This document shows, piece after piece, positions 1-64,000 of a stretch of DNA of 64,000 bases. Each line of letters begins with the position of its first letter. Position 1 is the stretch's first letter. The translations under genes were made by a program, and so were the position numbers. Source of the stretch: Tabrizicola soli (lineage in GTDB: Bacteria > Pseudomonadota > Alphaproteobacteria > Rhodobacterales > Rhodobacteraceae); contig NZ_JAEACP010000010.1 of the NCBI RefSeq assembly GCF_015999335.1, forward strand, positions 120,672-184,671. Direction: 5' to 3'. The notes under the pieces are model-generated. The model made no database searches and was not told the origin of the DNA. It saw nothing but the letters and a program-made list of their open reading frames with translations.

Positions 1-12
1 TCGAACTGATCA

Positions 13-28
13 GCGGGTTCTGACCCGC
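13..28. terminator. Hairpin, possible terminator of an upstream gene
   Basis: GCGGGT, loop TCTG, ACCCGC forms a 6-bp stem without a T-run. A plus-strand reading frame ending in TGA at 21-23 could be the tail of a gene lying left of the window, but seven codons are too few to judge. The rest of 1-122 shows nothing else recognisable except the weak ribosome site before the gene at 123. Confidence 0.3.
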
Positions 29-122
29 GCTTCGCCCCGCCCCGGCCAAGGCCAGGGCGGTTCCCCCCTCGGACAGCGGCCGGAAGAGCCGCACCGGCCC
101 ACACCCAACAGGGACCAAGCAG

Positions 123-1775
123 ATGACCGAAGACAACCGCCTTACCACCACGCGCCGGCAAGCCTTGCTGCTGATGGGGGCCGCCGGCGTGACGACCCTG
201 GTGCCGTCGCTTTCCGGCCTTGGCGCCGCCCATGCGCAGGAAGCGCCCAAGGGCCAGATCGTCCTGGGCTTCTCGCAGGAACCGACGGTGTTCAACCCGC
301 ACCTGCCGCATATCGAGGTGGACGAGGGCATCCACTATGCCATCTTCGACCCGCTGTTCGACGTGGCCCCGGACGGCAGTTTCTTCCCACTGCTCGCGAC
401 CGAGGTTCCGACCGTCGAGAACGGCGGCATCTCGGCCGATGGCCTGAACTGGAAGATCACCCTGCGCGACGACGTGAAATGGCACGACGGCACGCCCTTC
501 ACCGCCGAGGACGTCAAGTTCACGCTCGAGCTTCTGCTGGACCCCGACTTCCGCAGCTGGCGCAAGACCGGGCACGAGCATGTGCGCAACCTGACCGTGG
601 TCTCGCCGACCGAGATCACCTGGACGATGGACAAGCCCTTCGCCCCCTATGCCGCGATCCTGGCCTCGACCTTCATCGTGCCGAAACATGCCTTCGAGGG
701 CGTGGCGGACAAGAACGAGGCCCCGTTCAACAACGCCCCGATCGGCACCGGCGCCTTCAAGTGGAAGGAACGGGTGGCGGGCGACCATATCGAGCTTGAG
801 GCGAACGCCGACTACTTCGGCGACGGCCCCTATCTGGAGCGGCTGGTCGTCAAGTACATTCCCGACCTGACCGTGCTTTACACCCAGTTCAAGACCGGCG
901 ACATCGACGTGGTGGGCCTGCAATGGATCACCCCGGATCACTACGAAGAGGCCAGGACGCTTGCCGACCGGGTGGTCGAGGTCGTCGGCACCGCGACCTT
1001 CGAATCGCTGACCTTCAACATGCAGCGGCCGCAGTTCCAGGACCTGAAGGTCCGCCAGGCGCTGTATCACGCGCTGGACAAGCAGGCGATCATCGACGCG
1101 CTCTACTACGGCGTGCCGACGCCGACCGAAACCTACATGCCGAAGGAATCCTTCTACTTCAACGCCGACCTGCCGAAGCACGAATATGACCCGGAAAAGG
1201 CCAAGGCCCTGCTGGACGAGGCAGGCTGGGTGCCGGGCGACGACGGCATCCGCGTCAAGGACGGGGTGCGGCTGGCCTTCACCAACTCCACCACCGCCGG
1301 CAACCATTTGCGCGAACAGGCGCAGCAGTTCTTCCAGCAGTCCTTCAAGGACATCGGGGTCGAGATGACGATCTCGAACCTGCCGCCCGCGGTGATGTGG
1401 GGCGACTACTGGATGCTGTCGCAGTTCGACTCGGTCGTCGTCGGCCTGAACACGCTGACCGGGCCGGACCCGGACACCTCGGACTTCTTCCTCTCCACCT
1501 CCTCTCCGGCGACGGGCGGTTCGGGGCAGAACACCTGGGTCTACAACAACCCCGAGGTGGACGCCCTTCTGAAGCAGGGTGGCGAGCTGGTGGCCCCCGA
1601 GGAACGCAGGCCGGTCTACCTGAAGATCCAGGAGATCATGCGCGCCGACCTGCCGTTCCTGCCGATCTTCCAGTATGCCACCATCCCCGGCTGGAAGGTG
1701 GGGGTCGAGGGCAAGACGCCCAACATCAACAACCGCATCGACACCTGGAACGTGCGCAGCTGGCGCTGGGTCTGA
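123..1775 (+). CDS. ABC transporter substrate-binding protein, family 5 (peptide/opine/amine type)
   Basis: A 550-residue periplasmic solute-binding protein of the DppA/OppA family (SBP_bac_5). It would bind a peptide, opine or amine-like ligand and hand it to the two permeases that follow. The N-terminus carries a twin-arginine signal (TTRRQALLLMG, RR at 11-12) and a cleavage site near AHA/QE at residue 38, so export is by Tat. Family features are the early LVFGFSQEP-like strand (here VLGFSQEPTVFNPHL) and the WHDGTPFTAEDVKFTLE block. It opens an operon with permeases, an FAD oxidase, a cupin and a double ATPase. The neighbours suggest the ligand is an amine that is then oxidised, but the true substrate cannot be read from sequence. 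Confidence 0.9.
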   Translation: MTEDNRLTTTRRQALLLMGAAGVTTLVPSLSGLGAAHAQEAPKGQIVLGFSQEPTVFNPHLPHIEVDEGIHYAIFDPLFDVAPDGSFFPLLATEVPTVENGGISADGLNWKITLRDDVKWHDGTPFTAEDVKFTLELLLDPDFRSWRKTGHEHVRNLTVVSPTEITWTMDKPFAPYAAILASTFIVPKHAFEGVADKNEAPFNNAPIGTGAFKWKERVAGDHIELEANADYFGDGPYLERLVVKYIPDLTVLYTQFKTGDIDVVGLQWITPDHYEEARTLADRVVEVVGTATFESLTFNMQRPQFQDLKVRQALYHALDKQAIIDALYYGVPTPTETYMPKESFYFNADLPKHEYDPEKAKALLDEAGWVPGDDGIRVKDGVRLAFTNSTTAGNHLREQAQQFFQQSFKDIGVEMTISNLPPAVMWGDYWMLSQFDSVVVGLNTLTGPDPDTSDFFLSTSSPATGGSGQNTWVYNNPEVDALLKQGGELVAPEERRPVYLKIQEIMRADLPFLPIFQYATIPGWKVGVEGKTPNINNRIDTWNVRSWRWV

Positions 1776-1793
1776 CGCGCCGCCGCACCATCC

Positions 1794-1820
1794 TCCGCAG
1801 CCCCCGACCGGGGCTGCGGA
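1794..1820 (+). terminator. Intra-operon hairpin after the binding-protein gene
   Basis: An 11-bp perfect stem (TCCGCAGCCCC against GGGGCTGCGGA) with a 5-base loop lies between the binding-protein stop and the permease start. There is no T-run. Such stems are common after binding-protein genes and usually lower the expression of the permeases relative to the binding protein by blocking 3' decay or by partial termination. Confidence 0.5.
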
Positions 1821-1846
1821 TCCTGCCCCTGTGACGGAGGTGCCCC

Positions 1847-2797
1847 GTGTTACGCTATCTGCTGCTGCGTTTCTGGCAGAGCATCGTGCTTCTGTTCCTT
1901 GTCTCGCTGATCGGATTCATGGTGCTGAACCTGGCTCCGGGCGGCCCCTTGTCGCAATACGCGCTGACGCCGGGGATGACGAAAGAGGCGCTGGACCGCA
2001 TCGCGGAGCAGATGGGCCTGAACCGGCCGCTGCCGATCCAGTATCTCGACTGGTTCTGGAATCTCTTGCAGGGCGACTGGGGCAAGTCCTACCGCGACGG
2101 CCGCCCGGTGCTGGAGATCATCGGCGGCCATCTCTTCGCCACGCTGCTGCTCATGGGCTCCTCGACGCTGGTTGCCGTGCTGATCGGCACCTGGATCGGG
2201 ATTCACAGCGCGGTGCGCCAGGGCTCGGTCTTCGACTATGTGACGACCGTGGGCGCCATGGTGGCGCTGTCGATCCCGACCTTCTGGTTCGGCCTGATCG
2301 CGATCTTCGTCTTCTCGCTCTGGCTGGGCTGGCTGCCCGCGGGCAACATGTACACCGTCGGCGACGGCTCGGCCGCGGACTACGCCGTCCACCTGATCAT
2401 GCCCAGCCTGGTGCTGGCGCTGGTCAACGTGGCGACCTGGAGCCGCTACATGCGCTCGGCCACGCTGGACGTGATGAGCCAGGATTTCGTCCGCACCGCC
2501 CGCGCCAAGGGGCTGACGCCGCGCCGGGTGCTGATGAAGCATATCGTCGGCAACGCGCTGGTGCCGATGATCACTTTGGCCGGGCTGCAACTGCCCACCC
2601 TGCTGGGCGGCGCGCTGGTGACCGAGACGGTCTTCACCTGGCCCGGCATGGGGCGCCTGTTCCTGGATAGCCTGGGCTACAACGATTACCCGGTGGTGAT
2701 GGGCCTTCTGATGTTCTCGGCCGTGCTGGTGCTGATCGGCAACCTGGCGGCCGACCTGCTGGTGGCGCTGGTCGACCCGCGCATCCGGCTGGAATGA
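1847..2797 (+). CDS. ABC transporter permease, DppB type
   Basis: A 316-residue inner-membrane permease of the DppB/OppB family. The first membrane segment is directly N-terminal (LLLRFWQSIVLLFLVSLIGFM), followed by the family motif LAPGGPLSQY and a C-terminal ending in LVDPRIRLE as in DppB. The coupling (EAA) loop lies around VLMKHIVGNALVPMITLAG. The start is GTG, chosen because GGAGG lies six bases upstream and the N-terminal helix fits. It forms the translocation pore with the next gene, 13 bases downstream. Confidence 0.92.
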   Translation: MLRYLLLRFWQSIVLLFLVSLIGFMVLNLAPGGPLSQYALTPGMTKEALDRIAEQMGLNRPLPIQYLDWFWNLLQGDWGKSYRDGRPVLEIIGGHLFATLLLMGSSTLVAVLIGTWIGIHSAVRQGSVFDYVTTVGAMVALSIPTFWFGLIAIFVFSLWLGWLPAGNMYTVGDGSAADYAVHLIMPSLVLALVNVATWSRYMRSATLDVMSQDFVRTARAKGLTPRRVLMKHIVGNALVPMITLAGLQLPTLLGGALVTETVFTWPGMGRLFLDSLGYNDYPVVMGLLMFSAVLVLIGNLAADLLVALVDPRIRLE

Positions 2798-2810
2798 GGG
2801 GGGAGAGCGC

Positions 2811-3695
2811 ATGACCATGCTGACCGAGACCCCCCTGCCCCCGCCCGACCGCTGGTGGCGCAGCCGCACGATGCGCCGCTTCCTGCGCAACCGGCTGGCC
2901 ATGGTCGGCGTCGCGCTGATCGTCGGCCTGACGCTGGCCTGTTTCGTCGGGCCTTATCTTTTGCCCTTCGACGACCTCTACATCGACCTGCGCGCCCGCT
3001 TCGCGCCTCCCGGCACCGGGGCGCATATCTTCGGCACCGATCCCCTGGGCCGCGACATCGCCGCGCGGCTGTTCCAGGCCGGGCAGATCTCGCTGCTGGT
3101 CGGGTTCTTCGCGATGCTCATGTCCACCGTGGTCGGCACGGTGGTGGGGGTGGTCGCCGGTTTCCGCGGCGGCTGGATGGGCGCGGTCCTGATGCGGGTG
3201 GTCGACGCCTTCCTGTCCTTCCCGTCGATCTTCCTGCTCCTGGCGCTGGCGGCCTTCATCGAGCCCAGCCCGATCATGATCACCATCATCATCGCGGTCA
3301 CCAGCTGGATGGAGGTGGCCCGGATCGTCGAGGCCGAGGTGAAATCCCTGCGCGACCGCGATTTCGTGATGGCGGCGCGGATGCTTGGGCTACCCGCGTG
3401 GCAGATCATGTTCCGCGAGCTTCTGCCCAATGTCATCGGCCCGATCATCGTGGCCGCGACCCTCACGGTGGCCCGCGCCATCCTGCTCGAGGCCTATGTC
3501 AGCTTCCTGGGCTATGGCATCCAGCCGCCGCTGCCCAGCTGGGGCAACATGCTGAACGGGGCGCAGCAATACCTGGACAAGGCCCCCTGGCTGGCCATCG
3601 TGCCGGGCCTCGCGATCACCGCGGCGGTGGCCGGGTTCAACTTCATCGGCGACGGCCTGCGCGACGCGCTGGATGCCCGCTCGGACCAGAGGTAG
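2811..3695 (+). CDS. ABC transporter permease, DppC type
   Basis: A 294-residue permease of the DppC/OppC family, partner of the preceding DppB-like gene. It shows the N-terminal cytoplasmic arm and first helix (FLRNRLAMVGVALIVGLTLACF), the family motif FGTDPLGRDI near residues 68-77, the EAA loop (ARMLGLPAWQIMFRELLPNVIGP) and the C-terminal FNFIGDGLRDALDAR. A GGGGGGAGAG ribosome site precedes the ATG. The FAD oxidase gene begins four bases after its stop. Confidence 0.92.
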   Translation: MTMLTETPLPPPDRWWRSRTMRRFLRNRLAMVGVALIVGLTLACFVGPYLLPFDDLYIDLRARFAPPGTGAHIFGTDPLGRDIAARLFQAGQISLLVGFFAMLMSTVVGTVVGVVAGFRGGWMGAVLMRVVDAFLSFPSIFLLLALAAFIEPSPIMITIIIAVTSWMEVARIVEAEVKSLRDRDFVMAARMLGLPAWQIMFRELLPNVIGPIIVAATLTVARAILLEAYVSFLGYGIQPPLPSWGNMLNGAQQYLDKAPWLAIVPGLAITAAVAGFNFIGDGLRDALDARSDQR

Positions 3696-3699
3696 CGCG

Positions 3700-5022
3700 A
3701 TGACCCGCTTCTCGCCCTTCCACGCCTCGCTCTGGTCCGCCACGGCCGCGCCGCCGCCCGTGACCCGGCCGCTGGAGGGCGAGATCCGGGCCGATGTCTG
3801 CGTCGTCGGCGGCGGCTATACCGGGCTGACCACCGCGCTGGAGCTGGCCCGCGCCGGGGTCCGCGTGGTGCTCCTGGAGCGTGAGGAGATCGGCTTCGGC
3901 GGCTCGGGCCGCAACGCCGGGCATTGCACGCCGACCTTCACCCATTACAGCCTGGCCGAATTGCGCCGGATGCTGGGCGAGCCCTGGGCCGAACGCCTGA
4001 TCCACCGCCAGACCCGCGCCAACGACCGGGCCGCGCGGATGATCCGCGACTACCGGATCGACTGCGAATGGGTGCAGCACGGCTATGTCATGGGCGCGCT
4101 GCGCCCCGGCCAGCGGGCGGCGCTGGAGGAGAAGGCGGAAAGCTACAACGCCGCCGGCGCCCGGACCCGCCTTCTGGACCGGGACGAGGCGCAGGCCGTC
4201 ACCGGCAGCCCGCGCTTCTTCGGCGGCTGGCTGCACGAGGAGGCCGCCCATCTGAACCCGCTCGGCTATGCCCGGGGCTTGGCCCGCGCGGTCCTGCAGG
4301 AGGGCGGCACGATCCACACCGGATCGGCGGTAATCGGCTGCGAGCGGCAGGGCAACGGCTGGCGGGTGAAGACCGCGGCGGGCAAGGTGATGGCCGACAA
4401 GGTCATCTTCGCCACCGGCGCCTATACCGTGGGCGGCTGGCCGCAACTGGACCGCAGCTTCCGCATCCAGCGCGTCTTCGTCGCCGCGACCGAGCCGCTG
4501 GATCCCGAGACCCGCGCCAGCGTTATGCCGCGCAACACCACGCTGCACGACGGGCGGGGCGACATCTTCGTCTGCAAGTTCGACGCGGCCGGGCGGATCG
4601 TCGCCTCGATGTTCCCGATGGGCCGGCGGGGCCGCGATCTGGATTATACGCGGCAGGTGCTGACCGACCGCCTGCGCTGGCTCTACCCGCAGATCACCCG
4701 GCCGGTCCGCTGGGAATATCTCTGGTTCGGCGAGCTGGACATGCAAAGCCGCACCGTGCCGCGGCTCTACGGTCTGGCACCGGGAGTCGTCGCATTGACC
4801 GGGCTGTCGGGCCGTGGCGTGCCCACCGGCACCATGCTGGGCGGGATCCTGTCGGACTGGGCGCTGGGGGTGGAGGAGCAGGACCTCGACCTCCGCGTCG
4901 AGCCGCTGCGCCCTGCGCCGCTCTGGATGGCCGCCGCGCCGGCGCTGAAGCTGCGCCAGATGCGGCTGGCCGACAACCTCGCCACCCGGCGCGACCGCGC
5001 GCCCCTTCCCCCTCACGCCTGA
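3700..5022 (+). CDS. FAD-dependent oxidoreductase, DAO family
   Basis: A 440-residue soluble flavoprotein of the D-amino-acid oxidase (DAO) superfamily, close in layout to gamma-glutamylputrescine oxidase PuuB and related secondary-amine oxidases. The dinucleotide-binding motif VVGGGYTGL lies at about 35-43, followed by the helix and an acidic strand end (LLERE). GSGRNAGHCTPTF is the flavin-contacting segment of this family, and the C-terminal GLSGRGVPTGTMLG closes the FAD site. An in-frame ATG at 3673 is rejected because it would overlap the permease; ATG 3700 lies just after that stop. Its place among the transporter genes suggests it oxidises the imported amine. The exact substrate is unknown. 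Confidence 0.85.
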   Translation: MTRFSPFHASLWSATAAPPPVTRPLEGEIRADVCVVGGGYTGLTTALELARAGVRVVLLEREEIGFGGSGRNAGHCTPTFTHYSLAELRRMLGEPWAERLIHRQTRANDRAARMIRDYRIDCEWVQHGYVMGALRPGQRAALEEKAESYNAAGARTRLLDRDEAQAVTGSPRFFGGWLHEEAAHLNPLGYARGLARAVLQEGGTIHTGSAVIGCERQGNGWRVKTAAGKVMADKVIFATGAYTVGGWPQLDRSFRIQRVFVAATEPLDPETRASVMPRNTTLHDGRGDIFVCKFDAAGRIVASMFPMGRRGRDLDYTRQVLTDRLRWLYPQITRPVRWEYLWFGELDMQSRTVPRLYGLAPGVVALTGLSGRGVPTGTMLGGILSDWALGVEEQDLDLRVEPLRPAPLWMAAAPALKLRQMRLADNLATRRDRAPLPPHA

Positions 5023-5034
5023 TAAGGAGAGCCC

Positions 5035-5382
5035 ATGAGCCTGATCACCCACATCACCGCCGACGCCGACCTCACCCCCGGCCTTGCCGCCGAAGACGGC
5101 GCGAAATCCTTCCGCCGGATGATCTGGGAGGATGACGGCGCGCCCGAGACCGCGACCAAGGTCGCCGTCTGGATCGCCGAGCCCGGCATCTATCCCTACC
5201 CTCCCCGCGACCTGGAGGAGACCTTCGTCGTTCTGGAAGGCGAGGCGATGTGCAGCCTTGGCGGCGCGGCGCCCGAGAAGATCGGCCCCGGCTCGATCGT
5301 GCGTGTGCCCAGGGGCGTGGCGCCCTGGCTGCATGTGCTGACCCCGTTCCGCAAGCTGGCCACCGTCGTGCCCAAGCCCTGA
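5035..5382 (+). CDS. Cupin-domain protein
   Basis: A 115-residue single-cupin protein. The cupin core is visible in PRDLEETFVVLEGEAMCSLGG and the second motif PGSIVRVPRGVAPWLHV. It resembles the small cupin_3 (DUF861) proteins that accompany amine and ureide catabolic operons, and a second one (11233-11577) sits in the opposite module. The role may be enzymatic or ligand binding; the sequence does not decide. A clear AAGGAG site lies before the ATG. Confidence 0.75.
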   Translation: MSLITHITADADLTPGLAAEDGAKSFRRMIWEDDGAPETATKVAVWIAEPGIYPYPPRDLEETFVVLEGEAMCSLGGAAPEKIGPGSIVRVPRGVAPWLHVLTPFRKLATVVPKP

Positions 5383-5397
5383 CCGCCGGAGTGCCCC

Positions 5398-7023
5398 ATG
5401 ACCGATGCCCAGCCCGTCCTCTCTGTCCGTGACCTGACCGTCAGCCTGCCGCAGGAGATGGAGCGCCAGCACGCCATCCGCGGCGTGTCCTTCGACCTCA
5501 ACCACGGCGAGATCCTCTGCATCATCGGCGAGTCCGGGTCGGGCAAGTCGGTCACCGCCAGCACGGTCATGGGCCTTCTCTCCCCGGCGATGAAGGTTGC
5601 CGGGGGCAGCATCCTCTTCAACGGCGCCGACCTGTTGCGGATGCCCGAGCGCGAGCGGCGGTCGCTGCGCGGCAAGTCGCTGTCGATGATCTTCCAGGAC
5701 CCGCTCTCGGCGCTGAATCCGCTGATGACCGTGGGCGCGCAGGTGGACGAGGTGCTGGTCGCCCACGGCTGGACCGACAAGGCCAAGCGGGTGGCCAAGG
5801 TGCTGGAGCTGCTTGAGGAGGTGGGCCTGCCCGAGCCACGGCTTCTCTGCCACCAGTATCCCTTCCGCCTGTCGGGCGGCCAGCGCCAGCGCGTGATGAT
5901 CGCCATCGCCCTGGCGCTCGACCCCGACGTGCTGATCGCGGACGAGCCGACCACCGCGCTGGACGTCACCACCCAGGCGCAGATCCTGGAGCTGATCCGC
6001 CGCATCCAGCGCCGCAAGTCGATGAGCGTGCTGTTCATCACCCATGACTTCGGCGTGGTGGCCGACATCGCGGACCGGGTGATCGTGATGGAGAAGGGCC
6101 TTCTGGTGGAACAGGGCCCGGCCTCGCAGGTGCTGACCGCGCCGACGCATCCCTATACCCGACGCCTGATCGCCGCCGTCCCCCGCCTGCGCGAGGCCGA
6201 TACGGCGGCCCAGGTTCCGGCCGAGGCCCCGGTCGTGTTGCAGGTCGAGGGCCTGGACAAGACCTACCGCACCGGCTCCGGCTTCTTCGGCAAGCATCGC
6301 ACCGTCCATGCGGTGAAGAATGTCAGCTTCACCCTGCGGCGCGGGCAGACGCTGGGGGTGGTGGGGGAAAGCGGCTCGGGCAAGTCGTCGATGGGCCGGA
6401 TCCTGATGAAGCTGATCGAGGCGGACGCCGGGCGCATCCTGCTGGACGGTACCGACATCCACCCGATGAGAGAGGCCGAGCTGCGCCCGCTGCGCCCACG
6501 CATCCAGATGGTGTTCCAGGATCCCTATGCCTCGCTGAACCCGCGCCAGACGGTGGGCACCTCGCTGACCGTGGGGCCGGTGGCGAGAGGAATGTCCCGG
6601 CCCGAGGCGCGGCAGAAGGCGCAGGCGATCCTGGCGCAGGTCGGGCTGGACGCCGCGGCCTACGACCGCTTTCCGCACGAATTCTCGGGCGGCCAGCGCC
6701 AGCGTGTCGGCATCGCCCGGGCGCTGATGTTCGACCCCGACGTTATCGTCGCCGACGAGGCGGTCTCGGCGCTGGACGTCTCGATCCAGGCGCAGATCCT
6801 GCAGCTTCTGGCCAGGGTGCAGCAGGAACGCCATCTGGCGCTGGTGTTCATCACCCATGACCTGCGGGTGGCCAGCCAGATCTGCGACGAGGTGCTGGTG
6901 ATGCACCGGGGCGAAGTGGTGGAATCCGGCCCCCCCGCCCGCATCTTCCGCGCCCCGCAGCAGGACTATACCCAGCGCCTGGTCGCCGCCATTCCCGGCA
7001 GTCACTGGGAGGGCGCGGCCTGA
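5398..7023 (+). CDS. ABC transporter ATP-binding protein with two nucleotide-binding domains
   Basis: A 541-residue protein joining DppD-like and DppF-like ATPases in one chain, as in GsiA and YejF. Walker A GESGSGKS occurs at about 44-51 and again at about 323-331. LSGGQRQRV (first half) and FSGGQRQRV (second half) are the signature loops, and DEPTTALD and DEAVSALD are the Walker B regions. It powers the two permeases upstream, so this operon encodes a complete importer. The gene ends 12 bases before the convergent regulator gene. Confidence 0.93.
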   Translation: MTDAQPVLSVRDLTVSLPQEMERQHAIRGVSFDLNHGEILCIIGESGSGKSVTASTVMGLLSPAMKVAGGSILFNGADLLRMPERERRSLRGKSLSMIFQDPLSALNPLMTVGAQVDEVLVAHGWTDKAKRVAKVLELLEEVGLPEPRLLCHQYPFRLSGGQRQRVMIAIALALDPDVLIADEPTTALDVTTQAQILELIRRIQRRKSMSVLFITHDFGVVADIADRVIVMEKGLLVEQGPASQVLTAPTHPYTRRLIAAVPRLREADTAAQVPAEAPVVLQVEGLDKTYRTGSGFFGKHRTVHAVKNVSFTLRRGQTLGVVGESGSGKSSMGRILMKLIEADAGRILLDGTDIHPMREAELRPLRPRIQMVFQDPYASLNPRQTVGTSLTVGPVARGMSRPEARQKAQAILAQVGLDAAAYDRFPHEFSGGQRQRVGIARALMFDPDVIVADEAVSALDVSIQAQILQLLARVQQERHLALVFITHDLRVASQICDEVLVMHRGEVVESGPPARIFRAPQQDYTQRLVAAIPGSHWEGAA

Positions 7024-7035
7024 GACGCGGCAGGA

Positions 7036-7641
7036 TCAGACCGTGGCCGGCGCCACCACCCAGATCACCTCGCAGGTCTCCTCGCCGATGGTCCAGAACC
7101 GCACCAGGCTCGACGCCGGAAAGGCGAAGCTGTCGCCGGTGTTGATCTGCATCTCGACCCCGTTCAGCTCCAGCCCCAGGGTGCCGGCGACGACCAGGCC
7201 GCACTTGCCGCCCTCGGCATTGCTGTAGGGCTCGCCCGAGGTGGCGCCGGGCTTCATCACGAAGCGCAGCATCTGGATCTGCGGCTGGGTGTCCGGGGTC
7301 AGCAGCTCCTTGGTCAGGGCCCCGTCCAGATAGGTCAGCGACCGCCGCGCGTTGGCCGGAACCACGAACTCGGCCGCCTGGCCGCCGTTCTCGCCGTCGC
7401 GGTGGAACAGCCAGTTCACCGGCATGTCCATTGCCGCGCAGATCGCGCGCAGGGTCTTGATCGACGGCGCGACGAGGCCGCGTTCGACCTGGCTCAGCAT
7501 CCCGACCGAGATCCCGGCGGGCTCGGCCACCTGTTTCAGCGACATGCCCCGCATCTGGCGGCGCAGCCGCAGGGTCTCGCCGACCTGGCGTGTATCGCTG
7601 TGGTCTCCGGTCGGAGCGGTGTCGGCAAGTGTCTGTGCCAC
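7036..7641 (-). CDS. XRE-cupin transcriptional regulator, PuuR-like
   Basis: A DNA-binding regulator with an N-terminal XRE helix-turn-helix (LRLRRQMRGMSLKQVAEPAGISVGMLSQVERG, split here only for description) and a C-terminal cupin sensor (MRINTGDSFAF-like region, IGEETCEVIWVV). This is the architecture of PuuR, the putrescine-responsive repressor. A start at 7719 is possible, but a perfect TATAAT (7694-7699, minus) lies inside that longer frame, and GTG 7641 has AGGGA six bases upstream, giving 201 residues, closer to PuuR's 185. It probably controls one or both flanking amine modules, with the amine or its product as ligand. Confidence 0.82.
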   Translation of the reverse strand: MAQTLADTAPTGDHSDTRQVGETLRLRRQMRGMSLKQVAEPAGISVGMLSQVERGLVAPSIKTLRAICAAMDMPVNWLFHRDGENGGQAAEFVVPANARRSLTYLDGALTKELLTPDTQPQIQMLRFVMKPGATSGEPYSNAEGGKCGLVVAGTLGLELNGVEMQINTGDSFAFPASSLVRFWTIGEETCEVIWVVAPATV

Positions 7642-7693
7642 GGGCAATCCCTGTCCTGCAATCGTCACGCCGCACCTGAAGGGCGGGTGCTCC

Positions 7694-7699
7694 ATTATA
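7694..7699 (-). promoter_or_regulatory. Candidate -10 box for the XRE-cupin regulator gene
   Basis: TATAAT on the minus strand, a perfect consensus in very GC-rich DNA. It would place the transcript start near 7686 and favours the GTG start at 7641. No convincing -35 hexamer was found 16-18 bases upstream. Confidence 0.3.
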
Positions 7700-7744
7700 G
7701 GGCCTGTGCCGTAGGACATAAGGCCCTGCGAAAGCCTGCCGGCC

Positions 7745-8965
7745 TCAGATCAGCGTCAAGAGCTTCGCCGCCCGCGCGCCCGAGTCCAGCGCACCGTTCA
7801 GCGAGGCGAAATGGGTATGCTCGCCCGCAAAGGCGATGGCCCCCGCCTTCTGGTCGAAGACCCGGTCCTGCTCCGGCTCCCAGTCGAGGCCCGGCATCGA
7901 ATAGGCCCCCTCGGTATGCGGGTCGCTGCCCCAGTCGGTCAGCACGCAGGTATCGCTGACCTCGAGGTCGGTGCGGTAGGCGCGCGTCTGTTCCAGCCAA
8001 TAGGCCGGTCCCTCGTCCAGTTTCAGGCTGGCCATGGTCGCCCGCCCCCCGGCGTAGGAGGTCAGGCTGCCCCGCGCCGCATCGCCCGCGTTGTTCGCGG
8101 TGCTCCACGACCACCAGGGCGCGTTCGGGGCCTGGATCCCCCGGGGCGGGGCCTTGCCGCTGACCATGGTGTTCAGCTTGGCCGCCGCGCCCATCACCCG
8201 CCCCTCGATCGCCTTGCGCATCGGCGCGGGCAGGTCCAGCGTGCCGATCAGCCGCTGAAGCTTGGGCAGCGGCACGGCGATGACGGCGGCGTCGCCGGCG
8301 AACTCCTCGCCGGTGGCCGCGCGCATCGTCACCCGCCCCGAGGCCTGCCGGACCTCGGTGATCTGCGTGTCGAAGCGCACCACGTCGCCGATCCTGCGGT
8401 GGATCTCCCTGGCAACGGCGTCGTTCCCCGCCATCACCCGGCCGCGATGTTCCACATAGCCCCCGTCATGGCCCTGGAACATCCGGGCGATGGCGATGCC
8501 GTTGACCTGATCGGGGTCGCAGGTCGTGGTGGCGAAGAGCTTCTGGCAATACGGCAGGCTGGCGTAGTCCGGCCCATAGGCCTCGCGCGCGACCTCGCGC
8601 AGCGAGACGCGATAGCCGCGGGCCTTGCACAGCCGCTCGGCCGCGGCCGAGAGATCGGCGACATGCCCGGCCAGCTCCTCCTCGGACATGATCGTGCCGT
8701 CGACCTGCCAGCGCCGGTCGAAGCTGATCCCCAGCCCGACGATGGGCAGGCCGAACTCTGCGCAGAGACGGCGGATCGTGTGGTCGGTCACACCGATGAA
8801 CTCGCCGCCATGCTCGAACACCTCGCCGTTCGGCAGCCGCTCGGACCAGCAGCGGCCGCCGACCCGCGTGTTGGACTCGAACAGCTCGACCTCGTGGCCG
8901 GCCTTCTGCAACTCCCAGGCGGCATTCAGACCGGCAAGACCGGCACCAGCGACCAGAACCTTCAT
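7745..8965 (-). CDS. Flavin monoamine oxidase family protein
   Basis: A 406-residue flavoprotein of the amine oxidase (MAO/polyamine oxidase) family. It opens with MKVLVAGAGLAGLNAAWELQ (FAD-binding GxGxxG at about 7-12), continues with the acidic strand end and GGRCWSERL, and ends with IAFAGEHTHFASLNGALDSG, the family's C-terminal FAD motif. Start 8965 is preferred over the ATG at 8983 because AAGGAG lies eight bases upstream only for the former. It would oxidise a primary or secondary amine to aldehyde or imine with release of hydrogen peroxide or electron transfer. Neighbours point to polyamine use. Confidence 0.85.
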   Translation of the reverse strand: MKVLVAGAGLAGLNAAWELQKAGHEVELFESNTRVGGRCWSERLPNGEVFEHGGEFIGVTDHTIRRLCAEFGLPIVGLGISFDRRWQVDGTIMSEEELAGHVADLSAAAERLCKARGYRVSLREVAREAYGPDYASLPYCQKLFATTTCDPDQVNGIAIARMFQGHDGGYVEHRGRVMAGNDAVAREIHRRIGDVVRFDTQITEVRQASGRVTMRAATGEEFAGDAAVIAVPLPKLQRLIGTLDLPAPMRKAIEGRVMGAAAKLNTMVSGKAPPRGIQAPNAPWWSWSTANNAGDAARGSLTSYAGGRATMASLKLDEGPAYWLEQTRAYRTDLEVSDTCVLTDWGSDPHTEGAYSMPGLDWEPEQDRVFDQKAGAIAFAGEHTHFASLNGALDSGARAAKLLTLI

Positions 8966-8987
8966 CTTGGATGCTCCTTGCATCGTT

Positions 8988-9875
8988 TCATTTCGCCCGC
9001 CCCTGCCACATGGTCAGGAGCGCGCAGCTGATCAGGACCAGCGTGCCGACGATGGTCACGCTGTCGGGGAATTCGTCGAAGAACCACCAGCCGGCGAGGA
9101 TCGCGCCGATCATCTCGGTGTAGGTGAGCGGCGCGATCAGCGAGGCTTCGGCCAGCTCGTAGGCCTTGATGATGAAATACTGCACCGCAAGCCCGATCAC
9201 CGACAGTTCCAGGATCAGGATCCACTCGGCCGCGCCCATCTCCTTCCACAGGAAGAAGGCCAGCGGCGCCGCCAGCAGGGCCGAGGCGACATGGGTGTAG
9301 AACGTCGTCGCCAGCGCCGAGAGCGTTCCGGCCCCCTTGCGGATGATGATGACATAGATCGCCATGCAGCCCCCCGACAGCACCGGCAGGATGCTGGCGG
9401 GCTGGAACCCCTCGGCCGCGGGGCGGATGATCATCACCACCGCCGCGAAGCCGACCAGCACGATTCCCCAGCGCAGCAGGCCGACCCTCTCGCCCAGCAG
9501 CAGCTTCGACAGGATGACGATGAAGAACGGCTGCACGAAGCTCAGCGCCAGGGTGTTGGCGATCGGCAGGTGCTCCAGCGCCAGCACGTAGCAGGTGATC
9601 GCCCCCAGGATCGAGGCCCCGAGCAGCAGGAGCGGCAGCGGACGCCGGGCATGCGGCAGGACCTCGTCCCGCCGCAGCCAGACCAGCGGCGCCAGGAACA
9701 GGACGCCCAGCGTCATGCGCTGGAACGTGCTCTGCAGCGGCGAATAGCCGTCCAGCACCAGCACCTTGGCCACCACGTCCGCCAGCGGCACCACCAGCAT
9801 GGCGATGCACATCAGCATCGCCCCCAGCAGGGGCCGCGCGGCAGGCAGGGGAAGCGTTCCCGCCTGGGATGCCAT
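8988..9875 (-). CDS. DMT-superfamily permease with two EamA domains
   Basis: A 295-residue inner-membrane protein with about ten hydrophobic segments and two EamA repeats, starting MASQAGTLPLPAARPLLGAM. It includes the typical LEHLPIANTLALSFVQPFFIVILSKLLLGE stretch (LPIA..L.F..P.F) in the first half and the equivalent LAEASLIAPLTYTEM in the second. A frame opening upstream to 10010 overlaps the oxidase and is rejected; ATG 9875 lies just after that gene's stop. EamA permeases export or import small metabolites; here an amine or a breakdown product is the likely cargo, which is inference. Confidence 0.85.
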   Translation of the reverse strand: MASQAGTLPLPAARPLLGAMLMCIAMLVVPLADVVAKVLVLDGYSPLQSTFQRMTLGVLFLAPLVWLRRDEVLPHARRPLPLLLLGASILGAITCYVLALEHLPIANTLALSFVQPFFIVILSKLLLGERVGLLRWGIVLVGFAAVVMIIRPAAEGFQPASILPVLSGGCMAIYVIIIRKGAGTLSALATTFYTHVASALLAAPLAFFLWKEMGAAEWILILELSVIGLAVQYFIIKAYELAEASLIAPLTYTEMIGAILAGWWFFDEFPDSVTIVGTLVLISCALLTMWQGRAK

Positions 9876-9876
9876 G

Positions 9877-11190
9877 TCAGCCCGCCCGGTCGAACAGGCG
9901 CGCGGACCTGTCCAGGAAACGGTAGTAGCTGCCGACCGCCGGCAGGAACCACGGATGCCCGTTGTAGAAGTAGATGCGCGGGAAATGGCTGTTGACGATG
10001 CCCCGGTCATGGCCCGGCACGCCCAGCATCATCTCGGCCGCGCGATGGCCGAGATAGGTCATCATCGAGATCCCGCCGCCGTTGCAGCACGAGACATAGG
10101 CGATCCCGTCCGCCATCCGCCCGACATGCGAGCAGAAGTCATAGGCGAAGCAGACGTTGCCGAACCAGGAATGGGTCAGCTTCGCCTTCTCCAGCGAGGG
10201 GAAGGTGTGCAGCATGAAGCGCCGCAGCCCGACCGCCGACTGTTCCGCCGTCGAGGTCTGGAACCGCGCCCTCCCGCCGAACAGGATACGCCGGCCGTCG
10301 GGCGAGCGGCGGAAGTAGTAGAGGATATGCTTGGTGTCGCCCGCCACCCGGTTCAGGGGCATCAGCTCCTCGAGCTGGTCGAAGGGCAGCGGTTCCGTCG
10401 CGATCATGTAGCTTTGCACCGGGATCGTCCGGTGCCGCAGCCAGGGCGCCTCGGGCCCGACATAGCCGTTGGCGGCCATCAGCAGCTTTTCCGCCGAAAG
10501 CTTCACCTCGCCCCCGGTCTGGACATCCTGCACCCGGATCTCGAACCGCCCGGCACCCCGGCTGGTGCCCAGGTAGCGGAAGCCGGTGAAGATCCGCACC
10601 CCCAGCGCCCGGGCGCGGTTGGCCAGCGCGCGCACATATTTCGCCGGATGGATCGAGCCGGTGTCATGCTTGACCAGCGCGCCGCGATAGATGTCGGTCT
10701 TCAGCACCTTCTGCATCGCCTGCGCGTCCAGCACCTCCACCGTCTTGCGCTTCTCCGGCGCCAGCCCGTCGCGATAGGCGTGGAAGGCCTTCAGGTCCTT
10801 GAAGGAATGCGCCCCCGAGACCGAGCCCGAGAGGTTCAGGTCGAAATCGTCGGCCAGCGTCGCGGCCCGCTTCAGCATGAAGGGCATTGCCTGGTCGTAA
10901 TCGTCCAGGATCTCGCGCGCCCGCTGCATCCCGAAGCGGCGCGCGGCCTGCTCCAGCGAGAATTTTGCGCCCGAGCCGATCTGCCCGCCATTGCGCGAAC
11001 TGGCCCCCTCGCCGATCCGCATCGCATCCACCACGGCCACATCCGCCATCCCGGCCTCGGCCAGGGTGATCGCCGCGCTGAGGCCCGCATAGCCCGAGCC
11101 GACGATCACGACCGCGAACTTGCGGCTGTCGAACTGGCGCTCGCCATGCGCGGGTTCGGCCTCTTCCCACCAGAACGGCAAGGTCTTCAT
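9877..11190 (-). CDS. FAD-dependent oxidoreductase, PuuB/OrdL-like
   Basis: A 437-residue DAO-family flavoprotein resembling gamma-glutamylputrescine oxidase. The N-terminal FPFWWEE-like segment (LPFWWEEAEP) is typical of this group, followed by VVIVGSGYAGLSAA at about 27-40, GASSRNGGQIGSG (flavin contact) and the C-terminal CNGGGISMMTYLG. It shares an operon with the PotABCD-type transporter, a cupin, an EamA permease and a monoamine oxidase. The likely job is oxidative breakdown of an imported polyamine or its gamma-glutamyl derivative, though no gamma-glutamyl-putrescine synthetase (PuuA) is present here. Confidence 0.85.
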   Translation of the reverse strand: MKTLPFWWEEAEPAHGERQFDSRKFAVVIVGSGYAGLSAAITLAEAGMADVAVVDAMRIGEGASSRNGGQIGSGAKFSLEQAARRFGMQRAREILDDYDQAMPFMLKRAATLADDFDLNLSGSVSGAHSFKDLKAFHAYRDGLAPEKRKTVEVLDAQAMQKVLKTDIYRGALVKHDTGSIHPAKYVRALANRARALGVRIFTGFRYLGTSRGAGRFEIRVQDVQTGGEVKLSAEKLLMAANGYVGPEAPWLRHRTIPVQSYMIATEPLPFDQLEELMPLNRVAGDTKHILYYFRRSPDGRRILFGGRARFQTSTAEQSAVGLRRFMLHTFPSLEKAKLTHSWFGNVCFAYDFCSHVGRMADGIAYVSCCNGGGISMMTYLGHRAAEMMLGVPGHDRGIVNSHFPRIYFYNGHPWFLPAVGSYYRFLDRSARLFDRAG

Positions 11191-11232
11191 CGCTTTCTCC
11201 TGACTCCCTGTTGTCTGCGCCGAAGATCCCGC

Positions 11233-11577
11233 TCAGGGATCGACGTAGAAGAACACCTTCCGGACCGGCGAGATCGTGCGCCATGTCCCCTGGAAATCCG
11301 GGTCGATCCGCACCAGATCGCCCGCCGCGAACCGCCGGGGGGCCGCGCCTTCCTCGGTCAGCTCGATTTCGCCCTCCAGCAGGTAGAAATGCTCGATCCC
11401 GCTGCCGGTCCGGTCCATCCGGTGCAGCCCCGGCGTGGCGGCCCAGAACCCGGCCTGCACCGGATCGTCGCCGCTGCAGGGCCAGGCGCGGAACTCGGGT
11501 TTCCCCTCCAGCAGTCGGTCGGGATCCGGGCGGTCGATGACCGGCTCCGCGGGCTTCAGGTGTTTCAGCTTGGACAA
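11233..11577 (-). CDS. Cupin-domain protein (DUF861 type)
   Basis: A 114-residue single-cupin protein. FWAATPGLHRMDRTGSGIEHFYLLEGEIEL contains the first cupin motif and GDLVRIDPDFQGTWRTISPVRKVFFY the second, as in the cupin_3/DUF861 family. It is the counterpart of the cupin at 5035-5382 in the opposite module. Function unproven; in both modules the cupin sits between transporter and oxidase genes, which suggests a role tied to the same substrate class. Confidence 0.75.
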   Translation of the reverse strand: MSKLKHLKPAEPVIDRPDPDRLLEGKPEFRAWPCSGDDPVQAGFWAATPGLHRMDRTGSGIEHFYLLEGEIELTEEGAAPRRFAAGDLVRIDPDFQGTWRTISPVRKVFFYVDP

Positions 11578-11598
11578 GGGGAAGGCTCCTTTCGAAAT

Positions 11599-12648
11599 TC
11601 AGTCCAGAACGATGGCGTTTTCGGGGGCGAAGATGGCGAACAGCGCCGCGCCGTCCGGGTGCACGCCGCTGCGGGCGCTGCCATAGGCCAGGATCGGGGC
11701 GCCCGTGGGCGGGCTCAGTGTGTAAAGCGCACGGTCGCCGGAGTAGGTGGAACTGGTCACCGTCACCGGCAGGGCGATGCGGCCATCCATGGGCGCCTGT
11801 CCGGCGATCTCGACATCCTCGGGCCGCAGAAGGGCCAGCGCCTCGCCCTGCGCGCAGTCCGGAACGGGCATGGTGAAGCCGGGACCGCTGAACAGTTGCC
11901 CGCCACCGCCACGGTCGATGCGTCCCGCGAAGATGTTGGACTTGCCCACGAACTCGGCCACGAAGCGCGAGACGGGCCGGCGATAGAGCGCATGGGCGGT
12001 GTCGAACTGCTCCACCCGGCCCTGGTTCATCACGGCGATGCGGTCCGACATGTGCATCGCCTCCTCCTGGTCGTGGGTGACGTTGATGAAGGTCGTCCCC
12101 AGCGTCCGGTGGATCGCGCGCAGCTCCTCCTGCAGGTCGTGGCGCAGCTTCTTGTCCAGCGCCGACATCGGCTCGTCCAGAAGCAGCAGGTCCGGCTTGA
12201 ACACCAGCGCCCGCGCCAGCGCCACGCGCTGTTGCTGGCCGCCCGAAAGCTCGTGCGGCTTGCGCCCCGCGAAGCGGTCCAGCTGCACCAGCTTCAGCAG
12301 CGCGCCGACCCGCTCCGCGATCTCGCCGCGCGGGCGGCGGCGCACCCGCAGCGGATAGGCGATGTTGTCCTCTACCGTCATGTGCGGAAACAGGGCATAG
12401 CCCTGGAACACCAGCCCGAAGTTGCGCTTCTCGGGCGGCACCCGGGTGATGTCGCGCCCCTCCAGCAAGACCCCGCCGGAGGAGACCGGCTCGAACCCGG
12501 CCAGCACTTTCAGCAGCGTCGTCTTGCCCGAGCCGGAGGGGCCGAGCAGGGTCACGAACTCGCCCTTGGGGATCGACAGCGTCACGTCATGCAGCGCCTG
12601 GAACGCGCCGTAATGCTTGGAGACCTGGGTGATTTCTATGAAGGACAT
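11599..12648 (-). CDS. Polyamine-type ABC transporter ATP-binding protein (PotA-like)
   Basis: A 349-residue ATPase of the PotA/UgpC group. Walker A GPSGSGKTT is at about 36-44, the signature LSGGQQQRVALARAL and Walker B LLLDEPMSALD follow, and then the H-loop THDQEEAM. The region after about residue 240 is the C-terminal TOBE regulatory domain. ALFPHMTVEDNIAYPL is typical of spermidine/putrescine systems. It lies directly downstream of the two permease genes and energises them. Confidence 0.92.
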   Translation of the reverse strand: MSFIEITQVSKHYGAFQALHDVTLSIPKGEFVTLLGPSGSGKTTLLKVLAGFEPVSSGGVLLEGRDITRVPPEKRNFGLVFQGYALFPHMTVEDNIAYPLRVRRRPRGEIAERVGALLKLVQLDRFAGRKPHELSGGQQQRVALARALVFKPDLLLLDEPMSALDKKLRHDLQEELRAIHRTLGTTFINVTHDQEEAMHMSDRIAVMNQGRVEQFDTAHALYRRPVSRFVAEFVGKSNIFAGRIDRGGGGQLFSGPGFTMPVPDCAQGEALALLRPEDVEIAGQAPMDGRIALPVTVTSSTYSGDRALYTLSPPTGAPILAYGSARSGVHPDGAALFAIFAPENAIVLD

Positions 12649-12663
12649 CAGACGGTTCCGGGA

Positions 12664-13446
12664 TCAGGATTTCGGGGCCGCGACGCGCATCTGCAGGCGG
12701 CGCAAGAGGGCGAGGAACAGAAGGCTCATCAGCGACAGCAGCACGGCGACCACCACGATCGACGGTTGCAGCCGGTCGCGCAGCCCTGCGAACAGCGCGA
12801 TGGGCAGCGTGGTCGATCCCGGATCGGCCAGGAACAGCGCCACCACCACCTCGTCGAACGAGGTGATGAAGGCGAAGAGCGCGCCGGCGGCGAAGCCCGG
12901 CAGGGCCAGCGGCAGCGTGACGGTGCGAAAGCGGAAGCTGCGCGAGGCGCCCATCGACGCCCCCGCCAGGTCCAGGTTCGGGTCCAGCCCGCGCAAGGAG
13001 GTCAGGACCGACAGGAAGACCAGCGGCGCGCCAAGCACGGCATGCGCCAGCACCAGCGAGAAATACCCGCCGCCGATCCCCGCCCGGCCGAAGGCATAGG
13101 CGAAGGCGACGCCCACGACCACCGACGGCACGATGAGGGGCGAGACGAAGAGCCCCGTCAGCACGACCTGTAGCGCGCGCGGCACCAGGATCACGCCCGT
13201 CGCCGCCAGGCCGCCGATCACCAGCGCCAGAGCCATGGCTCCGACCGCGACCTTCAGGCTGTTCAGGAAGGCGTTGACCCAGGTCGGCTGCGTCAGCACC
13301 TGATGGAACCAGTCCAGCGTCAGCCCCTCGAGCGGATAGGTCAGGAACGAGCTGGTGTTGAACGCCAGCGGCCAGACCAGCAGCAAGGGCAGCGCCAGGA
13401 AGGCGGTGCAGAAGGTGACGGTGCTCCAGAAGATCACGCGCGACAT
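12664..13446 (-). CDS. Polyamine-type ABC permease (PotC-like)
   Basis: A 260-residue inner-membrane permease starting MSRVIFWSTVTFCTAFLALPLLLV. The segment GASMGASRSFRFRTVTLPLALPGFAAG is the EAA coupling loop and AFITSFDEVVVALFL is the PotC hallmark. The reading frame stays open further upstream, but ATG 13446 overlaps the preceding stop as ATGA, the usual translational coupling, and fits the first helix. It pairs with the PotB-like gene. Confidence 0.9.
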   Translation of the reverse strand: MSRVIFWSTVTFCTAFLALPLLLVWPLAFNTSSFLTYPLEGLTLDWFHQVLTQPTWVNAFLNSLKVAVGAMALALVIGGLAATGVILVPRALQVVLTGLFVSPLIVPSVVVGVAFAYAFGRAGIGGGYFSLVLAHAVLGAPLVFLSVLTSLRGLDPNLDLAGASMGASRSFRFRTVTLPLALPGFAAGALFAFITSFDEVVVALFLADPGSTTLPIALFAGLRDRLQPSIVVVAVLLSLMSLLFLALLRRLQMRVAAPKS

Positions 13447-14621
13447 CAGGCGGCCTCCACCTTGCGGCGCGCCGTCGCCCAGCGGGCCAGCCCGGCCAGC
13501 GCCACCAGCACGGCGACCATGGCCAGAAGCAGCACCGACAGCGCGGCGGCCATGCCCCAGTTCAGCGTCTTGTTGACGAAATCGGCGATGAACCAGGCCA
13601 GCATCTGGTCCTCGGGCCCGCCGGTCAGCGCCGGGGTGACGTAGAAGCCGAGGGACAGGATGAACACCGTCCCGCCCCCGACCGCGACCCCGCGCAGGGT
13701 CTGCGGGAAATAGACCCTGAGAAAGGTCTCGACCGGCCCGGCCCCGAGGCTGCGCGAGGCGTCGGCCTGCGAGGCGGGGATCGTCCGCATCACGTTCAGC
13801 ATCGGCAGGATGGCGAAGGGCAAGAGCACATGCGTCATCGCAAGCAGCGCGCCGAAGCGATTGAAGATCAGCTGCACCGGCTCGGCCACCAGGCCCAGGC
13901 CGACGAGGACGGTGTTCACCAGCCCGTTGGTCTGCAACAGCACCACCCAGGCCGTCGTCCGCACCAGGATCGAGGTCCAGAACGACAGGAGCACCACCGC
14001 CAGCACGAAGGTGCTGACCCCGGCCGAGCCGTGGGCGGCGGCATAGGCCAGCGGATAGCCGACCAGAAGCGTCAGGATCGTCACCTGCAGCGTGATAACC
14101 AGCGTGCGCCCCATCACCCGCAGGTAAAGATCCTCGCCCGAGGCGAGGCTGCCGTCCTCGGCCAGCGTGATCCCCAGCGCGCGCTGATAGTGCTTCCAGG
14201 TGATCGGCGCGGCGTTCTCGCGGATGATCGCCCAATAGCCCGGCTCGGCCCAGCGGGCGTCGAAGGCCACCAGTCCCGCCATGGTCGGCGCGATCGCCTC
14301 CGCCTCCTTGCCGGTGGACATGATCAGCGAGCGGAAGCCGCTTCGCTGCTGGTTCAGCATCCGGGCCACCTCGCCCAGCTGCTTCTTCTCCATCGTTCCC
14401 AGGTCGGCCAGCAGGGCCGCGGCCTCGCCGTCCGGCGTCGCATCCGGTCCCAGCGCCGACAGGTTGTCGAACCGGCCGGACAGCGCCGAATTGTCCACGC
14501 TCAGCGTCACCACCGAGGACAGCGGATAGACGAAGACCAGCAGGTACAGCGCCACCGGCAGCATCAGCATCAACAGCGCAGCCGCGCGGCTGCCGTAGGG
14601 ACGGGCAGGTGCAGAGGACAT
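13446..14621 (-). CDS. Polyamine-type ABC permease (PotB-like), with a long periplasmic insert
   Basis: A 391-residue permease, about 100 residues longer than typical PotB. After the first helix (ALLMLMLPVALYLLVFVYPLSS) there is a hydrophilic stretch (about 40-155) with charged, helical sequence before the remaining helices (from LVITLQVTILTLLVGYPLAY). The EAA loop is visible in SRSLGAGPVETFLRVYFPQTLRG. Such first-loop inserts occur in some alphaproteobacterial putrescine/spermidine permeases. The stop overlaps the start of the PotC-like gene. Confidence 0.9.
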   Translation of the reverse strand: MSSAPARPYGSRAAALLMLMLPVALYLLVFVYPLSSVVTLSVDNSALSGRFDNLSALGPDATPDGEAAALLADLGTMEKKQLGEVARMLNQQRSGFRSLIMSTGKEAEAIAPTMAGLVAFDARWAEPGYWAIIRENAAPITWKHYQRALGITLAEDGSLASGEDLYLRVMGRTLVITLQVTILTLLVGYPLAYAAAHGSAGVSTFVLAVVLLSFWTSILVRTTAWVVLLQTNGLVNTVLVGLGLVAEPVQLIFNRFGALLAMTHVLLPFAILPMLNVMRTIPASQADASRSLGAGPVETFLRVYFPQTLRGVAVGGGTVFILSLGFYVTPALTGGPEDQMLAWFIADFVNKTLNWGMAAALSVLLLAMVAVLVALAGLARWATARRKVEAA

Positions 14622-14639
14622 GGGGAAACTCCGTCAGGG

Positions 14640-14667
14640 GCGCCGGCCCGCCGCAACGGGCCGGCGC
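14640..14667 (-). terminator. Intra-operon hairpin between binding-protein and permease genes
   Basis: An 11-bp perfect stem (GCGCCGGCCCG against CGGGCCGGCGC) with a 6-base loop sits just after the stop of the binding-protein gene. No T-run follows. It mirrors the hairpin at 1794-1820 in the other transporter operon. Confidence 0.5.
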
Positions 14668-14687
14668 GCGTCACGCTTCGGCGTGGA

Positions 14688-15722
14688 TCACTGGACGATC
14701 CAGCTGCTCCAGCGTTCCTTCAGCGCGTCGTAGTTCTCGATCCAGAAGGCGTCGGAATAGGCCAGCGCGGTGGCGATGTTGTCGCCCATCGGCAGGTTCG
14801 CCACCACGTCCGGCGGCATCATCGCCGTTGCGCCGGTGTTGGTCGGGCCATAGGGCATCCGCTCCGAGAACTTCACCTGCGCCGCCGCGTCATTGGCGAT
14901 CTTCAGGAATTCCACCGACTGCTCCTTGAACGGGCTGTCCTTCGGGATCGCCCAGACATCCATGTTGTAGACATGGTTGTTCCAGACGAATTCCAGCGGC
15001 TTGCCTTCCTTCTTGGCGCTGATGATGCGGCCGTTGTAGGCCGTGCTCAGCCCGACGTTGCCCGCGACCAGCCACTCGACCGGCTGCGAGCCGGCTTCCC
15101 AAAGCTGCAGCTCGGCCTTGATCGTATCCAGCTTCGCGAAGGCCCGGTCCACGCCCTCGGGCGTCGACAGCACGGCATAGACCTCGGCCGGCGGCACCCC
15201 GTCGGCCATCAGCGCATATTCCAGGTTCATCGTCGGGTTGTTGGTCATGCCCCGCTTGCCGGGGAACTTCTCCAGGTCGAAGAAATCGGCCCAGTCCTTC
15301 GGCGCCTCGGGGAAGGCCGAGGCGTTGTAGGCAAAGCCGTTGCCGATCACCACGTTGCCGACCGCACATTCCTGCACCGCCTCGGGCAGCAGCTCGCCCC
15401 CGCCGCCAAGCGCCTCCCAGTCGATCTCCTCCAGCAGGCCCTCGTCGCAGGCCAGCTGGGCATCGGTTCCGCCCATCATCACCAGGTCCCAGGTGACGTT
15501 GCCGGTGTCGCCCATCGCCTTCAGTTCGGCGAGGCCCCCCAGATAGGTGGTTTCCAGCAGCGTCAGGCCCTGAGCGGCGGCGAAGGGCTCGAAATAGGCG
15601 GCGCGTTGGGCGTCCTGATAGTTGCCCCCCCATGCCGCGATGGTGAAGTCGCGGGCGATGGCCGGGCCAGCAGCGCAGATGATGGCCAGGGCGCTGATCG
15701 TCATGGATCTTGTATGTCGCAT
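14688..15722 (-). CDS. Polyamine-type extracellular substrate-binding protein (PotD/PotF-like)
   Basis: A 344-residue periplasmic binding protein with a Sec signal (SMTISALAIICAAGPAIA, cut before RDFTIAAWGG). The opening FTIAAWGGNYQDAQRAAYFEPF is typical of the family-1/PotD-type SBP_bac_8 group, and TWDLVMMGGTDAQLACDEGLLEEID matches the ligand-loop region. GGAGG lies five bases before ATG 15722. It is first in the operon and delivers substrate to the PotB/C/A-like proteins. A polyamine or betaine-like cation is the probable ligand. Confidence 0.88.
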   Translation of the reverse strand: MRHTRSMTISALAIICAAGPAIARDFTIAAWGGNYQDAQRAAYFEPFAAAQGLTLLETTYLGGLAELKAMGDTGNVTWDLVMMGGTDAQLACDEGLLEEIDWEALGGGGELLPEAVQECAVGNVVIGNGFAYNASAFPEAPKDWADFFDLEKFPGKRGMTNNPTMNLEYALMADGVPPAEVYAVLSTPEGVDRAFAKLDTIKAELQLWEAGSQPVEWLVAGNVGLSTAYNGRIISAKKEGKPLEFVWNNHVYNMDVWAIPKDSPFKEQSVEFLKIANDAAAQVKFSERMPYGPTNTGATAMMPPDVVANLPMGDNIATALAYSDAFWIENYDALKERWSSWIVQ

Positions 15723-15995
15723 TGCTTCCTCCCTCGGTTCTCCTGACGGTCACGTCGCATCATGCAAACCGGGATTCACGGATCGATTCGCTGGAGCACA
15801 CACGCCGCAGATAGCCAAGATTTGCATCTGTCATAAAATTTTGCCACATATTTTTTACTATTATTGCACATTGGGCGGGATGATTGCGTCCGCCGCCCAT
15901 CGCCCTGCCCCGACCGCCCGGCCGGCCAAGGGTGATCCATGTCAAAGGAAATTCCCGGCGGGCCAGCTATGGTCCCGCAGTCTCTGGAGGAGTCG
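15723..15995. promoter_or_regulatory. Divergent intergenic region with an AT-rich core
   Basis: This 273-base gap separates the minus-strand Pot-type operon from the plus-strand YeeE/YedE gene. Positions about 15812-15875 are far richer in A and T than anything nearby and hold runs of T and A, as expected for a two-way promoter. No -35/-10 pair was convincing by eye. A GGAGGAG site at about 15985-15991 serves the ATG at 15996. Confidence 0.45.
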
Positions 15996-17063
15996 ATGGA
16001 TCTCGTCGCGCTGCTGGATCATGTGGACGAAACCACCCTCGCCACGGTCATGGGCCTGCTGACGGGTGCGGTTTTCGGCGTCGCCGCCCAGCGGTCCTCG
16101 TTCTGCCTGCGCGCGGCGACGGTCGAGTTCGCGCGGGGCTCCCTCGGGCCGCGGGTGGCGGTCTGGCTGCTGGCCTTCTCGACCGCGCTGGTCTGGGTCC
16201 AGTCGGCGCATCTTCTCGGCCTGTTCCGGGTCGAGGAGGCGCGGATGATGGCGGTCGCGGGGTCCTGGTCGGGGGCGATCCTCGGGGGGCTGATGTTCGG
16301 CGCGGGGATGGTGCTGGCGCGGGGCTGCTCGGGGCGGCTTCTGGTGCTGGCGGCGACGGGGAACCTGCGGGCGGTGATCTCGGGGCTGATCTTCGCGGTG
16401 GTGGCGCAGATGTCGCTGCACGGCTGGCTGGCGGGGCTGCGGGGCTGGCTGGCGGGGCTCTGGGTCACGCCGGGCGGGGCGAATGTGAACCTCTTGCACG
16501 CCCTCGGCCTGCCGGATGCGGCGGGGCTTGGGCTGGGGCTGGCCATCGCGGCGCTGGCCGTCGTCCTGGTCCGGGTCAACCGGCTGGGCTGGTCGGCGAT
16601 GGTCTTCGCCTCGGGCGTGGGCTTCGCGGTGGCCCTGGGCTGGGTGCTGACCTTCAGCCTGGCCCAGGTCGCCTTCGAGCCGGCGGCGGTTACCTCGGCG
16701 ACCTTCTCGGGGCCTTCGGCCAACACGCTGATGTTCTTTCTGACCGAGGATCCGGCGCTGGGGTTCGACATCGGGCTGGTGCCGGGGGCCTTCCTGGGGG
16801 CGCTGGTTGCGGGCTGGGTCGGGCGGGAGCTGAAATTCCAGGGTTTTGAGGGCGAGGGCCAGATGCGGCGGTCGATGACAGGGGCCGCGCTGATGGGGTT
16901 CGGGGCGATGCTGGCGGGGGGCTGCGCGATCGGGGCGGGGGTCACGGGCGGGTCGATCTTCGTGGCGACGGCCTGGCTCGCGCTGTTCTGCATGTGGGTG
17001 GGCGCGGGGGTCACCGACTGGCTGGTGGACCAGGCGGGGCTGCGGCGGGGCGCGGTGGCCTGA
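15996..17063 (+). CDS. YeeE/YedE-family (DUF395) sulfur-compound transporter
   Basis: A 355-residue membrane protein of the YeeE/YedE family, whose members import thiosulfate or sulfite; Sox-associated members are called SoxT. Two repeats each carry a conserved cysteine glycine-rich motif: ARGCSGRLLVLAATGN and AGGCAIGAGVTGGS. RSSFCLRAA near the start holds another family cysteine. An upstream ATG at 15939 is possible, but GGAGGAG four bases before ATG 15996 makes the shorter start more likely. It faces the sox cluster tail-to-tail, while a second family member (27292-28338) sits at the other end. Confidence 0.85.
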   Translation: MDLVALLDHVDETTLATVMGLLTGAVFGVAAQRSSFCLRAATVEFARGSLGPRVAVWLLAFSTALVWVQSAHLLGLFRVEEARMMAVAGSWSGAILGGLMFGAGMVLARGCSGRLLVLAATGNLRAVISGLIFAVVAQMSLHGWLAGLRGWLAGLWVTPGGANVNLLHALGLPDAAGLGLGLAIAALAVVLVRVNRLGWSAMVFASGVGFAVALGWVLTFSLAQVAFEPAAVTSATFSGPSANTLMFFLTEDPALGFDIGLVPGAFLGALVAGWVGRELKFQGFEGEGQMRRSMTGAALMGFGAMLAGGCAIGAGVTGGSIFVATAWLALFCMWVGAGVTDWLVDQAGLRRGAVA

Positions 17064-17065
17064 CG

Positions 17066-17083
17066 GCTGCCACGCGTGGCAGC
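17066..17083. terminator. Perfect palindrome between convergent genes
   Basis: GCTGCCAC, GC, GTGGCAGC is an 18-base perfect palindrome beginning three bases after the transporter stop. It lacks a T-run. It is the best candidate for a two-way terminator between the plus-strand transporter and the minus-strand sox tail; the remaining bases to 17180 show nothing else. Confidence 0.4.
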
Positions 17084-17180
17084 GGCGTCGACCCAAGGAA
17101 ATCAATGGCTTGGCCGCGGGCGTTCAGGAAGCGTCAACCATGTCCTGCGGCGGGGAGGACAAGGCCAGCCGGGCAGCGTT

Positions 17181-17618
17181 CTACTGGCCTGCCGCCTCAC
17201 GCGCGATCTCGTCCAGAAGGGTCTGGACCTCTTGCATCGGGCCTTCGGGCATCTGGCGGTAGCCGACCGAGACCTGGCCCGCGCGGTCCATGACGAAGAC
17301 GCCATAGGGGCAATGGGCGATGTTCAGCGGATCGGCCTCCATCATCTTGCGCGACAGGACGGCGGAGCAGAACAGGAAGACGTCGGCATTGTCGTAGACC
17401 TTCACCGTGCTGCCGACATCGGCGGCGGTGCGGTTCAGCATCTCTCCGACATGGCTGCGATAGTCGATCACCAGGCCCTTGCCGATGATCGCGGCCTCGA
17501 CGGCCATGGTGGCTTCGTCGAAGGTGCCGTCGAAGGGATAGGTGGTGGCCTCTTGCGCGGCGGCGGCGTTGACCGAGAGGCCAAGGGCGAGAGCGGCGGC
17601 GAGAGCTGTTCTGGTCAT
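17181..17618 (-). CDS. Periplasmic DUF302-domain protein of the sox cluster
   Basis: A 145-residue protein with a Sec signal (MTRTALAAALALGLSVNAAAAQ). The rest is a DUF302 domain: FDEATMAVEAAIIGKGLVI, then SHVGEML, DVGSTVKVYDNADVFLFCSA and the conserved NIAHCPYGV. Two cysteines (FCS and HCPYG) are conserved in this family. The function is unknown. It is the last gene in the minus-strand sox run, 30 bases after the SoxH-like gene, so it may act on periplasmic sulfur compounds; that is inference from position. Confidence 0.8.
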   Translation of the reverse strand: MTRTALAAALALGLSVNAAAAQEATTYPFDGTFDEATMAVEAAIIGKGLVIDYRSHVGEMLNRTAADVGSTVKVYDNADVFLFCSAVLSRKMMEADPLNIAHCPYGVFVMDRAGQVSVGYRQMPEGPMQEVQTLLDEIAREAAGQ

Positions 17619-17648
17619 GGTAATCCCTTTCTGTCGGATGCTGCGCGG

Positions 17649-18554
17649 TCAGCCCGGAACGAAGTGATAGCCGGCCCCGCCGCGTTCGACCCGGCCGATC
17701 CCGCCTTCGGGCAGGTGGAAGCCGATGATCGTGTGGCCATCGGCGGCGAGACGGTCGAGAAGTGCGGCGCGGGTGGCGGCGGCCAGCGCCGGATCCTGAT
17801 CCGAGCCGGAGGCCCAGTCGGGACGCTCGAAGGCGACATGGTGGTTGCCGATGCAGTCGCCAAGGATCATGACGGGGGCCGGCCCGGCGATTTCATAGGC
17901 GAGGTGGCCGGGGGTGTGACCCGGAGTCAGGCGGGCGATGATGCCGGGCAGCGGTTCCTCGGCATCGGCCAGAAGGCGGACGCTGTCCGCGATCACGGCC
18001 AGCCGCCGCGAGGCGCCCGCCGCGAAGGCCGCCCGCGCCTCGCCGATGGTGTTCGGGGTCTCGGGATCGGTCCAGTAGTCGTATTCGGCCTGGCCGATCA
18101 TGTGCCGGGCATTGGGGAACAGGGGCTCGTCGAACTCGTCCAGCAGGCCCCAGAGATGGTCGGGGTGGCCATGGGTGAAAAGGACATGGGTCACGTCCTC
18201 GACCGTCAGGTCCATGGTGGCCAGCGCCTCGGCCAGCTTGCCGGCGGAGGGCTGGAAATCCGGGCCGGAGCCGACGTCGAACAGGATGGTGTTGGTCCCG
18301 TCGCGCAGCAGGGTGACGTTGCAGGGCGGGGTCAGCTGATCGGCCGGCAGGCCGTAGCGGGCGATGATCGCCTGCGCCTCGGCCTCGGGCATGCCGCCCA
18401 GGATGAAGTCGGCGGGCAGGACGAGGTTGCCGTCGGAGAGCGTGTCGATCCGGGTTTCGCCAAGGGTGAGGGTGCTGGCGGCCCAGAGGCGGCGGGGCGC
18501 GAGGGGCATCGCGGCGGCGGCGCTGGCGGTCAGGAAATGGCGGCGGGTCAGCAT
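17649..18554 (-). CDS. soxH: Metallo-beta-lactamase-fold hydrolase, SoxH-like
   Basis: A 301-residue Tat-exported metallohydrolase. The signal reads MLTRRHFLTASAAAAMPLA, and the zinc motif THGHPDHLWG (HxHxDH), then the later GHTPGHLAYE and GDCIGNHH histidines, define the fold. SoxH proteins of Paracoccus have this layout; they are not needed for thiosulfate oxidation in vitro and their substrate is unknown. The frame is open further upstream to 18641, but ATG 18554 fits the signal peptide. soxE and soxF, which precede soxH in Paracoccus pantotrophus, are absent here. The gene name is by similarity and position. Confidence 0.7.
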   Translation of the reverse strand: MLTRRHFLTASAAAAMPLAPRRLWAASTLTLGETRIDTLSDGNLVLPADFILGGMPEAEAQAIIARYGLPADQLTPPCNVTLLRDGTNTILFDVGSGPDFQPSAGKLAEALATMDLTVEDVTHVLFTHGHPDHLWGLLDEFDEPLFPNARHMIGQAEYDYWTDPETPNTIGEARAAFAAGASRRLAVIADSVRLLADAEEPLPGIIARLTPGHTPGHLAYEIAGPAPVMILGDCIGNHHVAFERPDWASGSDQDPALAAATRAALLDRLAADGHTIIGFHLPEGGIGRVERGGAGYHFVPG

Positions 18555-18603
18555 GGCGGGCCTCTGCAAAGGGCCCCCGGAATGGCTCCGGGGGGCTGTC
18601 GCG

Positions 18604-19719
18604 TCAGTCGGCGAAGGTGGAAAGCCAGGCGATGACGGCATCGCGGTCCTCGGCCTTCTTCAGGCCGGCGAAGGACATCTTGGTGCCGGGGGCGAAGCCC
18701 TTGGGATCCTCGAGGAAGGCGTGCAGCGCCGCCGAATCCCAGATCCCGCCGCCCGTGCCAAGGTCGGTGAGGGGTTTGGAATACTTGAAGCCCTCGGCCG
18801 AGGCGATGGCCCGGTCGACGACGCCATTCAGCGCGGGGCCGACGGCGTGCTTCGCCCCCTCGCCGACCTTGTGGCAGGCGGCGCATTTGCGGAACACCTT
18901 CTCGCCCGCCTCGATCAGGGCGGGGTCGGCGGCGGCGTGGTCCTCTGGCTCTTCGGTCTCCGGCTCTTCTGCTTCGGGTTCGGCCGCCTCGGGTGCCGGT
19001 GCGGCCTCGGGTGCGGGGTCCGCTTCAGCTTCGGCCGGGGCGGTTTCCGAGGCGGCCGTCAGGGGCGGCAGGGTGCCGGCGGGCTTGCCGTCCCCGTCCC
19101 TGGGGGTGACGTTCAGCTCGCTGGCGCGCTTGGTGACCTCGGGCGGGGCGGGGCGGCAGTCCGCCATGCAGGGTTCGACGCGGAACAGCGGGTATTCGGT
19201 TTCGGCCCGGTCGTCGGGATAGAAGCCCTCGGCATTGGGCATCACGATGGTGGCGAAGTTGTCCTTCGTGAGGGTGAAGTCATCCTCGACCAGCCCGTTC
19301 GAGTAGAGCAGGAAGGCGGTGATCGCATAGGTGTCGTCGACCGAGAGCGTCTGCGCCTGGCCGAAGGGCATCGAGCGGTGGACATAGTCGTAGACGGTGG
19401 AGAGATAGGGCCAGTAGCTGCCGATGGTCTTGACCGGACGCGGATCGGTCAGCGTGCCGTCGCCGCCGGCAAGGACGGGCCAGCTGTCCAGCCCTTCGGC
19501 GAATTCGCCGTGGCACGAGGCGCAGTTCGCGCCGAAGACGTCCTCGCCCGTCAGCACGTCGCCCGAGCCTTCGGGCAGGCCGGTGCCGTCGGGCAGGACG
19601 GTGGCGTCCCAGGCGGCGATCTCCTCGGGCAGCGCGGGGCGGCCGAGGCCCAGGGGCTCGGCCACGGCGGGGGTGGCGAGAAGGAGGGCGGCGAGGAGGA
19701 TCTCAAGCGATTTCGACAT
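18604..19719 (-). CDS. soxD: SoxD, dihaem cytochrome c subunit of sulfane dehydrogenase
   Basis: A 371-residue periplasmic cytochrome with a Sec signal (MSKSLEILLAALLLATPAVA). Haem sites are CASCH at 66-70 and CAACH at 279-283. The N-terminal haem domain is SoxD-specific; the C-terminal one is a class I cytochrome c with the methionine ligand in GTKMSFAGL. Between them (about 221-265) is an Ala/Pro/Glu-rich linker. It accepts electrons from SoxC and passes them to the respiratory chain. Its start overlaps the soxC stop by 17 bases, implying coupled synthesis of the two subunits. Confidence 0.95.
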   Translation of the reverse strand: MSKSLEILLAALLLATPAVAEPLGLGRPALPEEIAAWDATVLPDGTGLPEGSGDVLTGEDVFGANCASCHGEFAEGLDSWPVLAGGDGTLTDPRPVKTIGSYWPYLSTVYDYVHRSMPFGQAQTLSVDDTYAITAFLLYSNGLVEDDFTLTKDNFATIVMPNAEGFYPDDRAETEYPLFRVEPCMADCRPAPPEVTKRASELNVTPRDGDGKPAGTLPPLTAASETAPAEAEADPAPEAAPAPEAAEPEAEEPETEEPEDHAAADPALIEAGEKVFRKCAACHKVGEGAKHAVGPALNGVVDRAIASAEGFKYSKPLTDLGTGGGIWDSAALHAFLEDPKGFAPGTKMSFAGLKKAEDRDAVIAWLSTFAD

Positions 19720-20962
19720 TCTCGACCTCTCCGTCGGCGCGCACCCACCAGACCTGGATGCCGTTGTTGTGGTAGACGTTGTTGGTGCCCCGGATCTCGC
19801 GCAGGGCCTGTTTGGTGGGCTGGACATAGCCCGTCTCGTCCACGGCGCGGGACATGATGAACATCTCGGACCCGTCCCAGGTCATGTCGTGGTGGAAGCG
19901 GGTCAGCGCCTTGGACCGCGCCTCGCCGGTGATGCGGGCGGGGGTCCAGCTGTTGCCGCCGTCGGTCGAGATGTCGACGCGGGTGATCCTGCCGTTGCCC
20001 GACCAGGCGAGGCCGGTGATCACCAGGGGGCCGGCGCCGTGGCGGATCGGGGCCTGCGGGCTGGGCTGCGTGATGACGGATTTCGCGTCCATCACCCAGG
20101 TCCATTTCCGCGCCCGGCCGTCGGGCATCATGTCGGTGTATTTCGAGGTCTCCTCGCGGCTTTCGACGGCCTGGTCATAGACCGAGATCCGCCGCAGCCA
20201 CTTGACCCACATGTTGCCCTCCCAGCCTGGAACGACGAGGCGGACCGGGTAGCCGTGTTCCTTGCGCAGGGCCTCGCCATTGGCGAAGAAGGCGACCATG
20301 ACGTCGTCGAGCGCCTTTTCCAGCGGGATCGAGCGGCCGTTGGACGAGGCGTCGGCACCCTCGACATAGACCCATTTGCCCTCGGGCTTGACCCCGGCCT
20401 CGGCCAGGAGGTCGCGCAGCATGACCCCGGTGTATTCCATGTTGTGGATCATGCCCTGGGTGAACTGGCAGCCTTCCAGCTGCGCGCCGCCCCATTCCAT
20501 GCCGCCGTTGGCCGCGCATTCGCAGAAGGCGATGGAGATCTGGCGCGGGAAGCGGAGGAGGTCCTCGAAGGTGAAGATCAGGGGCTTTTCGACCAGCCCG
20601 TTGATCATCAGGCGGTAGTCCTGCTTCGACAGCGTGATCGCGCCCGAATGGTGCCGCTCGAAGGCGCAGCCCTGCGGGGTGATGGTGCCTTCCAGCGCGT
20701 GGATCGGGGTGAAGTTGATCGAGGAGGCGGTGCTTTCGGTCAGCCATTCGACGTTGCGGCGGACGACATGCGATTCGAACTCGATCGGCATCCCGTAGGG
20801 CGTGGCGTCGACCGGGTCGCCGAAGACCGAGGCCCAGTCCTGCACCTCGGTGATCAGGGGGTCGGCGGTCTGGGCCGTGGCTGCGGTGGCGACAAGGCCC
20901 GCGCCGGCGGCGGCGGTGCCGGCCAGGAAGGCGCGGCGGCTGGGTTTGGGTTCGTCGGTCAT
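19703..20962 (-). CDS. soxC: SoxC, molybdenum subunit of sulfane dehydrogenase
   Basis: A 419-residue sulfite-oxidase-family protein with a Tat signal (PSRRAFLAGTAAAGAG, RR at 9-10). The molybdenum-ligating cysteine is in IAFCECAANGG (Cys149 by the family pattern). The C-terminal part from about 290 is the dimerisation domain (GLAWSGNGRITRVDISTDGGNSW). With SoxD it oxidises the sulfane sulfur on SoxY-thiocysteine sulfonate by six electrons, so this organism should oxidise thiosulfate fully rather than store sulfur globules. Its molybdopterin cofactor could come from the moa/moe operon at 40579-45439. Confidence 0.96.
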   Translation of the reverse strand: MTDEPKPSRRAFLAGTAAAGAGLVATAATAQTADPLITEVQDWASVFGDPVDATPYGMPIEFESHVVRRNVEWLTESTASSINFTPIHALEGTITPQGCAFERHHSGAITLSKQDYRLMINGLVEKPLIFTFEDLLRFPRQISIAFCECAANGGMEWGGAQLEGCQFTQGMIHNMEYTGVMLRDLLAEAGVKPEGKWVYVEGADASSNGRSIPLEKALDDVMVAFFANGEALRKEHGYPVRLVVPGWEGNMWVKWLRRISVYDQAVESREETSKYTDMMPDGRARKWTWVMDAKSVITQPSPQAPIRHGAGPLVITGLAWSGNGRITRVDISTDGGNSWTPARITGEARSKALTRFHHDMTWDGSEMFIMSRAVDETGYVQPTKQALREIRGTNNVYHNNGIQVWWVRADGEVENVEIA

Positions 20963-20979
20963 CTGGCGAACGCGCTCCT

Positions 20980-22671
20980 TCAGAGTCCGGTCACGGCGAC
21001 CGGGGTGTCGGGGGCAAGCGCGATGGTGCCCTTGCGCTTGATGTAGGCCTCGACCAGGTCGTAGATCGCGGGGCCTTCGGTGTTCTCGTTGATGCTGGCC
21101 CAGCCCGAGACGACATAGGTCCTGGCGGGGTCCAGGGCCTCGCCGGTCTTGAGCAGGGTCATGTCGGACAGACGGCTGCCCTGGGGCTTGGTCACGTCGA
21201 TGGAATAGGCCATGCCGCCGACGCGGACCATGTCGCCGCCCTGCTGGTAGTAGGGGTCGGGGTTGAACAGGTTGTCGGCCACGTCTTCCAGGATCGTGTG
21301 CAGCATCTCGCCGGTCATCTCGGAACGGTAGGCGTTCGGATAGGTGATGGCGGTGCAGTTGTAGAGGTCTTCGCGCGTGATCGGCTGGCCGGGCAGCAGC
21401 GAGGGGCCCCAGCGGAAGCCGGGCGAGAGGGCGATGTCGGCCTCGCGTTCCTCGATCAGGGCGTTCAGGATCAGATCGTCCCAGGTGCCGTTGAAGTTGC
21501 CGCGCCGGTAAAGGAGGCTTTCTGTCTGGCCCAGCACCTCCTCAAGCTCGGTCTTGAAGGGTTCGCGCTCGGCGTCGATGGCGGCGGCGACCTCGGCGTC
21601 GGGGGTGATCACGTCCGAGAAGATGGGGATCAGCTTGTGGCGGAAGCCCAGCATCTTGCCGTCGCGCACATCCAGGTCGACGCGGGAGACGAACTTGCCG
21701 TTCGAGCCCGAGGCGATCAGGATCGTCTGGCCAACCAGAACCGGCTCGGGCAGGGCGTCGTGGGTGTGGCCGGTCAGGATCACGTCGATGCCGGGGACAT
21801 TGCCGGCCAGCTTCCTGTCGACGTCGAAACCGTTGTGCGACAAGAGGACGACCAGCCCCGCGCCGGCATCCCGCACCTCCTGCACGACCTCGGCCATCCG
21901 TTCCTCGCGGATGCCGAAGGAGAGATTGGGGAACATCCAGGACGGGTTGGCGATCGGCATGTAGGGGAAGGCCTGGCCGATGACGGCGATCTTCACGCCG
22001 CCGCGCTCGAACATCCTGTAGGGCTCGTAGGCGGGTTCTTCCCATTCGGCGTCGAAGATGTTCGCGCCGAGGAAGGGAAAGTCGAGCGTCTCGACGATCT
22101 CGGTCACGCGGTCGATGCCAAGGGTGAATTCGAAATGCGAGGTCATCGCGTCGGGCTTCAGGAGGTTCATCACGTTGACCACGTCCTGCCCGGCGGTCTT
22201 TAGGCAGGTGTAGGAGCCCTGCCAGGTGTCGCCGCCGTCAAGCAGGAGTGCGTCGGGCCGGGCGGCGCGGATCGCCTTGACCACGGTGGCGACCCGGTCG
22301 AGCCCGCCCATCCGGCCATAGGATTTCGCCAGCGCCTCGAAGTCGGGATAGGTCAGGGCATAGGCCTCGGGCGTGCCGGGCTTGATCCCGAACATTTCCA
22401 GATAGGCGGGGCCGACGACATGCGGCGGGTTGCCCTTGGCGCCGCCGACGCCGATGTTCCATTCCGGCTCGCGGAAGTAGAGCGGCTTCAGCTGGGCGTG
22501 GATGTCGGTGATGTGGATCAGGGTGACATTGCCGAAATCGTCGAATTGCAGGAGCTGGTCCTGGGTCAGCGCCTGCTGGGCCGCCAGCCGCGACCAGTTG
22601 CCAAGGCCCGATGCGCCGTAGACCGCCGAGGCGGCCAGCGAGGCCTGAAGAAATTCGCGTCGGGTGATCAT
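20980..22671 (-). CDS. soxB: SoxB, thiosulfohydrolase
   Basis: A 563-residue periplasmic dimanganese enzyme of the 5'-nucleotidase/metallophosphatase family. It removes sulfate hydrolytically from SoxY-bound thiosulfate. The signal MITRREFLQASLAASAVYG is Tat-like. Metal-site motifs are HITDIHAQLKPLYFREPE, LDGGDTWQGS, LLSHNGFD and VILTGHTHDALPEP. The upstream frame to 22716 lacks a good ribosome site; ATG 22671 is preceded by GGAGAGCGGGG. It lies in the minus-strand soxVWXYZABCD order of Paracoccus. Confidence 0.96.
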   Translation of the reverse strand: MITRREFLQASLAASAVYGASGLGNWSRLAAQQALTQDQLLQFDDFGNVTLIHITDIHAQLKPLYFREPEWNIGVGGAKGNPPHVVGPAYLEMFGIKPGTPEAYALTYPDFEALAKSYGRMGGLDRVATVVKAIRAARPDALLLDGGDTWQGSYTCLKTAGQDVVNVMNLLKPDAMTSHFEFTLGIDRVTEIVETLDFPFLGANIFDAEWEEPAYEPYRMFERGGVKIAVIGQAFPYMPIANPSWMFPNLSFGIREERMAEVVQEVRDAGAGLVVLLSHNGFDVDRKLAGNVPGIDVILTGHTHDALPEPVLVGQTILIASGSNGKFVSRVDLDVRDGKMLGFRHKLIPIFSDVITPDAEVAAAIDAEREPFKTELEEVLGQTESLLYRRGNFNGTWDDLILNALIEEREADIALSPGFRWGPSLLPGQPITREDLYNCTAITYPNAYRSEMTGEMLHTILEDVADNLFNPDPYYQQGGDMVRVGGMAYSIDVTKPQGSRLSDMTLLKTGEALDPARTYVVSGWASINENTEGPAIYDLVEAYIKRKGTIALAPDTPVAVTGL

Positions 22672-22700
22672 CCCCGCTCTCCTTGGTCGTGAGGGTAGAA

Positions 22701-22730
22701 AGACCCGGCCGGCCATGCCGGGCCGGGTCT
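22701..22730 (-). terminator. Strong hairpin between soxA and soxB
   Basis: Ten-base arms AGACCCGGCC and GGCCGGGTCT, with a nested GGC/GCC pair in the loop, lie in the 104-base gap between soxA and soxB. It cannot be a full terminator if soxB is co-transcribed, so mRNA processing or partial attenuation is more likely. The neighbouring GC-rich repeats around 22750-22768 may extend the structure. Confidence 0.45.
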
Positions 22731-22775
22731 GTCATTCGTGCTGCATGCCAGGCCGGCCGTGCCGGCGGGCGGGCG

Positions 22776-23639
22776 TCAGTGCCGGACCGAGACACCCTCG
22801 ACCGACAGCCCGTTGCCGCGCGAGGCGACGTAAAGCTCCAGCGCCTTGAACTCGTCCGAGTTCGGCTTGAAGGTCTCGGCCCGGGTGTCGCGGACGCAGC
22901 CGACGAAACGCTGCTGCGCCGACAGGATGCCCGCGTCTTTCAGCCGGTAGGTCGGGAAGCCGTTGATCTGGCCCTGCGACAGGTGGTCGGCGCGGATCAT
23001 CTTGCCCTGGTTGTCCTCATGGCAGTTGGCGCAGGACATCTCGAGCTGGCCGAAGCGCGTGTAATAGATCTCCTTGCCCTTTTCCCAGAAGGGCGCGGCC
23101 GCGCCGTCGATGGCGACGTTCACCGCCATGCCGCGCGACTGCATCGAGATCAGGGCGAGCATGTCCTTCATCTCGTCCCCGGTCCATTTCCAGGATTCCA
23201 GGCCCATCCGCTCGGTCACGCAGGCGTCGATGTAGTTCTCGACCGTCATCAGCTTGCCGGTCTTTTCGTCGACGCGGGGGGTGACGGCGCGGAGGCCGGC
23301 CATGGACTCGGGCCCCTCGTGGCAGCCGGCGCAGCTTTCGCCGCCCTTGCCGATGGCCGAGTTCCACAGGTCGAGGCCCCGGTCGACATAGACCATGCCG
23401 GGATTGTCGAAATCGTCGCGTTCCAGATCGCGGGTCTCGTCCTCGCGGTAGTGCCAGCCGGAGTAGATGGTGTCCAAGGTCTCCTGCAGGAAGGCGGGCG
23501 CGGGGGCGGTGGTGACCAGCTCGATGGTCTCGTCCTCGGCCTCGATGACGAGCTTGTCATCCACCGGATCGGCGAAGGCCACGCCCGCGAGGGCAAGACC
23601 GAAGGTCAGTGCGGCAAGCGATGTTGCTGTGCGGTGCAT
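22776..23639 (-). CDS. soxA: SoxA, dihaem cytochrome subunit of SoxAX
   Basis: A 287-residue periplasmic cytochrome c with a Sec signal (HRTATSLAALTFGLALAGVAFA). It has two haem sites, CAGCH at 103-107 and CANCH at 203-207, so it is the dihaem type as in Paracoccus. Cys248 in RFVGCVRDTRAETF matches the cysteine-persulfide haem ligand that is catalytic. SoxAX joins thiosulfate to the SoxY cysteine oxidatively. A further cysteine, Cys140, pairs with the first domain fold. It follows soxZ by 21 bases. Confidence 0.96.
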   Translation of the reverse strand: MHRTATSLAALTFGLALAGVAFADPVDDKLVIEAEDETIELVTTAPAPAFLQETLDTIYSGWHYREDETRDLERDDFDNPGMVYVDRGLDLWNSAIGKGGESCAGCHEGPESMAGLRAVTPRVDEKTGKLMTVENYIDACVTERMGLESWKWTGDEMKDMLALISMQSRGMAVNVAIDGAAAPFWEKGKEIYYTRFGQLEMSCANCHEDNQGKMIRADHLSQGQINGFPTYRLKDAGILSAQQRFVGCVRDTRAETFKPNSDEFKALELYVASRGNGLSVEGVSVRH

Positions 23640-23660
23640 GGCTTCTCCTCCCCTATGCTG

Positions 23661-23990
23661 TCAGGCGATCGCGATCGGCTTCACGTCCTCGTAGACAGAG
23701 CCGTCGTCGTCGTACCAGGTGAACTTGAACTCCCCCGCCGCATCGACCTTGGCGTCGAATTCGAAGTAGGGATTGGTCGAGACCGCGGGTTCGACCGTCA
23801 CGTCGATCACGTTCACCCCGTTCAGGTCGCAGGTGAAGCGGTTGATGATCTGGCGCGGGATCAGGTTGCCGTCCGAGCCCTTGCGCTGGCCGGATTCCAT
23901 CTTGTGCGAGATCAGCGCCTTGATGGTGACGACCTCGCCGGCGGCGGCGGATTTGGGGACTTTCACCCGGGGTTTGACTTCTTCGACCAT
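23661..23990 (-). CDS. soxZ: SoxZ, sulfur carrier scaffold subunit
   Basis: A 109-residue cytoplasmically made partner of SoxY that rides with it through the Tat system, so it has no signal of its own. PRVKVPKSAAAGEVVTIKALISHKMESG and the ending WYDDDGSVYEDVKPI are typical of the family. The SoxYZ complex carries pathway intermediates on the SoxY C-terminal cysteine. It lies 18 bases after soxY. Confidence 0.96.
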   Translation of the reverse strand: MVEEVKPRVKVPKSAAAGEVVTIKALISHKMESGQRKGSDGNLIPRQIINRFTCDLNGVNVIDVTVEPAVSTNPYFEFDAKVDAAGEFKFTWYDDDGSVYEDVKPIAIA

Positions 23991-24008
23991 GGTGTCTCTC
24001 CTTCTGTC

Positions 24009-24428
24009 TCAGCCGCCGCAGCCGCCGATGGTGACCTTGACGGTGGCCTGGGCCTGCTTGATCGAGCCGTTGGCCATCCTGGCCATGGCGATGACATCCT
24101 GCGTCTTGGCCAGGCGGATGCGGGTGGCGGCGAACTGGCGGCCGGCGGCGGGGCCGAAGGTGAAGGTGGCGACCGCCGGCTCGGGGTTGCCCGAGGCGAG
24201 GAGCAGGATCGCCACCGCGCCGGGGGCGTCGACCGAGACCGGGACGGTGTTGCCGTTCTCGGCGATTTCCGGGGTGGTCAGGGTGATGCCGTCGGTGCCG
24301 GGGGCCGCGCCGGCGGTGAAGGCGGCGGTCAGTTCTTCCACCGTCGATGCGGTGGAGAGGCCGGGGATCGCGGCGAAGGCGATGCCGCCGAGGCCGAGGG
24401 TGAGTGCCTTGCGTCTGCTGAGGGTCAC
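24009..24428 (-). CDS. soxY: SoxY, sulfur carrier protein
   Basis: A 139-residue periplasmic carrier ending VTIGGCGG, the flexible C-terminal arm whose single cysteine holds all Sox intermediates. The N-terminus TLSRRKALTLGLGGIAFAAIPG is a Tat signal. The start is taken as GTG 24428 because AGGAG lies 5-6 bases upstream. An ATG at 24464 overlaps the soxX stop and would add 12 residues before the Tat motif without a good ribosome site. SoxYZ meets SoxAX, SoxB and SoxCD in turn. Confidence 0.94.
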   Translation of the reverse strand: MTLSRRKALTLGLGGIAFAAIPGLSTASTVEELTAAFTAGAAPGTDGITLTTPEIAENGNTVPVSVDAPGAVAILLLASGNPEPAVATFTFGPAAGRQFAATRIRLAKTQDVIAMARMANGSIKQAQATVKVTIGGCGG

Positions 24429-24460
24429 TGGGGTTCTCCTGTCTTTAAGCGCCTTTGGCG

Positions 24461-24934
24461 TCATTCCTTGAGGGTGAGGAGGTAGGCCACCACATCCTCG
24501 ACCTGTTGCGCGGTGAGGATCGGCGGCAGCTCGCCCTCGGGCGCCTTGCCGGTGAAGCCGTCGCCGGGGCGGATGTAGCCTTCGGTCTTGTAGAAGGCGG
24601 GCATGAAGCTGCCCTCGAAGGTCATCTTGGCGTTGCTGACGATCCCGCGCAGCTCGGCCTCGGTCCAGCGGTCGGCGGCGCCGTCCAGCGCGGGCGCGAT
24701 GGTGCCGGGGAACTGGACCTCGGGCAGGGCCGCGATGGTGTGGCAGGCCACGCAGTTGCCAAGCGCGTTGGTGGTCATCACCTTGACGCCGTTCGCCGGA
24801 TCGCCCGGGACGCCGGTCAGGGAGTCCGCGACCTTGCCGGCGTCGAAATGCACCTCCTTCGGCGCGGTTTCGGCTAGGGCTGGCGCCGCGAGCGACAGCG
24901 CGACGGCTGCCGCCAGACAAGGCTGGCGTGTCAT
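24461..24934 (-). CDS. soxX: SoxX, monohaem cytochrome subunit of SoxAX
   Basis: A 157-residue periplasmic cytochrome c with a Sec signal (CLAAAVALSLAAPALA). The single haem site is CVACH at 61-65, and FMPAFY holds the probable methionine ligand. ATG 24934 is preceded by GGGGAGG with six-base spacing; the ATG at 24952 has only two bases after its GGAGG and is less likely. It begins the soxXYZABCD run behind its own regulated promoter. Confidence 0.95.
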   Translation of the reverse strand: MTRQPCLAAAVALSLAAPALAETAPKEVHFDAGKVADSLTGVPGDPANGVKVMTTNALGNCVACHTIAALPEVQFPGTIAPALDGAADRWTEAELRGIVSNAKMTFEGSFMPAFYKTEGYIRPGDGFTGKAPEGELPPILTAQQVEDVVAYLLTLKE

Positions 24935-24966
24935 TCTGATCCTCCCCTTCATTCCTCCGTGAATTC

Positions 24967-24995
24967 ACTATGCGACGATATGCCGCTTACGGCAA
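24967..24995 (-). promoter_or_regulatory. Candidate soxX promoter
   Basis: On the minus strand TTGCCG (24990-24995) and CATAGT (24967-24972) are separated by 17 bases, a sigma-70-like pair 33 bases before the soxX ATG. In Paracoccus pantotrophus the soxW-soxX gap is one of two SoxR-repressed regions. Confidence 0.4.
24981..24994. promoter_or_regulatory. Palindrome overlapping the soxX promoter, candidate SoxR operator
   Basis: TGCCG, four bases, CGGCA. A similar palindrome (TTGCC, five bases, GGCAA) lies at 26385-26399 in the soxV-soxS gap. These are the two gaps bound by SoxR in Paracoccus pantotrophus, so a shared element is expected. The match is by eye. Confidence 0.4.
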
Positions 24996-25014
24996 GGAAA
25001 AAGATAGTAGAAAA

Positions 25015-25038
25015 CCTATATACCTATATTCCTAGATA
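25015..25038. repeat. Three 8-base direct repeats upstream of soxX
   Basis: CCTATATA, CCTATATT and CCTAGATA run without gaps in the AT-rich stretch between soxW and soxX, about 20 bases upstream of the putative -35. The soxV-soxS gap holds a related pair with the same 8-base period (26416-26431). They may be regulator sites or simply AT-rich upstream elements. Confidence 0.45.
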
Positions 25039-25050
25039 AAGCTTGCCGGC

Positions 25051-25608
25051 TCACTGGTTTTCGGTCATCCGCTCGGCCACGAATCGCTGGAAGTTCTCGC
25101 CGCTGTCGTAGCCGCGGTCGCGGACCCAGATCAGGAGCGACTCGAACATGCCCTTGCCGATGGCGCCGGGCATCATGGCGACGGCGGCGTCGGGGGCCGA
25201 CACGCCCTCGGGCACCTCTTCCGGCAGGAAGATCAGCGTCGGCGTGAACATCACGCCCCAGCGCAGCGCCATGTCCTTTTCCGACAGGACCGTGCCGTCG
25301 AAATCGGTCACCTCGACATCGCCGAAGAGGTTCAGCTGCACGACGAAATAATGGTCGCGGATCAGCTTGTCGACCGCGGGGTCGGTGAAGACCTTCTCGT
25401 GCATCTCGGTGCAGTAGATGCAGCCGCGCTGTTCGAAGACCAGCAGGAGGCGCTTGCCCTCGGCATTGGCCTCGGAGAGGTCGTCGCGCAGGTCCTTGAA
25501 TGTCTCGCGCAGCCAGGCGGGCTTGTGCAGGCCGTCGTCGCCCAGCTCGACCGCCAGGGCGGGGGTGGAGAGGGCAAGGGCGGCGAGAAGGAAAAGGCGG
25601 CGCAGCAT
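25051..25608 (-). CDS. soxW: SoxW, periplasmic thioredoxin
   Basis: A 185-residue thioredoxin-fold protein with a Sec signal (RRLFLLAALALSTPALA). The redox pair is CIYC at 63-66 in FEQRGCIYCTEMHEKVF, and the cis-proline region is FTPTLIFL. SoxW is reduced by SoxV and keeps Sox thiols, chiefly SoxY, reduced. It is 10 bases from soxV and shares its transcript. Confidence 0.93.
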   Translation of the reverse strand: MLRRLFLLAALALSTPALAVELGDDGLHKPAWLRETFKDLRDDLSEANAEGKRLLLVFEQRGCIYCTEMHEKVFTDPAVDKLIRDHYFVVQLNLFGDVEVTDFDGTVLSEKDMALRWGVMFTPTLIFLPEEVPEGVSAPDAAVAMMPGAIGKGMFESLLIWVRDRGYDSGENFQRFVAERMTENQ

Positions 25609-25618
25609 GGGGTTCCTC

Positions 25619-26356
25619 TCAGGTCAGGGTCGCGGACCAGTCGAAGGTGCGGATCATCCAGTCGGCGATGAGGTTGACGGTATTGGTTGCGATGAGCAGG
25701 CCGAAGACGATCAGCATCACGCCCATCGCCTTTTCGACATGGCCCATCAGGGCGCGGTGGCGGGCGACCCAGGCTAGGAACGGCCCGGCGAAGAAGGCGG
25801 CCAGCACGAAGGGCAGCGTCATCGACAGGCCGTAGATCAGAAGCAGCATCCCGCCGCGCCAGAGGTCGCCCATGCCGCTGGCGACCATCAGGATCGCGGC
25901 CAGCGCCGGGCCGACGCAGGGCGTCCAGCCAAAGCCGAAGGCAAGGCCCATGACATAGGCCCCGGCCAGCGTCCTTGGGTTGGACGAGCTTTCCACCCGC
26001 GCCTCGCGGTAGAGGAACCCGATGCGCAGGACGCCAAGGAAGTGCAGCCCGAACAGGATCAGGATGGCGGCGGCGACCCAGGAGAGCGGTTCCTTCCACT
26101 GGGCGAAGCTGCGGCCGAGGGCCGTCGCGCCAAGGCCGAGCAGGACGAAGATCGTGGTCACGCCGATGGCGAAGGCCAGCGCCTGCACGACCAGCCGGCC
26201 GCGCGCGCCGGGGGCGACGGTGTCGCCGTCGCGCAGTTCGCGCACCGAGAGGCCGGCCATGTAGGACAGGTAGAAGGGCACCATCGGCAGGATGCAGGGC
26301 GACAGGAAGGACAGAAGCCCCGCCAGCGCCGCGCCTCCGAACGTGATGTCGAGCAT
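25619..26356 (-). CDS. soxV: SoxV, CcdA-family electron transporter
   Basis: A 245-residue membrane protein with about six helices that moves electrons from cytoplasmic thioredoxin to periplasmic SoxW and SoxS. The two membrane cysteines are in FLSPCILPMVPFYLS and FGWTPCVGPALA, both flanked by prolines as in CcdA/DsbD. It is first in the minus-strand operon and lies head-to-head with soxS across an 85-base gap. Confidence 0.95.
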   Translation of the reverse strand: MLDITFGGAALAGLLSFLSPCILPMVPFYLSYMAGLSVRELRDGDTVAPGARGRLVVQALAFAIGVTTIFVLLGLGATALGRSFAQWKEPLSWVAAAILILFGLHFLGVLRIGFLYREARVESSSNPRTLAGAYVMGLAFGFGWTPCVGPALAAILMVASGMGDLWRGGMLLLIYGLSMTLPFVLAAFFAGPFLAWVARHRALMGHVEKAMGVMLIVFGLLIATNTVNLIADWMIRTFDWSATLT

Positions 26357-26384
26357 CGCCCCCCTCCCCCGAAGAAGCGTCGTC

Positions 26385-26399
26385 TTGCCGGAAAGGCAA
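26385..26399. promoter_or_regulatory. Palindrome in the soxV-soxS gap, candidate SoxR operator
   Basis: TTGCC, GGAAA, GGCAA forms a 5-base inverted repeat roughly 30 bases before soxV and 43 before soxS. It resembles the palindrome at 24981-24994 near soxX. Confidence 0.4.
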
Positions 26400-26415
26400 A
26401 TGTAGATTACGATAG

Positions 26416-26431
26416 TTCTATGTTTCTATGA
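26416..26431. repeat. Two 8-base direct repeats upstream of soxS
   Basis: TTCTATGT and TTCTATGA are adjacent, just before the soxS ribosome site. GATAG lies immediately to the left (26411-26415). The 8-base period and CTAT core recall the repeats at 25015-25038. Confidence 0.4.
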
Positions 26432-26441
26432 GGCTGTCAAC

Positions 26442-26801
26442 GTGACTCGTCCCGGCCTTCTGGCAGCGGCCGCGCTGGCCGTCCTTCCCGCCATCGCCGT
26501 GGCGGGAGAGCTGGAGCTTCTGATGTTCGAGCAGCCGGGCTGCATCTATTGCGCGGCCTGGAACGCCGAGGTCGCGCCGGAATACCCCTTGACCGCGGAA
26601 GGCAAGGCCGCCCCCCTGCGCCGGTTGCAGCTGCGCGATCCGCTGCCCGAGGGGTTGGAGCTGGTCGCGCCCCCGGTCTTCACCCCGACCTTCGTGCTTG
26701 CCGAGGGCGGGGTCGAGGCGGGCCGGATCGAAGGCTATCCGGGCGAGGATTTCTTCTGGCCGATGCTGGCGCTGCTGATCGGCAAGGCCGAGCGGAACTG
26801 A
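26442..26801 (+). CDS. soxS: SoxS, periplasmic thioredoxin-like protein
   Basis: A 119-residue protein with a Sec signal (GLLAAAALAVLPAIAVA) and a redox pair CIYC at 34-37 in FEQPGCIYCAAW, the same active-site context as SoxW. FTPTFVL is the cis-proline loop. In Paracoccus SoxS activates and protects the SoxYZ complex by reducing it. The start is GTG 26442 with GAGG eight bases upstream. It leads the plus-strand soxS-R-T set. Confidence 0.92.
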   Translation: MTRPGLLAAAALAVLPAIAVAGELELLMFEQPGCIYCAAWNAEVAPEYPLTAEGKAAPLRRLQLRDPLPEGLELVAPPVFTPTFVLAEGGVEAGRIEGYPGEDFFWPMLALLIGKAERN

Positions 26802-26955
26802 GGCGCGGGGGACGCGATCCTTGGCAAAGCTGGCGGCCGGGCAACAGGTGGGTTGCCCTTTGCGGATCGCGGAAGCAATAACGGGGGCAGGGAAATCCGG
26901 GGCGGGCGCTTTGGCGGAGGACGAACAGCTCAACGGCGGACAGGCGGAGAACGCC

Positions 26956-27273
26956 GTGTCGGACGCGCATCCCGACCTCGACGGGCTGGTTGCCCGCGCC
27001 GAAAAGGCCGCCACGCTGCTCAAGGCGATGGGGCATGACGGGCGGCTGGCGATCCTGTGCCATCTGCGCACCGGGCCGAAAAGCGTGACCGAGCTTGAAA
27101 ACCTGCTGTCCGCGCGTCAGGCTATCGTGAGCCAGCAACTGGCGCGGCTGCGGCTGGAGGGCATGGTCAGCGCCCGGCGCGAGGGGCAGGCGATCTATTA
27201 TTCCCTGCTGGACCCGAAGGTCACCGCGGTGATCGAGGTCCTGGCACGGCTTTACGGACCAGAGCAAGGCTGA
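26956..27273 (+). CDS. soxR: SoxR, ArsR-family repressor of sox genes
   Basis: A 105-residue winged-helix repressor: KAMGHDGRLAILCHLRTGPKSVTELEN, then the recognition helix region SARQAIVSQQLARLRLEGMV and the wing SARREGQAIYYSL. GTG 26956 has GGAG six bases upstream and gives a normal ArsR length; a TTG at 26821 would add 45 residues, including one extra cysteine. In characterised SoxR/SqrR/BigR proteins two cysteines sense persulfide. Here only the first (Cys35 in AILCHL) is present; the C-terminal helix reads VLARLYGPEQG with glycine where a cysteine is expected. It probably binds the soxV-soxS and soxW-soxX gaps. Confidence 0.85.
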   Translation: MSDAHPDLDGLVARAEKAATLLKAMGHDGRLAILCHLRTGPKSVTELENLLSARQAIVSQQLARLRLEGMVSARREGQAIYYSLLDPKVTAVIEVLARLYGPEQG

Positions 27274-27291
27274 ACGGCCGGAGGAGGGCGG

Positions 27292-28338
27292 GTGCTGGAG
27301 ACGGTTCCGATCGGAGTGCTGGCCGCCCTGGTTGGCCTGGCGGGTGGGGTGGTCCTGGGGCTGGCGGCCCGGCTGGGGGATTTCTGCACCCTGGGGGCGC
27401 TTGAATCGGCGGTCTATGGCCGCGACCAGAGGCGGATGCGGCTTTGGGGCGTGGTGCTGGCGGTGGCGATCCTGGCGACGCAGTTCGGCGCGATGGCCGG
27501 GGTGATCGACCTGGGCGGCACCTTCTACCATGCGATCCAGTGGAACGCGCTCGGCTCGATCGTCGGCGGGCTGATCTTCGGCTATGGCATGGCGATGGCT
27601 GGAAACTGCGGCTTTGGCGCGCTGGTGCGCTTTGGCGGTGGCGACCTGCGCTCGCTGGTGGTGGTGGTGGTGATGGGGATCTTCGGCTTCGTCGCGCTGT
27701 CCGGCCCGCTGGCGCCCTTGCGGGTGACGCTGTTCCCGCAGCCCGAGGCGGCGGGACCGCAGGGCATCCTGCACGACCTGGGCCAGCTGGGCCTGCCGCC
27801 GGTGGCGGTGATCCTGGCGATCGCCGGGGGATTCCTGGCCTGGGGGCTGGCGCATCCCGGCCTGCGGCAAAGCCCGCGCCAGATCGCATGGGGCGTGGCG
27901 GCGGGGCTGGCGGTGGCCTGGTGCTTCCTGGGCACCTCCTGGCTGGCGGCGGAGAGCCTGGGCGAGATCACGGTGGAGGGCCCGTCCTATACCGCGCCGG
28001 TCGGGCGGACGCTGATCTTCCTGATGACCTCGACCGCCGGGGGGATCACCTTCTCGGTCGGCTCGGTCGTGGGGGTGATGGTCGGCTCGCTGGTCGGCTC
28101 GATCCTGCGCGGCCTCTTCCGCTGGGAGGCCTGCGAGGACCCGCGCGAGCTGGGCCGTCAGGTGGGTGGCGCCGCGCTGATGGGCGTGGGGGGCGTGGTG
28201 GCGATGGGCTGTTCGGTCGGCCAGGGCGTCACGGGTTTTGCGACGCTGGCCTGGTCGGGGCCGGTGACGCTGGCCGCCATCATCGCCGGGGCGATGCTGG
28301 GCCTGCGCCAGCTGATCGCGGGCTATCAGCCCGAGTGA
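27292..28338 (+). CDS. soxT: SoxT, YeeE/YedE-family transporter
   Basis: A 348-residue membrane protein of the YeeE/YedE (DUF395) family with about nine helices. Cysteine motifs are GDFCTLGALESAVYG, MAGNCGFGALVRFGGG and MGCSVGQGVTGF. It starts at GTG 27292 with GGAGGAG about five bases upstream and follows soxR by 18 bases, matching the soxR-linked soxT of Paracoccus. Family members move sulfite or thiosulfate; this one may feed a signal to SoxR or import substrate. A second paralogue flanks the far end of the cluster (15996-17063). Confidence 0.87.
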   Translation: MLETVPIGVLAALVGLAGGVVLGLAARLGDFCTLGALESAVYGRDQRRMRLWGVVLAVAILATQFGAMAGVIDLGGTFYHAIQWNALGSIVGGLIFGYGMAMAGNCGFGALVRFGGGDLRSLVVVVVMGIFGFVALSGPLAPLRVTLFPQPEAAGPQGILHDLGQLGLPPVAVILAIAGGFLAWGLAHPGLRQSPRQIAWGVAAGLAVAWCFLGTSWLAAESLGEITVEGPSYTAPVGRTLIFLMTSTAGGITFSVGSVVGVMVGSLVGSILRGLFRWEACEDPRELGRQVGGAALMGVGGVVAMGCSVGQGVTGFATLAWSGPVTLAAIIAGAMLGLRQLIAGYQPE

Positions 28339-28345
28339 GGCTGGC

Positions 28346-29830
28346 TCAGGTTTCGCGCTGGCTGGTCAGCCGCACGTCATAACCCCAGAGCCGGCGGCAA
28401 TGCTCCAGCGTCTTCCTGCGGTTGCCGTCATCCAGCGGCACGCCGTCGAACATCCGGTGTTCCAGGTGCAGGACCCGGTCACCCAGAAGGTCGACATCGG
28501 CGACCTGGATCACCGGCTCGTTCAGCGCGGGGTCGTTGGCGCGCTGAAGGGTGTCGCGCACCCGGTGGTAGCCCGCGGCGTCATGGATGGCGGACACGCG
28601 ATACCAGTTCTGGTTCTCGTCGTCGGTCAGGGCGAAGAGCCGCAGGTCGCGGATCACGCGGGGGCTGAGGAACTGCTGGATGAAGCTTTCGTCGCGATAG
28701 GCGGACCAGGCGTCCTTCAGCACCCCCCGCCAGTCGCCGCAGCCCGCGACATAGGGGAACCACTCCCGGTCCTCCCCGGTCGGGTCGGTGCAGATGCGCT
28801 GGATGTCGCGCATCATGGCGAAGCCGATCGCATAGGGGTTCAGGCCCGAGAAATGCGGCGCGTCGAAGGCGGGCTGGGTCAGCACGTTGGTGTGGTTCGC
28901 CAGCACCTCGAGCATCGCGCCGTCGCCGATCCGGCCGGTTTCGTGCAGGCGGTGCATGATGTGGTAATGCACGAAGGTGGCGCAGCCCTCGTTCATGATC
29001 TTGGTCTGGCGCTGGGGATAGAAATACTGGGCGATGTGGCGGGTGATGGCCAGCACCTCGCGCTGCCAGTTCTGCAGCACCGGGCTGAAGCGTTCCAGGA
29101 AATAGAGCAGGTTCTCCTCCGGCAGGTGCATCTCGCGCTTGCGCTCCTGCATCTGGCTTTCGGCCTCCGAGCCCGGCTGGGCGCGGTCGAGGCCCGACCA
29201 GATGTAATGCACCTCGCGCTCGCGCTCGGCCTCGCGGCGGCGGGCGCGTTCCTCCTGCTCGCGCGGGGTGGGGGCCGGCGGGCGGCGGTGGCGAAAGACG
29301 CCGCAGGACATCAGCGCATGGGCGGCGTCCAGGATACGCTCGACCTCGGCGGGGCCGTGCTGGTCCTCGCAGCGGCGGATGTAGGCGCGGGCATAGGCCA
29401 GGTAGTCCAGGATGTTCTCGGCATCGGTCCATTGCCGGAACAGGTGGTTGTTGCGGAAGAAATGGTTGTGGCCGAAGGCGGCATGGGCCATCACCAGCGC
29501 CTGCATCGGCATGGTGTTCTCTTCCAGGCAATAGCTGACGCAGGGGTTGGAGTTGATGACGATCTCGTAGGCCAGCGCGCTGTGCCCGGCGGAATAGTGG
29601 CGTTCGTGGTGGATGAAATGCTTGCCGAAGGACCAGTGGCCATACATCAGCGGCATGCCGATCGCGGAATAGGCGTCCAGCATCTGCTCGGCCGAGATGA
29701 TCTCGATCTGGTTGGGGTAGATCTCGAGCTCGAGGTCCTGAAGCGCCACCGCCTCGATCGCGTCATGGGTCCTGCGCAGCAGATCGAAGCTCCAGTCGCT
29801 CTGGTCGAAGAGGAGGCCGGTGTCAGCCAT
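28346..29830 (-). CDS. SpoVR family protein (YcgB-like)
   Basis: A 494-residue soluble protein close in length to Escherichia coli YcgB. It has the family's histidine/glutamate-rich stretches: YGHWSFGKHFIHHERHYSAGHSALAYEIVINSNP and AHAAFGHNHFFRNNHLF, followed by NEGCATFVHYHIMHRL, which looks like a metal-site HExxH-like arrangement but is not proven. The C-terminal DVDLLGDRVLHLEHRMFDGVPLD is also conserved. It overlaps the yeaH stop by eight bases and forms the third gene of the prkA-yeaH-spoVR stress operon. The biochemical role is unknown. Confidence 0.92.
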   Translation of the reverse strand: MADTGLLFDQSDWSFDLLRRTHDAIEAVALQDLELEIYPNQIEIISAEQMLDAYSAIGMPLMYGHWSFGKHFIHHERHYSAGHSALAYEIVINSNPCVSYCLEENTMPMQALVMAHAAFGHNHFFRNNHLFRQWTDAENILDYLAYARAYIRRCEDQHGPAEVERILDAAHALMSCGVFRHRRPPAPTPREQEERARRREAEREREVHYIWSGLDRAQPGSEAESQMQERKREMHLPEENLLYFLERFSPVLQNWQREVLAITRHIAQYFYPQRQTKIMNEGCATFVHYHIMHRLHETGRIGDGAMLEVLANHTNVLTQPAFDAPHFSGLNPYAIGFAMMRDIQRICTDPTGEDREWFPYVAGCGDWRGVLKDAWSAYRDESFIQQFLSPRVIRDLRLFALTDDENQNWYRVSAIHDAAGYHRVRDTLQRANDPALNEPVIQVADVDLLGDRVLHLEHRMFDGVPLDDGNRRKTLEHCRRLWGYDVRLTSQRET

Positions 29831-31136
29831 GGCCGGTCTCCCTGGCGAAGAGCTCGCGGAACACGGGGTAGATGTCGGCCGGCCGGGCGATGCGTTTCTG
29901 CGCGAAGTTCGGCCAGGCCTCGGCCACCGACAGGTAGGTGCGCCAGAGTTCGGTGCCGGTCTCGGGGCTGCGGATGATCGCGGCCTCTTCGGGGGCCATG
30001 ATCTCGACATAGGCGAAATACTGGCAGTGGCGCATCAGCTCGTCGCGCAGGATCGTGCCGCATTTCTCGGAATCGCCGGAGAAGTTCTCTCCGTCCGAGG
30101 CCTGGGCGGCGTAGATGTTCCAGTCGGCGGGGGAATAGGTCTCGCGGATGATGCGCTGCATCTCCTCGAGCGCGGTGCTGACCACGGTGCCGCCGCTTTC
30201 GGCGGAGTGGAAGAAGGTCTCCTCGTCCACGGCGCGGGCGAGGTGGGTGTGGCGGATGAAGACCAGTTCCACCCGTTCGTAGCTGCGTTTCAGGAACAGG
30301 TGCAGAAGGACGAAGAAGCGTTTCGCCAGGTCCTTCTCGCGCTCTCCCATCGAGGCTGAGACGTCCATCAGGCAGAACATCACCGCATTGGCCGTCGGAT
30401 CGGGCCGCAGGTCGAAATGGCGGTAGCGCAGGTCGACCGGGTCCAGGTAGGGCACCCGGCGCTGCCGCAGCCGCATCCGTTCCAGCTCCTGCCGCAGGCG
30501 GTCCAGCTCGCGCCGGGTGGCGTCGTTGCGCGGCGCGTTGCGTTCCAGATCCTCGATGCGCGCCGCGAGGTCGGCCACCGCCCGCAGCCCCGGCCGTTGC
30601 AGCGCGATCCGGCGGCCGATGGCCTTGCGCATGGTGCGCGTGACGCTGAGATTGGCGGGCGGGCCCGTCACCGAAAAGCCGGCGCGATGAGGATGGGTGG
30701 ATTCGATCCGCTTCAGCGAGCGTTTCACCAGGTCGGGCAATTCCAGGTCCTCGAAGAACAGGTCGAGGAATTCTTCCCGCGAGAGGGTGAAGACGAAATC
30801 GTCCTCGGCCTCGCCCGACATCGATCCCTCGCGCCCGGCCGCGCCACCGCCGCCCGGGGGCGGCTTGTCGATGCGGTCGCCGGTGCGCAGCGCCCGGTTT
30901 CCGGGCAGGACATATTCGCGGTGCCCCCCCTGGCGGGCATTGCGGAAGGACGGTTCGTGAATGTCGCCGGCCGAGACGGCGACCGCGTCGCCCTGATCGA
31001 CATCGGCGATGGCACGCGCCTTGACCGAGCGGTCGACCGCCGCCTTGACCGCTTCGCGCACCCGCTTGATGAAACGCCGGCGGTTGCCAAGGCTGCGGTC
31101 CTTGGGGTTGGCGCGTCTGTCGATGAAATGGGTCAT
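29823..31136 (-). CDS. yeaH: YeaH/YhbH family protein (DUF444)
   Basis: A 437-residue protein with a Gly-rich linker (about 90-105) and a C-terminal von Willebrand-A-like domain; the metal-ion site is DVSASMGE, followed by RHTHLARAVDEETFF and SGGTVVSTAL. PYLDPVDLRYRHFDLRPDPTANAVMFCL is a DUF444 signature. In enterobacteria YeaH is co-transcribed with kinase YeaG (PrkA) and acts in stress and nitrogen-starvation responses. The operon order is the conserved one. Confidence 0.93.
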   Translation of the reverse strand: MTHFIDRRANPKDRSLGNRRRFIKRVREAVKAAVDRSVKARAIADVDQGDAVAVSAGDIHEPSFRNARQGGHREYVLPGNRALRTGDRIDKPPPGGGGAAGREGSMSGEAEDDFVFTLSREEFLDLFFEDLELPDLVKRSLKRIESTHPHRAGFSVTGPPANLSVTRTMRKAIGRRIALQRPGLRAVADLAARIEDLERNAPRNDATRRELDRLRQELERMRLRQRRVPYLDPVDLRYRHFDLRPDPTANAVMFCLMDVSASMGEREKDLAKRFFVLLHLFLKRSYERVELVFIRHTHLARAVDEETFFHSAESGGTVVSTALEEMQRIIRETYSPADWNIYAAQASDGENFSGDSEKCGTILRDELMRHCQYFAYVEIMAPEEAAIIRSPETGTELWRTYLSVAEAWPNFAQKRIARPADIYPVFRELFARETGHG

Positions 31137-31152
31137 GGCGCGGCCCTTCCGC

Positions 31153-33087
31153 CTAGCCCGCCTTGCTGACGCGCATGTACCATTCCACCAGCCGCCGCAC
31201 TTGCCGCTGCGTATAGCCGCGCGCCATCATGCGGTCGACGAATTCGGCATGCTTGGCGTCGGTGTCGCGGTCGCGCTTGGCGCCGAAGCTGATCACCGGC
31301 AAAAGGTCCTCGACCCGGCTGAACATGCGCTTCTCGATCACCCGGCGCAGCTTTTCGTATTTGCGCCAGTCGGGATTGCGCCCGTCATGCTCGACCCGCG
31401 CGCGCAGGACGAATTTCACCACCTCGTTGCGGAAATCCTTGGGATTGGCGATGCCCGCCGGCTTCTCGATCTTCTCCAGCTCCTTCTCCAGCACCTCGCG
31501 GTCGAACATCTGGCCGGTGTCGGGGTCCTTGTAGTCCTGATCCTCGATCCAGGCGTCGGCATAGGCGATGTAGCGGTCGAAAAGGTTCTGGCCGTAGTCG
31601 GAGTAGGATTCGAGATAGGCCTTCTGGATCTCTTCCCCGATGAATTCGGCAAAGCGCGGGGCGAGACCGGACTTGATGAAGTCCAGATAGCGGCCCTGGG
31701 TCTCCTCGGGGAATTGCTCGCGCAGGATTGTGTTCTCCAGCACATACATCAGATGCACCGGATCGGCGGCGATCTCGTCGGTGTCGTGGTTGTAGGTCTC
31801 GGACAGGATCTTGAAGGCGAAGCGGGTCGAGGTGCCGGTCATCCCCTCGTCCACCCCGGCCTTGTCGCGGTATTCCTGCAGGGATTTCGCCTTGGGATCG
31901 GTGTCCTTGATGCTTTCGCCGTCATAGACCCGCAGCTTGGAGTAGAGGGTCGAATTCTCGTGGTCGTGCAGGCGGGTCAGGACCGAGAACCGCGCCAGCA
32001 TCGGCAGGGTTTCCGGCGCGCAGGGGGCATCGGCCAGCGTGCTGTCGGCGATCAGCTTCTGATAGACCTGCGCCTCTTCGGTCGCGCGCAGGCAGTAGGG
32101 AACCTTGACCACCGTGATCCGGTCCAGGAAGGCCTCGTTGTTGCGGTTCGACTTGAACTGCAGCCATTCCGCCTCGTTCGAATGGGCCAGGATCAGGCCC
32201 TGATAGGGCATCGCGCCGATGTTCTCGGTGCCCATGTAGCTGCCTTCCTGCGTGGCGGTCAGCAGCGGGTGCAGCACCTTGATCGGGGCCTTGAACATCT
32301 CGACGAATTCCAGAAGGCCCTGCGTGGTGCGGTTCAGCCCGCCGGAATAGCTGTAGGCGTCGGGGTCGTTCTGGCTGAACTCCTCCAGCTTGCGGATGTC
32401 GAGCTTGCCGGTCAGGGTCGAGACGTCCTGGTTGTTGTCGTCCCCCGGCTCGGTCTTGGCCACGCAGATCTGCCGCAGCATCGAGGGGTAGATTCGCGCC
32501 ACGGTGAATTTCGCGATGTCGCCGTCGAATTCCGCCAGCCGCTTGGCCGCCCAGGGCGAGAGCGGATAGCGCAAGAGGCTGCGGGGGATGTTGTACTTGT
32601 CGGCCAGAAGGTCGCCGAAGCGTTCGGCGTCGAACAGGCCCAGCGGGGATTCGAACAGCGGGCTCACCTGGTCGCCGGCCTTGAGCACATAGACCGGCTG
32701 CTGCTCCATCCGCCGCTTCAGGATCTCGGCGATGCTGGACTTGCCGCCGCCGACCGGGCCCAGCAGATAAAGGATCTGCTTGCGCTCCTCCAACCCCTGC
32801 GCGGCGCGCTGGAAGAAGCCGACGATGCGCTCGATCGTCTCCTCGACGCCGTACATCTCGTCGAAGGCCGGATAGCGCCGGATCGTGCGGTTGAGGAAGA
32901 TGCGCCCCAGCCGCTGGTCCTGGCTGGTGTCGACCAGCCGCGGCTCGCCCAGGGCCTTCACCATCCGTTCCGCCGCGGTGGCGCGCATCGTCTGGTCGCT
33001 GCGGCATCCCAGCAGGTAGTCCTGCAGGGAGAGTTCCTCGATCTTCTGCCGTTCAAAGACTTCGGAAAAGCGGGTGAAGACCTCCAT
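31153..33087 (-). CDS. prkA: PrkA family serine protein kinase
   Basis: A 644-residue protein, the same length as Escherichia coli YeaG. The N-terminal AAA-like domain has Walker A LGPVGGGKSS at about 106-115, and the C-terminal PrkA kinase domain follows. Conserved stretches include YLLGCRSDQTMRATAAERM, GMTGTSTRFAFKILSETYNHD and DYGQNLFDRYIAYADAWIED. ATG 33087 has AAGGAG eight bases upstream. A candidate stress-type promoter lies at 33226-33250. It phosphorylates target proteins during starvation or stress; targets here are unknown. Confidence 0.94.
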   Translation of the reverse strand: MEVFTRFSEVFERQKIEELSLQDYLLGCRSDQTMRATAAERMVKALGEPRLVDTSQDQRLGRIFLNRTIRRYPAFDEMYGVEETIERIVGFFQRAAQGLEERKQILYLLGPVGGGKSSIAEILKRRMEQQPVYVLKAGDQVSPLFESPLGLFDAERFGDLLADKYNIPRSLLRYPLSPWAAKRLAEFDGDIAKFTVARIYPSMLRQICVAKTEPGDDNNQDVSTLTGKLDIRKLEEFSQNDPDAYSYSGGLNRTTQGLLEFVEMFKAPIKVLHPLLTATQEGSYMGTENIGAMPYQGLILAHSNEAEWLQFKSNRNNEAFLDRITVVKVPYCLRATEEAQVYQKLIADSTLADAPCAPETLPMLARFSVLTRLHDHENSTLYSKLRVYDGESIKDTDPKAKSLQEYRDKAGVDEGMTGTSTRFAFKILSETYNHDTDEIAADPVHLMYVLENTILREQFPEETQGRYLDFIKSGLAPRFAEFIGEEIQKAYLESYSDYGQNLFDRYIAYADAWIEDQDYKDPDTGQMFDREVLEKELEKIEKPAGIANPKDFRNEVVKFVLRARVEHDGRNPDWRKYEKLRRVIEKRMFSRVEDLLPVISFGAKRDRDTDAKHAEFVDRMMARGYTQRQVRRLVEWYMRVSKAG

Positions 33088-33322
33088 CGCTAAAGCTCCT
33101 TCGCTTGATCGGCATCCGGACGCGCCGATCGCGCCCCGCAGACCGAAAGACGCTTTGAGATCAACGGAACGCGGCACGGATCTGGCCAGTCGTCCTGTCG
33201 AAATCGAAACCATGTCACTGTGGGAAACGAGATGCGTTCGCAGTGGTTCCGGCAGGATGGAGTTTTCTTCATCCGCGGGTTGCGCAGAAAGCCCGCGGCC
33301 CCGAGGGAAGCCGGCCGGGGTC
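33088..33322 (-). promoter_or_regulatory. Leader and promoter region of the prkA operon
   Basis: This 235-base gap lies between torT (which ends at 33323) and prkA, both on the minus strand. It holds no open gene. It includes the GGAAC/CGTT element described separately, and a GC-rich stretch at about 33271-33322 just after the torT stop. Confidence 0.4.
33226..33250 (-). promoter_or_regulatory. Candidate ECF/general-stress promoter for prkA
   Basis: On the minus strand GGAAC is followed after exactly 16 bases by CGTT, the published pattern of alphaproteobacterial EcfG (general stress response) promoters. The site lies about 140 bases before the prkA ATG. Many Rhodobacteraceae are thought to use other stress sigma factors, so this needs an experimental start site. 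Confidence 0.35.
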
Positions 33323-34285
33323 TCAGTCGAGTGCCGGAAAGTAATCGGCCGGGGACAGGTCGATGCTTGCCGGGTCGATGCCGCCTTCCTTGACGACGAT
33401 CCCGGGACCGATGGGTGCGGCCGCCCGCTGCCCGGCGATCGCCGCCGCGGCTGCATCCACGGCCAGCCTTCCCTGCGCGATCGGATCGTCGAAGGGGGCG
33501 GCCATGACCCTGCCGCCGACCAGGCCCCTTGCGACCGTGTGGCTTACATAGGTCGCTGCAAGACGGGGCCGGTCCCGGCCCCTCGGGAACAGGGCCATCG
33601 CAGCTTCGATGGCGGGGGCGCTTCCGATCACCAGGTCGATACCGGGATGCGCCGCGACGGCCTTTTCCAGCAGGCGCAACTGTTCCGCCGTGCCGGTGTC
33701 CGCGCCATAGGTCGCGACGATCCTGACCGATGACCGTTCCAGACCGCGCCGCAGGCCGGATTCGAGCGGTGCGACCCATCCCGCCCCGGCCGGCCCGGAA
33801 AGCAGGACGGCATCCAGCGGCGGCGAGCCGGCGGGGAAGCGGCCGGCGAGGTTCTGTCCCAGCGCAAGCCCCATGTCGGCCCAGTCGACCCCGACGCGGG
33901 CGGTCAGGACATCCGTGTGCAGCTCGTTCACCAGCCCGATCACCGGCCGGTCCCGGGCGGCCGCCTGCACGGCGGCAAGCAGGTCCGGCGCATCGGAGGA
34001 AACGGTGCCGATCAGGATCGCGCCGGGCTGCAACGCCCGGCAGGCGGAAATCTGGTCGATCTGGCTTTTCTGGGCGTCATAGCCCCCGGCCTCGAAGAAC
34101 CGCACGGAAAGCTGCCTTTCCGCCGACTGCTGCTCGATCCCGTAGGCGACGCTAAGCCAGTATTCGTCCTTGAAATGCGGCACCAGCACGCAAAGCAGGG
34201 CCTGGTCCGCCCGCGCCTCGGCCCCGAAAAGGGTGCAGAGGGCAAGGATTGCCGCGGGGACAAGCCGACGGTAAGCAGATCCCAT
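33323..34285 (-). CDS. torT: TorT-like periplasmic sensor-partner binding protein
   Basis: A 320-residue sugar-binding-like (family 2) periplasmic protein with a Sec signal (MGSAYRRLVPAAILALCTLFGAEARA). CVLVPHFKDEYWLSVAYGIEQQ and ARVGVDWADMGLALGQNLA are typical of TorT. TorT binds TMAO and with TorS forms the sensor. ATG 34285 shares a CATG with the divergent torS start. An alternative ATG at 34327 has GGAG with six-base spacing and adds 14 residues, in which case the two genes overlap at their 5' ends. It lies next to torS as in enterobacteria. Confidence 0.83.
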   Translation of the reverse strand: MGSAYRRLVPAAILALCTLFGAEARADQALLCVLVPHFKDEYWLSVAYGIEQQSAERQLSVRFFEAGGYDAQKSQIDQISACRALQPGAILIGTVSSDAPDLLAAVQAAARDRPVIGLVNELHTDVLTARVGVDWADMGLALGQNLAGRFPAGSPPLDAVLLSGPAGAGWVAPLESGLRRGLERSSVRIVATYGADTGTAEQLRLLEKAVAAHPGIDLVIGSAPAIEAAMALFPRGRDRPRLAATYVSHTVARGLVGGRVMAAPFDDPIAQGRLAVDAAAAAIAGQRAAAPIGPGIVVKEGGIDPASIDLSPADYFPALD

Positions 34286-37049
34286 GCGCTCCAGACGGTT
34301 CGACAGGCAGCTACAGTCGGTCTTCATGGTCCTCTCCGGGCTGATCATGGTTGTCGGCCTCGCCTCGTTCGGCGTCAACCGCTTCCTCGCCCGGACCCAG
34401 CAGCGCGTGTTGTCGGAAAGCATCGCGATCATCGAACGGACCGAGCGGGTCGCACAGGAAGCGGAACTCGCCGCCTCGCTGGCCGGGCGGCTGCGGGATG
34501 CGGAAAGCGCGGCCGTCATGGCCGAGATCTCGTCCGGTCTTGCCGACCGGGTGGGCGGGATCGAGGCGGACCTTGACGCCATGCGCCGCTTCCTTGCCCA
34601 GGCGGCGGGAGCGGGTTCGGCGACGGCCGTGGGCGATCTGGTGACGGCGATGGGCCGCGCGGTCGATCGCCGGATCAGGGCGGGGGAAGCCCTGCGCGCG
34701 GGACGGGACCGGCTGGCCGCCTCGGGCGCAAGGCTTGCGGCGATGATCTCGACCGAGGCCGACCTGGCGCGGCTTCGGATCACCGCCGGGATCTGGGAGC
34801 TATACGCGCTGCCCGGCGGGCGCGATCCGAGGCCGGGCCTCGACCGCCTCGCCGACGTGAACTTCTTCGCCTACGAGCGGCTGGCCGAGATGGCCGAGGC
34901 GGTGGCGACGCTGGACCGCCTGGCCGCGCGCATCCCGGTGGCGAAGGATGCGGCGGAACTGCAGCGGCTGGGCGCGGATTATGCGGCGGCGCTGGTGCTG
35001 GCGCGCGACCGCGCGGGCTTCATGCTGTCGCGGGCGGCGACGGACAATGCGCGGGCCGAGCTGAACGTCCTGGCGCAGGGCGGCGCACTGCTTGCGCAGC
35101 GGCTGGCCGGACTGGCGGCGGAGACCGAACTGGACAGCCTTGCGCTTCAGCTTGGGCGCGAGCTGGATCTCTTGACCTCGGAGGCGCAGCGGGGCCGGGA
35201 CGAGACCCGCGTCCGGATGAAGGCGGGCGTGGCCGATGCCGGGTGGCAGGCGACAATGCTGCTGGCGGCGCTGGCGGGCGTGATCCTGCTGGCGCTGCTG
35301 GCGGCCTATCTGGTCTGGGCGCGCACCCGCCGGAAGGTCGTGCTCCGGCTGGAGGAGGTGGCCGAGCGGATGATCCTGGTCGCGGATGGCAGCGTCGGTC
35401 AGCCCATGGCGATCAGCGGCGAGGACGAGATCGGGCGGCTGGAGCAGGCGCTGAACGTGCTGCGCGACCGGACGGAGGAGGCGGCAGAGCTGCGCGACCG
35501 GCTGGAAGCGGCGGTCATCGGCCGGACTGCGGATGTGGTGGCCGAGATGCAGTCTGCCAACGCGGCCCGGGCGGATGCCGAGGAGCTGAGCCGCGCCAAG
35601 ACGCATTTCCTGGCGCGGATGAGCCATGAGATCCGCACGCCGCTGAACGGGATGATCGGGCTTCTGGACCTTCTGGCCGGAGAGGAGGCCGATCCGGCGC
35701 GGCGGGGGCGGCTGGAGGCGGCCCTGACCTCGGCGCGGGATCTGCAGCGGCTGACCGAGGATATCCTGGCCTTCTCGGCCGGAGAGGAGGGGCAAGGCGG
35801 TCAGCGCAGCGAGGCCTTCGATCCCACGGCGCTTGCGCGCGGGCTTGGCGAGCTTCTGGAGGTGATGGCCGCGACCCGCGGCCTTGCGGCCGTGGTGGAG
35901 ATCGCCGCCGGCCTGCCCCCGGCGGTGACCGGCGAGGCGACGAAGATCCGGCAGATCATGATGAACCTGCTGACCAATGCGGTGAAATATACCGAAGGCG
36001 GGCGGGTGGAGCTTCGCGTCTCGTCGCGCCCGGTGGCGGAGGGGCACGAGATCAGCCTTGCCGTGCGCGACACCGGGCCGGGGATGACGGCCGAGGAGAC
36101 GCGGCAGGCCTTCGACATCTACGGGCGCAGCATGACCGCGCGGCGCAGCGGCGTGCGCGGGGTCGGGCTGGGCCTGGCCATCACGCGGCAACTGACCGAT
36201 GCGATGGGGGCCGAACTGCGCGTCTCGACCGCGCCCGGACGCGGCAGCGTCTTCACGCTGGTCCTCTGCCTGCCCGAGGCGGACCCCGCGCAGGTCGCGC
36301 CGCCTGCCGCGCTGGCGCTGACGGGGGAAGGCAGGCGGGTGCTTGTCGTGGACGACCACCCGGTCAACCGGCTGGTGGCGCGGGGCTACCTTGAACGGAT
36401 GGGATGCAGCGTGACCGAAGCCGCGACCGGGAAGGCGGCGCTGGAAGCCGTGCGCGAGGGGCGGTTCGAGGCGATCCTGGTCGACCTGGGCTTGCCGGAC
36501 ATGACCGGCGAGGAGGTCCTCGCACGGCTGGGGCGGACGGGCGCGAAGGTGGCGGTCCTGACGGCGGATCTGGTGCGCGACGATGCGGCGACGCGGGCGA
36601 AGTTCGGGGTGGACCGCGTGCTGACCAAGCCGATCTCGCCGCGTGCGCTGGCGTCCTTCCTGGCGGAAGCCGAGGCGCCCGCGCCGGTCGCCGGGCAGGG
36701 CGGATCGGGACCCGAGGCGGCGCTGCGCGAGGACATCACCAGCCTCGGCGCCGCGCAGACGGCGGAGATCGTCGCGGCGATGCTGGCCGAGCTGGCGGCG
36801 GCGGCGGCGCAACTGCGGGCCGAGCTCGACGCCGAGGCCCGCGCCCGGCTGGCGCACCGGCTGAAGGGGGCGGCGGCGAATTTTCACCTTCTGGACTTCT
36901 GCGCGCTGATGCAGCGGCTCCAGTCGCGGGACGTCGGCGCCATGCCGGCGCTGGAGGCGACGGCCGAGGCGGCGATCCGCGACCTCACGGCGGCGGCGCG
37001 GCGGGTCGGGCTTGCGCTTCAGCCGGGATCCGGCGCGGCGAAGCAATAG
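34284..37049 (+). CDS. torS: TorS-like hybrid sensor histidine kinase
   Basis: A 921-residue membrane kinase. Transmembrane segments are at about 14-36 and 318-341, bracketing a largely helical periplasmic sensor; a HAMP-like region follows. The phospho-accepting histidine is His448 (MSHEIRTPLNGM), with N, G1 and G2 boxes downstream (MNLLTNAVKYT, DTGPGMT, GVGLGLAI). The receiver aspartate is Asp734 (LVDLGLPD) and the HPt histidine is His858 (LAHRLKGAAANF). This His-Asp-His relay is the TorS design. It would pass phosphate to the TorR-like protein encoded convergently; the two stop ends overlap by 31 bases. Confidence 0.9.
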   Translation: MRSRRFDRQLQSVFMVLSGLIMVVGLASFGVNRFLARTQQRVLSESIAIIERTERVAQEAELAASLAGRLRDAESAAVMAEISSGLADRVGGIEADLDAMRRFLAQAAGAGSATAVGDLVTAMGRAVDRRIRAGEALRAGRDRLAASGARLAAMISTEADLARLRITAGIWELYALPGGRDPRPGLDRLADVNFFAYERLAEMAEAVATLDRLAARIPVAKDAAELQRLGADYAAALVLARDRAGFMLSRAATDNARAELNVLAQGGALLAQRLAGLAAETELDSLALQLGRELDLLTSEAQRGRDETRVRMKAGVADAGWQATMLLAALAGVILLALLAAYLVWARTRRKVVLRLEEVAERMILVADGSVGQPMAISGEDEIGRLEQALNVLRDRTEEAAELRDRLEAAVIGRTADVVAEMQSANAARADAEELSRAKTHFLARMSHEIRTPLNGMIGLLDLLAGEEADPARRGRLEAALTSARDLQRLTEDILAFSAGEEGQGGQRSEAFDPTALARGLGELLEVMAATRGLAAVVEIAAGLPPAVTGEATKIRQIMMNLLTNAVKYTEGGRVELRVSSRPVAEGHEISLAVRDTGPGMTAEETRQAFDIYGRSMTARRSGVRGVGLGLAITRQLTDAMGAELRVSTAPGRGSVFTLVLCLPEADPAQVAPPAALALTGEGRRVLVVDDHPVNRLVARGYLERMGCSVTEAATGKAALEAVREGRFEAILVDLGLPDMTGEEVLARLGRTGAKVAVLTADLVRDDAATRAKFGVDRVLTKPISPRALASFLAEAEAPAPVAGQGGSGPEAALREDITSLGAAQTAEIVAAMLAELAAAAAQLRAELDAEARARLAHRLKGAAANFHLLDFCALMQRLQSRDVGAMPALEATAEAAIRDLTAAARRVGLALQPGSGAAKQ

Positions 37050-37723
37050 CCTTCGCCCATGCGGGTCAGGATGTGGTCGGGGCGGGCGGGATCTGCCTCG
37101 ATCTTCTTGCGCAGCCGGCCGACCAGAACGTCGATGGTCCGGTCGCCGGGCCGCAAGTCGCCGCGGCCGACGATCTCGCTCAGCCGTGGGCGGCCGAAGG
37201 TGACGCCGGGGTTGCGGGTCAGGGCGTCCAGAAGGTCGAACTCCTGCGCGCTGAGCGTCTCGACCCGCGCGGCCGAGACCAGGCGGCGGCGGATGCGGTC
37301 GAAATGCCAGGGGCCGAAATCCTCGACCGCTCCGGCGCTGGGGGCGCTGCGGCCGATCTCGGTGATGCGGAACAGGAGGTTCTTGATCCGCGCCGCCAGC
37401 TCGCGCCGGTCGAAGGGCTTGGTGACATAGTCGTCGGCCCCCATCTCCAGCCCGATGATCCGGTCCACCTGCTCGTCGCGCGAGGTCAAGAGGATGATCC
37501 CCACCCGCGATTTCGCCCGCTGCTCGCGCGTGATGGTCAGCCCGTCCTTGCCCTCGAGCCCGATGTCCAGCAGCAGGATCTCGGGCGGGTCGGTGTCGAT
37601 GACGTCCTGCATCGCCTCGGCATCCTCGACCTCGGTCACGCGGTGGCCGAGGCCGCGCAGATAGCCCGCCAGCCGCATCCGCGTCACGCGATCGTCTTCG
37701 ACGATGAGGATATGCGCGGTCAT
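37019..37723 (-). CDS. torR: TorR-like OmpR-family response regulator
   Basis: A 234-residue DNA-binding regulator. The receiver has acidic residues at the start (LIVEDDR), the phospho-acceptor Asp53 (LLLDIGLEG) and Lys102 (VTKPFD). The C-terminal winged helix includes LSAQEFDLLDALTRNPGVTFGR and DRTIDVLVGRLRKKIE. It is likely phosphorylated by the TorS-like kinase and to bind the decamer repeats at 37731-37760 before torA. It lies divergent to torA. Confidence 0.9.
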   Translation of the reverse strand: MTAHILIVEDDRVTRMRLAGYLRGLGHRVTEVEDAEAMQDVIDTDPPEILLLDIGLEGKDGLTITREQRAKSRVGIILLTSRDEQVDRIIGLEMGADDYVTKPFDRRELAARIKNLLFRITEIGRSAPSAGAVEDFGPWHFDRIRRRLVSAARVETLSAQEFDLLDALTRNPGVTFGRPRLSEIVGRGDLRPGDRTIDVLVGRLRKKIEADPARPDHILTRMGEGYCFAAPDPG

Positions 37724-37730
37724 GGCGCGG

Positions 37731-37760
37731 CCTTCACATCTCTTTACACCTCTTCACCGG
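37731..37760. promoter_or_regulatory. Three decamer direct repeats, candidate tor boxes
   Basis: GCCTTCACAT, CTCTTTACAC and CTCTTCACCG follow each other with an exact 10-base period, in the torR-torA gap. In Escherichia coli TorR binds tandem decamers (consensus CTGTTCATAT) upstream of torCAD. The core TTCAC/TTTAC, spacing and place support a TorR operator. A -35/-10 pair was not resolved. Confidence 0.6.
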
Positions 37761-37835
37761 ACGGATTGAGGGCCGTCAAGGCGCCTGTAGCCGCATCCGG
37801 CCATTCTCTGGTCGCAGACAAGACGGAGATCCGCC

Positions 37836-40523
37836 ATGACATTGATCAACCCGACCAGACGCAGCTTCCTGAAGGGGGGCGCCGCCCTCTTCGGGTCCGG
37901 CTGGCTTCTGAACTCGACCGCGCTGGCCGCCGTCGATCCGAACTCGTTCTCTGGCCGCATCTTCAGCGCCAGCCACTATGGCCCGTTCGAGGCCGTGGTG
38001 CGCGACGGCAGGATCGTCGGCATCTCGCCGATGATCGAGCTGGACCAGCGCCCGACCGAAATGCTGATGCATGGCGTCCTGGACCGCGTCTATGACAAGA
38101 GCCGGATCGACTATCCGATGGTCCGCAAGTCCTATCTGGAGAACTGGAAGTCCGGCGACGTGAAGCCGGAACTGCGCGGCAAGGAGGAATATGTCCGCGT
38201 CGACTGGGATACCGCGCTGAAGCTGACGGCCAAGGCGATCACCGACACCATCGTCGAACACGGCCACCAGGCCATCCTGTCCACCTCCTACGGCGGCTGG
38301 AGCCATGCCGGGATCATGCGGCCCAACGTGCTGCAGGGCAAGTTCTTCAACATGATCGGCGGCTGCACCAACACGGTGGGCGACTGGTCCGGCGGCGCCA
38401 GCCAGATCTCGCTGCCGCATGTGATCGGCGACATGGAGGTCTATTCGGCCCAGACCGCCTGGGAAGTGATCCGCGACAATACCGAGGTCTTCGTCCTGGT
38501 CGGCTGCGACCCGGTCAAGAACAACCGCGTCGAATACACCGTGGCCGACCACGGCATGTACACCCCCTGGGAGCAGATCCGCGACAACGGCACCAGGTTC
38601 ATCTCGATCAACCCGCAGCGCACGGCGTCGGACAAGGTGCTGAACGCCGACTGGGTCCGCATCATCCCGAATACCGACGTCGCGCTGTTCTTGGCCATGG
38701 CCTACCACGTCCTGGAGCAGGGCCTGGACGACAAGGAATACATGGCGAAATACGCCACCGGCGCCGACAAGTGGATCGCCTATGTGAAGGGCGAGGGCGA
38801 GGACAAGACGGCAAAGACCCCGGAATGGGCCTCGGCCATCACCGGCATCGACGCAGCCAAGATCCGCGAACTGGCGGAACTGCTGGCCAAGTCCCGCACC
38901 GAGATCGCCGGCGCCTGGTCGCTGCAACGCGCCCACCACGGCGAGATGACCCACTGGGCGATCATCAACTTCGCCGCGCTGACCGGCAAGATCGGCAAGC
39001 CGGGCGAGGGCGTGGGCTTCTCCTGGCACTATGGCAACGGCGGCATGCCGCAATCGGGCGGCAAGACCCCGGCCGGCCTGAGCCAGGGCAAGAACTTCGT
39101 CACCGAATACATCGTCCCGGCCTCGCGCCTGACCGAGGCGCTGGAGAACCCGGGCGCGGAGGTGGTCTACAACGGCAACGTCCGCAAGTATCCGGACGTC
39201 CACATGATCTACAACGCCGGCAACAACTTCATGTCGCACCAGCAGGACACCAACCGGCTGATCAAGGCGCTGCAGAAGGTCAGGACCATCGTCAGCCAGG
39301 ACGTCTGGTGGACCGCCGCGACGCGTTGGGCGGACATCGTGCTGCCTGCCTCCTCGCCGCTGGAGCGCGACGACATCTCGGTCGGCGGGACCTATTCCAA
39401 CGACCGCATCTACGCGATGAAGAAGATCATCGAGCCGATCGGCGAAAGCCGCAGCGACTTCGAGATCTTCGCCGCGCTGTCCGACCTGTTCTACCGCCAG
39501 TCGCAGTACATCGAGGATCAGGCCTATCCGGAATACATCGACATCATCAAGAAGGCCTACAACGGCACCACCGCCGCCGAGACCGTCCCGTTCGAGCAGT
39601 TCTGGGAGCACGGCTATGCGCTTCAGCCGGCGCCCGAGGAGGCCCGCGCCTGGGTCCGCCACGGCGCGTTCTACACCGACCCCGAGGCGAACCCGCTGCA
39701 TACGACCTCGGGCAAGATCGAGATGTTCTGCGAGACCATCGCGAACATGGGTCTCGAGGACTGCCCCGGCATGCCGATGTGGCTGGAGCCGGCCGAATAC
39801 CTGGGCAACGCCAAGGACGGCCAGCTTCACGTCGTGAGCCCGCACCCCTGGCACCGCCTGCACAGCCAGATGGACCAGTCGGAATCGCTGCGCGACCTCT
39901 ACAAGGTGCAGGGCCGCGAGCCGGTGCGGATCAACGCCGAGGACGCCGCGGCGCGCGGGATCGCGGATGGCGATCTGGTCGAGATCTGGAACGACCGCGG
40001 CACGGTCCTCGCCGGGGCTGTCGTCTCGGACGAGATCATGCCGGGCGTGATCTCGATCTACGAGGGCTGCTGGCCCAGCCTCGACAGCAAGGGGCGCTGC
40101 AACTCGGGTCTGGTGAACTTCCTGACCTCGACGCAGAAATCCTCGGGCCTGAGCCAGGCGACCACGGCGAACACCTGCCTCGCCTCGATCCGGAAATGCG
40201 AGGACCCGGACGGTCCGAACATGGCCTACGAAAAGCCGCCGATCCTCGAGGGCATGGAACTGGCCGCGATCGACGATGCGGACCTGGGGCTGGACCGGCT
40301 GGATACGGTGATCGAGGCGCTTTATGCCGAGATGGGTCCGGGCGAGAAGCTGTTCTACGAACGCTGCACCGTCTGCCACGGGCCGCGCGACGTGGGCGCC
40401 TTCACCCAACTGCAGTGGAAGGCGATCACGCCCTCCATGTTCCCCCGCGCCGGCCTGGACGACGACGAGGCCGCGCTGATCATGGAGTTCCTGATGGCCA
40501 ACGCCTCGGACGCCGTGAAGTGA
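37836..40523 (+). CDS. torA: TorA-type molybdopterin oxidoreductase with a C-terminal cytochrome c domain
   Basis: An 895-residue periplasmic reductase of the TorA/DorA/BisC family for TMAO, DMSO or a related N- or S-oxide. The Tat signal is INPTRRSFLKGGAAL (RR at 8-9), cut near ALA/AVD at about 32. Ser156 in SYGGWSHAGI is the molybdenum ligand. The catalytic body ends near residue 800. After it comes an extra segment with CTVCH at 844-848 and PSMFPRAGL, a mono-haem module like the C-terminal domain of TorC. No separate TorC or TorD gene is visible nearby. GGAG lies seven bases before the ATG. It is controlled in all likelihood by TorTSR. Confidence 0.9.
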   Translation: MTLINPTRRSFLKGGAALFGSGWLLNSTALAAVDPNSFSGRIFSASHYGPFEAVVRDGRIVGISPMIELDQRPTEMLMHGVLDRVYDKSRIDYPMVRKSYLENWKSGDVKPELRGKEEYVRVDWDTALKLTAKAITDTIVEHGHQAILSTSYGGWSHAGIMRPNVLQGKFFNMIGGCTNTVGDWSGGASQISLPHVIGDMEVYSAQTAWEVIRDNTEVFVLVGCDPVKNNRVEYTVADHGMYTPWEQIRDNGTRFISINPQRTASDKVLNADWVRIIPNTDVALFLAMAYHVLEQGLDDKEYMAKYATGADKWIAYVKGEGEDKTAKTPEWASAITGIDAAKIRELAELLAKSRTEIAGAWSLQRAHHGEMTHWAIINFAALTGKIGKPGEGVGFSWHYGNGGMPQSGGKTPAGLSQGKNFVTEYIVPASRLTEALENPGAEVVYNGNVRKYPDVHMIYNAGNNFMSHQQDTNRLIKALQKVRTIVSQDVWWTAATRWADIVLPASSPLERDDISVGGTYSNDRIYAMKKIIEPIGESRSDFEIFAALSDLFYRQSQYIEDQAYPEYIDIIKKAYNGTTAAETVPFEQFWEHGYALQPAPEEARAWVRHGAFYTDPEANPLHTTSGKIEMFCETIANMGLEDCPGMPMWLEPAEYLGNAKDGQLHVVSPHPWHRLHSQMDQSESLRDLYKVQGREPVRINAEDAAARGIADGDLVEIWNDRGTVLAGAVVSDEIMPGVISIYEGCWPSLDSKGRCNSGLVNFLTSTQKSSGLSQATTANTCLASIRKCEDPDGPNMAYEKPPILEGMELAAIDDADLGLDRLDTVIEALYAEMGPGEKLFYERCTVCHGPRDVGAFTQLQWKAITPSMFPRAGLDDDEAALIMEFLMANASDAVK

Positions 40524-40531
40524 CACCAACC

Positions 40532-40558
40532 TCTGCGGCCGGGTTCTCCGGCCGCAGA
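40532..40558 (+). terminator. Hairpin between torA and moeA
   Basis: An 11-bp perfect stem (TCTGCGGCCGG against CCGGCCGCAGA) with a 5-base loop, in the 55-base gap. It is followed by TCCCTT, not a long T-run, so it may be a partial terminator that lets some transcript read into the cofactor genes. Confidence 0.6.
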
Positions 40559-40578
40559 TCCCTTGAAGGACCGGACCG

Positions 40579-41817
40579 ATGAACGCCTCCAGTGACATGC
40601 CGCTGATGATCGACGTGGCCGCCGCGCGCGAGATCGCCGTCGCGCAGATCACGCCTGTCCGCGGCGTTCAGGACGTGCCCCTGCACGCGGCGCCGGGCCG
40701 GACCTGCGCCCGCGACGTGATCGCGACGAGCGCGATGCCCTTCTTCACCAATTCCGCCATGGACGGCTTTGCCCTGCGCCATGCCGACCTCGCCGGTGCG
40801 GGGACGCTGTTGCCGGTGGCCGGAACCGTCGCGGCCGGTGTGGCCGGAACCTCCCTGCCGCCGGGCGCCGCCCTGCGGATCTTCACCGGGGCGCCCCTGC
40901 CCCTTGGGGCGGATACCGTCGTGGCGCTGGAAGACACCAGCGAGGCGGGCGGCCCGGTCCGCATCGACGTGATGCGCGACATCGGCGCCAACCTGCGCCT
41001 TGCCGGCAGCGACCAGCCGCTCGGCGCCTGCCTCGTCGCCCGTGGCGCGCGGATCGCGCCGCGGCATGTCGGCCTGCTGGCCGCGAACGGGATCACCCGC
41101 GTCGCCGTCACCCGCAGGCCGCGGGTCGTCGTCCTGTCGACCGGCGACGAGCTTGCCGCCTCCGGCGCGCCACGGGCCGGGGGCCAGATCCATGATGCCA
41201 ACCGTCCCATGCTGCTTGCGCTGGCCCAGGTGGCCGGCTGCGAGGCCGTGGACGGCGGCATGATGCCGGATGACGTGGACCCGCTGTCGCAGCGGCTGGC
41301 CGAGCTTTGCGCCTCGGCCGATCTGGTCCTGTCCTCGGGCGGGGTCTCGATGGGCGGGCGCGACCCGCTGCGGCCGGCCTTTGTCCGCGCGGGCGGCGAG
41401 ATCGCGGGCTGGCGGGTGGCGGTCAAGCCGGGCAAACCCGTGATGTTCGGACGCCTGGGCGGGACCGCCTTCACCGGCCTGCCGGGCAATCCGATGGCGG
41501 CCTTCGTCGGCTTCCACCTGTTCGTCGCGCCGCAGATCGACCGGCTTGCCGGGGCGAAACCCCTGCCCTTCGCCCGCTGGTCGGGCACGGCCGCATCGAC
41601 CTGGCAGCACCGTCCCGGCCGCCAGGAGATCGTTCCCGTCCGTTGCCTTGGCGCGGACGGGACCGGCCTTCCGCTGCTGGAACGGCTGGGCAAGGGCGTC
41701 TCGGCCACGCTGTTCCCGCTGGCGGCCGCCGACGGCCTTGCCGTGATCCCCGCCGCGTCCGAGGGCATCGCGATGGGAGAGCCTGTCGACTGGCACCCCT
41801 TCCGGCACGAGGGCTGA
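40579..41817 (+). CDS. moeA: MoeA, molybdopterin molybdenumtransferase
   Basis: A 412-residue cytoplasmic enzyme that inserts molybdate into adenylated molybdopterin. Features include [19 protein letters not shown] near the N-terminus, [30 protein letters not shown] and the metal-insertion region [17 protein letters not shown] followed by KPGKPVMFG and [15 protein letters not shown] precedes the ATG. It opens the cofactor operon next to torA, which needs the product. Confidence 0.94.
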
Positions 41818-41819
41818 TC

Positions 41820-42866
41820 ATGCTGCAGACCCCCGACGCCTTCCGCACGACCGCCCTGCCCGTCTGCGCCCCGCTGACCGACAGCTTCTGCCGCAAGATC
41901 CGCTACCTGCGGGTTTCGGTCACCGACCGCTGCGATTTCCGCTGCACCTATTGCATGGCCGACCGGGTGCGTTTCCTTCCGCGCAAGGAGCTTCTGTCGC
42001 TGGAAGAGCTGGACCGCCTCTGTTCCGCCTTTGTCGGGCTGGGCGTCACCAAGCTGCGGATCACCGGCGGCGAGCCGCTGGTCCGGCGCGACATCCTGGA
42101 GTTCTTCCGCGCGATGTCGCGCCACCTCGAGACCGGCGCGCTGCGCGAGCTGACGCTGACCACCAACGGCAGCCAGCTTGCCCGCCATGCCGGGGCGCTG
42201 GCCGCCTGCGGGGTGCGGCGGGTGAATGTCTCGCTGGACACGCTGGACCCCGGCCGTTTCGCCACGCTGACGCGGCGGGGGCAACTCGCCCCGGTGCTGG
42301 AGGGGATCCGCGCGGCCAAGGCGGCCGGGCTGCGCGTCAAGATCAACACCGTCGCGCTGAAGGGGGCGACAGAGGACGAGCTTTTCCCGCTGGTCGACTG
42401 GTGCGCGGCCGAGGGCCACGACCTGACCTTCATCGAGCTGATGCCGATGGGCGAGGACGGGCTTGAGGACCGGATCGCGCAGTACCTGCCGCTCTCCGAC
42501 CTGCGGAGGCGTCTGGCCGGGCGCTTCACGCTGGAGCCGCTGACGGAAAGCACCGGCGGCCCGGCGCGCTATGTGCGGCTGGCCGAGACCGGGCAGAAGA
42601 TCGGCTTCATCACGCCGCTCAGCCACAGCTTCTGCGAAAGCTGCAACCGCGTGCGGCTGACCTGCACGGGCGATCTCTACACCTGCCTGGGCCAGGAGGG
42701 CGCGACCGCCCTGCGCCCGGTCCTGCGCGGCACGCCGGACGCGGCGGGACTGGAGCAGGCGATCCGCGCCGCAATCGCCCGAAAACCGCGCGGGCATGAC
42801 TTCGACTATTCGCGCGGGGTGCCGCGCGGCGCGATGGCGCGCGGCATGAACCATACCGGGGGATGA
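41820..42866 (+). CDS. moaA: MoaA, GTP 3',8-cyclase
   Basis: A 348-residue radical SAM enzyme for the first step of molybdopterin synthesis. The SAM-type [4Fe-4S] site is CDFRCTYC (Cys38, 42, 45), [12 protein letters not shown] is the GGEP motif, the second cluster uses [20 protein letters not shown], and the ending is RGMNHTGG, whose GG tail is needed for MoaA function. ATG 41820 follows the moeA stop by two bases; the frame is open further upstream but only the shorter form starts outside moeA. Confidence 0.95.
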
Positions 42867-42869
42867 CCG

Positions 42870-43124
42870 ATGGCAAGCATCGACGTGCTCTACTTCGCCT
42901 GGCTGCGCGAGCGGATCGACGCCCCGCGCGAGCGGATCGAGACCGAGGCCGGGACCGTGGCCGACCTCATGGCGGAACTGGTGGCCCGCAGCGACCGCCA
43001 CGCCGCCGCCTTCGCCGATCCGGCGGCGGTGCGGGTGGCGCTGGACCAGCAGCTTGCGGACTTCGCCGCGCCGATCGCCGGCGTGGCCGAGATCGCCTTC
43101 TTCCCGCCGATGACCGGGGGCTGA
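42870..43124 (+). CDS. moaD: MoaD, molybdopterin synthase sulfur-carrier subunit
   Basis: An 84-residue ubiquitin-fold protein ending FFPPMTGG, the GG tail that is thiocarboxylated. VLYFAWLRERIDAPRERI at the start matches the family. It is activated by the MoeB protein encoded four bases downstream. Its partner MoaE is not in the window. Confidence 0.93.
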   Translation: MASIDVLYFAWLRERIDAPRERIETEAGTVADLMAELVARSDRHAAAFADPAAVRVALDQQLADFAAPIAGVAEIAFFPPMTGG

Positions 43125-43127
43125 GCG

Positions 43128-43913
43128 ATGCAGATGACGGTGCCCCTGTTTGCCGAGGGCGAGTTGCCCCGCTATGCCCGCCACATCGCATTGCGCGAGA
43201 TCGGCGGTCCGGGACAGGCGCGGCTGAAACGGACCTCGGTCCTGGTGGTGGGCGCGGGCGGGCTGGGCGCGCCGGTGCTCATGTACCTTGCGGCGGCGGG
43301 GGTGGGCCGGATCACGGTGGTGGACGATGACAGCGTCTCGCTGTCGAACCTGCAGCGGCAGGTGATCCACAGCCAGGACCGGCTGGACATGCCCAAGGCC
43401 GTCTCGGCCCGCATTGCTATGGCCGGGATCAATCCCTTTGTCGCCGTGACCGCGCTCGAGGCCCGGCTGGATGCGGGGAACGCGACCCAACTGGTCGCGG
43501 GACAGGATCTGGTGATCGACGCGACCGACAACCTGCCCGCGCGCCACCTGCTGAACGCCGCCTGCGTGGCGGCGCGGGTCCCGCTTCTGTCCGGCGCGAT
43601 CAGCCAGTGGGAGGGTCAGGTGACGCTGTACGATCCCGCCCGGGACGCGCCCTGCCTCGCCTGCCTCTTTCCGGTGATCCCGGCCGAGGGGCTTGCCCCG
43701 GACTGCGCCAGCGCCGGCGTCATGGGGGCGCTGCCCGGCATCATCGGCGCGATGATGGCGGCCGAGGCGATCAAGCTGATCACGGGCGCGGGGCGCAGCC
43801 TGCGGGGGCGGCTTCTGATGCAGGACGTGCTTTGGGGCGAAAGCCGGGAAATCGCCGTGCACCGGCGCAAGGACTGCCCCGTCTGCCGCGGGATCAAGGG
43901 AGAGGACGCATGA
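43128..43913 (+). CDS. moeB: MoeB, molybdopterin-synthase adenylyltransferase
   Basis: A 261-residue E1-like enzyme that adenylates the MoaD C-terminus. It shows [23 protein letters not shown] (nucleotide binding), [29 protein letters not shown] and two zinc CxxC pairs (CLAC and CPVC). No rhodanese domain is attached, so it is of the MoeB rather than MOCS3 type. Its stop overlaps moaC as ATGA. Confidence 0.93.
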
Positions 43914-44401
43914 CCCTGACCCATTTCGACGCCGAAGGCCGCGCGCATATGGTCGACGTCTCGGACAAGCCGTTGACGGACCGTATCGCCGTGGCCGAGG
44001 CCGTGGTGCGCATGACGGCGGGGACGCTGGCCCATGTCACCGAGGGGCGGGCGAAGAAGGGCGATGTGCTGGGTGTCGCGCGGCTGGCCGGGATCATGGC
44101 GGCGAAGCGGACGGCCGACCTGATCCCGCTGTGCCATCCGCTGCCGCTGACCCGCGCCGCCGTCGATCTGGTGGCCGATCCGGCGCTTCCGGGGGTGCGG
44201 ATCCGCGCGACGGTCAGGACCACGGGCACGACCGGGGTCGAAATGGAGGCGCTGACGGCGGCTTCGGTTGCCGCCCTGACGGTTTATGACATGCTGAAGG
44301 CGGTGGAAAAGTCGATGGTGGTGGACGCGATCCGGCTGGTGCTGAAGGATGGCGGCAAGTCCGGGCGCTATGTCGCCCCGGAAGCGGAGGACAAGGCATG
44401 A
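43910..44401 (+). CDS. moaC: MoaC, cyclic pyranopterin monophosphate synthase
   Basis: A 163-residue enzyme that converts the MoaA product to cyclic pyranopterin monophosphate. [45 protein letters not shown], and [20 protein letters not shown] followed by DGGKSG are family signatures. A frame open upstream to 43607 overlaps moeB and is rejected; ATG 43910 is coupled to the moeB stop. Confidence 0.95.
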
Positions 44402-44910
44402 GGCTGGCGCATGTGAGCATCGGCGGACGGGGCGAGACCGACCGTTTCCTGGCTGCGGTCGCCGGGCGGCTGGAAGCCGCCGGGGTGCGCCTGGCGGGGA
44501 CGGTGCAGACCAACGTCAGCCGCGCGGACCGCACCCGCTGCGACATGGACCTGCGCGTCCTGCCGGACGGTCCGGTGGTGCGGATCAGCGAGGATCGCGG
44601 GGCCGCCGCGCGGGGCTGCATGCTGGACCACGGCGCGCTGGAGCAGACCGTGGCCGAGGTGGCGCGGCGGCTGGAGGGGGCCGGGGTGCTGATCGTCAAC
44701 AAGTTCGGCAAGGCCGAGTCCGAGGGGCGCGGGCTGGTCCCGGTGATCTCGGAGGCGCTGGCGCGGGGGATGACGGTGCTGGTCGGGGTGAACGGGCTGA
44801 ACCTGCCGCTCTACCTTGACTTCGCGGGGGGGTTGTCCGAGGCGCTGCCCGCGGACGAGGCCGTGGCGACCGGCTGGTGCCTGGCGGGAGTATGTGACCA
44901 TGTCGACTGA
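44398..44910 (+). CDS. DUF2478 protein of the molybdenum cofactor operon
   Basis: A 170-residue soluble protein of the DUF2478 family, which resembles small nucleotide-binding NTPases but has no clear Walker A here. [35 protein letters not shown] is the conserved centre. Members often lie near molybdate uptake or cofactor genes. Its ATG overlaps the moaC stop, and its 3' end overlaps the next gene by 11 bases, so it is made with the pathway enzymes. No role has been assigned. Confidence 0.8.
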
Positions 44911-45439
44911 CGATCCGTTGATCTCTGTGCTGGTCGTCTCGGACCGGGCCTCGCGCGGGGAGTATGAGGACAAGGGCGGGCCTGCGGCCGAGGACTGGCT
45001 GCGGCGGGTGGTGACCTCTCCGGTCCGCATCACGCGGCGGATCGTGCCGGACGGGCGGGAGTCGGTCGCGGCCGCGCTGCGGGAACTGGCGGATGCGTAT
45101 GGCGCGGACCTGATCCTGGTCACCGGGGGAACCGGCCCCGCCCCGCGCGACCAGACGCCCGAGGCGCTGGACGCGGTGATCGACAAGCGCCTGCCGGGCT
45201 TTGGCGAGGCGATGCGCCTGGCCAGCCTGGCCGAAGTGCCCACGGCGATCCTGTCGCGGCAGGATGCGGGCATCCGGGGACGCTGCCTGATCATCACGCT
45301 GCCCGGCAAGCCCTCGGCGATCGCGACTTGCCTGACGGCCGTGTTCCGCGCGGTGCCCTATTGCCTCGACCTGATCGAGGCGGCGCGGATCGAGACCGAT
45401 CCCGCGCTTTGCGAGGCCTTCCGCCCGAAGGGCGCTTAG
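44900..45439 (+). CDS. moaB: MogA/MoaB-type molybdopterin adenylyltransferase
   Basis: A 179-residue enzyme that adenylates molybdopterin before metal insertion by MoeA. Key stretches are SDRASRGEYEDKGGPAAEDWL, ILVTGGTGPAPRDQTPEAL and ITLPGKPSAIATCL. Whether to call it mogA or moaB cannot be settled by eye. The ATG lies inside the end of the DUF2478 gene; an upstream frame to 44816 is not needed. Confidence 0.88.
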   Translation: MSTDDPLISVLVVSDRASRGEYEDKGGPAAEDWLRRVVTSPVRITRRIVPDGRESVAAALRELADAYGADLILVTGGTGPAPRDQTPEALDAVIDKRLPGFGEAMRLASLAEVPTAILSRQDAGIRGRCLIITLPGKPSAIATCLTAVFRAVPYCLDLIEAARIETDPALCEAFRPKGA

Positions 45440-45444
45440 GGGCG

Positions 45445-45465
45445 CGGCCTGATCCCGTCAGGCCG
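45445..45465 (+). terminator. Hairpin after the molybdenum cofactor operon
   Basis: An 8-bp stem (CGGCCTGA against TCAGGCCG) with a 5-base loop begins six bases after the moaB stop. No T-run. It is the likely end of the moe/moa transcript. The remainder of the gap to 45595 shows no gene or clear promoter. Confidence 0.5.
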
Positions 45466-45595
45466 GCAGCTTTCCGGGAACGGATGGCGTCGCCGGACGT
45501 TGGAAGGGTTCCCAGGAGAAGGCGCCCCGCGTGACCCGGTCCGACTTGCGGTTTTCAGGTTCCTGTTGCGGACCGCCTGACAGGCGGGCCGGGCA

Positions 45596-46294
45596 ATGAG
45601 CGGCTGGGAGGGCCTTTATTGCGGCCCCGCGCCCTTGCCGGCCGAGCTTCCGTGGCGCTGGAATTTCGATCCTTGGGCGCTGACGCTGCTGACCCTGCTG
45701 GCGCTTTGGGCCGGGCGCAGCCGCGCGGGCGTCGCGGCGGTCCTGGTGCTGGCCGTGGCCTTCATCTCTCCGCTTTGCGCGCTGTCCTCGGCGCTGTTCT
45801 CGGCCCGGGTGGTGCATCATGTCCTGCTGGTGGCGGTCGCCGCGCCGCTGCTGGCGCTGGCCCGCCCGGCGCGGGCGGGGACGGCGGCCGGGTTGCCGCT
45901 CTTGCTGGCGACCGCCTGCCTGTGGTTTTGGCATGTGCCCGCGCCATATGACGCCGCGCTGGGACACAAGGCGCTGTACTGGGTCATGCAGGCGAGCCTT
46001 TTCGGATCGGCCTGGGCCTTCTGGCGCGCCGCCTTCTCCCTGCGGGACGGCGCGGGGCTGGGCTGGGTCTGCCTGGCCTTCCTGGCGATGGGGATGCTGG
46101 GCGCGATCCTGGCCCTTGCGCCCGGCGCGCTTTACGCGACCCATGCGACGGCGCCCCTGCTCTGGGGCCTGTCGCCGCTGGCCGACCAGCAGCTCGGCGG
46201 CCTGGTCATGTGGATGCCCGCCGGTCTGCCCTATGTCGTCTGGGGCGGGATGCTGGCGCGGCGGGCCTGGCGCGCGACGGGGGCGACGCCGTGA
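45596..46294 (+). CDS. ctaG: CtaG-family (caa3 type) oxidase assembly membrane protein
   Basis: A 232-residue membrane protein with about six to seven helices and many tryptophans. It carries ARVVHHVLLVAVAAPLLALARP, the family's metal-site-like HH in a membrane helix, and TACLWFWHVPAPYDAAL, both typical of the caa3 CtaG family (different from the CtaG/Cox11 copper chaperone). It opens the terminal-oxidase locus and probably helps CuB or haem assembly. GTGA overlap couples it to the next gene. Confidence 0.85.
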   Translation: MSGWEGLYCGPAPLPAELPWRWNFDPWALTLLTLLALWAGRSRAGVAAVLVLAVAFISPLCALSSALFSARVVHHVLLVAVAAPLLALARPARAGTAAGLPLLLATACLWFWHVPAPYDAALGHKALYWVMQASLFGSAWAFWRAAFSLRDGAGLGWVCLAFLAMGMLGAILALAPGALYATHATAPLLWGLSPLADQQLGGLVMWMPAGLPYVVWGGMLARRAWRATGATP

Positions 46295-46812
46295 GCGGGG
46301 CCGCGACCTGGGCCGAGGCGGTGGTCCCGCATCTCAAGGCGCTGCACCTCGGCTTCCTCGCGCTCTGGGTCGCCGGGCTGTTCGCCCTGCCGCAGATGCT
46401 GGCCCGGCATGACCGGACCGACCTGCGGGCCGAGTTCGCCCAGATCCGCCGCGCCACCCATTACGGCTATGTCTGGGCCATCACCCCCGCCGCCGTGCTG
46501 GCCATCCTGACCGGCGGCATCCTGATCTTCCTGCGCGAGGCGTTCACCGTCTGGCTTTTCGCCAAGCTGGTGCTGGTCGCGGGTCTGGTCGCGGTCCATG
46601 CCTGGGCGGGCCATACGATCATCGCCGTGGCCGAGACCGACGGAGAGCACGAGCCGCCGGGGCCGCTGGCGCCGACGCTGGTGACGGTCGCGCTGGTGCT
46701 GGGGATCCTGTTCCTGGTGCTGGCGAAGCCCGGGCTGGCCGATCTGCCCCTGCCCCGATGGTTGCTGGCCCCGCTGGGGCATCAGTTGCCCTTCGACGTT
46801 CCCAGCCGATAA
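46291..46812 (+). CDS. CopD-like membrane protein
   Basis: A 173-residue protein with four predicted helices. HLKALHLGFLALWVAGLFALPQMLARH and LIFLREAFTVWLFAKLVLVAGLVAVHAWAGH recall the CopD/HemJ family (histidine-rich membrane proteins). It starts at GTG 46291, overlapping the ctaG stop. A role in copper or haem supply to the oxidase fits its place. Its 3' end overlaps the convergent DUF2231 gene by 31 bases. Confidence 0.72.
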   Translation: MSGAATWAEAVVPHLKALHLGFLALWVAGLFALPQMLARHDRTDLRAEFAQIRRATHYGYVWAITPAAVLAILTGGILIFLREAFTVWLFAKLVLVAGLVAVHAWAGHTIIAVAETDGEHEPPGPLAPTLVTVALVLGILFLVLAKPGLADLPLPRWLLAPLGHQLPFDVPSR

Positions 46813-47303
46813 TCGAACACCAGCTTGCCGCCATGCCAGCCCGTCGCAATCACCACCAGGACCGCGAAGCCCGAGATCAGGAGGCCCCAGGGCAGCACGG
46901 CCGTCTCATAGCCTTGCAGCCGCCGGCCCCAGTTCAGCCCGAGCAGCGACAAGAGCAGCACCGCGATCACGAAATGCGTCCAGGAGGCCGCGCGGATGCG
47001 GATGCCGGGGACCATCAGCAGCTCGGCCGTGCCGGTGATCCCGGCCAGAAGGCCGAACAGGAAGGCAGTGCCGCTGGCCCAGAGCGCGGCCCAGGCCCAA
47101 CGCTCCTCGCCCGACCACCAGTAGAACAGGTCGGCCCCGAAGGCGCAGAAGGTCAGCGCCACCGGGAAGGCGACGGTCATCGCATGCAGGGGATGGCCCA
47201 TGATCGCCATGCGGGTCTCGGTCTGGTGAAAGGCGGGCTCGCTGGCGATCGGGTCGCCCGAGGAGGCGGCCTCGTCCGGCACGGGATCCTTGGTCTGGGT
47301 CAT
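46782..47303 (-). CDS. DUF2231-domain membrane protein
   Basis: A 173-residue protein with four helices, starting MTQTKDPVPDEAASSGD. MAIMGHPLHAMTVAFPVALTFCAFGADLFYWW is the DUF2231 opening, with a conserved histidine pair in GHPLHAM that could hold haem. GGAG lies six to eight bases before the ATG. It sits inside the oxidase locus on the opposite strand, and a second member of the same family is at 52217-52663. Function unknown. Confidence 0.82.
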   Translation of the reverse strand: MTQTKDPVPDEAASSGDPIASEPAFHQTETRMAIMGHPLHAMTVAFPVALTFCAFGADLFYWWSGEERWAWAALWASGTAFLFGLLAGITGTAELLMVPGIRIRAASWTHFVIAVLLLSLLGLNWGRRLQGYETAVLPWGLLISGFAVLVVIATGWHGGKLVFDYRLGTSKGN

Positions 47304-47375
47304 GGGAGGCTCCTTCGCGCGCTTGCCTGCGGGACAACGCCGTCGGCCCTTGCCGGTTGCCAGGAGCGGCTGTCG

Positions 47376-47993
47376 ATGCTGCATCCGGCGGGACCGGCCG
47401 CGGAGGCGATCGCCGGGCTGTGGTGGGTCATGCTGGCCGGTGGCGCGGCGATCCTGGTCTTCGTACTGGGACTGCTGGCCATGGCCATCCTGCGCCGCCC
47501 CTCCGCCCCGCCCGCCGCCGGCCGGAATGGCGCGGCGCTGTGGCACCATGGTCTGGGCCTCGGTTTTCCGCTGGTCACGCTGGCGGCGCTGACCGTCCAT
47601 GGCCTGGTGGTCGGAGAGCGGCTGCTGCCGCACGAGGCGGAGGGTCTGGTCACCGTGCGGGCCGAGGCGCGGCAATGGGCCTGGACCTTCGGCTATCCCG
47701 AAGCGCCCGGCCTTGCGACCGAGGATGTGCTCCACATCCCCGCCGGCCGCCCGGTGAATGTCGAGATCACCAGCCGCGACGTGGTGCATTCCTTCTGGGT
47801 GCCGCGTCTGGCGGGCAAGCTGGACGCTGTGCCGGGGCATGTGAACGTGCTGCGGCTGCAGGCCGCCGCCCCCGGCACCTATGCGGGCCAGAGCGCCGAG
47901 TTCAGCGGGCCGGGCTACAAGGGCCATGTCTTCACGGTCAGGGCGCATGACGCGGCCGCCTGGGACCGCTTCCTGCGCGGGGGATCGCCATGA
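47376..47993 (+). CDS. Haem-copper oxidase subunit II lacking the CuA cysteines
   Basis: A 205-residue (from ATG 47376) subunit II with two membrane helices (LWWVMLAGGAAILVFVLGLLAMAIL; LGLGFPLVTLAALTVHGLVVG) and a periplasmic cupredoxin domain. The CuA histidine His138 remains in DVVHSFWVP, and Glu175 is kept, but both CuA cysteines are Ser (Ser173, Ser177 in GQSAEFSGPGY), the second His is Tyr181, and the Met position is His184. CuA therefore should not form; bo3-type quinol oxidases have a similar SA.SGPG segment. An in-frame lipobox-like ALAGC lies just upstream, without an ATG, GTG or TTG in reach. Confidence 0.83.
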   Translation: MLHPAGPAAEAIAGLWWVMLAGGAAILVFVLGLLAMAILRRPSAPPAAGRNGAALWHHGLGLGFPLVTLAALTVHGLVVGERLLPHEAEGLVTVRAEARQWAWTFGYPEAPGLATEDVLHIPAGRPVNVEITSRDVVHSFWVPRLAGKLDAVPGHVNVLRLQAAAPGTYAGQSAEFSGPGYKGHVFTVRAHDAAAWDRFLRGGSP

Positions 47994-50482
47994 CCGCCCG
48001 CCGCAGGACCGCACTGCGCCTGCACCGGGAGCTGGCGCGGATCTGGGCGCCCGACCCGCGCCTTCGCGGCTGGCTGACCACCAGCAACAACAACGACATC
48101 GGGCGGCTGTTCCTGGCGGTCGCCACCGCCTTTTTCGTCATCGGCGGCCTCCTGGCCATGCTGATCCGCGCGCAGCTGGCCACGCCGGGGTCGGCCTTCA
48201 TGGGGCCGGAAGCCTATGACCAGGTCTTCACGATGCATGGCACCGTGATGATGTTCCTGTTCGCCATTCCCTTCTTCGAGGCGCTGTCGATGCTCGTGCT
48301 GCCCGGCATGCTGGGCACCCGCGATCTCGCCTATCCGCGGCTCGGCGCCTACGGCCTCTGGGTCTATGTCTTCGGCGGCAGCGCGGTGATCGTCGCGATG
48401 CTGCTGGGCCTTGCCCCGGACGGCGGCTGGTTCATGTATCCGCCGCTGACCTCGGCCGCCTTCTCGCCGGGGATCGGGGCGGATGTCTGGCTCCTCGGCA
48501 TCACCTCGATCGAGGTCTCGGCCATCGCCACCGCGGTCGAGGTGATCGTGACGGTGCTGCGCTACCGCGCCGCGGGGATGAGCCTGTCGCGGATGCCGAT
48601 CTTCGCCTGGTACATCCTGGTCGTGGCGGTGATGATCCTGACCGCCTTCCCGCCGATGATCCTGGGATCCTTGCTGCTGGAACTGGAGCGGGCGCTGGAC
48701 TGGCCGTTCTTCCAGGTGGAGAATGGCGGCGACCCGCTGCTGTGGCAGCACCTGTTCTGGCTGTTCGGCCACCCGGAGGTCTACATCATCTTCCTGCCCG
48801 CCGCCGGGATGATCGCCACCATCCTGCCGGTGATGGCGCGAACCACGCTTCTGGGCTACGGCTGGGTCGTGGCGGCGGCGGTGTCGCTGGGGGTCCTCAG
48901 CTTCGGGCTCTGGGTGCACCACATGTTCACCACCGGCATCCCGCATCTGGGGCTGGCGTTCTTCTCGGCGGCCTCGACGCTGGTGGCGGTGCCGACCTCG
49001 GTGATGATCTTCGCCTGGATCGGCACGCTGCGGCAGGGCCGGGTGCGGATGGAGCTGCCGATGCTGTGGATCATCGGGTTCTTCGCCACGTTCATCATCG
49101 GCGGGCTGACCGGGGTGATGATCGCCATCGTTCCGTTCAACTGGCAGGTCCACGACACCCATTTCATCGTGGCGCACCTGCATTACGTCCTGATCGGCGG
49201 CTATGTCTTCCCGATGATCGCGGCGGTCTACTACTTCCAGCCGCTGCTGACCGGGCGCTTCCAGGTCTTCCGCCTGGGCGGAGTGGCCTTCTGGCTGGTG
49301 GTGCCGGCCTTTCACGTCACCTTCCTGGCGGTGCATCTGGCGGGCCTTCTGGGCCAGCGCCGCCGCACCTGGACCTATGACGAGGGGCAGGGCTGGGAGG
49401 TGCTGAACCTCGTCGCCTCGGTATCGTCCTTCGTCATGGCGATCGGCTTTGCCCTGGTACTCCTGGACGTGGCGATCAACACCTTTGCCCGAGCGCGGGG
49501 GCCGCGCAATCCCTGGGGGGCGGGAACGCTGGAATGGGCGGCGCCGATGCCCTCTCCCCCCTATGGCTTCGCCTCGATCCCCATCGTCGGCAGCCGCTAT
49601 CCGCTGCTGGACGATCCCAGGATCGACCTGAAGATCGCGCGGGGCGAGGGCTATCTGGCCGACACCTCCCGCAGCCGGCGCGAGACGCTGATCGTCACCA
49701 CCGCCCAGGGCGCCCCGGCGCAGGTCGCCGTGCTGCCCTGCAACTCGGTCCTGCCCTTCCTCCTGGCGGTGGTCACCAGCACGGCCTTCCTGGCCCCGCT
49801 GGTCAAGGCCCATGCGGTCTCGGTCCTGGCCCTGGTCGGCGTGGTCGCCGTGGCGCTGGTCTGGGTCTGGCGGCTGGCCCCGGCGCGGATGGAGGGGCCG
49901 GTCGACGCCGGGCATGGCGCGATGCTGCCTTTGGCCTCCGAGACGCCGGACCCGCCGGGGTGGTGGGGCTCGCTGTTCCTCCTTCTCGCGGACGGCGTCC
50001 ATTTCGGCGCGCTCCTGTTCGGCTATGCCTTCCTTTGGACAGTGGCGCCGAACTGGCCGCCGCCGTCCTTCCTGCGGCCGGACGTGGCGGGCCCGGCCCT
50101 GGCCCTGGGCGGAGCGGGCGCGCTGGCGCTGGCGCCGCGTCTGGCGGTGCGGGCGATCGGGGCCGGGCGCGGGGCCGGTCCCGCGGTCGGGCTGGCGGCC
50201 CTGGCGGCGCTGGCGCTGGCGGGGGCGGCGGGCAGCGTGATGCTGGAGCGGCCGGATCCGGCGGGCCATGCCCATGACGCGACCCTGTGGATTCTGGCGG
50301 GGCATGTGGCGTTTCACGCCGGGCTGGTGCTGATCATGCTGTTCTACCTTGCCCTGCGCCTGGTCGCGGGGAAGGCCCTGCGCATCGGCGAGGCGCGGAT
50401 CGTCGGCCTCTGGGCCGACTTCACCGCCGCGACCGGGCTCGTGGCGCTGGGGGCGGCCTGGCTGCCGGGAGTGCTGGCATGA
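47990..50482 (+). CDS. Fused haem-copper oxidase subunit I and III
   Basis: An 830-residue membrane protein. Residues to about 540 are subunit I: the low-spin haem ligand in FTMHGTVMMF (His83), GHPEVY with cross-link His261/Tyr265 and Glu263, CuB histidines in GLWVHHMFTTG, and HFIVAHLHYV. The last part (about 600-830) is subunit III-like. The K-pathway lysine (Lys362 of Rhodobacter sphaeroides aa3) should fall 74 residues after the tyrosine; here it is Met339 (VPTSVMIFAW). Asp112 (RDLAYPR) retains the D-pathway entry, but its two usual asparagines are replaced. A very divergent A-type oxygen reductase. ATGA overlaps subunit II. Confidence 0.88.
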   Translation: MTARRRTALRLHRELARIWAPDPRLRGWLTTSNNNDIGRLFLAVATAFFVIGGLLAMLIRAQLATPGSAFMGPEAYDQVFTMHGTVMMFLFAIPFFEALSMLVLPGMLGTRDLAYPRLGAYGLWVYVFGGSAVIVAMLLGLAPDGGWFMYPPLTSAAFSPGIGADVWLLGITSIEVSAIATAVEVIVTVLRYRAAGMSLSRMPIFAWYILVVAVMILTAFPPMILGSLLLELERALDWPFFQVENGGDPLLWQHLFWLFGHPEVYIIFLPAAGMIATILPVMARTTLLGYGWVVAAAVSLGVLSFGLWVHHMFTTGIPHLGLAFFSAASTLVAVPTSVMIFAWIGTLRQGRVRMELPMLWIIGFFATFIIGGLTGVMIAIVPFNWQVHDTHFIVAHLHYVLIGGYVFPMIAAVYYFQPLLTGRFQVFRLGGVAFWLVVPAFHVTFLAVHLAGLLGQRRRTWTYDEGQGWEVLNLVASVSSFVMAIGFALVLLDVAINTFARARGPRNPWGAGTLEWAAPMPSPPYGFASIPIVGSRYPLLDDPRIDLKIARGEGYLADTSRSRRETLIVTTAQGAPAQVAVLPCNSVLPFLLAVVTSTAFLAPLVKAHAVSVLALVGVVAVALVWVWRLAPARMEGPVDAGHGAMLPLASETPDPPGWWGSLFLLLADGVHFGALLFGYAFLWTVAPNWPPPSFLRPDVAGPALALGGAGALALAPRLAVRAIGAGRGAGPAVGLAALAALALAGAAGSVMLERPDPAGHAHDATLWILAGHVAFHAGLVLIMLFYLALRLVAGKALRIGEARIVGLWADFTAATGLVALGAAWLPGVLA

Positions 50483-50781
50483 CCGGGATCCTGCGCATCG
50501 CGCTGCCGCTTACGGTCTGGCTGGCCGGATTCTGCGCGATCTACGCACTTCAGGGCCTGGGCTGTTCGCGGCACTGGCCCGAGGGGCTGGACCGGCGCGC
50601 GACCCTGATCGCGGCGGCGGCGCTGTTCGTGCTGGTCCAGACGCTGATCCTGCTGGCGGTCCTGTATCGTCCGTCCGGCTTCCGCTTCGTGCAGGCGACG
50701 GCCACCCTTCTGGCGGGGGCGGCGCTGGCGGCGGCGGTCTGGACCTCGCTGCCGGTGCTGACGCTGGAGATCTGCGGCTAG
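50479..50781 (+). CDS. Small membrane protein of the oxidase operon
   Basis: A 100-residue protein with three predicted helices (IALPLTVWLAGFCAIYAL; TLIAAAALFVLVQTLILLAVLY; ATATLLAGAALAAAVWTSL). It overlaps the subunit I/III gene by ATGA. The position matches that of subunit IV or a DUF-type accessory protein in other oxidases, but no family was recognised. Its stop codon TAG shares CTAG (50778-50781) with the stop of the convergent gene. Confidence 0.65.
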   Translation: MTGILRIALPLTVWLAGFCAIYALQGLGCSRHWPEGLDRRATLIAAAALFVLVQTLILLAVLYRPSGFRFVQATATLLAGAALAAAVWTSLPVLTLEICG

Positions 50782-52205
50782 GGCGCAGCGGGTTCCGGGC
50801 TGCCGGCGGCGGGCGGCGTTGTGGGTTCGGCGCCAGGCGCGGTGGCGACGCGGTCGGTCTCGACCGGGGCTTCGCTGACCCGGCCGTCCGCCGCCGCGAC
50901 GCGCCAGACGGTGTTGCCGGCGTCATCGGCGACCAGCAGCGCGCCGGTGCCGTCCAGCCCCACGCCGACGGGGCGGCCGCGCACCTTGCCATCCACCAGG
51001 AAGCCGGTCACGACATCCTGCGCCATGCCATCGGGAACGCCGTTGGAGAAGGGGATGTAGGACACCTTGTAGCCGTTGAACTCATCCCGGTTCCAGCTGC
51101 CGTGCTGGCCGACGAAAGCGCCGTTGCCGTAGGCCTCGGGCAGGGCCGAGCCGTTGGTGAACACCAGCCCCAGCGCCGCCACATGGCTGGACAGCGCGTA
51201 GTCCGGCGCGATCGCCGTCGCCACCAGGTCGGGCCGTGCCGGGCGGACGCGTTCGTCGACATGGGCGCCGTAATAGCTGTAGGGCCAGCCGTAGAACGCC
51301 CCCTCCTGCACCGAGGTCATGTAGTCGGGCACCAGGTTCGGCCCCAGCTCGTCGCGTTCGTTGATCACCGCCCAGAGGACGCCGGTCTCGGGGTGGAAGA
51401 TCAGCCCGTTCGGGTTGCGCAGGCCGGTGGCGTAAGGCTTCGAGGCCCCGGTTGCCCGGTCGATCTGCCAGATCGCGGCGCGGCCACGCTCGGCCTCCAT
51501 CCCGTTCTCGCCGGCATTCGAGTTCGACCCGACCGAGGCATAGAGCATGGTCCCGTCCGGGCCGAGGGCCAGGTCCTTGGTCCAGTGGTGGTTGAGCGGC
51601 CCGCCGGGCAGCGGGGTGAGCAGTTGCGCAGCGTCCGCAATCGCGGTGTCGCCCAGGGTATAGGGATAGCTGACCACGGCATCGGCGAGGGCGACATAGA
51701 GCGTGTCGTCGATCCAGGCCACCCCGAAGGGCGAGTTCAGGCCGGTCAGGAGGTCATGCCGTTCATCCACCACCCCGTCGCGGTTAGGGTCGCGCAGGAG
51801 GGTGATCAGGTTGCTGTCCTGCTGCGGCCCCTGACCGCCCCCCGCGGCGATCGACATGATCCAGCCGCGGATATAGTCCTTGGGCCGGTATTTCGGCTTG
51901 CCCTCGGGCGCGCGGGACTGGATCACCAGCACATCGCCGTTGGGCAGGGTGTGGACGGTGCGGGGATTGACGAGATCGGTGGCATAGGCTGAGATGGTCA
52001 ATCCCTCGGGGACCTGGGGCGTCTGGCCTTCGGCCCAACCGACGACCTCGGCCACGTTGAGGTCGGGCGACAGGCTGACATAGACCGGATCGGGCAGCAC
52101 CGGATCGGGCCCGATCTGGCTGGTGATGTCGAAGTCCTGAGCCTGGGCGGCAAAGCCGACGCCGGACAACAGAAGCGCGCACTTGGCAAGGCCGATGGGG
52201 GTCAT
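50778..52205 (-). CDS. Sorbosone-dehydrogenase-like (PQQ-type) beta-propeller protein
   Basis: A 475-residue exported protein with a Sec signal (IGLAKCALLLSGVGFAAQAQ). It has the glucose/sorbosone dehydrogenase beta-propeller look: STAYATDLVNPRTVHTLPNGDVLV-like blades, LNHHWTKDLALGPDGTMLYASVGSNSNAGENG and RNPNGLIFHPETGVLWAVINERDELG. Members bind PQQ and oxidise sugars or other alcohols, delivering electrons to quinone or cytochrome. The C-terminus (from about 440) is Ala/Pro-rich. ATG 52205 has AAGGAG upstream. Such genes often sit beside this kind of oxidase; here it could be the electron source, which is speculation. Confidence 0.82.
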   Translation of the reverse strand: MTPIGLAKCALLLSGVGFAAQAQDFDITSQIGPDPVLPDPVYVSLSPDLNVAEVVGWAEGQTPQVPEGLTISAYATDLVNPRTVHTLPNGDVLVIQSRAPEGKPKYRPKDYIRGWIMSIAAGGGQGPQQDSNLITLLRDPNRDGVVDERHDLLTGLNSPFGVAWIDDTLYVALADAVVSYPYTLGDTAIADAAQLLTPLPGGPLNHHWTKDLALGPDGTMLYASVGSNSNAGENGMEAERGRAAIWQIDRATGASKPYATGLRNPNGLIFHPETGVLWAVINERDELGPNLVPDYMTSVQEGAFYGWPYSYYGAHVDERVRPARPDLVATAIAPDYALSSHVAALGLVFTNGSALPEAYGNGAFVGQHGSWNRDEFNGYKVSYIPFSNGVPDGMAQDVVTGFLVDGKVRGRPVGVGLDGTGALLVADDAGNTVWRVAAADGRVSEAPVETDRVATAPGAEPTTPPAAGSPEPAAP

Positions 52206-52216
52206 GGCTCTCTCCT

Positions 52217-52663
52217 TCAGGCCGCGTGGATCCGGTGGAACGCCTGGCGCCGCAGGACAGCCGAGGCCAGCATCAGGACGCAGGTCACGAGGGACAGCCC
52301 GATCCCCCAGGGGACGATGGCGGTCCAGCCGTCGCCCGCATGGACCAGGCTGTTCAGGAAGGCCGCCGCCAGCACCAGGGCGTTCAGGATGACGATGATC
52401 CAGACCGGCCGCTGCCGATAAAGCGCAAGGCCGATCAGCCAAAGGAGGACCGCGATCCCGCCCGCCACCAGCCCCGCAAACAGAAGCCAGGACGAGAAGT
52501 CCTGCCAGGTCAGGATCATGGTCTGGACATAGGCCCAGTCGGTGAGCAGCGCCAGCGTAAAGAAGGCCGCCGCGAAACAGGTCAGGGTCTCCTGACCAGG
52601 AAGCGCGGCGGGACCGACCCGCAGGGGAGAATGGATGGGGGGATCGGAATGCTGCAACGCCAT
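52217..52663 (-). CDS. Second DUF2231-like membrane protein
   Basis: A membrane protein of 148 residues from ATG 52663 (MALQHSDPPIHSPLRVGPAALPGQ). The frame is open to ATG 52783, and GTG 52732 has AGGA four bases before it, so the start is uncertain. Four helices are visible (CFAAAFFTLALLTDWAYVQTMI; LLFAGLVAGGIAVLLWLIGLALY; VWIIVILNALVLAAAFLNSLVH; IVPWGIGLSLVTCVLMLASAVL). It resembles the DUF2231 protein at 46782-47303 in layout. It is 11 bases from the sorbosone-dehydrogenase-like gene and should share its transcript. Confidence 0.72.
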   Translation of the reverse strand: MALQHSDPPIHSPLRVGPAALPGQETLTCFAAAFFTLALLTDWAYVQTMILTWQDFSSWLLFAGLVAGGIAVLLWLIGLALYRQRPVWIIVILNALVLAAAFLNSLVHAGDGWTAIVPWGIGLSLVTCVLMLASAVLRRQAFHRIHAA

Positions 52664-52907
52664 CTGTCCATCTTGCTGGAAACCCCCGTCAAACGCGGCA
52701 AGGCCGGAATTTGTTCCGTCGGGTTCAGACACGGGGTCCTTGCGACGCTCCGGCACAGCCCATGTTGGACGTGGGGCGATCACTCGGGCCGGAGATGGTA
52801 ATCCGGTCGAGGAAGAGGCGATGCCGAACGGTCGGGTCGTGGAACAGGGGGTCTGTCCCGGAGCCGAATGCCGCGGAGAGCAGCGCAGAGTCTGGATGGT
52901 CCCCGCA
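52664..52907 (-). promoter_or_regulatory. Gap upstream of the DUF2231-like gene
   Basis: No gene with good codon use is seen except the possible N-terminal extension of the DUF2231-like gene (up to 52783). The region should hold its promoter. No clear hexamers or repeats were found by eye. Confidence 0.25.
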
Positions 52908-53510
52908 TCACGCCGCGAGATCGTCGAAGAACACCACGTCCCTTATCCCCGTCTGTGCTACGGCATCGCAGGGCTCATAGGTCATCTCGACATGCATCGA
53001 GGTGCCGTGGCCCCGGAACACGGCCAGCCAGTGATGCAGGCAATCCTGGTCAACGTCGATCGCCACATGACGCCTGCTGACCGCCGAGACCATCGCGACC
53101 TCGCCCCGCCGCACCGCCTTCACGAAGTCCTCGTCGTGCAGGAAAAGGCTGGCCTCATCCACCAGGCGCTCGATCAGCCGGGTGTTGGTCAGGCTGGAGA
53201 ATGTCGGCCAGAGGGCGTGCATGCCGCGGGAGGCGCAGACCAGCCGTACCCCGTCAAGATCCAAGGAGGCGCGGGGATTGGGCGCCTTTTCCAGCGCCAG
53301 GCGGTCGGCATCGACACGATGCACGCCTGCCGGGGACATGATGTCCAGAAGGCGCAGCCTCAGCCGCTTGCCGGGGGCGGCCTTGCCGGTTTCCCAGTTG
53401 GAAACCAGGGTCTGCGTGACGCCGAGCATTTCGGCTAGGGTCTGCTGCTTCACCCGGGAGGCCTTGCGCCATTCCGGAAGCAGGCGGCAGAGGTCGGCTT
53501 CGTTTAACAT
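52908..53510 (-). CDS. XRE-family helix-turn-helix regulator with an uncharacterised C-terminal domain
   Basis: A 200-residue protein. The N-terminal helix-turn-helix is RKASRVKQQTLAEMLGVTQTLVSNWETGKAAPGKRLRLRLLDIM. The C-terminal part (from about 75) has blocks such as VCASRGMHALWPTFSSL and VAIDVDQDCLHHW followed by EMTYEPCDAVAQTGIRDVVFFDDL; it looks like a PAS-like or sensor domain but no family was recognised. A frame open upstream to 53690 is rejected in favour of ATG 53510. Targets are unknown. Confidence 0.75.
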   Translation of the reverse strand: MLNEADLCRLLPEWRKASRVKQQTLAEMLGVTQTLVSNWETGKAAPGKRLRLRLLDIMSPAGVHRVDADRLALEKAPNPRASLDLDGVRLVCASRGMHALWPTFSSLTNTRLIERLVDEASLFLHDEDFVKAVRRGEVAMVSAVSRRHVAIDVDQDCLHHWLAVFRGHGTSMHVEMTYEPCDAVAQTGIRDVVFFDDLAA

Positions 53511-53607
53511 CCTGGCCTGCGCGGTGAACTTCCAGGGCAGGATAGCACAGCGGGAAGGGAGGGTGGCTTCGGCAAAGGGCGGGGATCCGTCCGCCGGAAG
53601 TATGGTC

Positions 53608-53633
53608 AGGGCGGCCCGAGGCCGGGCCGCCCT
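53608..53633 (-). terminator. Terminator-like hairpin after the delta-60 repeat gene
   Basis: An 11-bp perfect stem (AGGGCGGCCCG against CGGGCCGCCCT) with a 4-base loop lies 14 bases after the repeat-protein stop. On the minus strand no T-run follows. It probably ends the monocistronic transcript. Confidence 0.55.
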
Positions 53634-53646
53634 TTCCCGAATGGCC

Positions 53647-55092
53647 TTATTGGGCGGTAAGGCGCAGCACGGCGATGTTGGTGCTGCCATCCTCGGCGGC
53701 AGTGGTGCCCGCGACGACGATCAGCTTGTCCCCCTGTAGCGCGACGCCGTTGGCGATGTCATCGCCGTCCCCCAGCGAGATGCTGGCGATGCCGTTGCCG
53801 GTGCCGTCATCGGCCTGCCCGAAGGACTGGTCCAGCTCTCCCGCCGCATCGAAGCGCGCGACGGCGATGTTGGTGCTGTCCCCGGCCTGGTGGTAGCCGG
53901 CCACGACGATGCGTCCGTCAGCCTGCACCGCGACGCCGGTCGCGAAGTCGTTGCCATCACCCAGCGAGGTCGAGGCAAAGCCGTTCGGGGTGCCGTCCTC
54001 GGACACCCCGAAAGCCTCGTCCGGGGTGCCATCGGCATTCAGGCGGGCCAGAACAAAGTTGGACGACCCGTCAGCCGAGACGCTGTCCCCGACCACGACG
54101 ATCTTGCCGTCGGCCTGCAGCGCCACATCGCGGAAGACGTCATTGCCATCGCCCAGCGAGATGTTGACGAAGCCCTCCGGGGTGCCGTCATCGCCCGAGA
54201 CGCCGAAGGTGGCATCCGGAACGCCCGCCGCGTCGTAGCGGGCCACGAGCATGTTGGACGACCCGTCCTCGGCCAGGCGCGAGCCCGCGACGACGATCGC
54301 GCCATCGGCCTGCAGGACCAGGGCGTTGGCGATGTCGTTGCCTGCGCCCAGCGAGGTGGCGACAAAGCCGTTCGGGGTGCCGTCCTCGGACTGGCCGAAG
54401 CTTTCGTCGATGCTGCCGTCGGCGTTCAGCCGGGCCAGGATGATGTTGGTCGAGCCGTCGGCCACCACGCTGTCGCCGGCCAGCACGATCTTGCCGTCGG
54501 GCTGGATCGCCACGTCGCGGGCCACGTCATTGCCATCGCCCAGAGAGATGTTGACGATACCGTTCCCGGTCCCGTCATCGGCGGCGCCGAAGCCCTGGTC
54601 CAGCGTGCCGTCCGGGTTCAGGCGCAGCACGACCATGTTGGTCGAGGTGCCTTCCTCATGGTAGCCGGCGATGACGGTCTTGCCGTCGGACTGGGTGGCG
54701 ATTGCAGTGCCGAAGTCGTCCCCTTCGCCCAGCGAGATGCTCACCACGCCATCCGGGGTGCCATCCTCCTTGCCCACGCCGAAACCGGCGTCAAGGCTGC
54801 CATCGTTCGTGTAGCGCACGATGACGATATCGTTGCTTTGCCCGTTGTGGCGGTTGCCGACGATGGCGACCGCGCCATCCGCGCCGACAGCCAGATCTTC
54901 GGCCGCGTCATTGCCATTGCCCAGCGAAGTCGAGACCACACCGGCCGGAGTGCCGTCTTCCTCGCCCGCGCCGAAGGTCGCGTCGAGCACGCCCGCACCA
55001 TCCGCCGCCCATGCAATGCCGGCGACAAGGGCGAGCACGGAAACGGTGCCCAGTCCAAGGGCCGCGCCCCTGGTGGCAATCTGGTTCTTCAT
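53647..55092 (-). CDS. Exported delta-60 repeat beta-propeller-like protein
   Basis: A 481-residue exported protein with a Sec signal (GLGTVSVLALVAGIAWA). From about residue 32 to the end it is seven tandem repeats of 62-65 residues, each running (V/S/T)xDxxFG...(G/D)DGTxxG...SLGxGxD...(Q/P)xDGKIVVAG...(S/T)(S/T)N(I/M/F)xxARxxxxG. This is the delta-60 repeat family, thought to build a beta-propeller. The repeats are rich in Asp and Gly, as for Ca-binding or surface adhesion domains, but that is inference. ATG 55092 follows GAGGA. It is flanked by hairpins on both sides and stands alone. Confidence 0.85.
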   Translation of the reverse strand: MKNQIATRGAALGLGTVSVLALVAGIAWAADGAGVLDATFGAGEEDGTPAGVVSTSLGNGNDAAEDLAVGADGAVAIVGNRHNGQSNDIVIVRYTNDGSLDAGFGVGKEDGTPDGVVSISLGEGDDFGTAIATQSDGKTVIAGYHEEGTSTNMVVLRLNPDGTLDQGFGAADDGTGNGIVNISLGDGNDVARDVAIQPDGKIVLAGDSVVADGSTNIILARLNADGSIDESFGQSEDGTPNGFVATSLGAGNDIANALVLQADGAIVVAGSRLAEDGSSNMLVARYDAAGVPDATFGVSGDDGTPEGFVNISLGDGNDVFRDVALQADGKIVVVGDSVSADGSSNFVLARLNADGTPDEAFGVSEDGTPNGFASTSLGDGNDFATGVAVQADGRIVVAGYHQAGDSTNIAVARFDAAGELDQSFGQADDGTGNGIASISLGDGDDIANGVALQGDKLIVVAGTTAAEDGSTNIAVLRLTAQ

Positions 55093-55107
55093 TCTGATCT
55101 TCCTCAA

Positions 55108-55379
55108 ACGGTTGATAGCGGTTGAAAGACCGCTCAGGCCAAGGCGCCGGCATCCACGGACACTGGCGCGACCCTGCGCGATCCCGGACAGGATAGGGCG
55201 GGCCAGGGTCGCGCCCCAGTTCGGAATTATTGCGGGGATGTGCCCGGGCCGGCGATAACGCCACGGTAAATCAACGGCTTGCGGGAGGATTGGCCATCAT
55301 CTTCTGCCCAGGTTATTTCGCCATCACGCATCTCTGGGCCCGGATGCAACCTGCGGGTGTTTGGCGCGTCTACCAGGTG
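55108..55379 (-). promoter_or_regulatory. Leader region between cysteine synthase and delta-60 genes
   Basis: Apart from the inverted repeat above, this 272-base stretch has no gene. On the minus strand it must contain the promoter of the delta-60 gene unless read-through from the synthase gene occurs. No hexamer pair stood out. Confidence 0.3.
55165..55215 (-). repeat. Long inverted repeat in the 5' leader of the repeat-protein gene
   Basis: GGCGCGACCCTG (55165-55176) and CAGGGTCGCGCC (55204-55215) are perfect 12-base arms around a 27-base loop; with a two-base bulge the arms reach ACTGG and CCAGT. The loop itself holds ATCC/GGAT and could form an inner stem. It lies 73 bases upstream of the gene's start, so it could be an attenuator, an RNA-stability element or the terminator of the cysteine synthase gene. 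Confidence 0.5.
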
Positions 55380-56444
55380 TCAGGGCATCTGGTAGCCGGG
55401 GGTCGAGCGCATCAGCGCGATTTCCTCCCCGGTCATGCCGGGCTCGATGCCGTCGAACAGCGGAGTCGAAAGGTAGCGTTCGCCGGTGTCGGGCAACATG
55501 CACAGCAGGCGCGCGCCAGCGGGGGCGGTTTCGGCCACCTTCAGCGCCACCGCCAGCGTGGCCCCGCCCGAGATGCCGGTGAAGATGCCTTCCTGCCGCG
55601 CCAGCGCCCGGGCGGCGGCCATCGCATCCGGGCCGGAGACGGGGATCAGCTCGTCATAGCCGTCCCGGTCCAGCGCCTCCTGCAACACCAGCGGGATGAA
55701 ATCGGGCGTCCAGCCCTGGATCGGATGCGGGTTGAAGGCGGGATGGCCGACGGCGGGCGCGCCTTCGGCGTCGCGCTCCTGTGCCGTCCGGCTGGACACG
55801 AGGGCCGCGTTGGCCGGCTCGGTCAGGATGATGCGCGTCGCCGGGCTTTCCCGGCGCAGCACGCGCGACACCCCGGTCACCGTGCCGCCGGTGCCGTAGC
55901 CCGACACGAAATAGTCCAGCCGCCCGTCGAAGTCGGCCAGGATCTCGCGCGCGGTGGTGGCCTCGTGGATCTCGGCATTGGCGGCGGTCTCGAACTGGCG
56001 CGCCAGGAACCAGCCGTTCCGTTCGGCCAGCTCGCGCGCCTTCTGGTACATGCCGAAGCCCTTCAGCTCCTTCGGCGTCAGCACCACCTTCGCGCCGAGG
56101 AAGCGCATCAGCCGCCGACGCTCGACCGAGAAGGTCTCGGCCATGGTCAGCACCAGCGGATAGCCCTTGGCGGCGCAGACCATCGCCAGGCCGATCCCGG
56201 TATTGCCGCTGGTCGCCTCGACCACCGTCTGCCCGGGACGCAGCGCCCCCGAGGCCTCGGCCGCCTCGATGATGTTCAGCGCCAGCCGGTCCTTGACCGA
56301 GCCGCCGGGATTGAAGGCCTCGACCTTGACGTAAAGCGCGACATGCGGCGGGGCCAGGCGGGCGAGGCGCACCGCAGGCGTGTCGCCCACGGTATCGAGG
56401 ATGCTGTCGTAAAGCCGTCCGCGTCCGGCGGTGCTGCGTGTCAT
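55380..56444 (-). CDS. Cysteine synthase/cystathionine beta-synthase family PLP enzyme
   Basis: A 354-residue fold-type II PLP enzyme. The lysine Schiff base is in KVEAFNPGGSVKDRLALN (GSVKDR), ATSGNTGIGLAM is the substrate-binding loop, YGTGGTVTGVSRVLR is the phosphate-binding loop, and GISGGATLAVALKVAE near the end is characteristic. It likely makes cysteine from O-acetylserine with sulfide or thiosulfate; the longer-than-usual C-terminus (about 40 residues more than CysK) is not explained. The thiosulfate setting of the window makes a CysM-like use plausible. AGGAG precedes ATG 56444. Confidence 0.88.
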   Translation of the reverse strand: MTRSTAGRGRLYDSILDTVGDTPAVRLARLAPPHVALYVKVEAFNPGGSVKDRLALNIIEAAEASGALRPGQTVVEATSGNTGIGLAMVCAAKGYPLVLTMAETFSVERRRLMRFLGAKVVLTPKELKGFGMYQKARELAERNGWFLARQFETAANAEIHEATTAREILADFDGRLDYFVSGYGTGGTVTGVSRVLRRESPATRIILTEPANAALVSSRTAQERDAEGAPAVGHPAFNPHPIQGWTPDFIPLVLQEALDRDGYDELIPVSGPDAMAAARALARQEGIFTGISGGATLAVALKVAETAPAGARLLCMLPDTGERYLSTPLFDGIEPGMTGEEIALMRSTPGYQMP

Positions 56445-56566
56445 GCTGCGTCACTCCTGTCCCGCGTGGTCATGCCGATACTGGACCAGAAGCGGAGGTG
56501 CGGGGCAACCGCCGCTTTCCATCATGCGGCGGAATGCAGCGCCCTCCGCGAGGGGGGGTGAGCGGG

Positions 56567-56989
56567 CTAACCTTCGGCGTCCCCGCCCCTCTTGCCATTC
56601 TTTTCAAGGATCTGCCGCAGGTAGTCGCGCAGTACGATGGCGTTGTTGTGCTCCTCCTCCTTCGAGGCGTAAAGCAGCGTCACCACGCCGTCGGCCGCCA
56701 GTCCCGCCAGCTCGCGCACGAGGTCGTCCTTTTGGGAAAGCTCCTCCCGGTAGCGGGCGGTGAACTCCTGCCATGCATCGGGGTTTGCGTGATACCAGCG
56801 GCGCAATTCGTCGCTGGGCGCGATCTCCTTGCACCAGGAATGCAGGCGGACGCGGTCCTTGGCCAGGCCGCGCGGCCAGAGCCGGTCGACCAGAACCCGG
56901 CTGCCGTCCGAAACCCGGACCGCCCGGTAGATCCGTTTGACGCGGATCCGGTCGGCGGAGTGATCGGGGACCGGCGGAACCGGAGGCAT
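56567..56989 (-). CDS. DUF488-domain protein
   Basis: A 140-residue protein of the DUF488 family (YeaO-like). IRVKRIYRAVRVSDGSRVLVDRLWPRGLAKDRVRLHSWCKEIAPSDELRRWY is the family core, and ELAGLAADGVVTLLYASKEEEHNNA is the second block. A single cysteine (SWCKEIAPS) is typical. No function is known. ATG 56989 overlaps the AhpD-like stop as TGATG, so both are co-translated. Confidence 0.85.
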   Translation of the reverse strand: MPPVPPVPDHSADRIRVKRIYRAVRVSDGSRVLVDRLWPRGLAKDRVRLHSWCKEIAPSDELRRWYHANPDAWQEFTARYREELSQKDDLVRELAGLAADGVVTLLYASKEEEHNNAIVLRDYLRQILEKNGKRGGDAEG

Positions 56990-57324
56990 CACCCTGCCCC
57001 GCCGCCCATGGCCTGGATCGCCTTCAGCGCATGGGCATAGGAGGCCCCGGCGCGCATCTCGGCGGCGACCCAGATCGCCTCCATGATCTGCTCGGGACTG
57101 GCGCCTTCGCGCCCGGCCGCCTTGACGTGGCCCTCGATGCACCAGGGGCATTGCGTGACATGGGCCACCGCGACCGCGATCAATTGCTTGGTGCGCTTGT
57201 CCAGCGCGCCATCGGCGAAGACCGCCGTCGAGAAGGCGCGGAACGCCGCCTCGGGTTCGGGCGCAAGTGCGCGGCGACGTTCGGACATTTCCAGGGTGCC
57301 GCGCGGCAGTGAGGGGTCGGACAT
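56989..57324 (-). CDS. Carboxymuconolactone decarboxylase/AhpD-like protein
   Basis: A 111-residue helical protein of the CMD family with the AhpD redox motif: VAVAHVTQCPWCIEGHVKAA (CPWC and the GH of the catalytic relay). It likely acts in peroxide or alkyl-hydroperoxide reduction or as a stress-linked thiol protein. GGAGAGAG lies before ATG 57324; a frame open to 57393 has no support. It lies divergent to nsrR, sharing an operator-rich gap. Confidence 0.85.
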   Translation of the reverse strand: MSDPSLPRGTLEMSERRRALAPEPEAAFRAFSTAVFADGALDKRTKQLIAVAVAHVTQCPWCIEGHVKAAGREGASPEQIMEAIWVAAEMRAGASYAHALKAIQAMGGGAG

Positions 57325-57425
57325 CGGCGCTCTCTCCTTCCGGAAGGGTGAAACAGCACGTCGCCTTCGGAGGACCCCAGCACCGCCGGGCATCCGGTTG
57401 GGCTTGCATTCCGGTTTAAACCTGC

Positions 57426-57450
57426 TAATTGGTATTGTAAATACCTATTA
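57426..57450. promoter_or_regulatory. Near-perfect palindrome, candidate NsrR operator
   Basis: Arms TAATTGGTATT (57426-57436) and AATACCTATTA (57440-57450) around GTA, differing at only one position. It sits 17 bases before the nsrR start and within 101-125 bases of the AhpD-like start. Known NsrR sites are 11-1-11 inverted repeats, so the 3-base centre is off by two; the element could serve NsrR itself in autocontrol. A TAAATA at 57438-57443 may be a -10 box. Confidence 0.55.
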
Positions 57451-57467
57451 AGGACGGACCATCCCGG

Positions 57468-57899
57468 ATGCGCCTTACCTCGTTCACCGATTATGGCTTG
57501 CGGATGTTGATGCGCATGGCGGGCACGCCCGGACAGGGGATCTCCACGGCCGAGATGGCGCAGGAATTCGGTCTTTCGCGTCACCACCTGACCAAGATCG
57601 TCCAGAAGCTTGCCCAGGCCGGCTATGTCGCGACCCGACGCGGCAGCGGCGGCGGCGCGATGCTGGCCCGTCCCGCCGGCGAGATCCGCCTGGGCGCGAT
57701 CATCCGCCTGCTCGAGGAGGGGCAACCGCTGGTCGAATGTTTCGGGCCGGACGGCGGCGACTGCACCATCGACGGGCGCTGCCGGTTGAAGGCGCGGCTG
57801 CGCGCGGCCGAGGCGGCCTTCCTTGCCGATCTCGACCGCTCGACGCTGGCGGATATCGCGCTACGTCCGGATTTCCTGCTTGCGGAGGAATTCGTGTGA
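57468..57899 (+). CDS. nsrR: NsrR, Rrf2-family nitric-oxide-sensing repressor
   Basis: A 143-residue repressor beginning MRLTSFTDYGLRMLMRMAG, the NsrR hallmark including Asp8. FGLSRHHLTKIVQKLAQAGYV is the recognition helix region, and the [4Fe-4S] ligands are Cys91, Cys99 and Cys105 (VECFGPDGGDCTIDGRC). NO destroys the cluster and releases DNA. It is transcribed in front of ccoNOQP, overlapping ccoN by four bases, so the oxidase genes are probably under direct NO control. This pairing is unusual. Confidence 0.93.
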   Translation: MRLTSFTDYGLRMLMRMAGTPGQGISTAEMAQEFGLSRHHLTKIVQKLAQAGYVATRRGSGGGAMLARPAGEIRLGAIIRLLEEGQPLVECFGPDGGDCTIDGRCRLKARLRAAEAAFLADLDRSTLADIALRPDFLLAEEFV

Positions 57900-59536
57900 A
57901 CCTGCCCGCCTCGCTGACCACATCGGAACGGCAGATCGGCATCGGCCTTTCGGCGGCCCTCGCGCTGATGGGGCTGGCGATGGCCGCCCTCGCGCGGGAC
58001 AGCGTGATGGCGCTGCACGGGACGATGGCGCTGGTGCTTGGCCTTGGCCTGGTGTTCCGGCTGGGCGGGGTGCTTTATGACGCGCCCCCCGCCGACCCCG
58101 ACCGCGTCTTGCGCTATGACGACGGGCCGACGCGCTTCGGCATCTGGATGACGCTGGCCTGGGCCATGGTCGGCATGGTCGCGGGCGTCTGGGTGGCCGC
58201 GCTGCTCTACTGGCCCGAGGCGACGCCGCCCTGGCCTGCCACCAGCTTCGGCCGGTTGCGCCCGGTGCATACCACCGGCATCATCTTCGGCTTTGGCGGC
58301 AACGCGCTGATCGCGACCTCGTTCTGGGTGCTGCAACGCACCTCGCGGGCACGGCTGGCGGATGCGCTGAGCCCCTGGGTCGTGCTGATCGGCTACAACC
58401 TGTTCTGCGCCTGGGCGGTGACCGGCTATCTGATGGGCGCCACCCAGTCCAAGGAATATGCCGAGGCGGAATGGTATGCCGACCTGTGGCTGGTCGCGGT
58501 CTGGGTGCTTTATTTCACGCTTTACATGCGCACGCTGGCGCGGCGGGCCGAACCGCATATCTACGTCGCAAACTGGTATTACCTGGCCTTCATCCTGGTC
58601 GTGGCGATGCTGCACATCGTCAACAACATCGCCCTGCCGGTCAGTTGGGCGGGATCGAAAAGCTATACCGTCTGGGCGGGCGTGCAGGATGCGATGATCC
58701 AGTGGTGGTACGGCCACAACGCGGTGGCCTTCTTCCTGACCGCCGGCTTCCTGGGGATGCTCTACTACTTCCTCCCCGTCCGCGCGGGCCGGCCGATCTG
58801 GTCCTATCGCCTCTCGATCCTGTCCTTCTGGGGCATCGTGTTCTTCTACATCTGGGTCGGCTCGCACCACCTGCACTACACCGCGCTGCCCTACTGGGTG
58901 CAGACGCTGGGGATGACCTTCTCGGTCATGCTGCTGGTGCCGTCCTGGGCCTCGGCCGGCAATGCCATCGCCACGCTGAACGGCGCCTGGGGCAAGGTGC
59001 GCGACGATGCGACGCTGCGCTTCATGTTCGTGGCGGCCGTGTTCTACGGCCTTTCCACCTTCGAGGGTTCGTTCCTTGCGATCCGCCCGGTGAACTCGCT
59101 GTCGCACTACACCGACTGGACCGTGGGCCATGTCCATTCCGGCACGCTCGGCTGGGTCGCGATGATCATCTTCGGCGCGATCTACACCCTGGTGCCGCAG
59201 ATGGCGGGGCGCGAGACCATGGCCTGGCCGAAGGCGGTGGAATGGCACTTCTGGCTCGCCGTCCTCGGCACGCTGGTCTACGTCATCGCGATGTGGAACG
59301 CGGGCATCACCCAGGGGCTGATGTGGCGGGCCTATGACGCGAACGGCGCGCTTTCCTACAGCTTCCTGGAATCGGTGCAGGCGATGGCGCCCTATTACCT
59401 CTTGCGCGCCATGGGCGGCGCGATGTTCCTGACCGGGGCGGTGATCTGCACGCTGAACTGCCGCGCCACGTTGCGCGCCTCGCGTAGCCGCGACCTGCAG
59501 AACGACCGCCCCCTTGTGGCGCAGGCGGCGGAGTAG
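57896..59536 (+). CDS. ccoN: CcoN, cbb3 oxidase catalytic subunit I
   Basis: A 546-residue membrane protein with about 12 helices. GRLRPVHTTGIIFGFGGNALIATSFW, IQWWYGHNAVAFFLTAGFLGMLYYFLP (with the cbb3-type tyrosine helix), VGSHHLHYTALPYWVQ and VGHVHSGTLGWVA hold the haem and CuB ligands. The start is GTG 57896, overlapping the nsrR stop; GGAGG lies seven bases upstream. It reduces oxygen at very low concentration. Confidence 0.95.
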   Translation: MNLPASLTTSERQIGIGLSAALALMGLAMAALARDSVMALHGTMALVLGLGLVFRLGGVLYDAPPADPDRVLRYDDGPTRFGIWMTLAWAMVGMVAGVWVAALLYWPEATPPWPATSFGRLRPVHTTGIIFGFGGNALIATSFWVLQRTSRARLADALSPWVVLIGYNLFCAWAVTGYLMGATQSKEYAEAEWYADLWLVAVWVLYFTLYMRTLARRAEPHIYVANWYYLAFILVVAMLHIVNNIALPVSWAGSKSYTVWAGVQDAMIQWWYGHNAVAFFLTAGFLGMLYYFLPVRAGRPIWSYRLSILSFWGIVFFYIWVGSHHLHYTALPYWVQTLGMTFSVMLLVPSWASAGNAIATLNGAWGKVRDDATLRFMFVAAVFYGLSTFEGSFLAIRPVNSLSHYTDWTVGHVHSGTLGWVAMIIFGAIYTLVPQMAGRETMAWPKAVEWHFWLAVLGTLVYVIAMWNAGITQGLMWRAYDANGALSYSFLESVQAMAPYYLLRAMGGAMFLTGAVICTLNCRATLRASRSRDLQNDRPLVAQAAE

Positions 59537-59540
59537 TCCC

Positions 59541-60272
59541 ATGGTCCTGCGCCTGCACTACAACCTGGAAAAGCTGTCGATGGGCCTTGTCGGCGCGATC
59601 ATCCTCGCCGCCTCGGTCGGCGGCCTGGTCGAGATCGCGCCCCTCTTCACCATCGACGAGACGGTCGAGATCCCCGCCGACCTGCGGCCCCTCACACCGC
59701 TGGAACTGGCCGGCCGCGAGATCTACATGCGCGAGGGCTGCTATGCCTGTCACAGCCAGATGGTCCGCAGCCTGGCCGACGAGATCGACCGCTACGGCCC
59801 CTATTCGCTGGCTTCGGAAAGCGCATATGACCACCCGATGCTCTGGGGGTCGAAGCGCACCGGCCCGGACCTCGCCCGGCTGGGCGGAAAATACTCCGAC
59901 GCCTGGCAGGTCGCGCATCTGACCGACCCGCGCGCGGTGGTCCCGGCCTCGATCATGCCGGCCTATCCCTGGCTGATGCAGCCCCTGGATACCTCGGGCC
60001 TGCCCGGCGCGCTGGCCACGCTGGCCCGGCTGGGCCTGCCCTATGACGAGGCGATGATCGCCGGGGCCGAAGCCGATGCAAGGGCGCAGGCCGCCCCCGA
60101 CGGCGCGGGCACCGACGCCTTCCGCGAGCGGCACGGCGACCGCCCCGTCCAGCGCGCCTTCGACGGCGATCCGTCGCGCCTGACCGAGATGGACGCGGTG
60201 GTCGCCTATCTGCAATCGCTCGGCACCCAGACCGAGGCCGCGCGGCTGGCGCAGGAAGGGACCGCGCCATGA
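59541..60272 (+). CDS. ccoO: CcoO, cbb3 oxidase monohaem subunit II
   Basis: A 243-residue membrane-anchored cytochrome c. An N-terminal helix (LSMGLVGAIILAASVGGLVEIAPL) is followed by the haem site CYACH in YMREGCYACHSQMVRSL, the standard CcoO motif, and RYGPYSLASESAYDHP and WGSKRTGPDLARLGGKYSDAWQ. ATG 59541 starts five bases after the ccoN stop. Confidence 0.95.
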   Translation: MVLRLHYNLEKLSMGLVGAIILAASVGGLVEIAPLFTIDETVEIPADLRPLTPLELAGREIYMREGCYACHSQMVRSLADEIDRYGPYSLASESAYDHPMLWGSKRTGPDLARLGGKYSDAWQVAHLTDPRAVVPASIMPAYPWLMQPLDTSGLPGALATLARLGLPYDEAMIAGAEADARAQAAPDGAGTDAFRERHGDRPVQRAFDGDPSRLTEMDAVVAYLQSLGTQTEAARLAQEGTAP

Positions 60273-60427
60273 GCCATGACATCCTTGTCCTTCTGGCAAA
60301 GACCTTCGGCCCGATCTGGATGATGGGCTTCCTGGCGGTCGTCGCCATCCGCGCCTATGCGCCCTCGCGCCGCGCCGCGCATGAGCGGGCCGCGCGCTCG
60401 GTGCTGGAGGGGGAGACGCCGGAATGA
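60269..60427 (+). CDS. ccoQ: CcoQ, small cbb3 oxidase subunit
   Basis: A 52-residue single-helix protein starting MSHDILVLLAKTFGPIWMMGF, then FLAVVAIRAYAPSRRAAHE. The helix plus basic tail and the position between ccoO and ccoP are characteristic. It overlaps both neighbours by ATGA (60269 and 60424). It is thought to stabilise the complex. Confidence 0.9.
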   Translation: MSHDILVLLAKTFGPIWMMGFLAVVAIRAYAPSRRAAHERAARSVLEGETPE

Positions 60428-61323
60428 CCAGGACCTCCGACCCGCACGACCTGCCCGGCGCCGACCCGCATACCGGCAACCGCCTGATCGACCCGGTCAC
60501 CGGCTACGACACCACCGGCCACGACTGGGGCGGTATCCAGGAACTGAACACCCCGTTCCCGAAAATTGCCGCCATCGCGCTCCTGCTGACCTTCATCTAC
60601 GCGGTGATCGCCTGGATCCTGCTGCCCGCCTGGCCCACCGGGCGCGACTATACCCGCGGGCTCTGGGGCCTGGACCAGGGCCGGATGGCGCGCGACGGGT
60701 ATCAGGCGGTGGACACGGTGCGGCAGGGCTGGCTTACCCATTTCACGACCCCCGACTTCGCCGCGCTGAAATCCGACCCCTTGCTGATGGCCCAGGCGAT
60801 GCCCGCCGCCGCGCGCCTTTTCGCCGACAACTGCGCCGCCTGCCATGGCGCCGCCGGTGCCGGCGGTCCGGGCTTCCCGGCGCTGGACGATGCCGACTGG
60901 CTTTGGGGTGGCGAGCCCGAGACCGTGGCCGAGACCATCGCCATCGGCATCAACGCCGCCGAGGACAGCCGCGTGGCCGAGATGCCCGTCTTCGACTGGC
61001 TGGAGCCCGCCGACCGCCAGGCCCTCGCCACCCATGTCGCCGCCCTGCCCAAAGGCGAGGCCCCCGCCGACAGCCCCGGCGCCGCGCTTTTCGCCGAGAA
61101 CTGCGCCTCCTGCCATGGCGACGGCGGCACCGGCGGGCTGATGGCCGGGGCGCCCTCGCTGACCGACGATGCGGTGATCTACGGCCAAGACGAGGCCACG
61201 ATCCTGACCACGCTGAAACAGGGCCGCCGCGGCTTCATGCCCGCCTGGAACCAGCGCCTCACCCCGGCCGAGGTCAACCTCCTCGCGCTCTACGTCTCTA
61301 CCCTGCCGGAGGCGAAGCCATGA
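60424..61323 (+). CDS. ccoP: CcoP, cbb3 oxidase dihaem subunit III
   Basis: A 299-residue cytochrome with an N-terminal GHDWGGIQELNTPFP (a CcoP-typical sequence), one helix (IAAIALLLTFIYAVIAWILL), and two haem sites CAACH and CASCH, each in an NCAxCHG context. It donates electrons to CcoO and receives them from soluble cytochrome c. Its stop overlaps the start of the next small gene. Confidence 0.95.
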   Translation: MTRTSDPHDLPGADPHTGNRLIDPVTGYDTTGHDWGGIQELNTPFPKIAAIALLLTFIYAVIAWILLPAWPTGRDYTRGLWGLDQGRMARDGYQAVDTVRQGWLTHFTTPDFAALKSDPLLMAQAMPAAARLFADNCAACHGAAGAGGPGFPALDDADWLWGGEPETVAETIAIGINAAEDSRVAEMPVFDWLEPADRQALATHVAALPKGEAPADSPGAALFAENCASCHGDGGTGGLMAGAPSLTDDAVIYGQDEATILTTLKQGRRGFMPAWNQRLTPAEVNLLALYVSTLPEAKP

Positions 61324-61481
61324 GCCCCGCCCGCCAGCGCAGCCTCGCCCTTGCCGGAGCGGCCGTCGTGATCGCGGTCTTCCTTGCGGCGAACATCCAT
61401 CTGGTCATCGCGGCAGTCGGGTCGCAACCGGCCTGCACCGCCCTGGCCGACGGCCCCGCCCCCGCCCGGCACAGCTGCTGA
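61320..61481 (+). CDS. Small single-helix protein downstream of ccoP
   Basis: A 53-residue protein: a basic start (MSPARQRS), one long helix (LALAGAAVVIAVFLAANIHLVIAAVG) and a short tail with two cysteines, the second being the last residue (HSC). It overlaps ccoP by ATGA, so it is made with the oxidase. No family was recognised. It could be a cbb3 accessory or assembly peptide, given its size and place. Confidence 0.6.
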   Translation: MSPARQRSLALAGAAVVIAVFLAANIHLVIAAVGSQPACTALADGPAPARHSC

Positions 61482-61488
61482 GGTCCCG

Positions 61489-62286
61489 ATGCTCGAACCG
61501 CTTCCCACCCTGCACAAGCCCATCGCCGTCGAGAGTCCGCACGCGCGCCACCTGCCCGCCCGCGCCGCGCTGGACTGGCTGGCCGCCGGCTGGCGCGACC
61601 TCTCCCGCGCGCCCGGCTCCAGCCTCGCCTATGGCGCGGCGGTGCTGGCGCTGTCCTGGGCCGTGCTCTGGGCGCTGGCGCTCTGGGGCCTGCTCTACCT
61701 CGCCCTGCCCGCGCTGTCGGGCTTTCTGATCGTCGGCCCCTTCCTGGCCGTCGGCCTTTACGAGAAAAGCCGCCGCCTGGCCCGGGACGAGCCGCCGACC
61801 GCCTTCATGGTCCTGCGCCTTGCCCCCGGCGCAGCCGGGCAGATCGCCATGGCCGGGCTGCTCCTTGGCCTCCTGGTCCTGTTCTGGCTGCGGGCGGCGG
61901 ACCTGCTCTATGCCCTCTTCTTCGGGCTTCAACCCTTCCCCGGCGCGGCCGAGGCGTTCGAGAACGCGCTCACCACGCCTCGGGGATGGGCGCTGATCGC
62001 GACAGGCATGCTGGTGGGCGGGCTGTTCGCAGCCTTCGCCTTCGCGGTCAGCGTCTTCTCCTTTCCGATGATGGTCTCGACCCGGCGCGACGCCCTGACC
62101 GCGATGGGCCGCAGCTTCGCGATGGCGGCGCAGAACCTGCGGCCGATGCTGGCCTGGGGCGCCATCGTCAGCGCCGGGCTGGTCCTGTCGCTGCTGACCG
62201 GGCTGGCGGGGCTCCTGCTGATCTTCCCGCTTCTCGGCCACGGCACCTGGCACGCCTGGCACGCCATCGACCGCGAGGCCCCATGA
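61489..62286 (+). CDS. DUF2189 membrane protein
   Basis: A 265-residue protein with six helices and the DUF2189 start LDWLAAGWRDLSRAPGSSLAYGAAVL. FLIVGPFLAVGLYEKSRRLARDEPPT and LLIFPLLGHGTWHAWHAIDREAP (ending) are the conserved segments. The family often lies near cbb3 oxidase or NO-related genes and its function is unknown. Its stop overlaps ccoS by ATGA. Confidence 0.82.
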   Translation: MLEPLPTLHKPIAVESPHARHLPARAALDWLAAGWRDLSRAPGSSLAYGAAVLALSWAVLWALALWGLLYLALPALSGFLIVGPFLAVGLYEKSRRLARDEPPTAFMVLRLAPGAAGQIAMAGLLLGLLVLFWLRAADLLYALFFGLQPFPGAAEAFENALTTPRGWALIATGMLVGGLFAAFAFAVSVFSFPMMVSTRRDALTAMGRSFAMAAQNLRPMLAWGAIVSAGLVLSLLTGLAGLLLIFPLLGHGTWHAWHAIDREAP

Positions 62287-62489
62287 ACATCGGCTTTCTC
62301 ATCCCGCTCTCGATCGGCATGGGCCTGGCCGGGCTGGCCGCCTTCTTCTGGGCCCTGCGCCACGGCCAGTTCAGCGACCCCGAGGGCGACGCCTGCCGCA
62401 TCCTGATCCCGCAACCCCCGCTGCAAGGAGAGCACCATGTCCGACTGGCTCCCAAGCCTGATCACGAAGACCCCGACCGAAGGCTATGA
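62283..62489 (+). CDS. ccoS: CcoS, cbb3 oxidase maturation protein
   Basis: A 68-residue protein: FLIPLSIGMGLAGLAAFFWALRHGQFSDPEGDACRIL is the CcoS fold with its helix and the GQFxDxEG turn. The tail after RIL (about 26 residues) is longer than usual and coincides with the start region of the next gene in another frame. CcoS is needed for cofactor insertion into CcoN. CcoG, CcoH and CcoI are not in the window. Confidence 0.85.
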   Translation: MNIGFLIPLSIGMGLAGLAAFFWALRHGQFSDPEGDACRILIPQPPLQGEHHVRLAPKPDHEDPDRRL

Positions 62490-62667
62490 CCTTGCGGTGA
62501 AACTGGCCCGGGTGGCGGTCAAGCTGACCCAGCCCGATGCCGCGGTGCGCGACCGTCTGCGCCCGGAATATGCCGAAGACGCCGATGCGCTGATCGCCAT
62601 CAGCCAGGTGGTCGCGACGCATTTCGCCACCGTGGCCGCCGCGAACGACTACTGGCGGCAGGGCTGA
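62437..62667 (+). CDS. Small uncharacterised protein downstream of ccoS
   Basis: A 76-residue soluble, helical-looking protein (MSDWLPSLITKTPTEGYDLAVKL, ending AAANDYWRQG). AAGGAGAG with good spacing lies before the ATG, and it overlaps ccoS by 53 bases in another frame. No family was recognised. It is the last gene of the nsrR-led run, so it may belong to the NO or oxidase response. Confidence 0.6.
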   Translation: MSDWLPSLITKTPTEGYDLAVKLARVAVKLTQPDAAVRDRLRPEYAEDADALIAISQVVATHFATVAAANDYWRQG

Positions 62668-62678
62668 CGGCCGACAGA

Positions 62679-63125
62679 TCAGTCCCGGATCGGGTGCAGG
62701 GCGTGGAAGGCGACGCTCAGCCGGTTCCAGGTGTTGATGATCGACACCGCGACCGTCAGCTTCACCAGCTCGCTCTCCGAAAACTGCGCGAGGGCCGCCG
62801 CATAAAGCGCATCCGGCACTCCGCCATCGGCGACCCGGGTCAGTGCTTCGGTCCAGGCGAAGGCCACGCGTTCGCGTTCGGTGAACAGCGGCGATTCCCG
62901 CCATGCCGCGACCAGCAGCACCCGCTGCAGGCTGTCGCCATCCTCCAGCGCCTCATGCGCATGCATGTCGACGCAATAGGAGCAGCCGTTGATCTGTGAG
63001 GCGCGCAGCTTGATCAGGTGCAGCAGGCTTTTCTCCAGCCCGCAGGTCTCGACCGCCTCGTTCAGGGCCAGGACCGATTTCATCAGCTCTGGCGCCTTTG
63101 CGAAATAGTTCATCCGCTGTTCCAT
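62679..63125 (-). CDS. Carboxymuconolactone decarboxylase/AhpD-like protein
   Basis: A 148-residue protein of the AhpD-like family, with HLIKLRASQINGCSYCVDMHAHEA containing CSYC and the downstream histidine, then WRESPLFTERERVAFAWTEALT. ATG 63125 has GGGAG six bases upstream; ATG 63113 is also possible. It likely reduces peroxides or acts as a thiol stress protein. It is divergent from the MarR gene, which may control it through the operator at 63203-63224. Confidence 0.88.
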   Translation of the reverse strand: MEQRMNYFAKAPELMKSVLALNEAVETCGLEKSLLHLIKLRASQINGCSYCVDMHAHEALEDGDSLQRVLLVAAWRESPLFTERERVAFAWTEALTRVADGGVPDALYAAALAQFSESELVKLTVAVSIINTWNRLSVAFHALHPIRD

Positions 63126-63202
63126 TCCCGACTCCCGGTCGATGCTGCACTCCCATGCAGTCTGTGCCCTCGCCCCGCCTTGCACCAGCCCCGATCCGGC
63201 TT

Positions 63203-63224
63203 GACTCCGATTTGATAAGGAGTC
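63203..63224. promoter_or_regulatory. Inverted repeat, candidate MarR operator
   Basis: GACTCC, ten bases, GGAGTC in the gap between the AhpD-like gene and the MarR gene. It overlaps a possible -35 (TTGACT, 63201) on the plus strand and the AAGGAG ribosome site of the MarR gene. MarR regulators usually bind such repeats between divergent genes. Confidence 0.45.
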
Positions 63225-63228
63225 CTAA

Positions 63229-63904
63229 GTGATCATGGGCGGAGGGCGACAAGCTGGATCAGCTGCACCAGATCATCGCCGGGATCGGCCGGCTTTCGGC
63301 CCTTGGCCGCGCCGGGCTCTGGCAGGCGGGCGCGCCCTTCGGCCTGAACCCGGCGCAGGCCGAAAGCCTGTTGCGCATCGTGCGGCGGCCGCAGCGCCTG
63401 GCCGAGCTGGCGGCGCATCTGGGCGTGTCGGCGGCTTCGGCCAGCGACACGGTGGCGGCGCTGGTGGCCAAGGGTCTGGCCCTGCGCGAGGCCGATCCTG
63501 CCGACGGCCGCGCCCGGCTGCTCCGCGCCACCCCGCGCGGGCAGGAGGTTGCGGCCCGGATCCCGGCCGCACCTGCCGCCCTGACCGCCGCGATCGCCGC
63601 CCTGCCCGGTTCCGAGCGCGCGCAGATGCTGGCCGGCCTCCAGCGCCTGATCCGCTCCTTGCAGGAGGCCGGAGCGATCCCGGTGCAACGGATGTGCGCG
63701 ACCTGCCGGTTCTTCCGGCCCCATGCCCATGACGACGCGGCGCGTCCGCATCACTGCGATTTCGTGGACGCCGCTTTCGGGCAGGCCGGGCTTCGGCTGG
63801 AGTGCGGCGATCACGGGATGGCCCCGGCCGACCGGACCGTTGCCAACTGGCAGCGCCTCGACGCGGCCCTAGGTGTGAGTTCTTACGAGGTCGTTCACCT
63901 TTGA
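63229..63904 (+). CDS. MarR-family regulator, apparently frameshifted at its 5' end and altered at its 3' end
   Basis: A winged-helix regulator: LDQLHQIIAGIGRLSALGRAGLWQAG, RPQRLAELAAHLGVSAASASDTVAALVAKGLA and the wing DGRARLLRATPRG. The C-terminal part is cysteine-rich (MCATCRFFRPHA, HHCDF, ECGDHG), perhaps a metal site. The reading frame of the conserved start opens after a TGA at 63230-63232 without an ATG or GTG. Removing one G around 63238-63245 would join it to GTG 63229 or ATG 63235, so a frameshift or sequencing error is likely. TTG 63371 is the first usual start in frame. The last nine codons are IS481 sequence (see 63874). Confidence 0.7.
63868..63873. other. IS481-type insertion target CCTAGG
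   Basis: The six bases CCTAGG match the NCTAGN target known for IS481-family elements and lie directly beside the IS end. The second copy of the expected duplication would be beyond the window. Confidence 0.6.
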
Positions 63905-64000
63905 GAGGGGAGGCGTTCGGTTGAGTGCGGAGTGTGGTCTTGATCGGTTGAACCAGTCAAGCCAGCGCGGCAGATCGGCGTTTCTCGCGTCGGATGTGGG
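63869..64000 (-). CDS. IS481-family transposase, C-terminal part (continues past the window)
   Basis: The minus-strand frame from the window edge reads 43 codons: it includes DLPRWLDWFNRSRPHSALNR and TPPLSKVNDLVRTHT before a TAG stop at 63869-63871. RPHSAL, PP and the LVRTHT ending are the C-terminal signature of IS481/IS3-type DDE transposases. The stop codon lies in the CCTAGG target, not in the element. The catalytic domain is outside the window. Confidence 0.85.
   Translation of the reverse strand, partial: PTSDARNADLPRWLDWFNRSRPHSALNRTPPLSKVNDLVRTHT
63874..64000 (-). mobile_element. IS481-family insertion sequence, one end
   Basis: The element begins with TGTGAGTTC at 63874, directly after the CCTAGG target. 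TGT is the usual terminal trinucleotide of IS481 elements. It carries the transposase tail and runs off the window. It has replaced the end of the MarR gene, giving that protein a foreign C-terminus (VSSYEVVHL). Confidence 0.75.

What the first reader, a model, noticed from the sequence alone, without database searches (positions are those of the whole stretch)
47376..50482. Oxidase missing both CuA cysteines and the K-pathway lysine
Subunit II keeps one CuA histidine (His138) and the Glu but has Ser at both cysteine positions, Tyr at the second His and His at the Met. Subunit I keeps haem/CuB ligands and the His-Tyr pair (261/265) but has Met339 exactly 74 residues after the tyrosine, where Rhodobacter sphaeroides aa3 has Lys362; K362M blocks turnover there. 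The residues that mark the quinol site of bo3 oxidase (Arg71, Asp75 and His98 in E. coli) are also not evident. So neither the electron entry nor one proton path looks normal: an orphan respiratory oxidase or a non-pumping variant with an unknown donor.
Basis: partly seen in the sequence, partly recalled or inferred. Interest (0 to 1): 0.75.

Follow-up and report, generated by a model that had tools for sequence, protein, structure and literature searches.

The report
Oxidase clade without K-pathway lysine
These two bacterial genes encode a respiratory oxidase whose oxygen-reducing centre residues are intact but whose electron-receiving copper ligands and textbook proton-pathway lysine are gone, as they are in its close relatives; it likely takes electrons from quinol and is predicted to draw its protons through one rebuilt, glutamate-lined channel, which would challenge the rule that such enzymes need two proton paths.

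Summary
Sub II has no cysteine; residues 1-545 of sub I hold no lysine. It is no artefact: 120 of 120 listed sub II homologues lack the CuA ligand set, and 120 of 120 listed sub I homologues have Met (76) or Gln (44) at the K362 position. But the two absences are separate. The lysine is missing from a whole branch of A-type oxidases, most of whose sampled members keep CuA cysteines; the sub II glutamate at the K-path mouth is missing too (27 of 27 lysine carriers have it, 0 of 120 Gln/Met carriers). Most of that branch has three extra glutamates in D-path helices, one replacing Asn207. CuA was lost once inside it, separately from bo3; Met replaced Gln only in the window's subclade. Best reading: a CuA-less, probably ubiquinol-oxidising oxygen reductase that likely runs without a K pathway and perhaps without pumping. 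It is no orphan, and neither a bo3 nor a classical A1 enzyme. R. sphaeroides QoxBA (2000) is likely a member, untested; Murali et al. 2022, which may already list this CuA loss, could not be read. My searches found no biochemistry for a CuA-less member.

The parts
47376..47993 (+). Subunit II (205 aa), two N-terminal helices and a CuA-less cupredoxin domain
   Evidence: PF00116 56.9 bits; TIGR02866 CoxB 137.1 bits, under its cut-off 147.7; AF2 model mean pLDDT 81.5, best folds caa3 and bo3 sub II
47889..47927 (+). Former CuA loop, sub II residues 172-184, QSAEFSGPGYKGH: Ser173, Glu175, Ser177, Tyr181, His184
47787..47789 (+). Codon of sub II His138, the CuA histidine that is kept
   Evidence: 120 of 120 listed homologues
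47547..47549 (+). Codon of sub II His58, at the K-path mouth where 27 of 27 lysine carriers have Glu (taken to be Rs E101)
47990..50482 (+). Subunit I-III fusion (830 aa)
   Evidence: PF00115 444.7 bits; TIGR02891 CtaD 657.1 bits, under its cut-off 670.75; AF2 model pLDDT 88.4, pTM 0.91; Thermus caa3 I+III 754 residues at rmsd 2.5
49004..49006 (+). Codon of Met339, the K362 position
48278..48280 (+). Codon of Glu97, new acid one helix turn from the Rs Asn121 position
   Evidence: Glu in 220 of 223 Gln/Met rows, 0 of 28 Lys rows
48512..48514 (+). Codon of Glu175, new acid one turn from the Rs Ser201 position
   Evidence: Glu in 224 of 224 Gln/Met rows, Gly in 28 of 28 Lys rows
48539..48541 (+). 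Codon of Glu184, in place of Rs Asn207
   Evidence: Glu in 221 of 224 Gln/Met rows, Asn in 28 of 28 Lys rows
49358..49360 (+). Codon of Arg457, directly before the Arg458-Arg459 pair; Pro in CuA-bearing relatives
   Evidence: Arg in 141 of 141 rows counted as CuA-less, Pro in 80 of 83 CuA-bearing Gln rows
50479..50781 (+). 100-aa hydrophobic protein starting in the ATGA overlap; possible small subunit
   Evidence: homologue in 11 of 11 CuA-less loci by phmmer; similar hydrophobic frames at this place in many CuA-bearing relatives; no Pfam, NCBIfam or PHROG match
45596..46294 (+). Caa3_CtaG-type gene, likely assembly factor
   Evidence: PF09678 91.1 bits; beside the oxidase in 11 of 11 CuA-less loci
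46246..46812 (+). HemJ/CopD-like membrane protein gene (start uncertain)
   Evidence: PF03653 45 bits; 11 of 11 CuA-less loci
46782..47372 (-). DUF2231 membrane protein gene (start uncertain)
   Evidence: PF09990 120 bits; 11 of 11 CuA-less loci

Best explanation
This gene pair encodes a haem-copper oxidase of a CuA-less clade that likely oxidises ubiquinol and reduces oxygen, and that is predicted to work without the K proton pathway by feeding its protons through a D-type channel relined with glutamates. Shown by sequence: intact haem and CuB ligands with the His-Tyr pair, no CuA cysteines, no lysine in the sub I domain, no glutamate at the K-path mouth, three conserved glutamates in the D-path helices. 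Shown by trees: the lysine is absent from a whole branch; CuA was lost once inside it; Met replaced Gln only in the window's subclade. Inferred: electrons go from quinol straight to the low-spin haem, with Arg457 of sub I and Tyr181 of sub II closing the place where CuA handed electrons over. Inferred: Asp112, Glu184, Glu97, Glu175 and Glu263 line one input route that supplies the reductive-phase protons too. Inferred: with Gly, Ser or Thr at the asparagine-gate position the enzyme pumps poorly or not at all and conserves energy mainly by charge separation.
For: Residue tables. Trees: the side without Lys has 61 of 80 rows, SH-aLRT 99; the CuA-less clade 28 rows, 100; the window's Met subclade 6 rows, 99; FastTree on 165 rows gives one CuA-less clade of 34 rows (12 of them proteins without a paired sub II), support 100, and two CuA changes in all. 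No CxxCH motif in 23 of 23 CuA-less sub II, against 72 of 97 CuA-bearing Gln-type sub II with one. Own genome: no bd oxidase and no sub I reaching the CyoB or QoxB cut-off among its 7, so this would be the only quinol oxidase found there. dN/dS 0.11-0.41 against four relatives in both subunits, rough because dS is high. CtaG-type gene kept in 11 of 11 CuA-less loci. K319M blocks haem a3 reduction and N98D/T/S decouple pumping in model enzymes (passages of PMC12901375).
Against: No biochemistry of a CuA-less member was found in the ten literature searches. The bo3 quinol residues are absent, and the scan for residues specific to the CuA-less clade shows no obvious new polar set at the matching helices, so the quinol site is unplaced. 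Three basal Gln rows (L081, L082, L084) lack all three glutamates, so these acids are not needed wherever the lysine is absent. 13 of 97 CuA-bearing Gln rows lack even the D-channel Asp (N 7, E 4, S 2). The direction of change at K362 depends on rooting: the split is shown, the loss is assumed. Related coxMNOP oxidases were weakly expressed (PMC5492768, passages) or without fitness effect when inactivated (PMC11540253, passage).
Confidence: 0.55

Rival explanations
1. The K route still works without lysine: Gln or Met leaves room for a water wire from the cytoplasm past Thr336 to Tyr265, as B- and C-type oxidases use K routes without that lysine.
For: Thr at the T359 position in 139 of 141 CuA-less rows, Ser at the T352 position in 141, Tyr265 in 141. 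B and C types have alternative K-channels without the lysine (table note of PMC3084760).
Against: The mouth Glu of sub II is absent in 120 of 120 Gln/Met rows; the S299 position is Ala or Gly in 76 of 77 Met rows; Met is hydrophobic, and K319M/K362M blocks the model enzyme.
Confidence: 0.25
2. The reductive-phase protons come from the periplasmic side, as in nitric oxide reductases, so no cytoplasmic K route is needed.
For: Both ends of the K route are gone; quinol oxidation would release protons on that side (general knowledge).
Against: D-channel Asp and GHPEVY Glu are kept in 23 of 23 CuA-less locus rows and three acids were added on the cytoplasmic side path, which argues for cytoplasmic uptake.
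Confidence: 0.1
3. The donor is not quinol: a periplasmic cytochrome c, a cupredoxin or a dehydrogenase such as the neighbouring GSDH protein passes electrons directly to the low-spin haem.
For: GSDH plus a second DUF2231 gene lie beside the oxidase in 3 of 11 CuA-less loci; the bo3 quinol residues are absent.
Against: Neighbouring dehydrogenases differ from locus to locus; sub II has no haem c motif.
Confidence: 0.2
4. It reduces nitric oxide or another acceptor rather than oxygen.
For: The proton path is unusual, and known nitric oxide reductases lack these input channels (recalled).
Against: CuB histidines, the His-Tyr pair and the GHPEVY Glu are kept in 23 of 23 CuA-less locus rows.
Confidence: 0.07
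5. It is a decaying or inactive oxidase.
For: Two textbook features are gone; related oxidases are weakly expressed.
Against: All metal ligands conserved in 23 of 23 CuA-less locus rows apart from a frame-broken N-terminus in one (L071), dN/dS well below 1, and a conserved gene cluster in 11 of 11 loci.
Confidence: 0.05

Closest known systems
CoxMNOP-type and I-III fused A-family oxidases with CuA (e.g. rows from Shinella, Devosia, Roseomonas, Pseudomonas, Bradyrhizobium)
   Same: Same branch of the trees: Gln at K362, no sub II mouth Glu, Glu97/175/184; the nearer ones share the CtaG-CopD-DUF2231 cluster. That the published coxMNOP genes belong here is inferred from genus and name, not tested.
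   Different: They keep His138 and both CuA cysteines, often with a haem c motif; the window's clade has neither, has Arg457 instead of Pro, and its own subclade has Met instead of Gln.
E. coli bo3 (CyoAB) and B. subtilis aa3-600 (QoxAB) quinol oxidases
   Same: A-family fold, sub II without CuA, Ser at both Cys positions in CyoA.
   Different: bo3 keeps the lysine, the sub II Glu, the asparagine gate and its quinol residues R71, D75, H98; separate CuA loss in the tree.
R. sphaeroides aa3 cytochrome c oxidase and its K362M mutant (PDB 3om3)
   Different: There Met is an engineered change that blocks turnover; here it is the natural state, with no CuA, no mouth Glu and a relined D path.
R. sphaeroides QoxBA (Mouncey et al. 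2000, seen only as a citation in PMC3152904)
   Same: Described as a quinol oxidase; a sub II labelled Rhodobacter sphaeroides (P0214) is CuA-less and of this family.
   Different: Identity of P0214 with QoxA not tested; gene order in the window is II then I.

Membership tests
A-type (A1) haem-copper oxygen reductase | Haem and CuB histidines and the His-Tyr pair | tested here: met
   H83, H261, H310, H311, H396, H398, Y265
A-type (A1) haem-copper oxygen reductase | D-channel Asp and the Glu of GHPEVY | tested here: met
   D112, E263
A-type (A1) haem-copper oxygen reductase | Asparagines and serines of the D-channel (list in PMC3084760) | tested here: not met
   M101, G119, E184, A178, G122 at those positions
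A-type (A1) haem-copper oxygen reductase | K-channel Lys (with Thr, Ser, Tyr; PMC3084760) | tested here: not met
   Met339 and Ala276; Thr336 and Tyr265 kept. So filed as a variant of A-family descent and fold, not as a channel-defined A1 enzyme
A-family fold | Sub I (and III) fold | tested here: met
Cytochrome c oxidase (CoxB/CtaD) | CuA ligands in sub II | tested here: not met
   no Cys in sub II
Cytochrome c oxidase (CoxB/CtaD) | NCBIfam cut-offs | tested here: not met
   CoxB 137.1 of 147.7, CtaD 657.1 of 670.75 bits
bo3 / aa3-600 quinol oxidase | CuA absent from sub II | tested here: met
   I51, L55, A75
bo3 / aa3-600 quinol oxidase | NCBIfam cut-offs CyoB, QoxB, CyoA, QOXA | tested here: not met
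   422.8 of 1020.35; 439.8 of 1015.5; 77.5 of 266.2; 71.4 of 240.95 bits
Quinol oxidase by function | Oxidises quinol | not testable with these tools
   only indirect signs
Nitric oxide reductase | NOR motifs with active-site Glu (H-x-arom-x-E; HHx-arom-arom-x17-E, as in PMC3084760) | tested here: not met
   GHPEVY with Tyr265 and His310-His311-Met-Phe-Thr; not run against a NOR profile
R. sphaeroides QoxBA | Orthology to the genes of 2000 | not tested
   only a similar sub II by its label

The most novel reading that the evidence does not exclude
A natural branch of A-family oxidases has no K pathway in either subunit and runs the whole catalytic cycle, reductive phase included, on a single glutamate-lined input channel without pumping; its CuA-less clade is a separate origin of quinol oxidation with a quinol site unlike that of bo3.
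Probability: 0.35. Interest if true: 0.8.

Novelty: new variant of a known kind. Interest (0 to 1): 0.6.

Why it matters
K362M and its like are the classic proof that A-type oxidases need the K pathway to reduce their active site, and asparagine-gate changes are the classic decouplers. Here many genomes carry such replacements by nature, together with added glutamates, in genes that look to be under purifying selection. Expressing one would test directly whether one channel can do the work of two and whether pumping is dispensable, and would give a further independent case of CuA loss to compare with bo3.

Tried and rejected
Sequencing artefact or orphan: rejected by 120 of 120 listed homologues for each subunit. 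A lysine elsewhere in the K-path of sub I: none in residues 1-545. CuA and lysine absence as one event: rejected by the trees. The small downstream protein as a subunit gained with CuA loss: one search suggested it (11 of 11 against 1 of 54 loci), but one search shows similar hydrophobic frames right after sub I in 36 of 66 CuA-bearing rows (10 of 12 CuA-less ones), so I dropped the idea. A bo3-like quinol site: not seen. One fixed neighbouring donor enzyme: neighbours differ. The molybdopterin oxidoreductase at 37836-40523 seems part of another cluster. No Rfam match at 44000-54000; the promoter/terminator scan gave one promoter-like and one terminator-like site, not used.

Literature: ten searches. 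None of six exact phrases for lacking the K-channel or K-pathway, or for its lysine, occurs in the library; that is no proof that it is not in print. Murali et al. 2022 (evolution of quinol oxidation) is not held; from recall its abstract claims several independent origins of quinol oxidation, perhaps including this one.

Rows dropped or chosen: copies of the window (L002, L091, L146, L089) left out and sub I frames under 350 aa dropped. 'CuA kept' in my scripts means His138 and both Cys only; L012 and L014 lack the Met ligand. L081, L082 and L084 (basal Gln rows without the three glutamates) were left out of the 224-row counts and are told separately. L071's sub I lies in two frames; they were not joined and it is not in the trees. 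L141-L143 (Leu/Met at K362, Ala at E286) were not counted in the Gln/Met branch; their mouth position is a gap. One search used only loci with enough flank. 80 of 165 rows were hand-picked. L023 and L160 are identical in the tree. The 119 database proteins counted as CuA-less have no paired sub II; 12 of them went into the tree and all fell in the CuA-less clade.
Full report
What is there. Two overlapping genes, 47376-47993(+) and 47990-50482(+), encode a 205-aa subunit II and an 830-aa I-III fusion. Upstream lie a Caa3_CtaG-type gene, a HemJ/CopD-like gene and, on the other strand, a DUF2231 gene; downstream, from an ATGA overlap, a 100-aa hydrophobic protein. Sub II has no cysteine, and residues 1-545 of the fusion have no lysine.

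The lysine. Of the 120 listed sub I homologues (of 7997 scored; the window's own copy is in the list) 76 have Met and 44 Gln at the K362 position, none Lys. Among 169 sub I rows taken from fetched loci, Gln stands in 126, Lys in 28, Ala in 7, Met in 4, Leu in 2, Ser in 1, one gap. These rows were mostly fetched by likeness to the window's protein, so the proportions say nothing about nature at large. Of Gln/Met rows with a sub II to hand (L141 aside), 97 keep His138 and both CuA cysteines and 23 do not. At the sub II position of the K-path mouth (taken to be Rs E101) Glu stands in 27 of 27 Lys carriers and in 0 of 120 Gln/Met carriers; the eight Ala/Ser rows lack it too. That the K pathway starts near a sub II Glu is stated in PMC8361435 (passage).

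The D pathway. In 224 Gln/Met rows Glu stands at 97 in 220 of 223, at 175 in 224 and at 184 in 221; in 28 Lys rows none of the three is Glu (I 15, V 8, T 3, Q 1, F 1 at 97; Gly 28; Asn 28). Position 184 is Rs Asn207 by alignment. The Rs Asn121 position is V, I or M, rarely L or G. The Rs Asn139 position is Gly, Thr or Ser in all 140 filled CuA-less rows and Ser 47, Asn 12, Gly 11, Thr 11, Ala 2 in 83 CuA-bearing Gln rows. Three Gln rows left out of the 224 (L081, L082, L084) keep the canonical asparagines and lack the glutamates: the lysine can be absent without them. PMC12901375 reports that N98D/T/S (bovine; taken to be Rs N139) keep oxygen reduction but lose pumping, and that K319M blocks haem a3 reduction (passages).

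The tree. In 80 hand-picked rows one branch separates 61 rows with Gln, Met or Ala from 19 rows with Lys or, in three, Leu/Met (SH-aLRT 99). The root was set on the Lys rows, so 'loss' is an assumption; the split is not. The CuA-less rows and six homologous proteins form one clade of 28 rows (100) deep inside; its sister L012 still has both Cys and the second His but no Met ligand. FastTree on 165 rows gives the same clade (34 rows, 100), and two changes of CuA state suffice for the whole tree, the other being bo3. Six rows with Met form the window's subclade (99).

The former CuA site. In the CuA-less clade Arg457 stands directly before the Arg458-Arg459 pair in 141 of 141 rows, where CuA-bearing Gln rows have Pro in 80 of 83 and the 28 Lys rows (four of them bo3-type) have P 24, T 3, I 1. 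Tyr stands at the second CuA His in 120 of 120 listed sub II homologues and 23 of 23 loci. Sub II Glu175 (120 of 120) and sub I His388 and Asp389 (invariant in the alignments), which from general knowledge bind Mg, are kept. In Met rows the S299 position is Ala or Gly in 76 of 77.

Distribution and surroundings. 12 of 295 genomes of the window's family, its own included, have a sub II match at E of 2e-70 or better; the 11 others are CuA-less. 19 of 289 genomes of the class, its own included, have a sub I match at 1e-150; one search shows no CuA-less one among the loci fetched from the others. CtaG-, CopD- and DUF2231-type genes sit beside the oxidase in 11 of 11 CuA-less loci with enough flank, and in 42, 20 and 18 of 54 CuA-bearing ones. 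Neighbouring redox enzymes vary: GSDH, GMC oxidoreductase with a c-type cytochrome, FdhF/YdeP, PQQ-like propeller. Some clusters are on plasmids, one of them typed conjugative. The window's genome also has a CtaD-like sub I (615.7 bits on a 469-aa piece), two CcoN-like ones, three unassigned distant relatives, one CtaA, no bd oxidase and no sub I over the CyoB or QoxB cut-off.

Structure. The I-III model (pLDDT 88.4, pTM 0.91) matches Thermus caa3 I+III over 754 residues, bo3 over about 580 and R. sphaeroides aa3 over about 490-510. The sub II model (pLDDT 81.5) matches caa3 and bo3 sub II best. No complex of the subunits was modelled.

Reading. The economical account is a quinol oxidase of independent origin inside a branch that works without the K-path lysine. 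That it reduces oxygen is supported by the kept ligands and Tyr and by dN/dS below 1; that it uses quinol rests on the CuA loss, the missing haem c motif and the varied neighbours; that its protons use a relined D route, and that it hardly pumps, is inference from residue patterns and published mutants.

Known or new. Single members are labelled cytochrome c or ubiquinol oxidase, and R. sphaeroides QoxBA, named as a quinol oxidase in PMC3152904 (passage), is probably one, untested. PMC3084760 states that only 4 of 1216 sequences, all nearest to B type, lacked their type's channel residues (section 12 read); PMC8239418 discusses repeated K-channel loss for archaeal family A under one hypothesis (passages). 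I found no description of this branch's missing lysine with added glutamates in ten searches; the most relevant paper, Murali et al. 2022, was not available.

Noticed in passing
L083, L078, L085, L086, L087, L061:12852-14846, L108, L109: A related CuA-bearing clade has Ala (7) or Ser (1) at K362 and Trp in place of the GHPEVY glutamate; in the four rows printed an Asp follows the S299 position. Both textbook proton carriers are missing although the asparagine gate is kept.
   Followed up: partly
L072-L077, L079, L080, L049, L058, L063: 13 of 97 CuA-bearing Gln rows lack even the D-channel Asp (N 7, E 4, S 2), among them Bradyrhizobium and Mesorhizobium rows.
   Followed up: partly
L141-L143: Another A-family branch has Leu or Met at K362 and Ala at the E286 position with CuA kept, so absence of the K-path lysine is not unique to this branch.
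   Followed up: no
57881-61323 (+): A second oxidase lies in the window: a cbb3-like ccoN (560.5 bits, just under the NCBIfam cut-off 583.15) followed by frames that by eye look like CcoO and a di-haem CcoP.
   Followed up: partly
50778-52205 and 52217-52705 (-): A GSDH-family dehydrogenase gene paired with a second DUF2231 gene; the same pair lies near the oxidase in Microvirga lotononidis (L173) and Acuticoccus (L009), a possible electron-feeding module.
   Followed up: partly
34284-45439: Sensor kinase, response regulator, a molybdopterin oxidoreductase with a TAT-like start, MoeA and further frames that by eye are molybdenum-cofactor genes; perhaps a TMAO-reductase-like cluster.
   Followed up: no
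L090 (G000:C14) and L005-L007: A weak COX2 match in a 658-aa frame, perhaps the CuA domain of NosZ, and three distant haem-copper relatives in the same genome, unassigned.
   Followed up: no
53647-55107 (-): Secreted-looking protein of six or more DUF5122 beta-propeller repeats beside the cluster.
   Followed up: no
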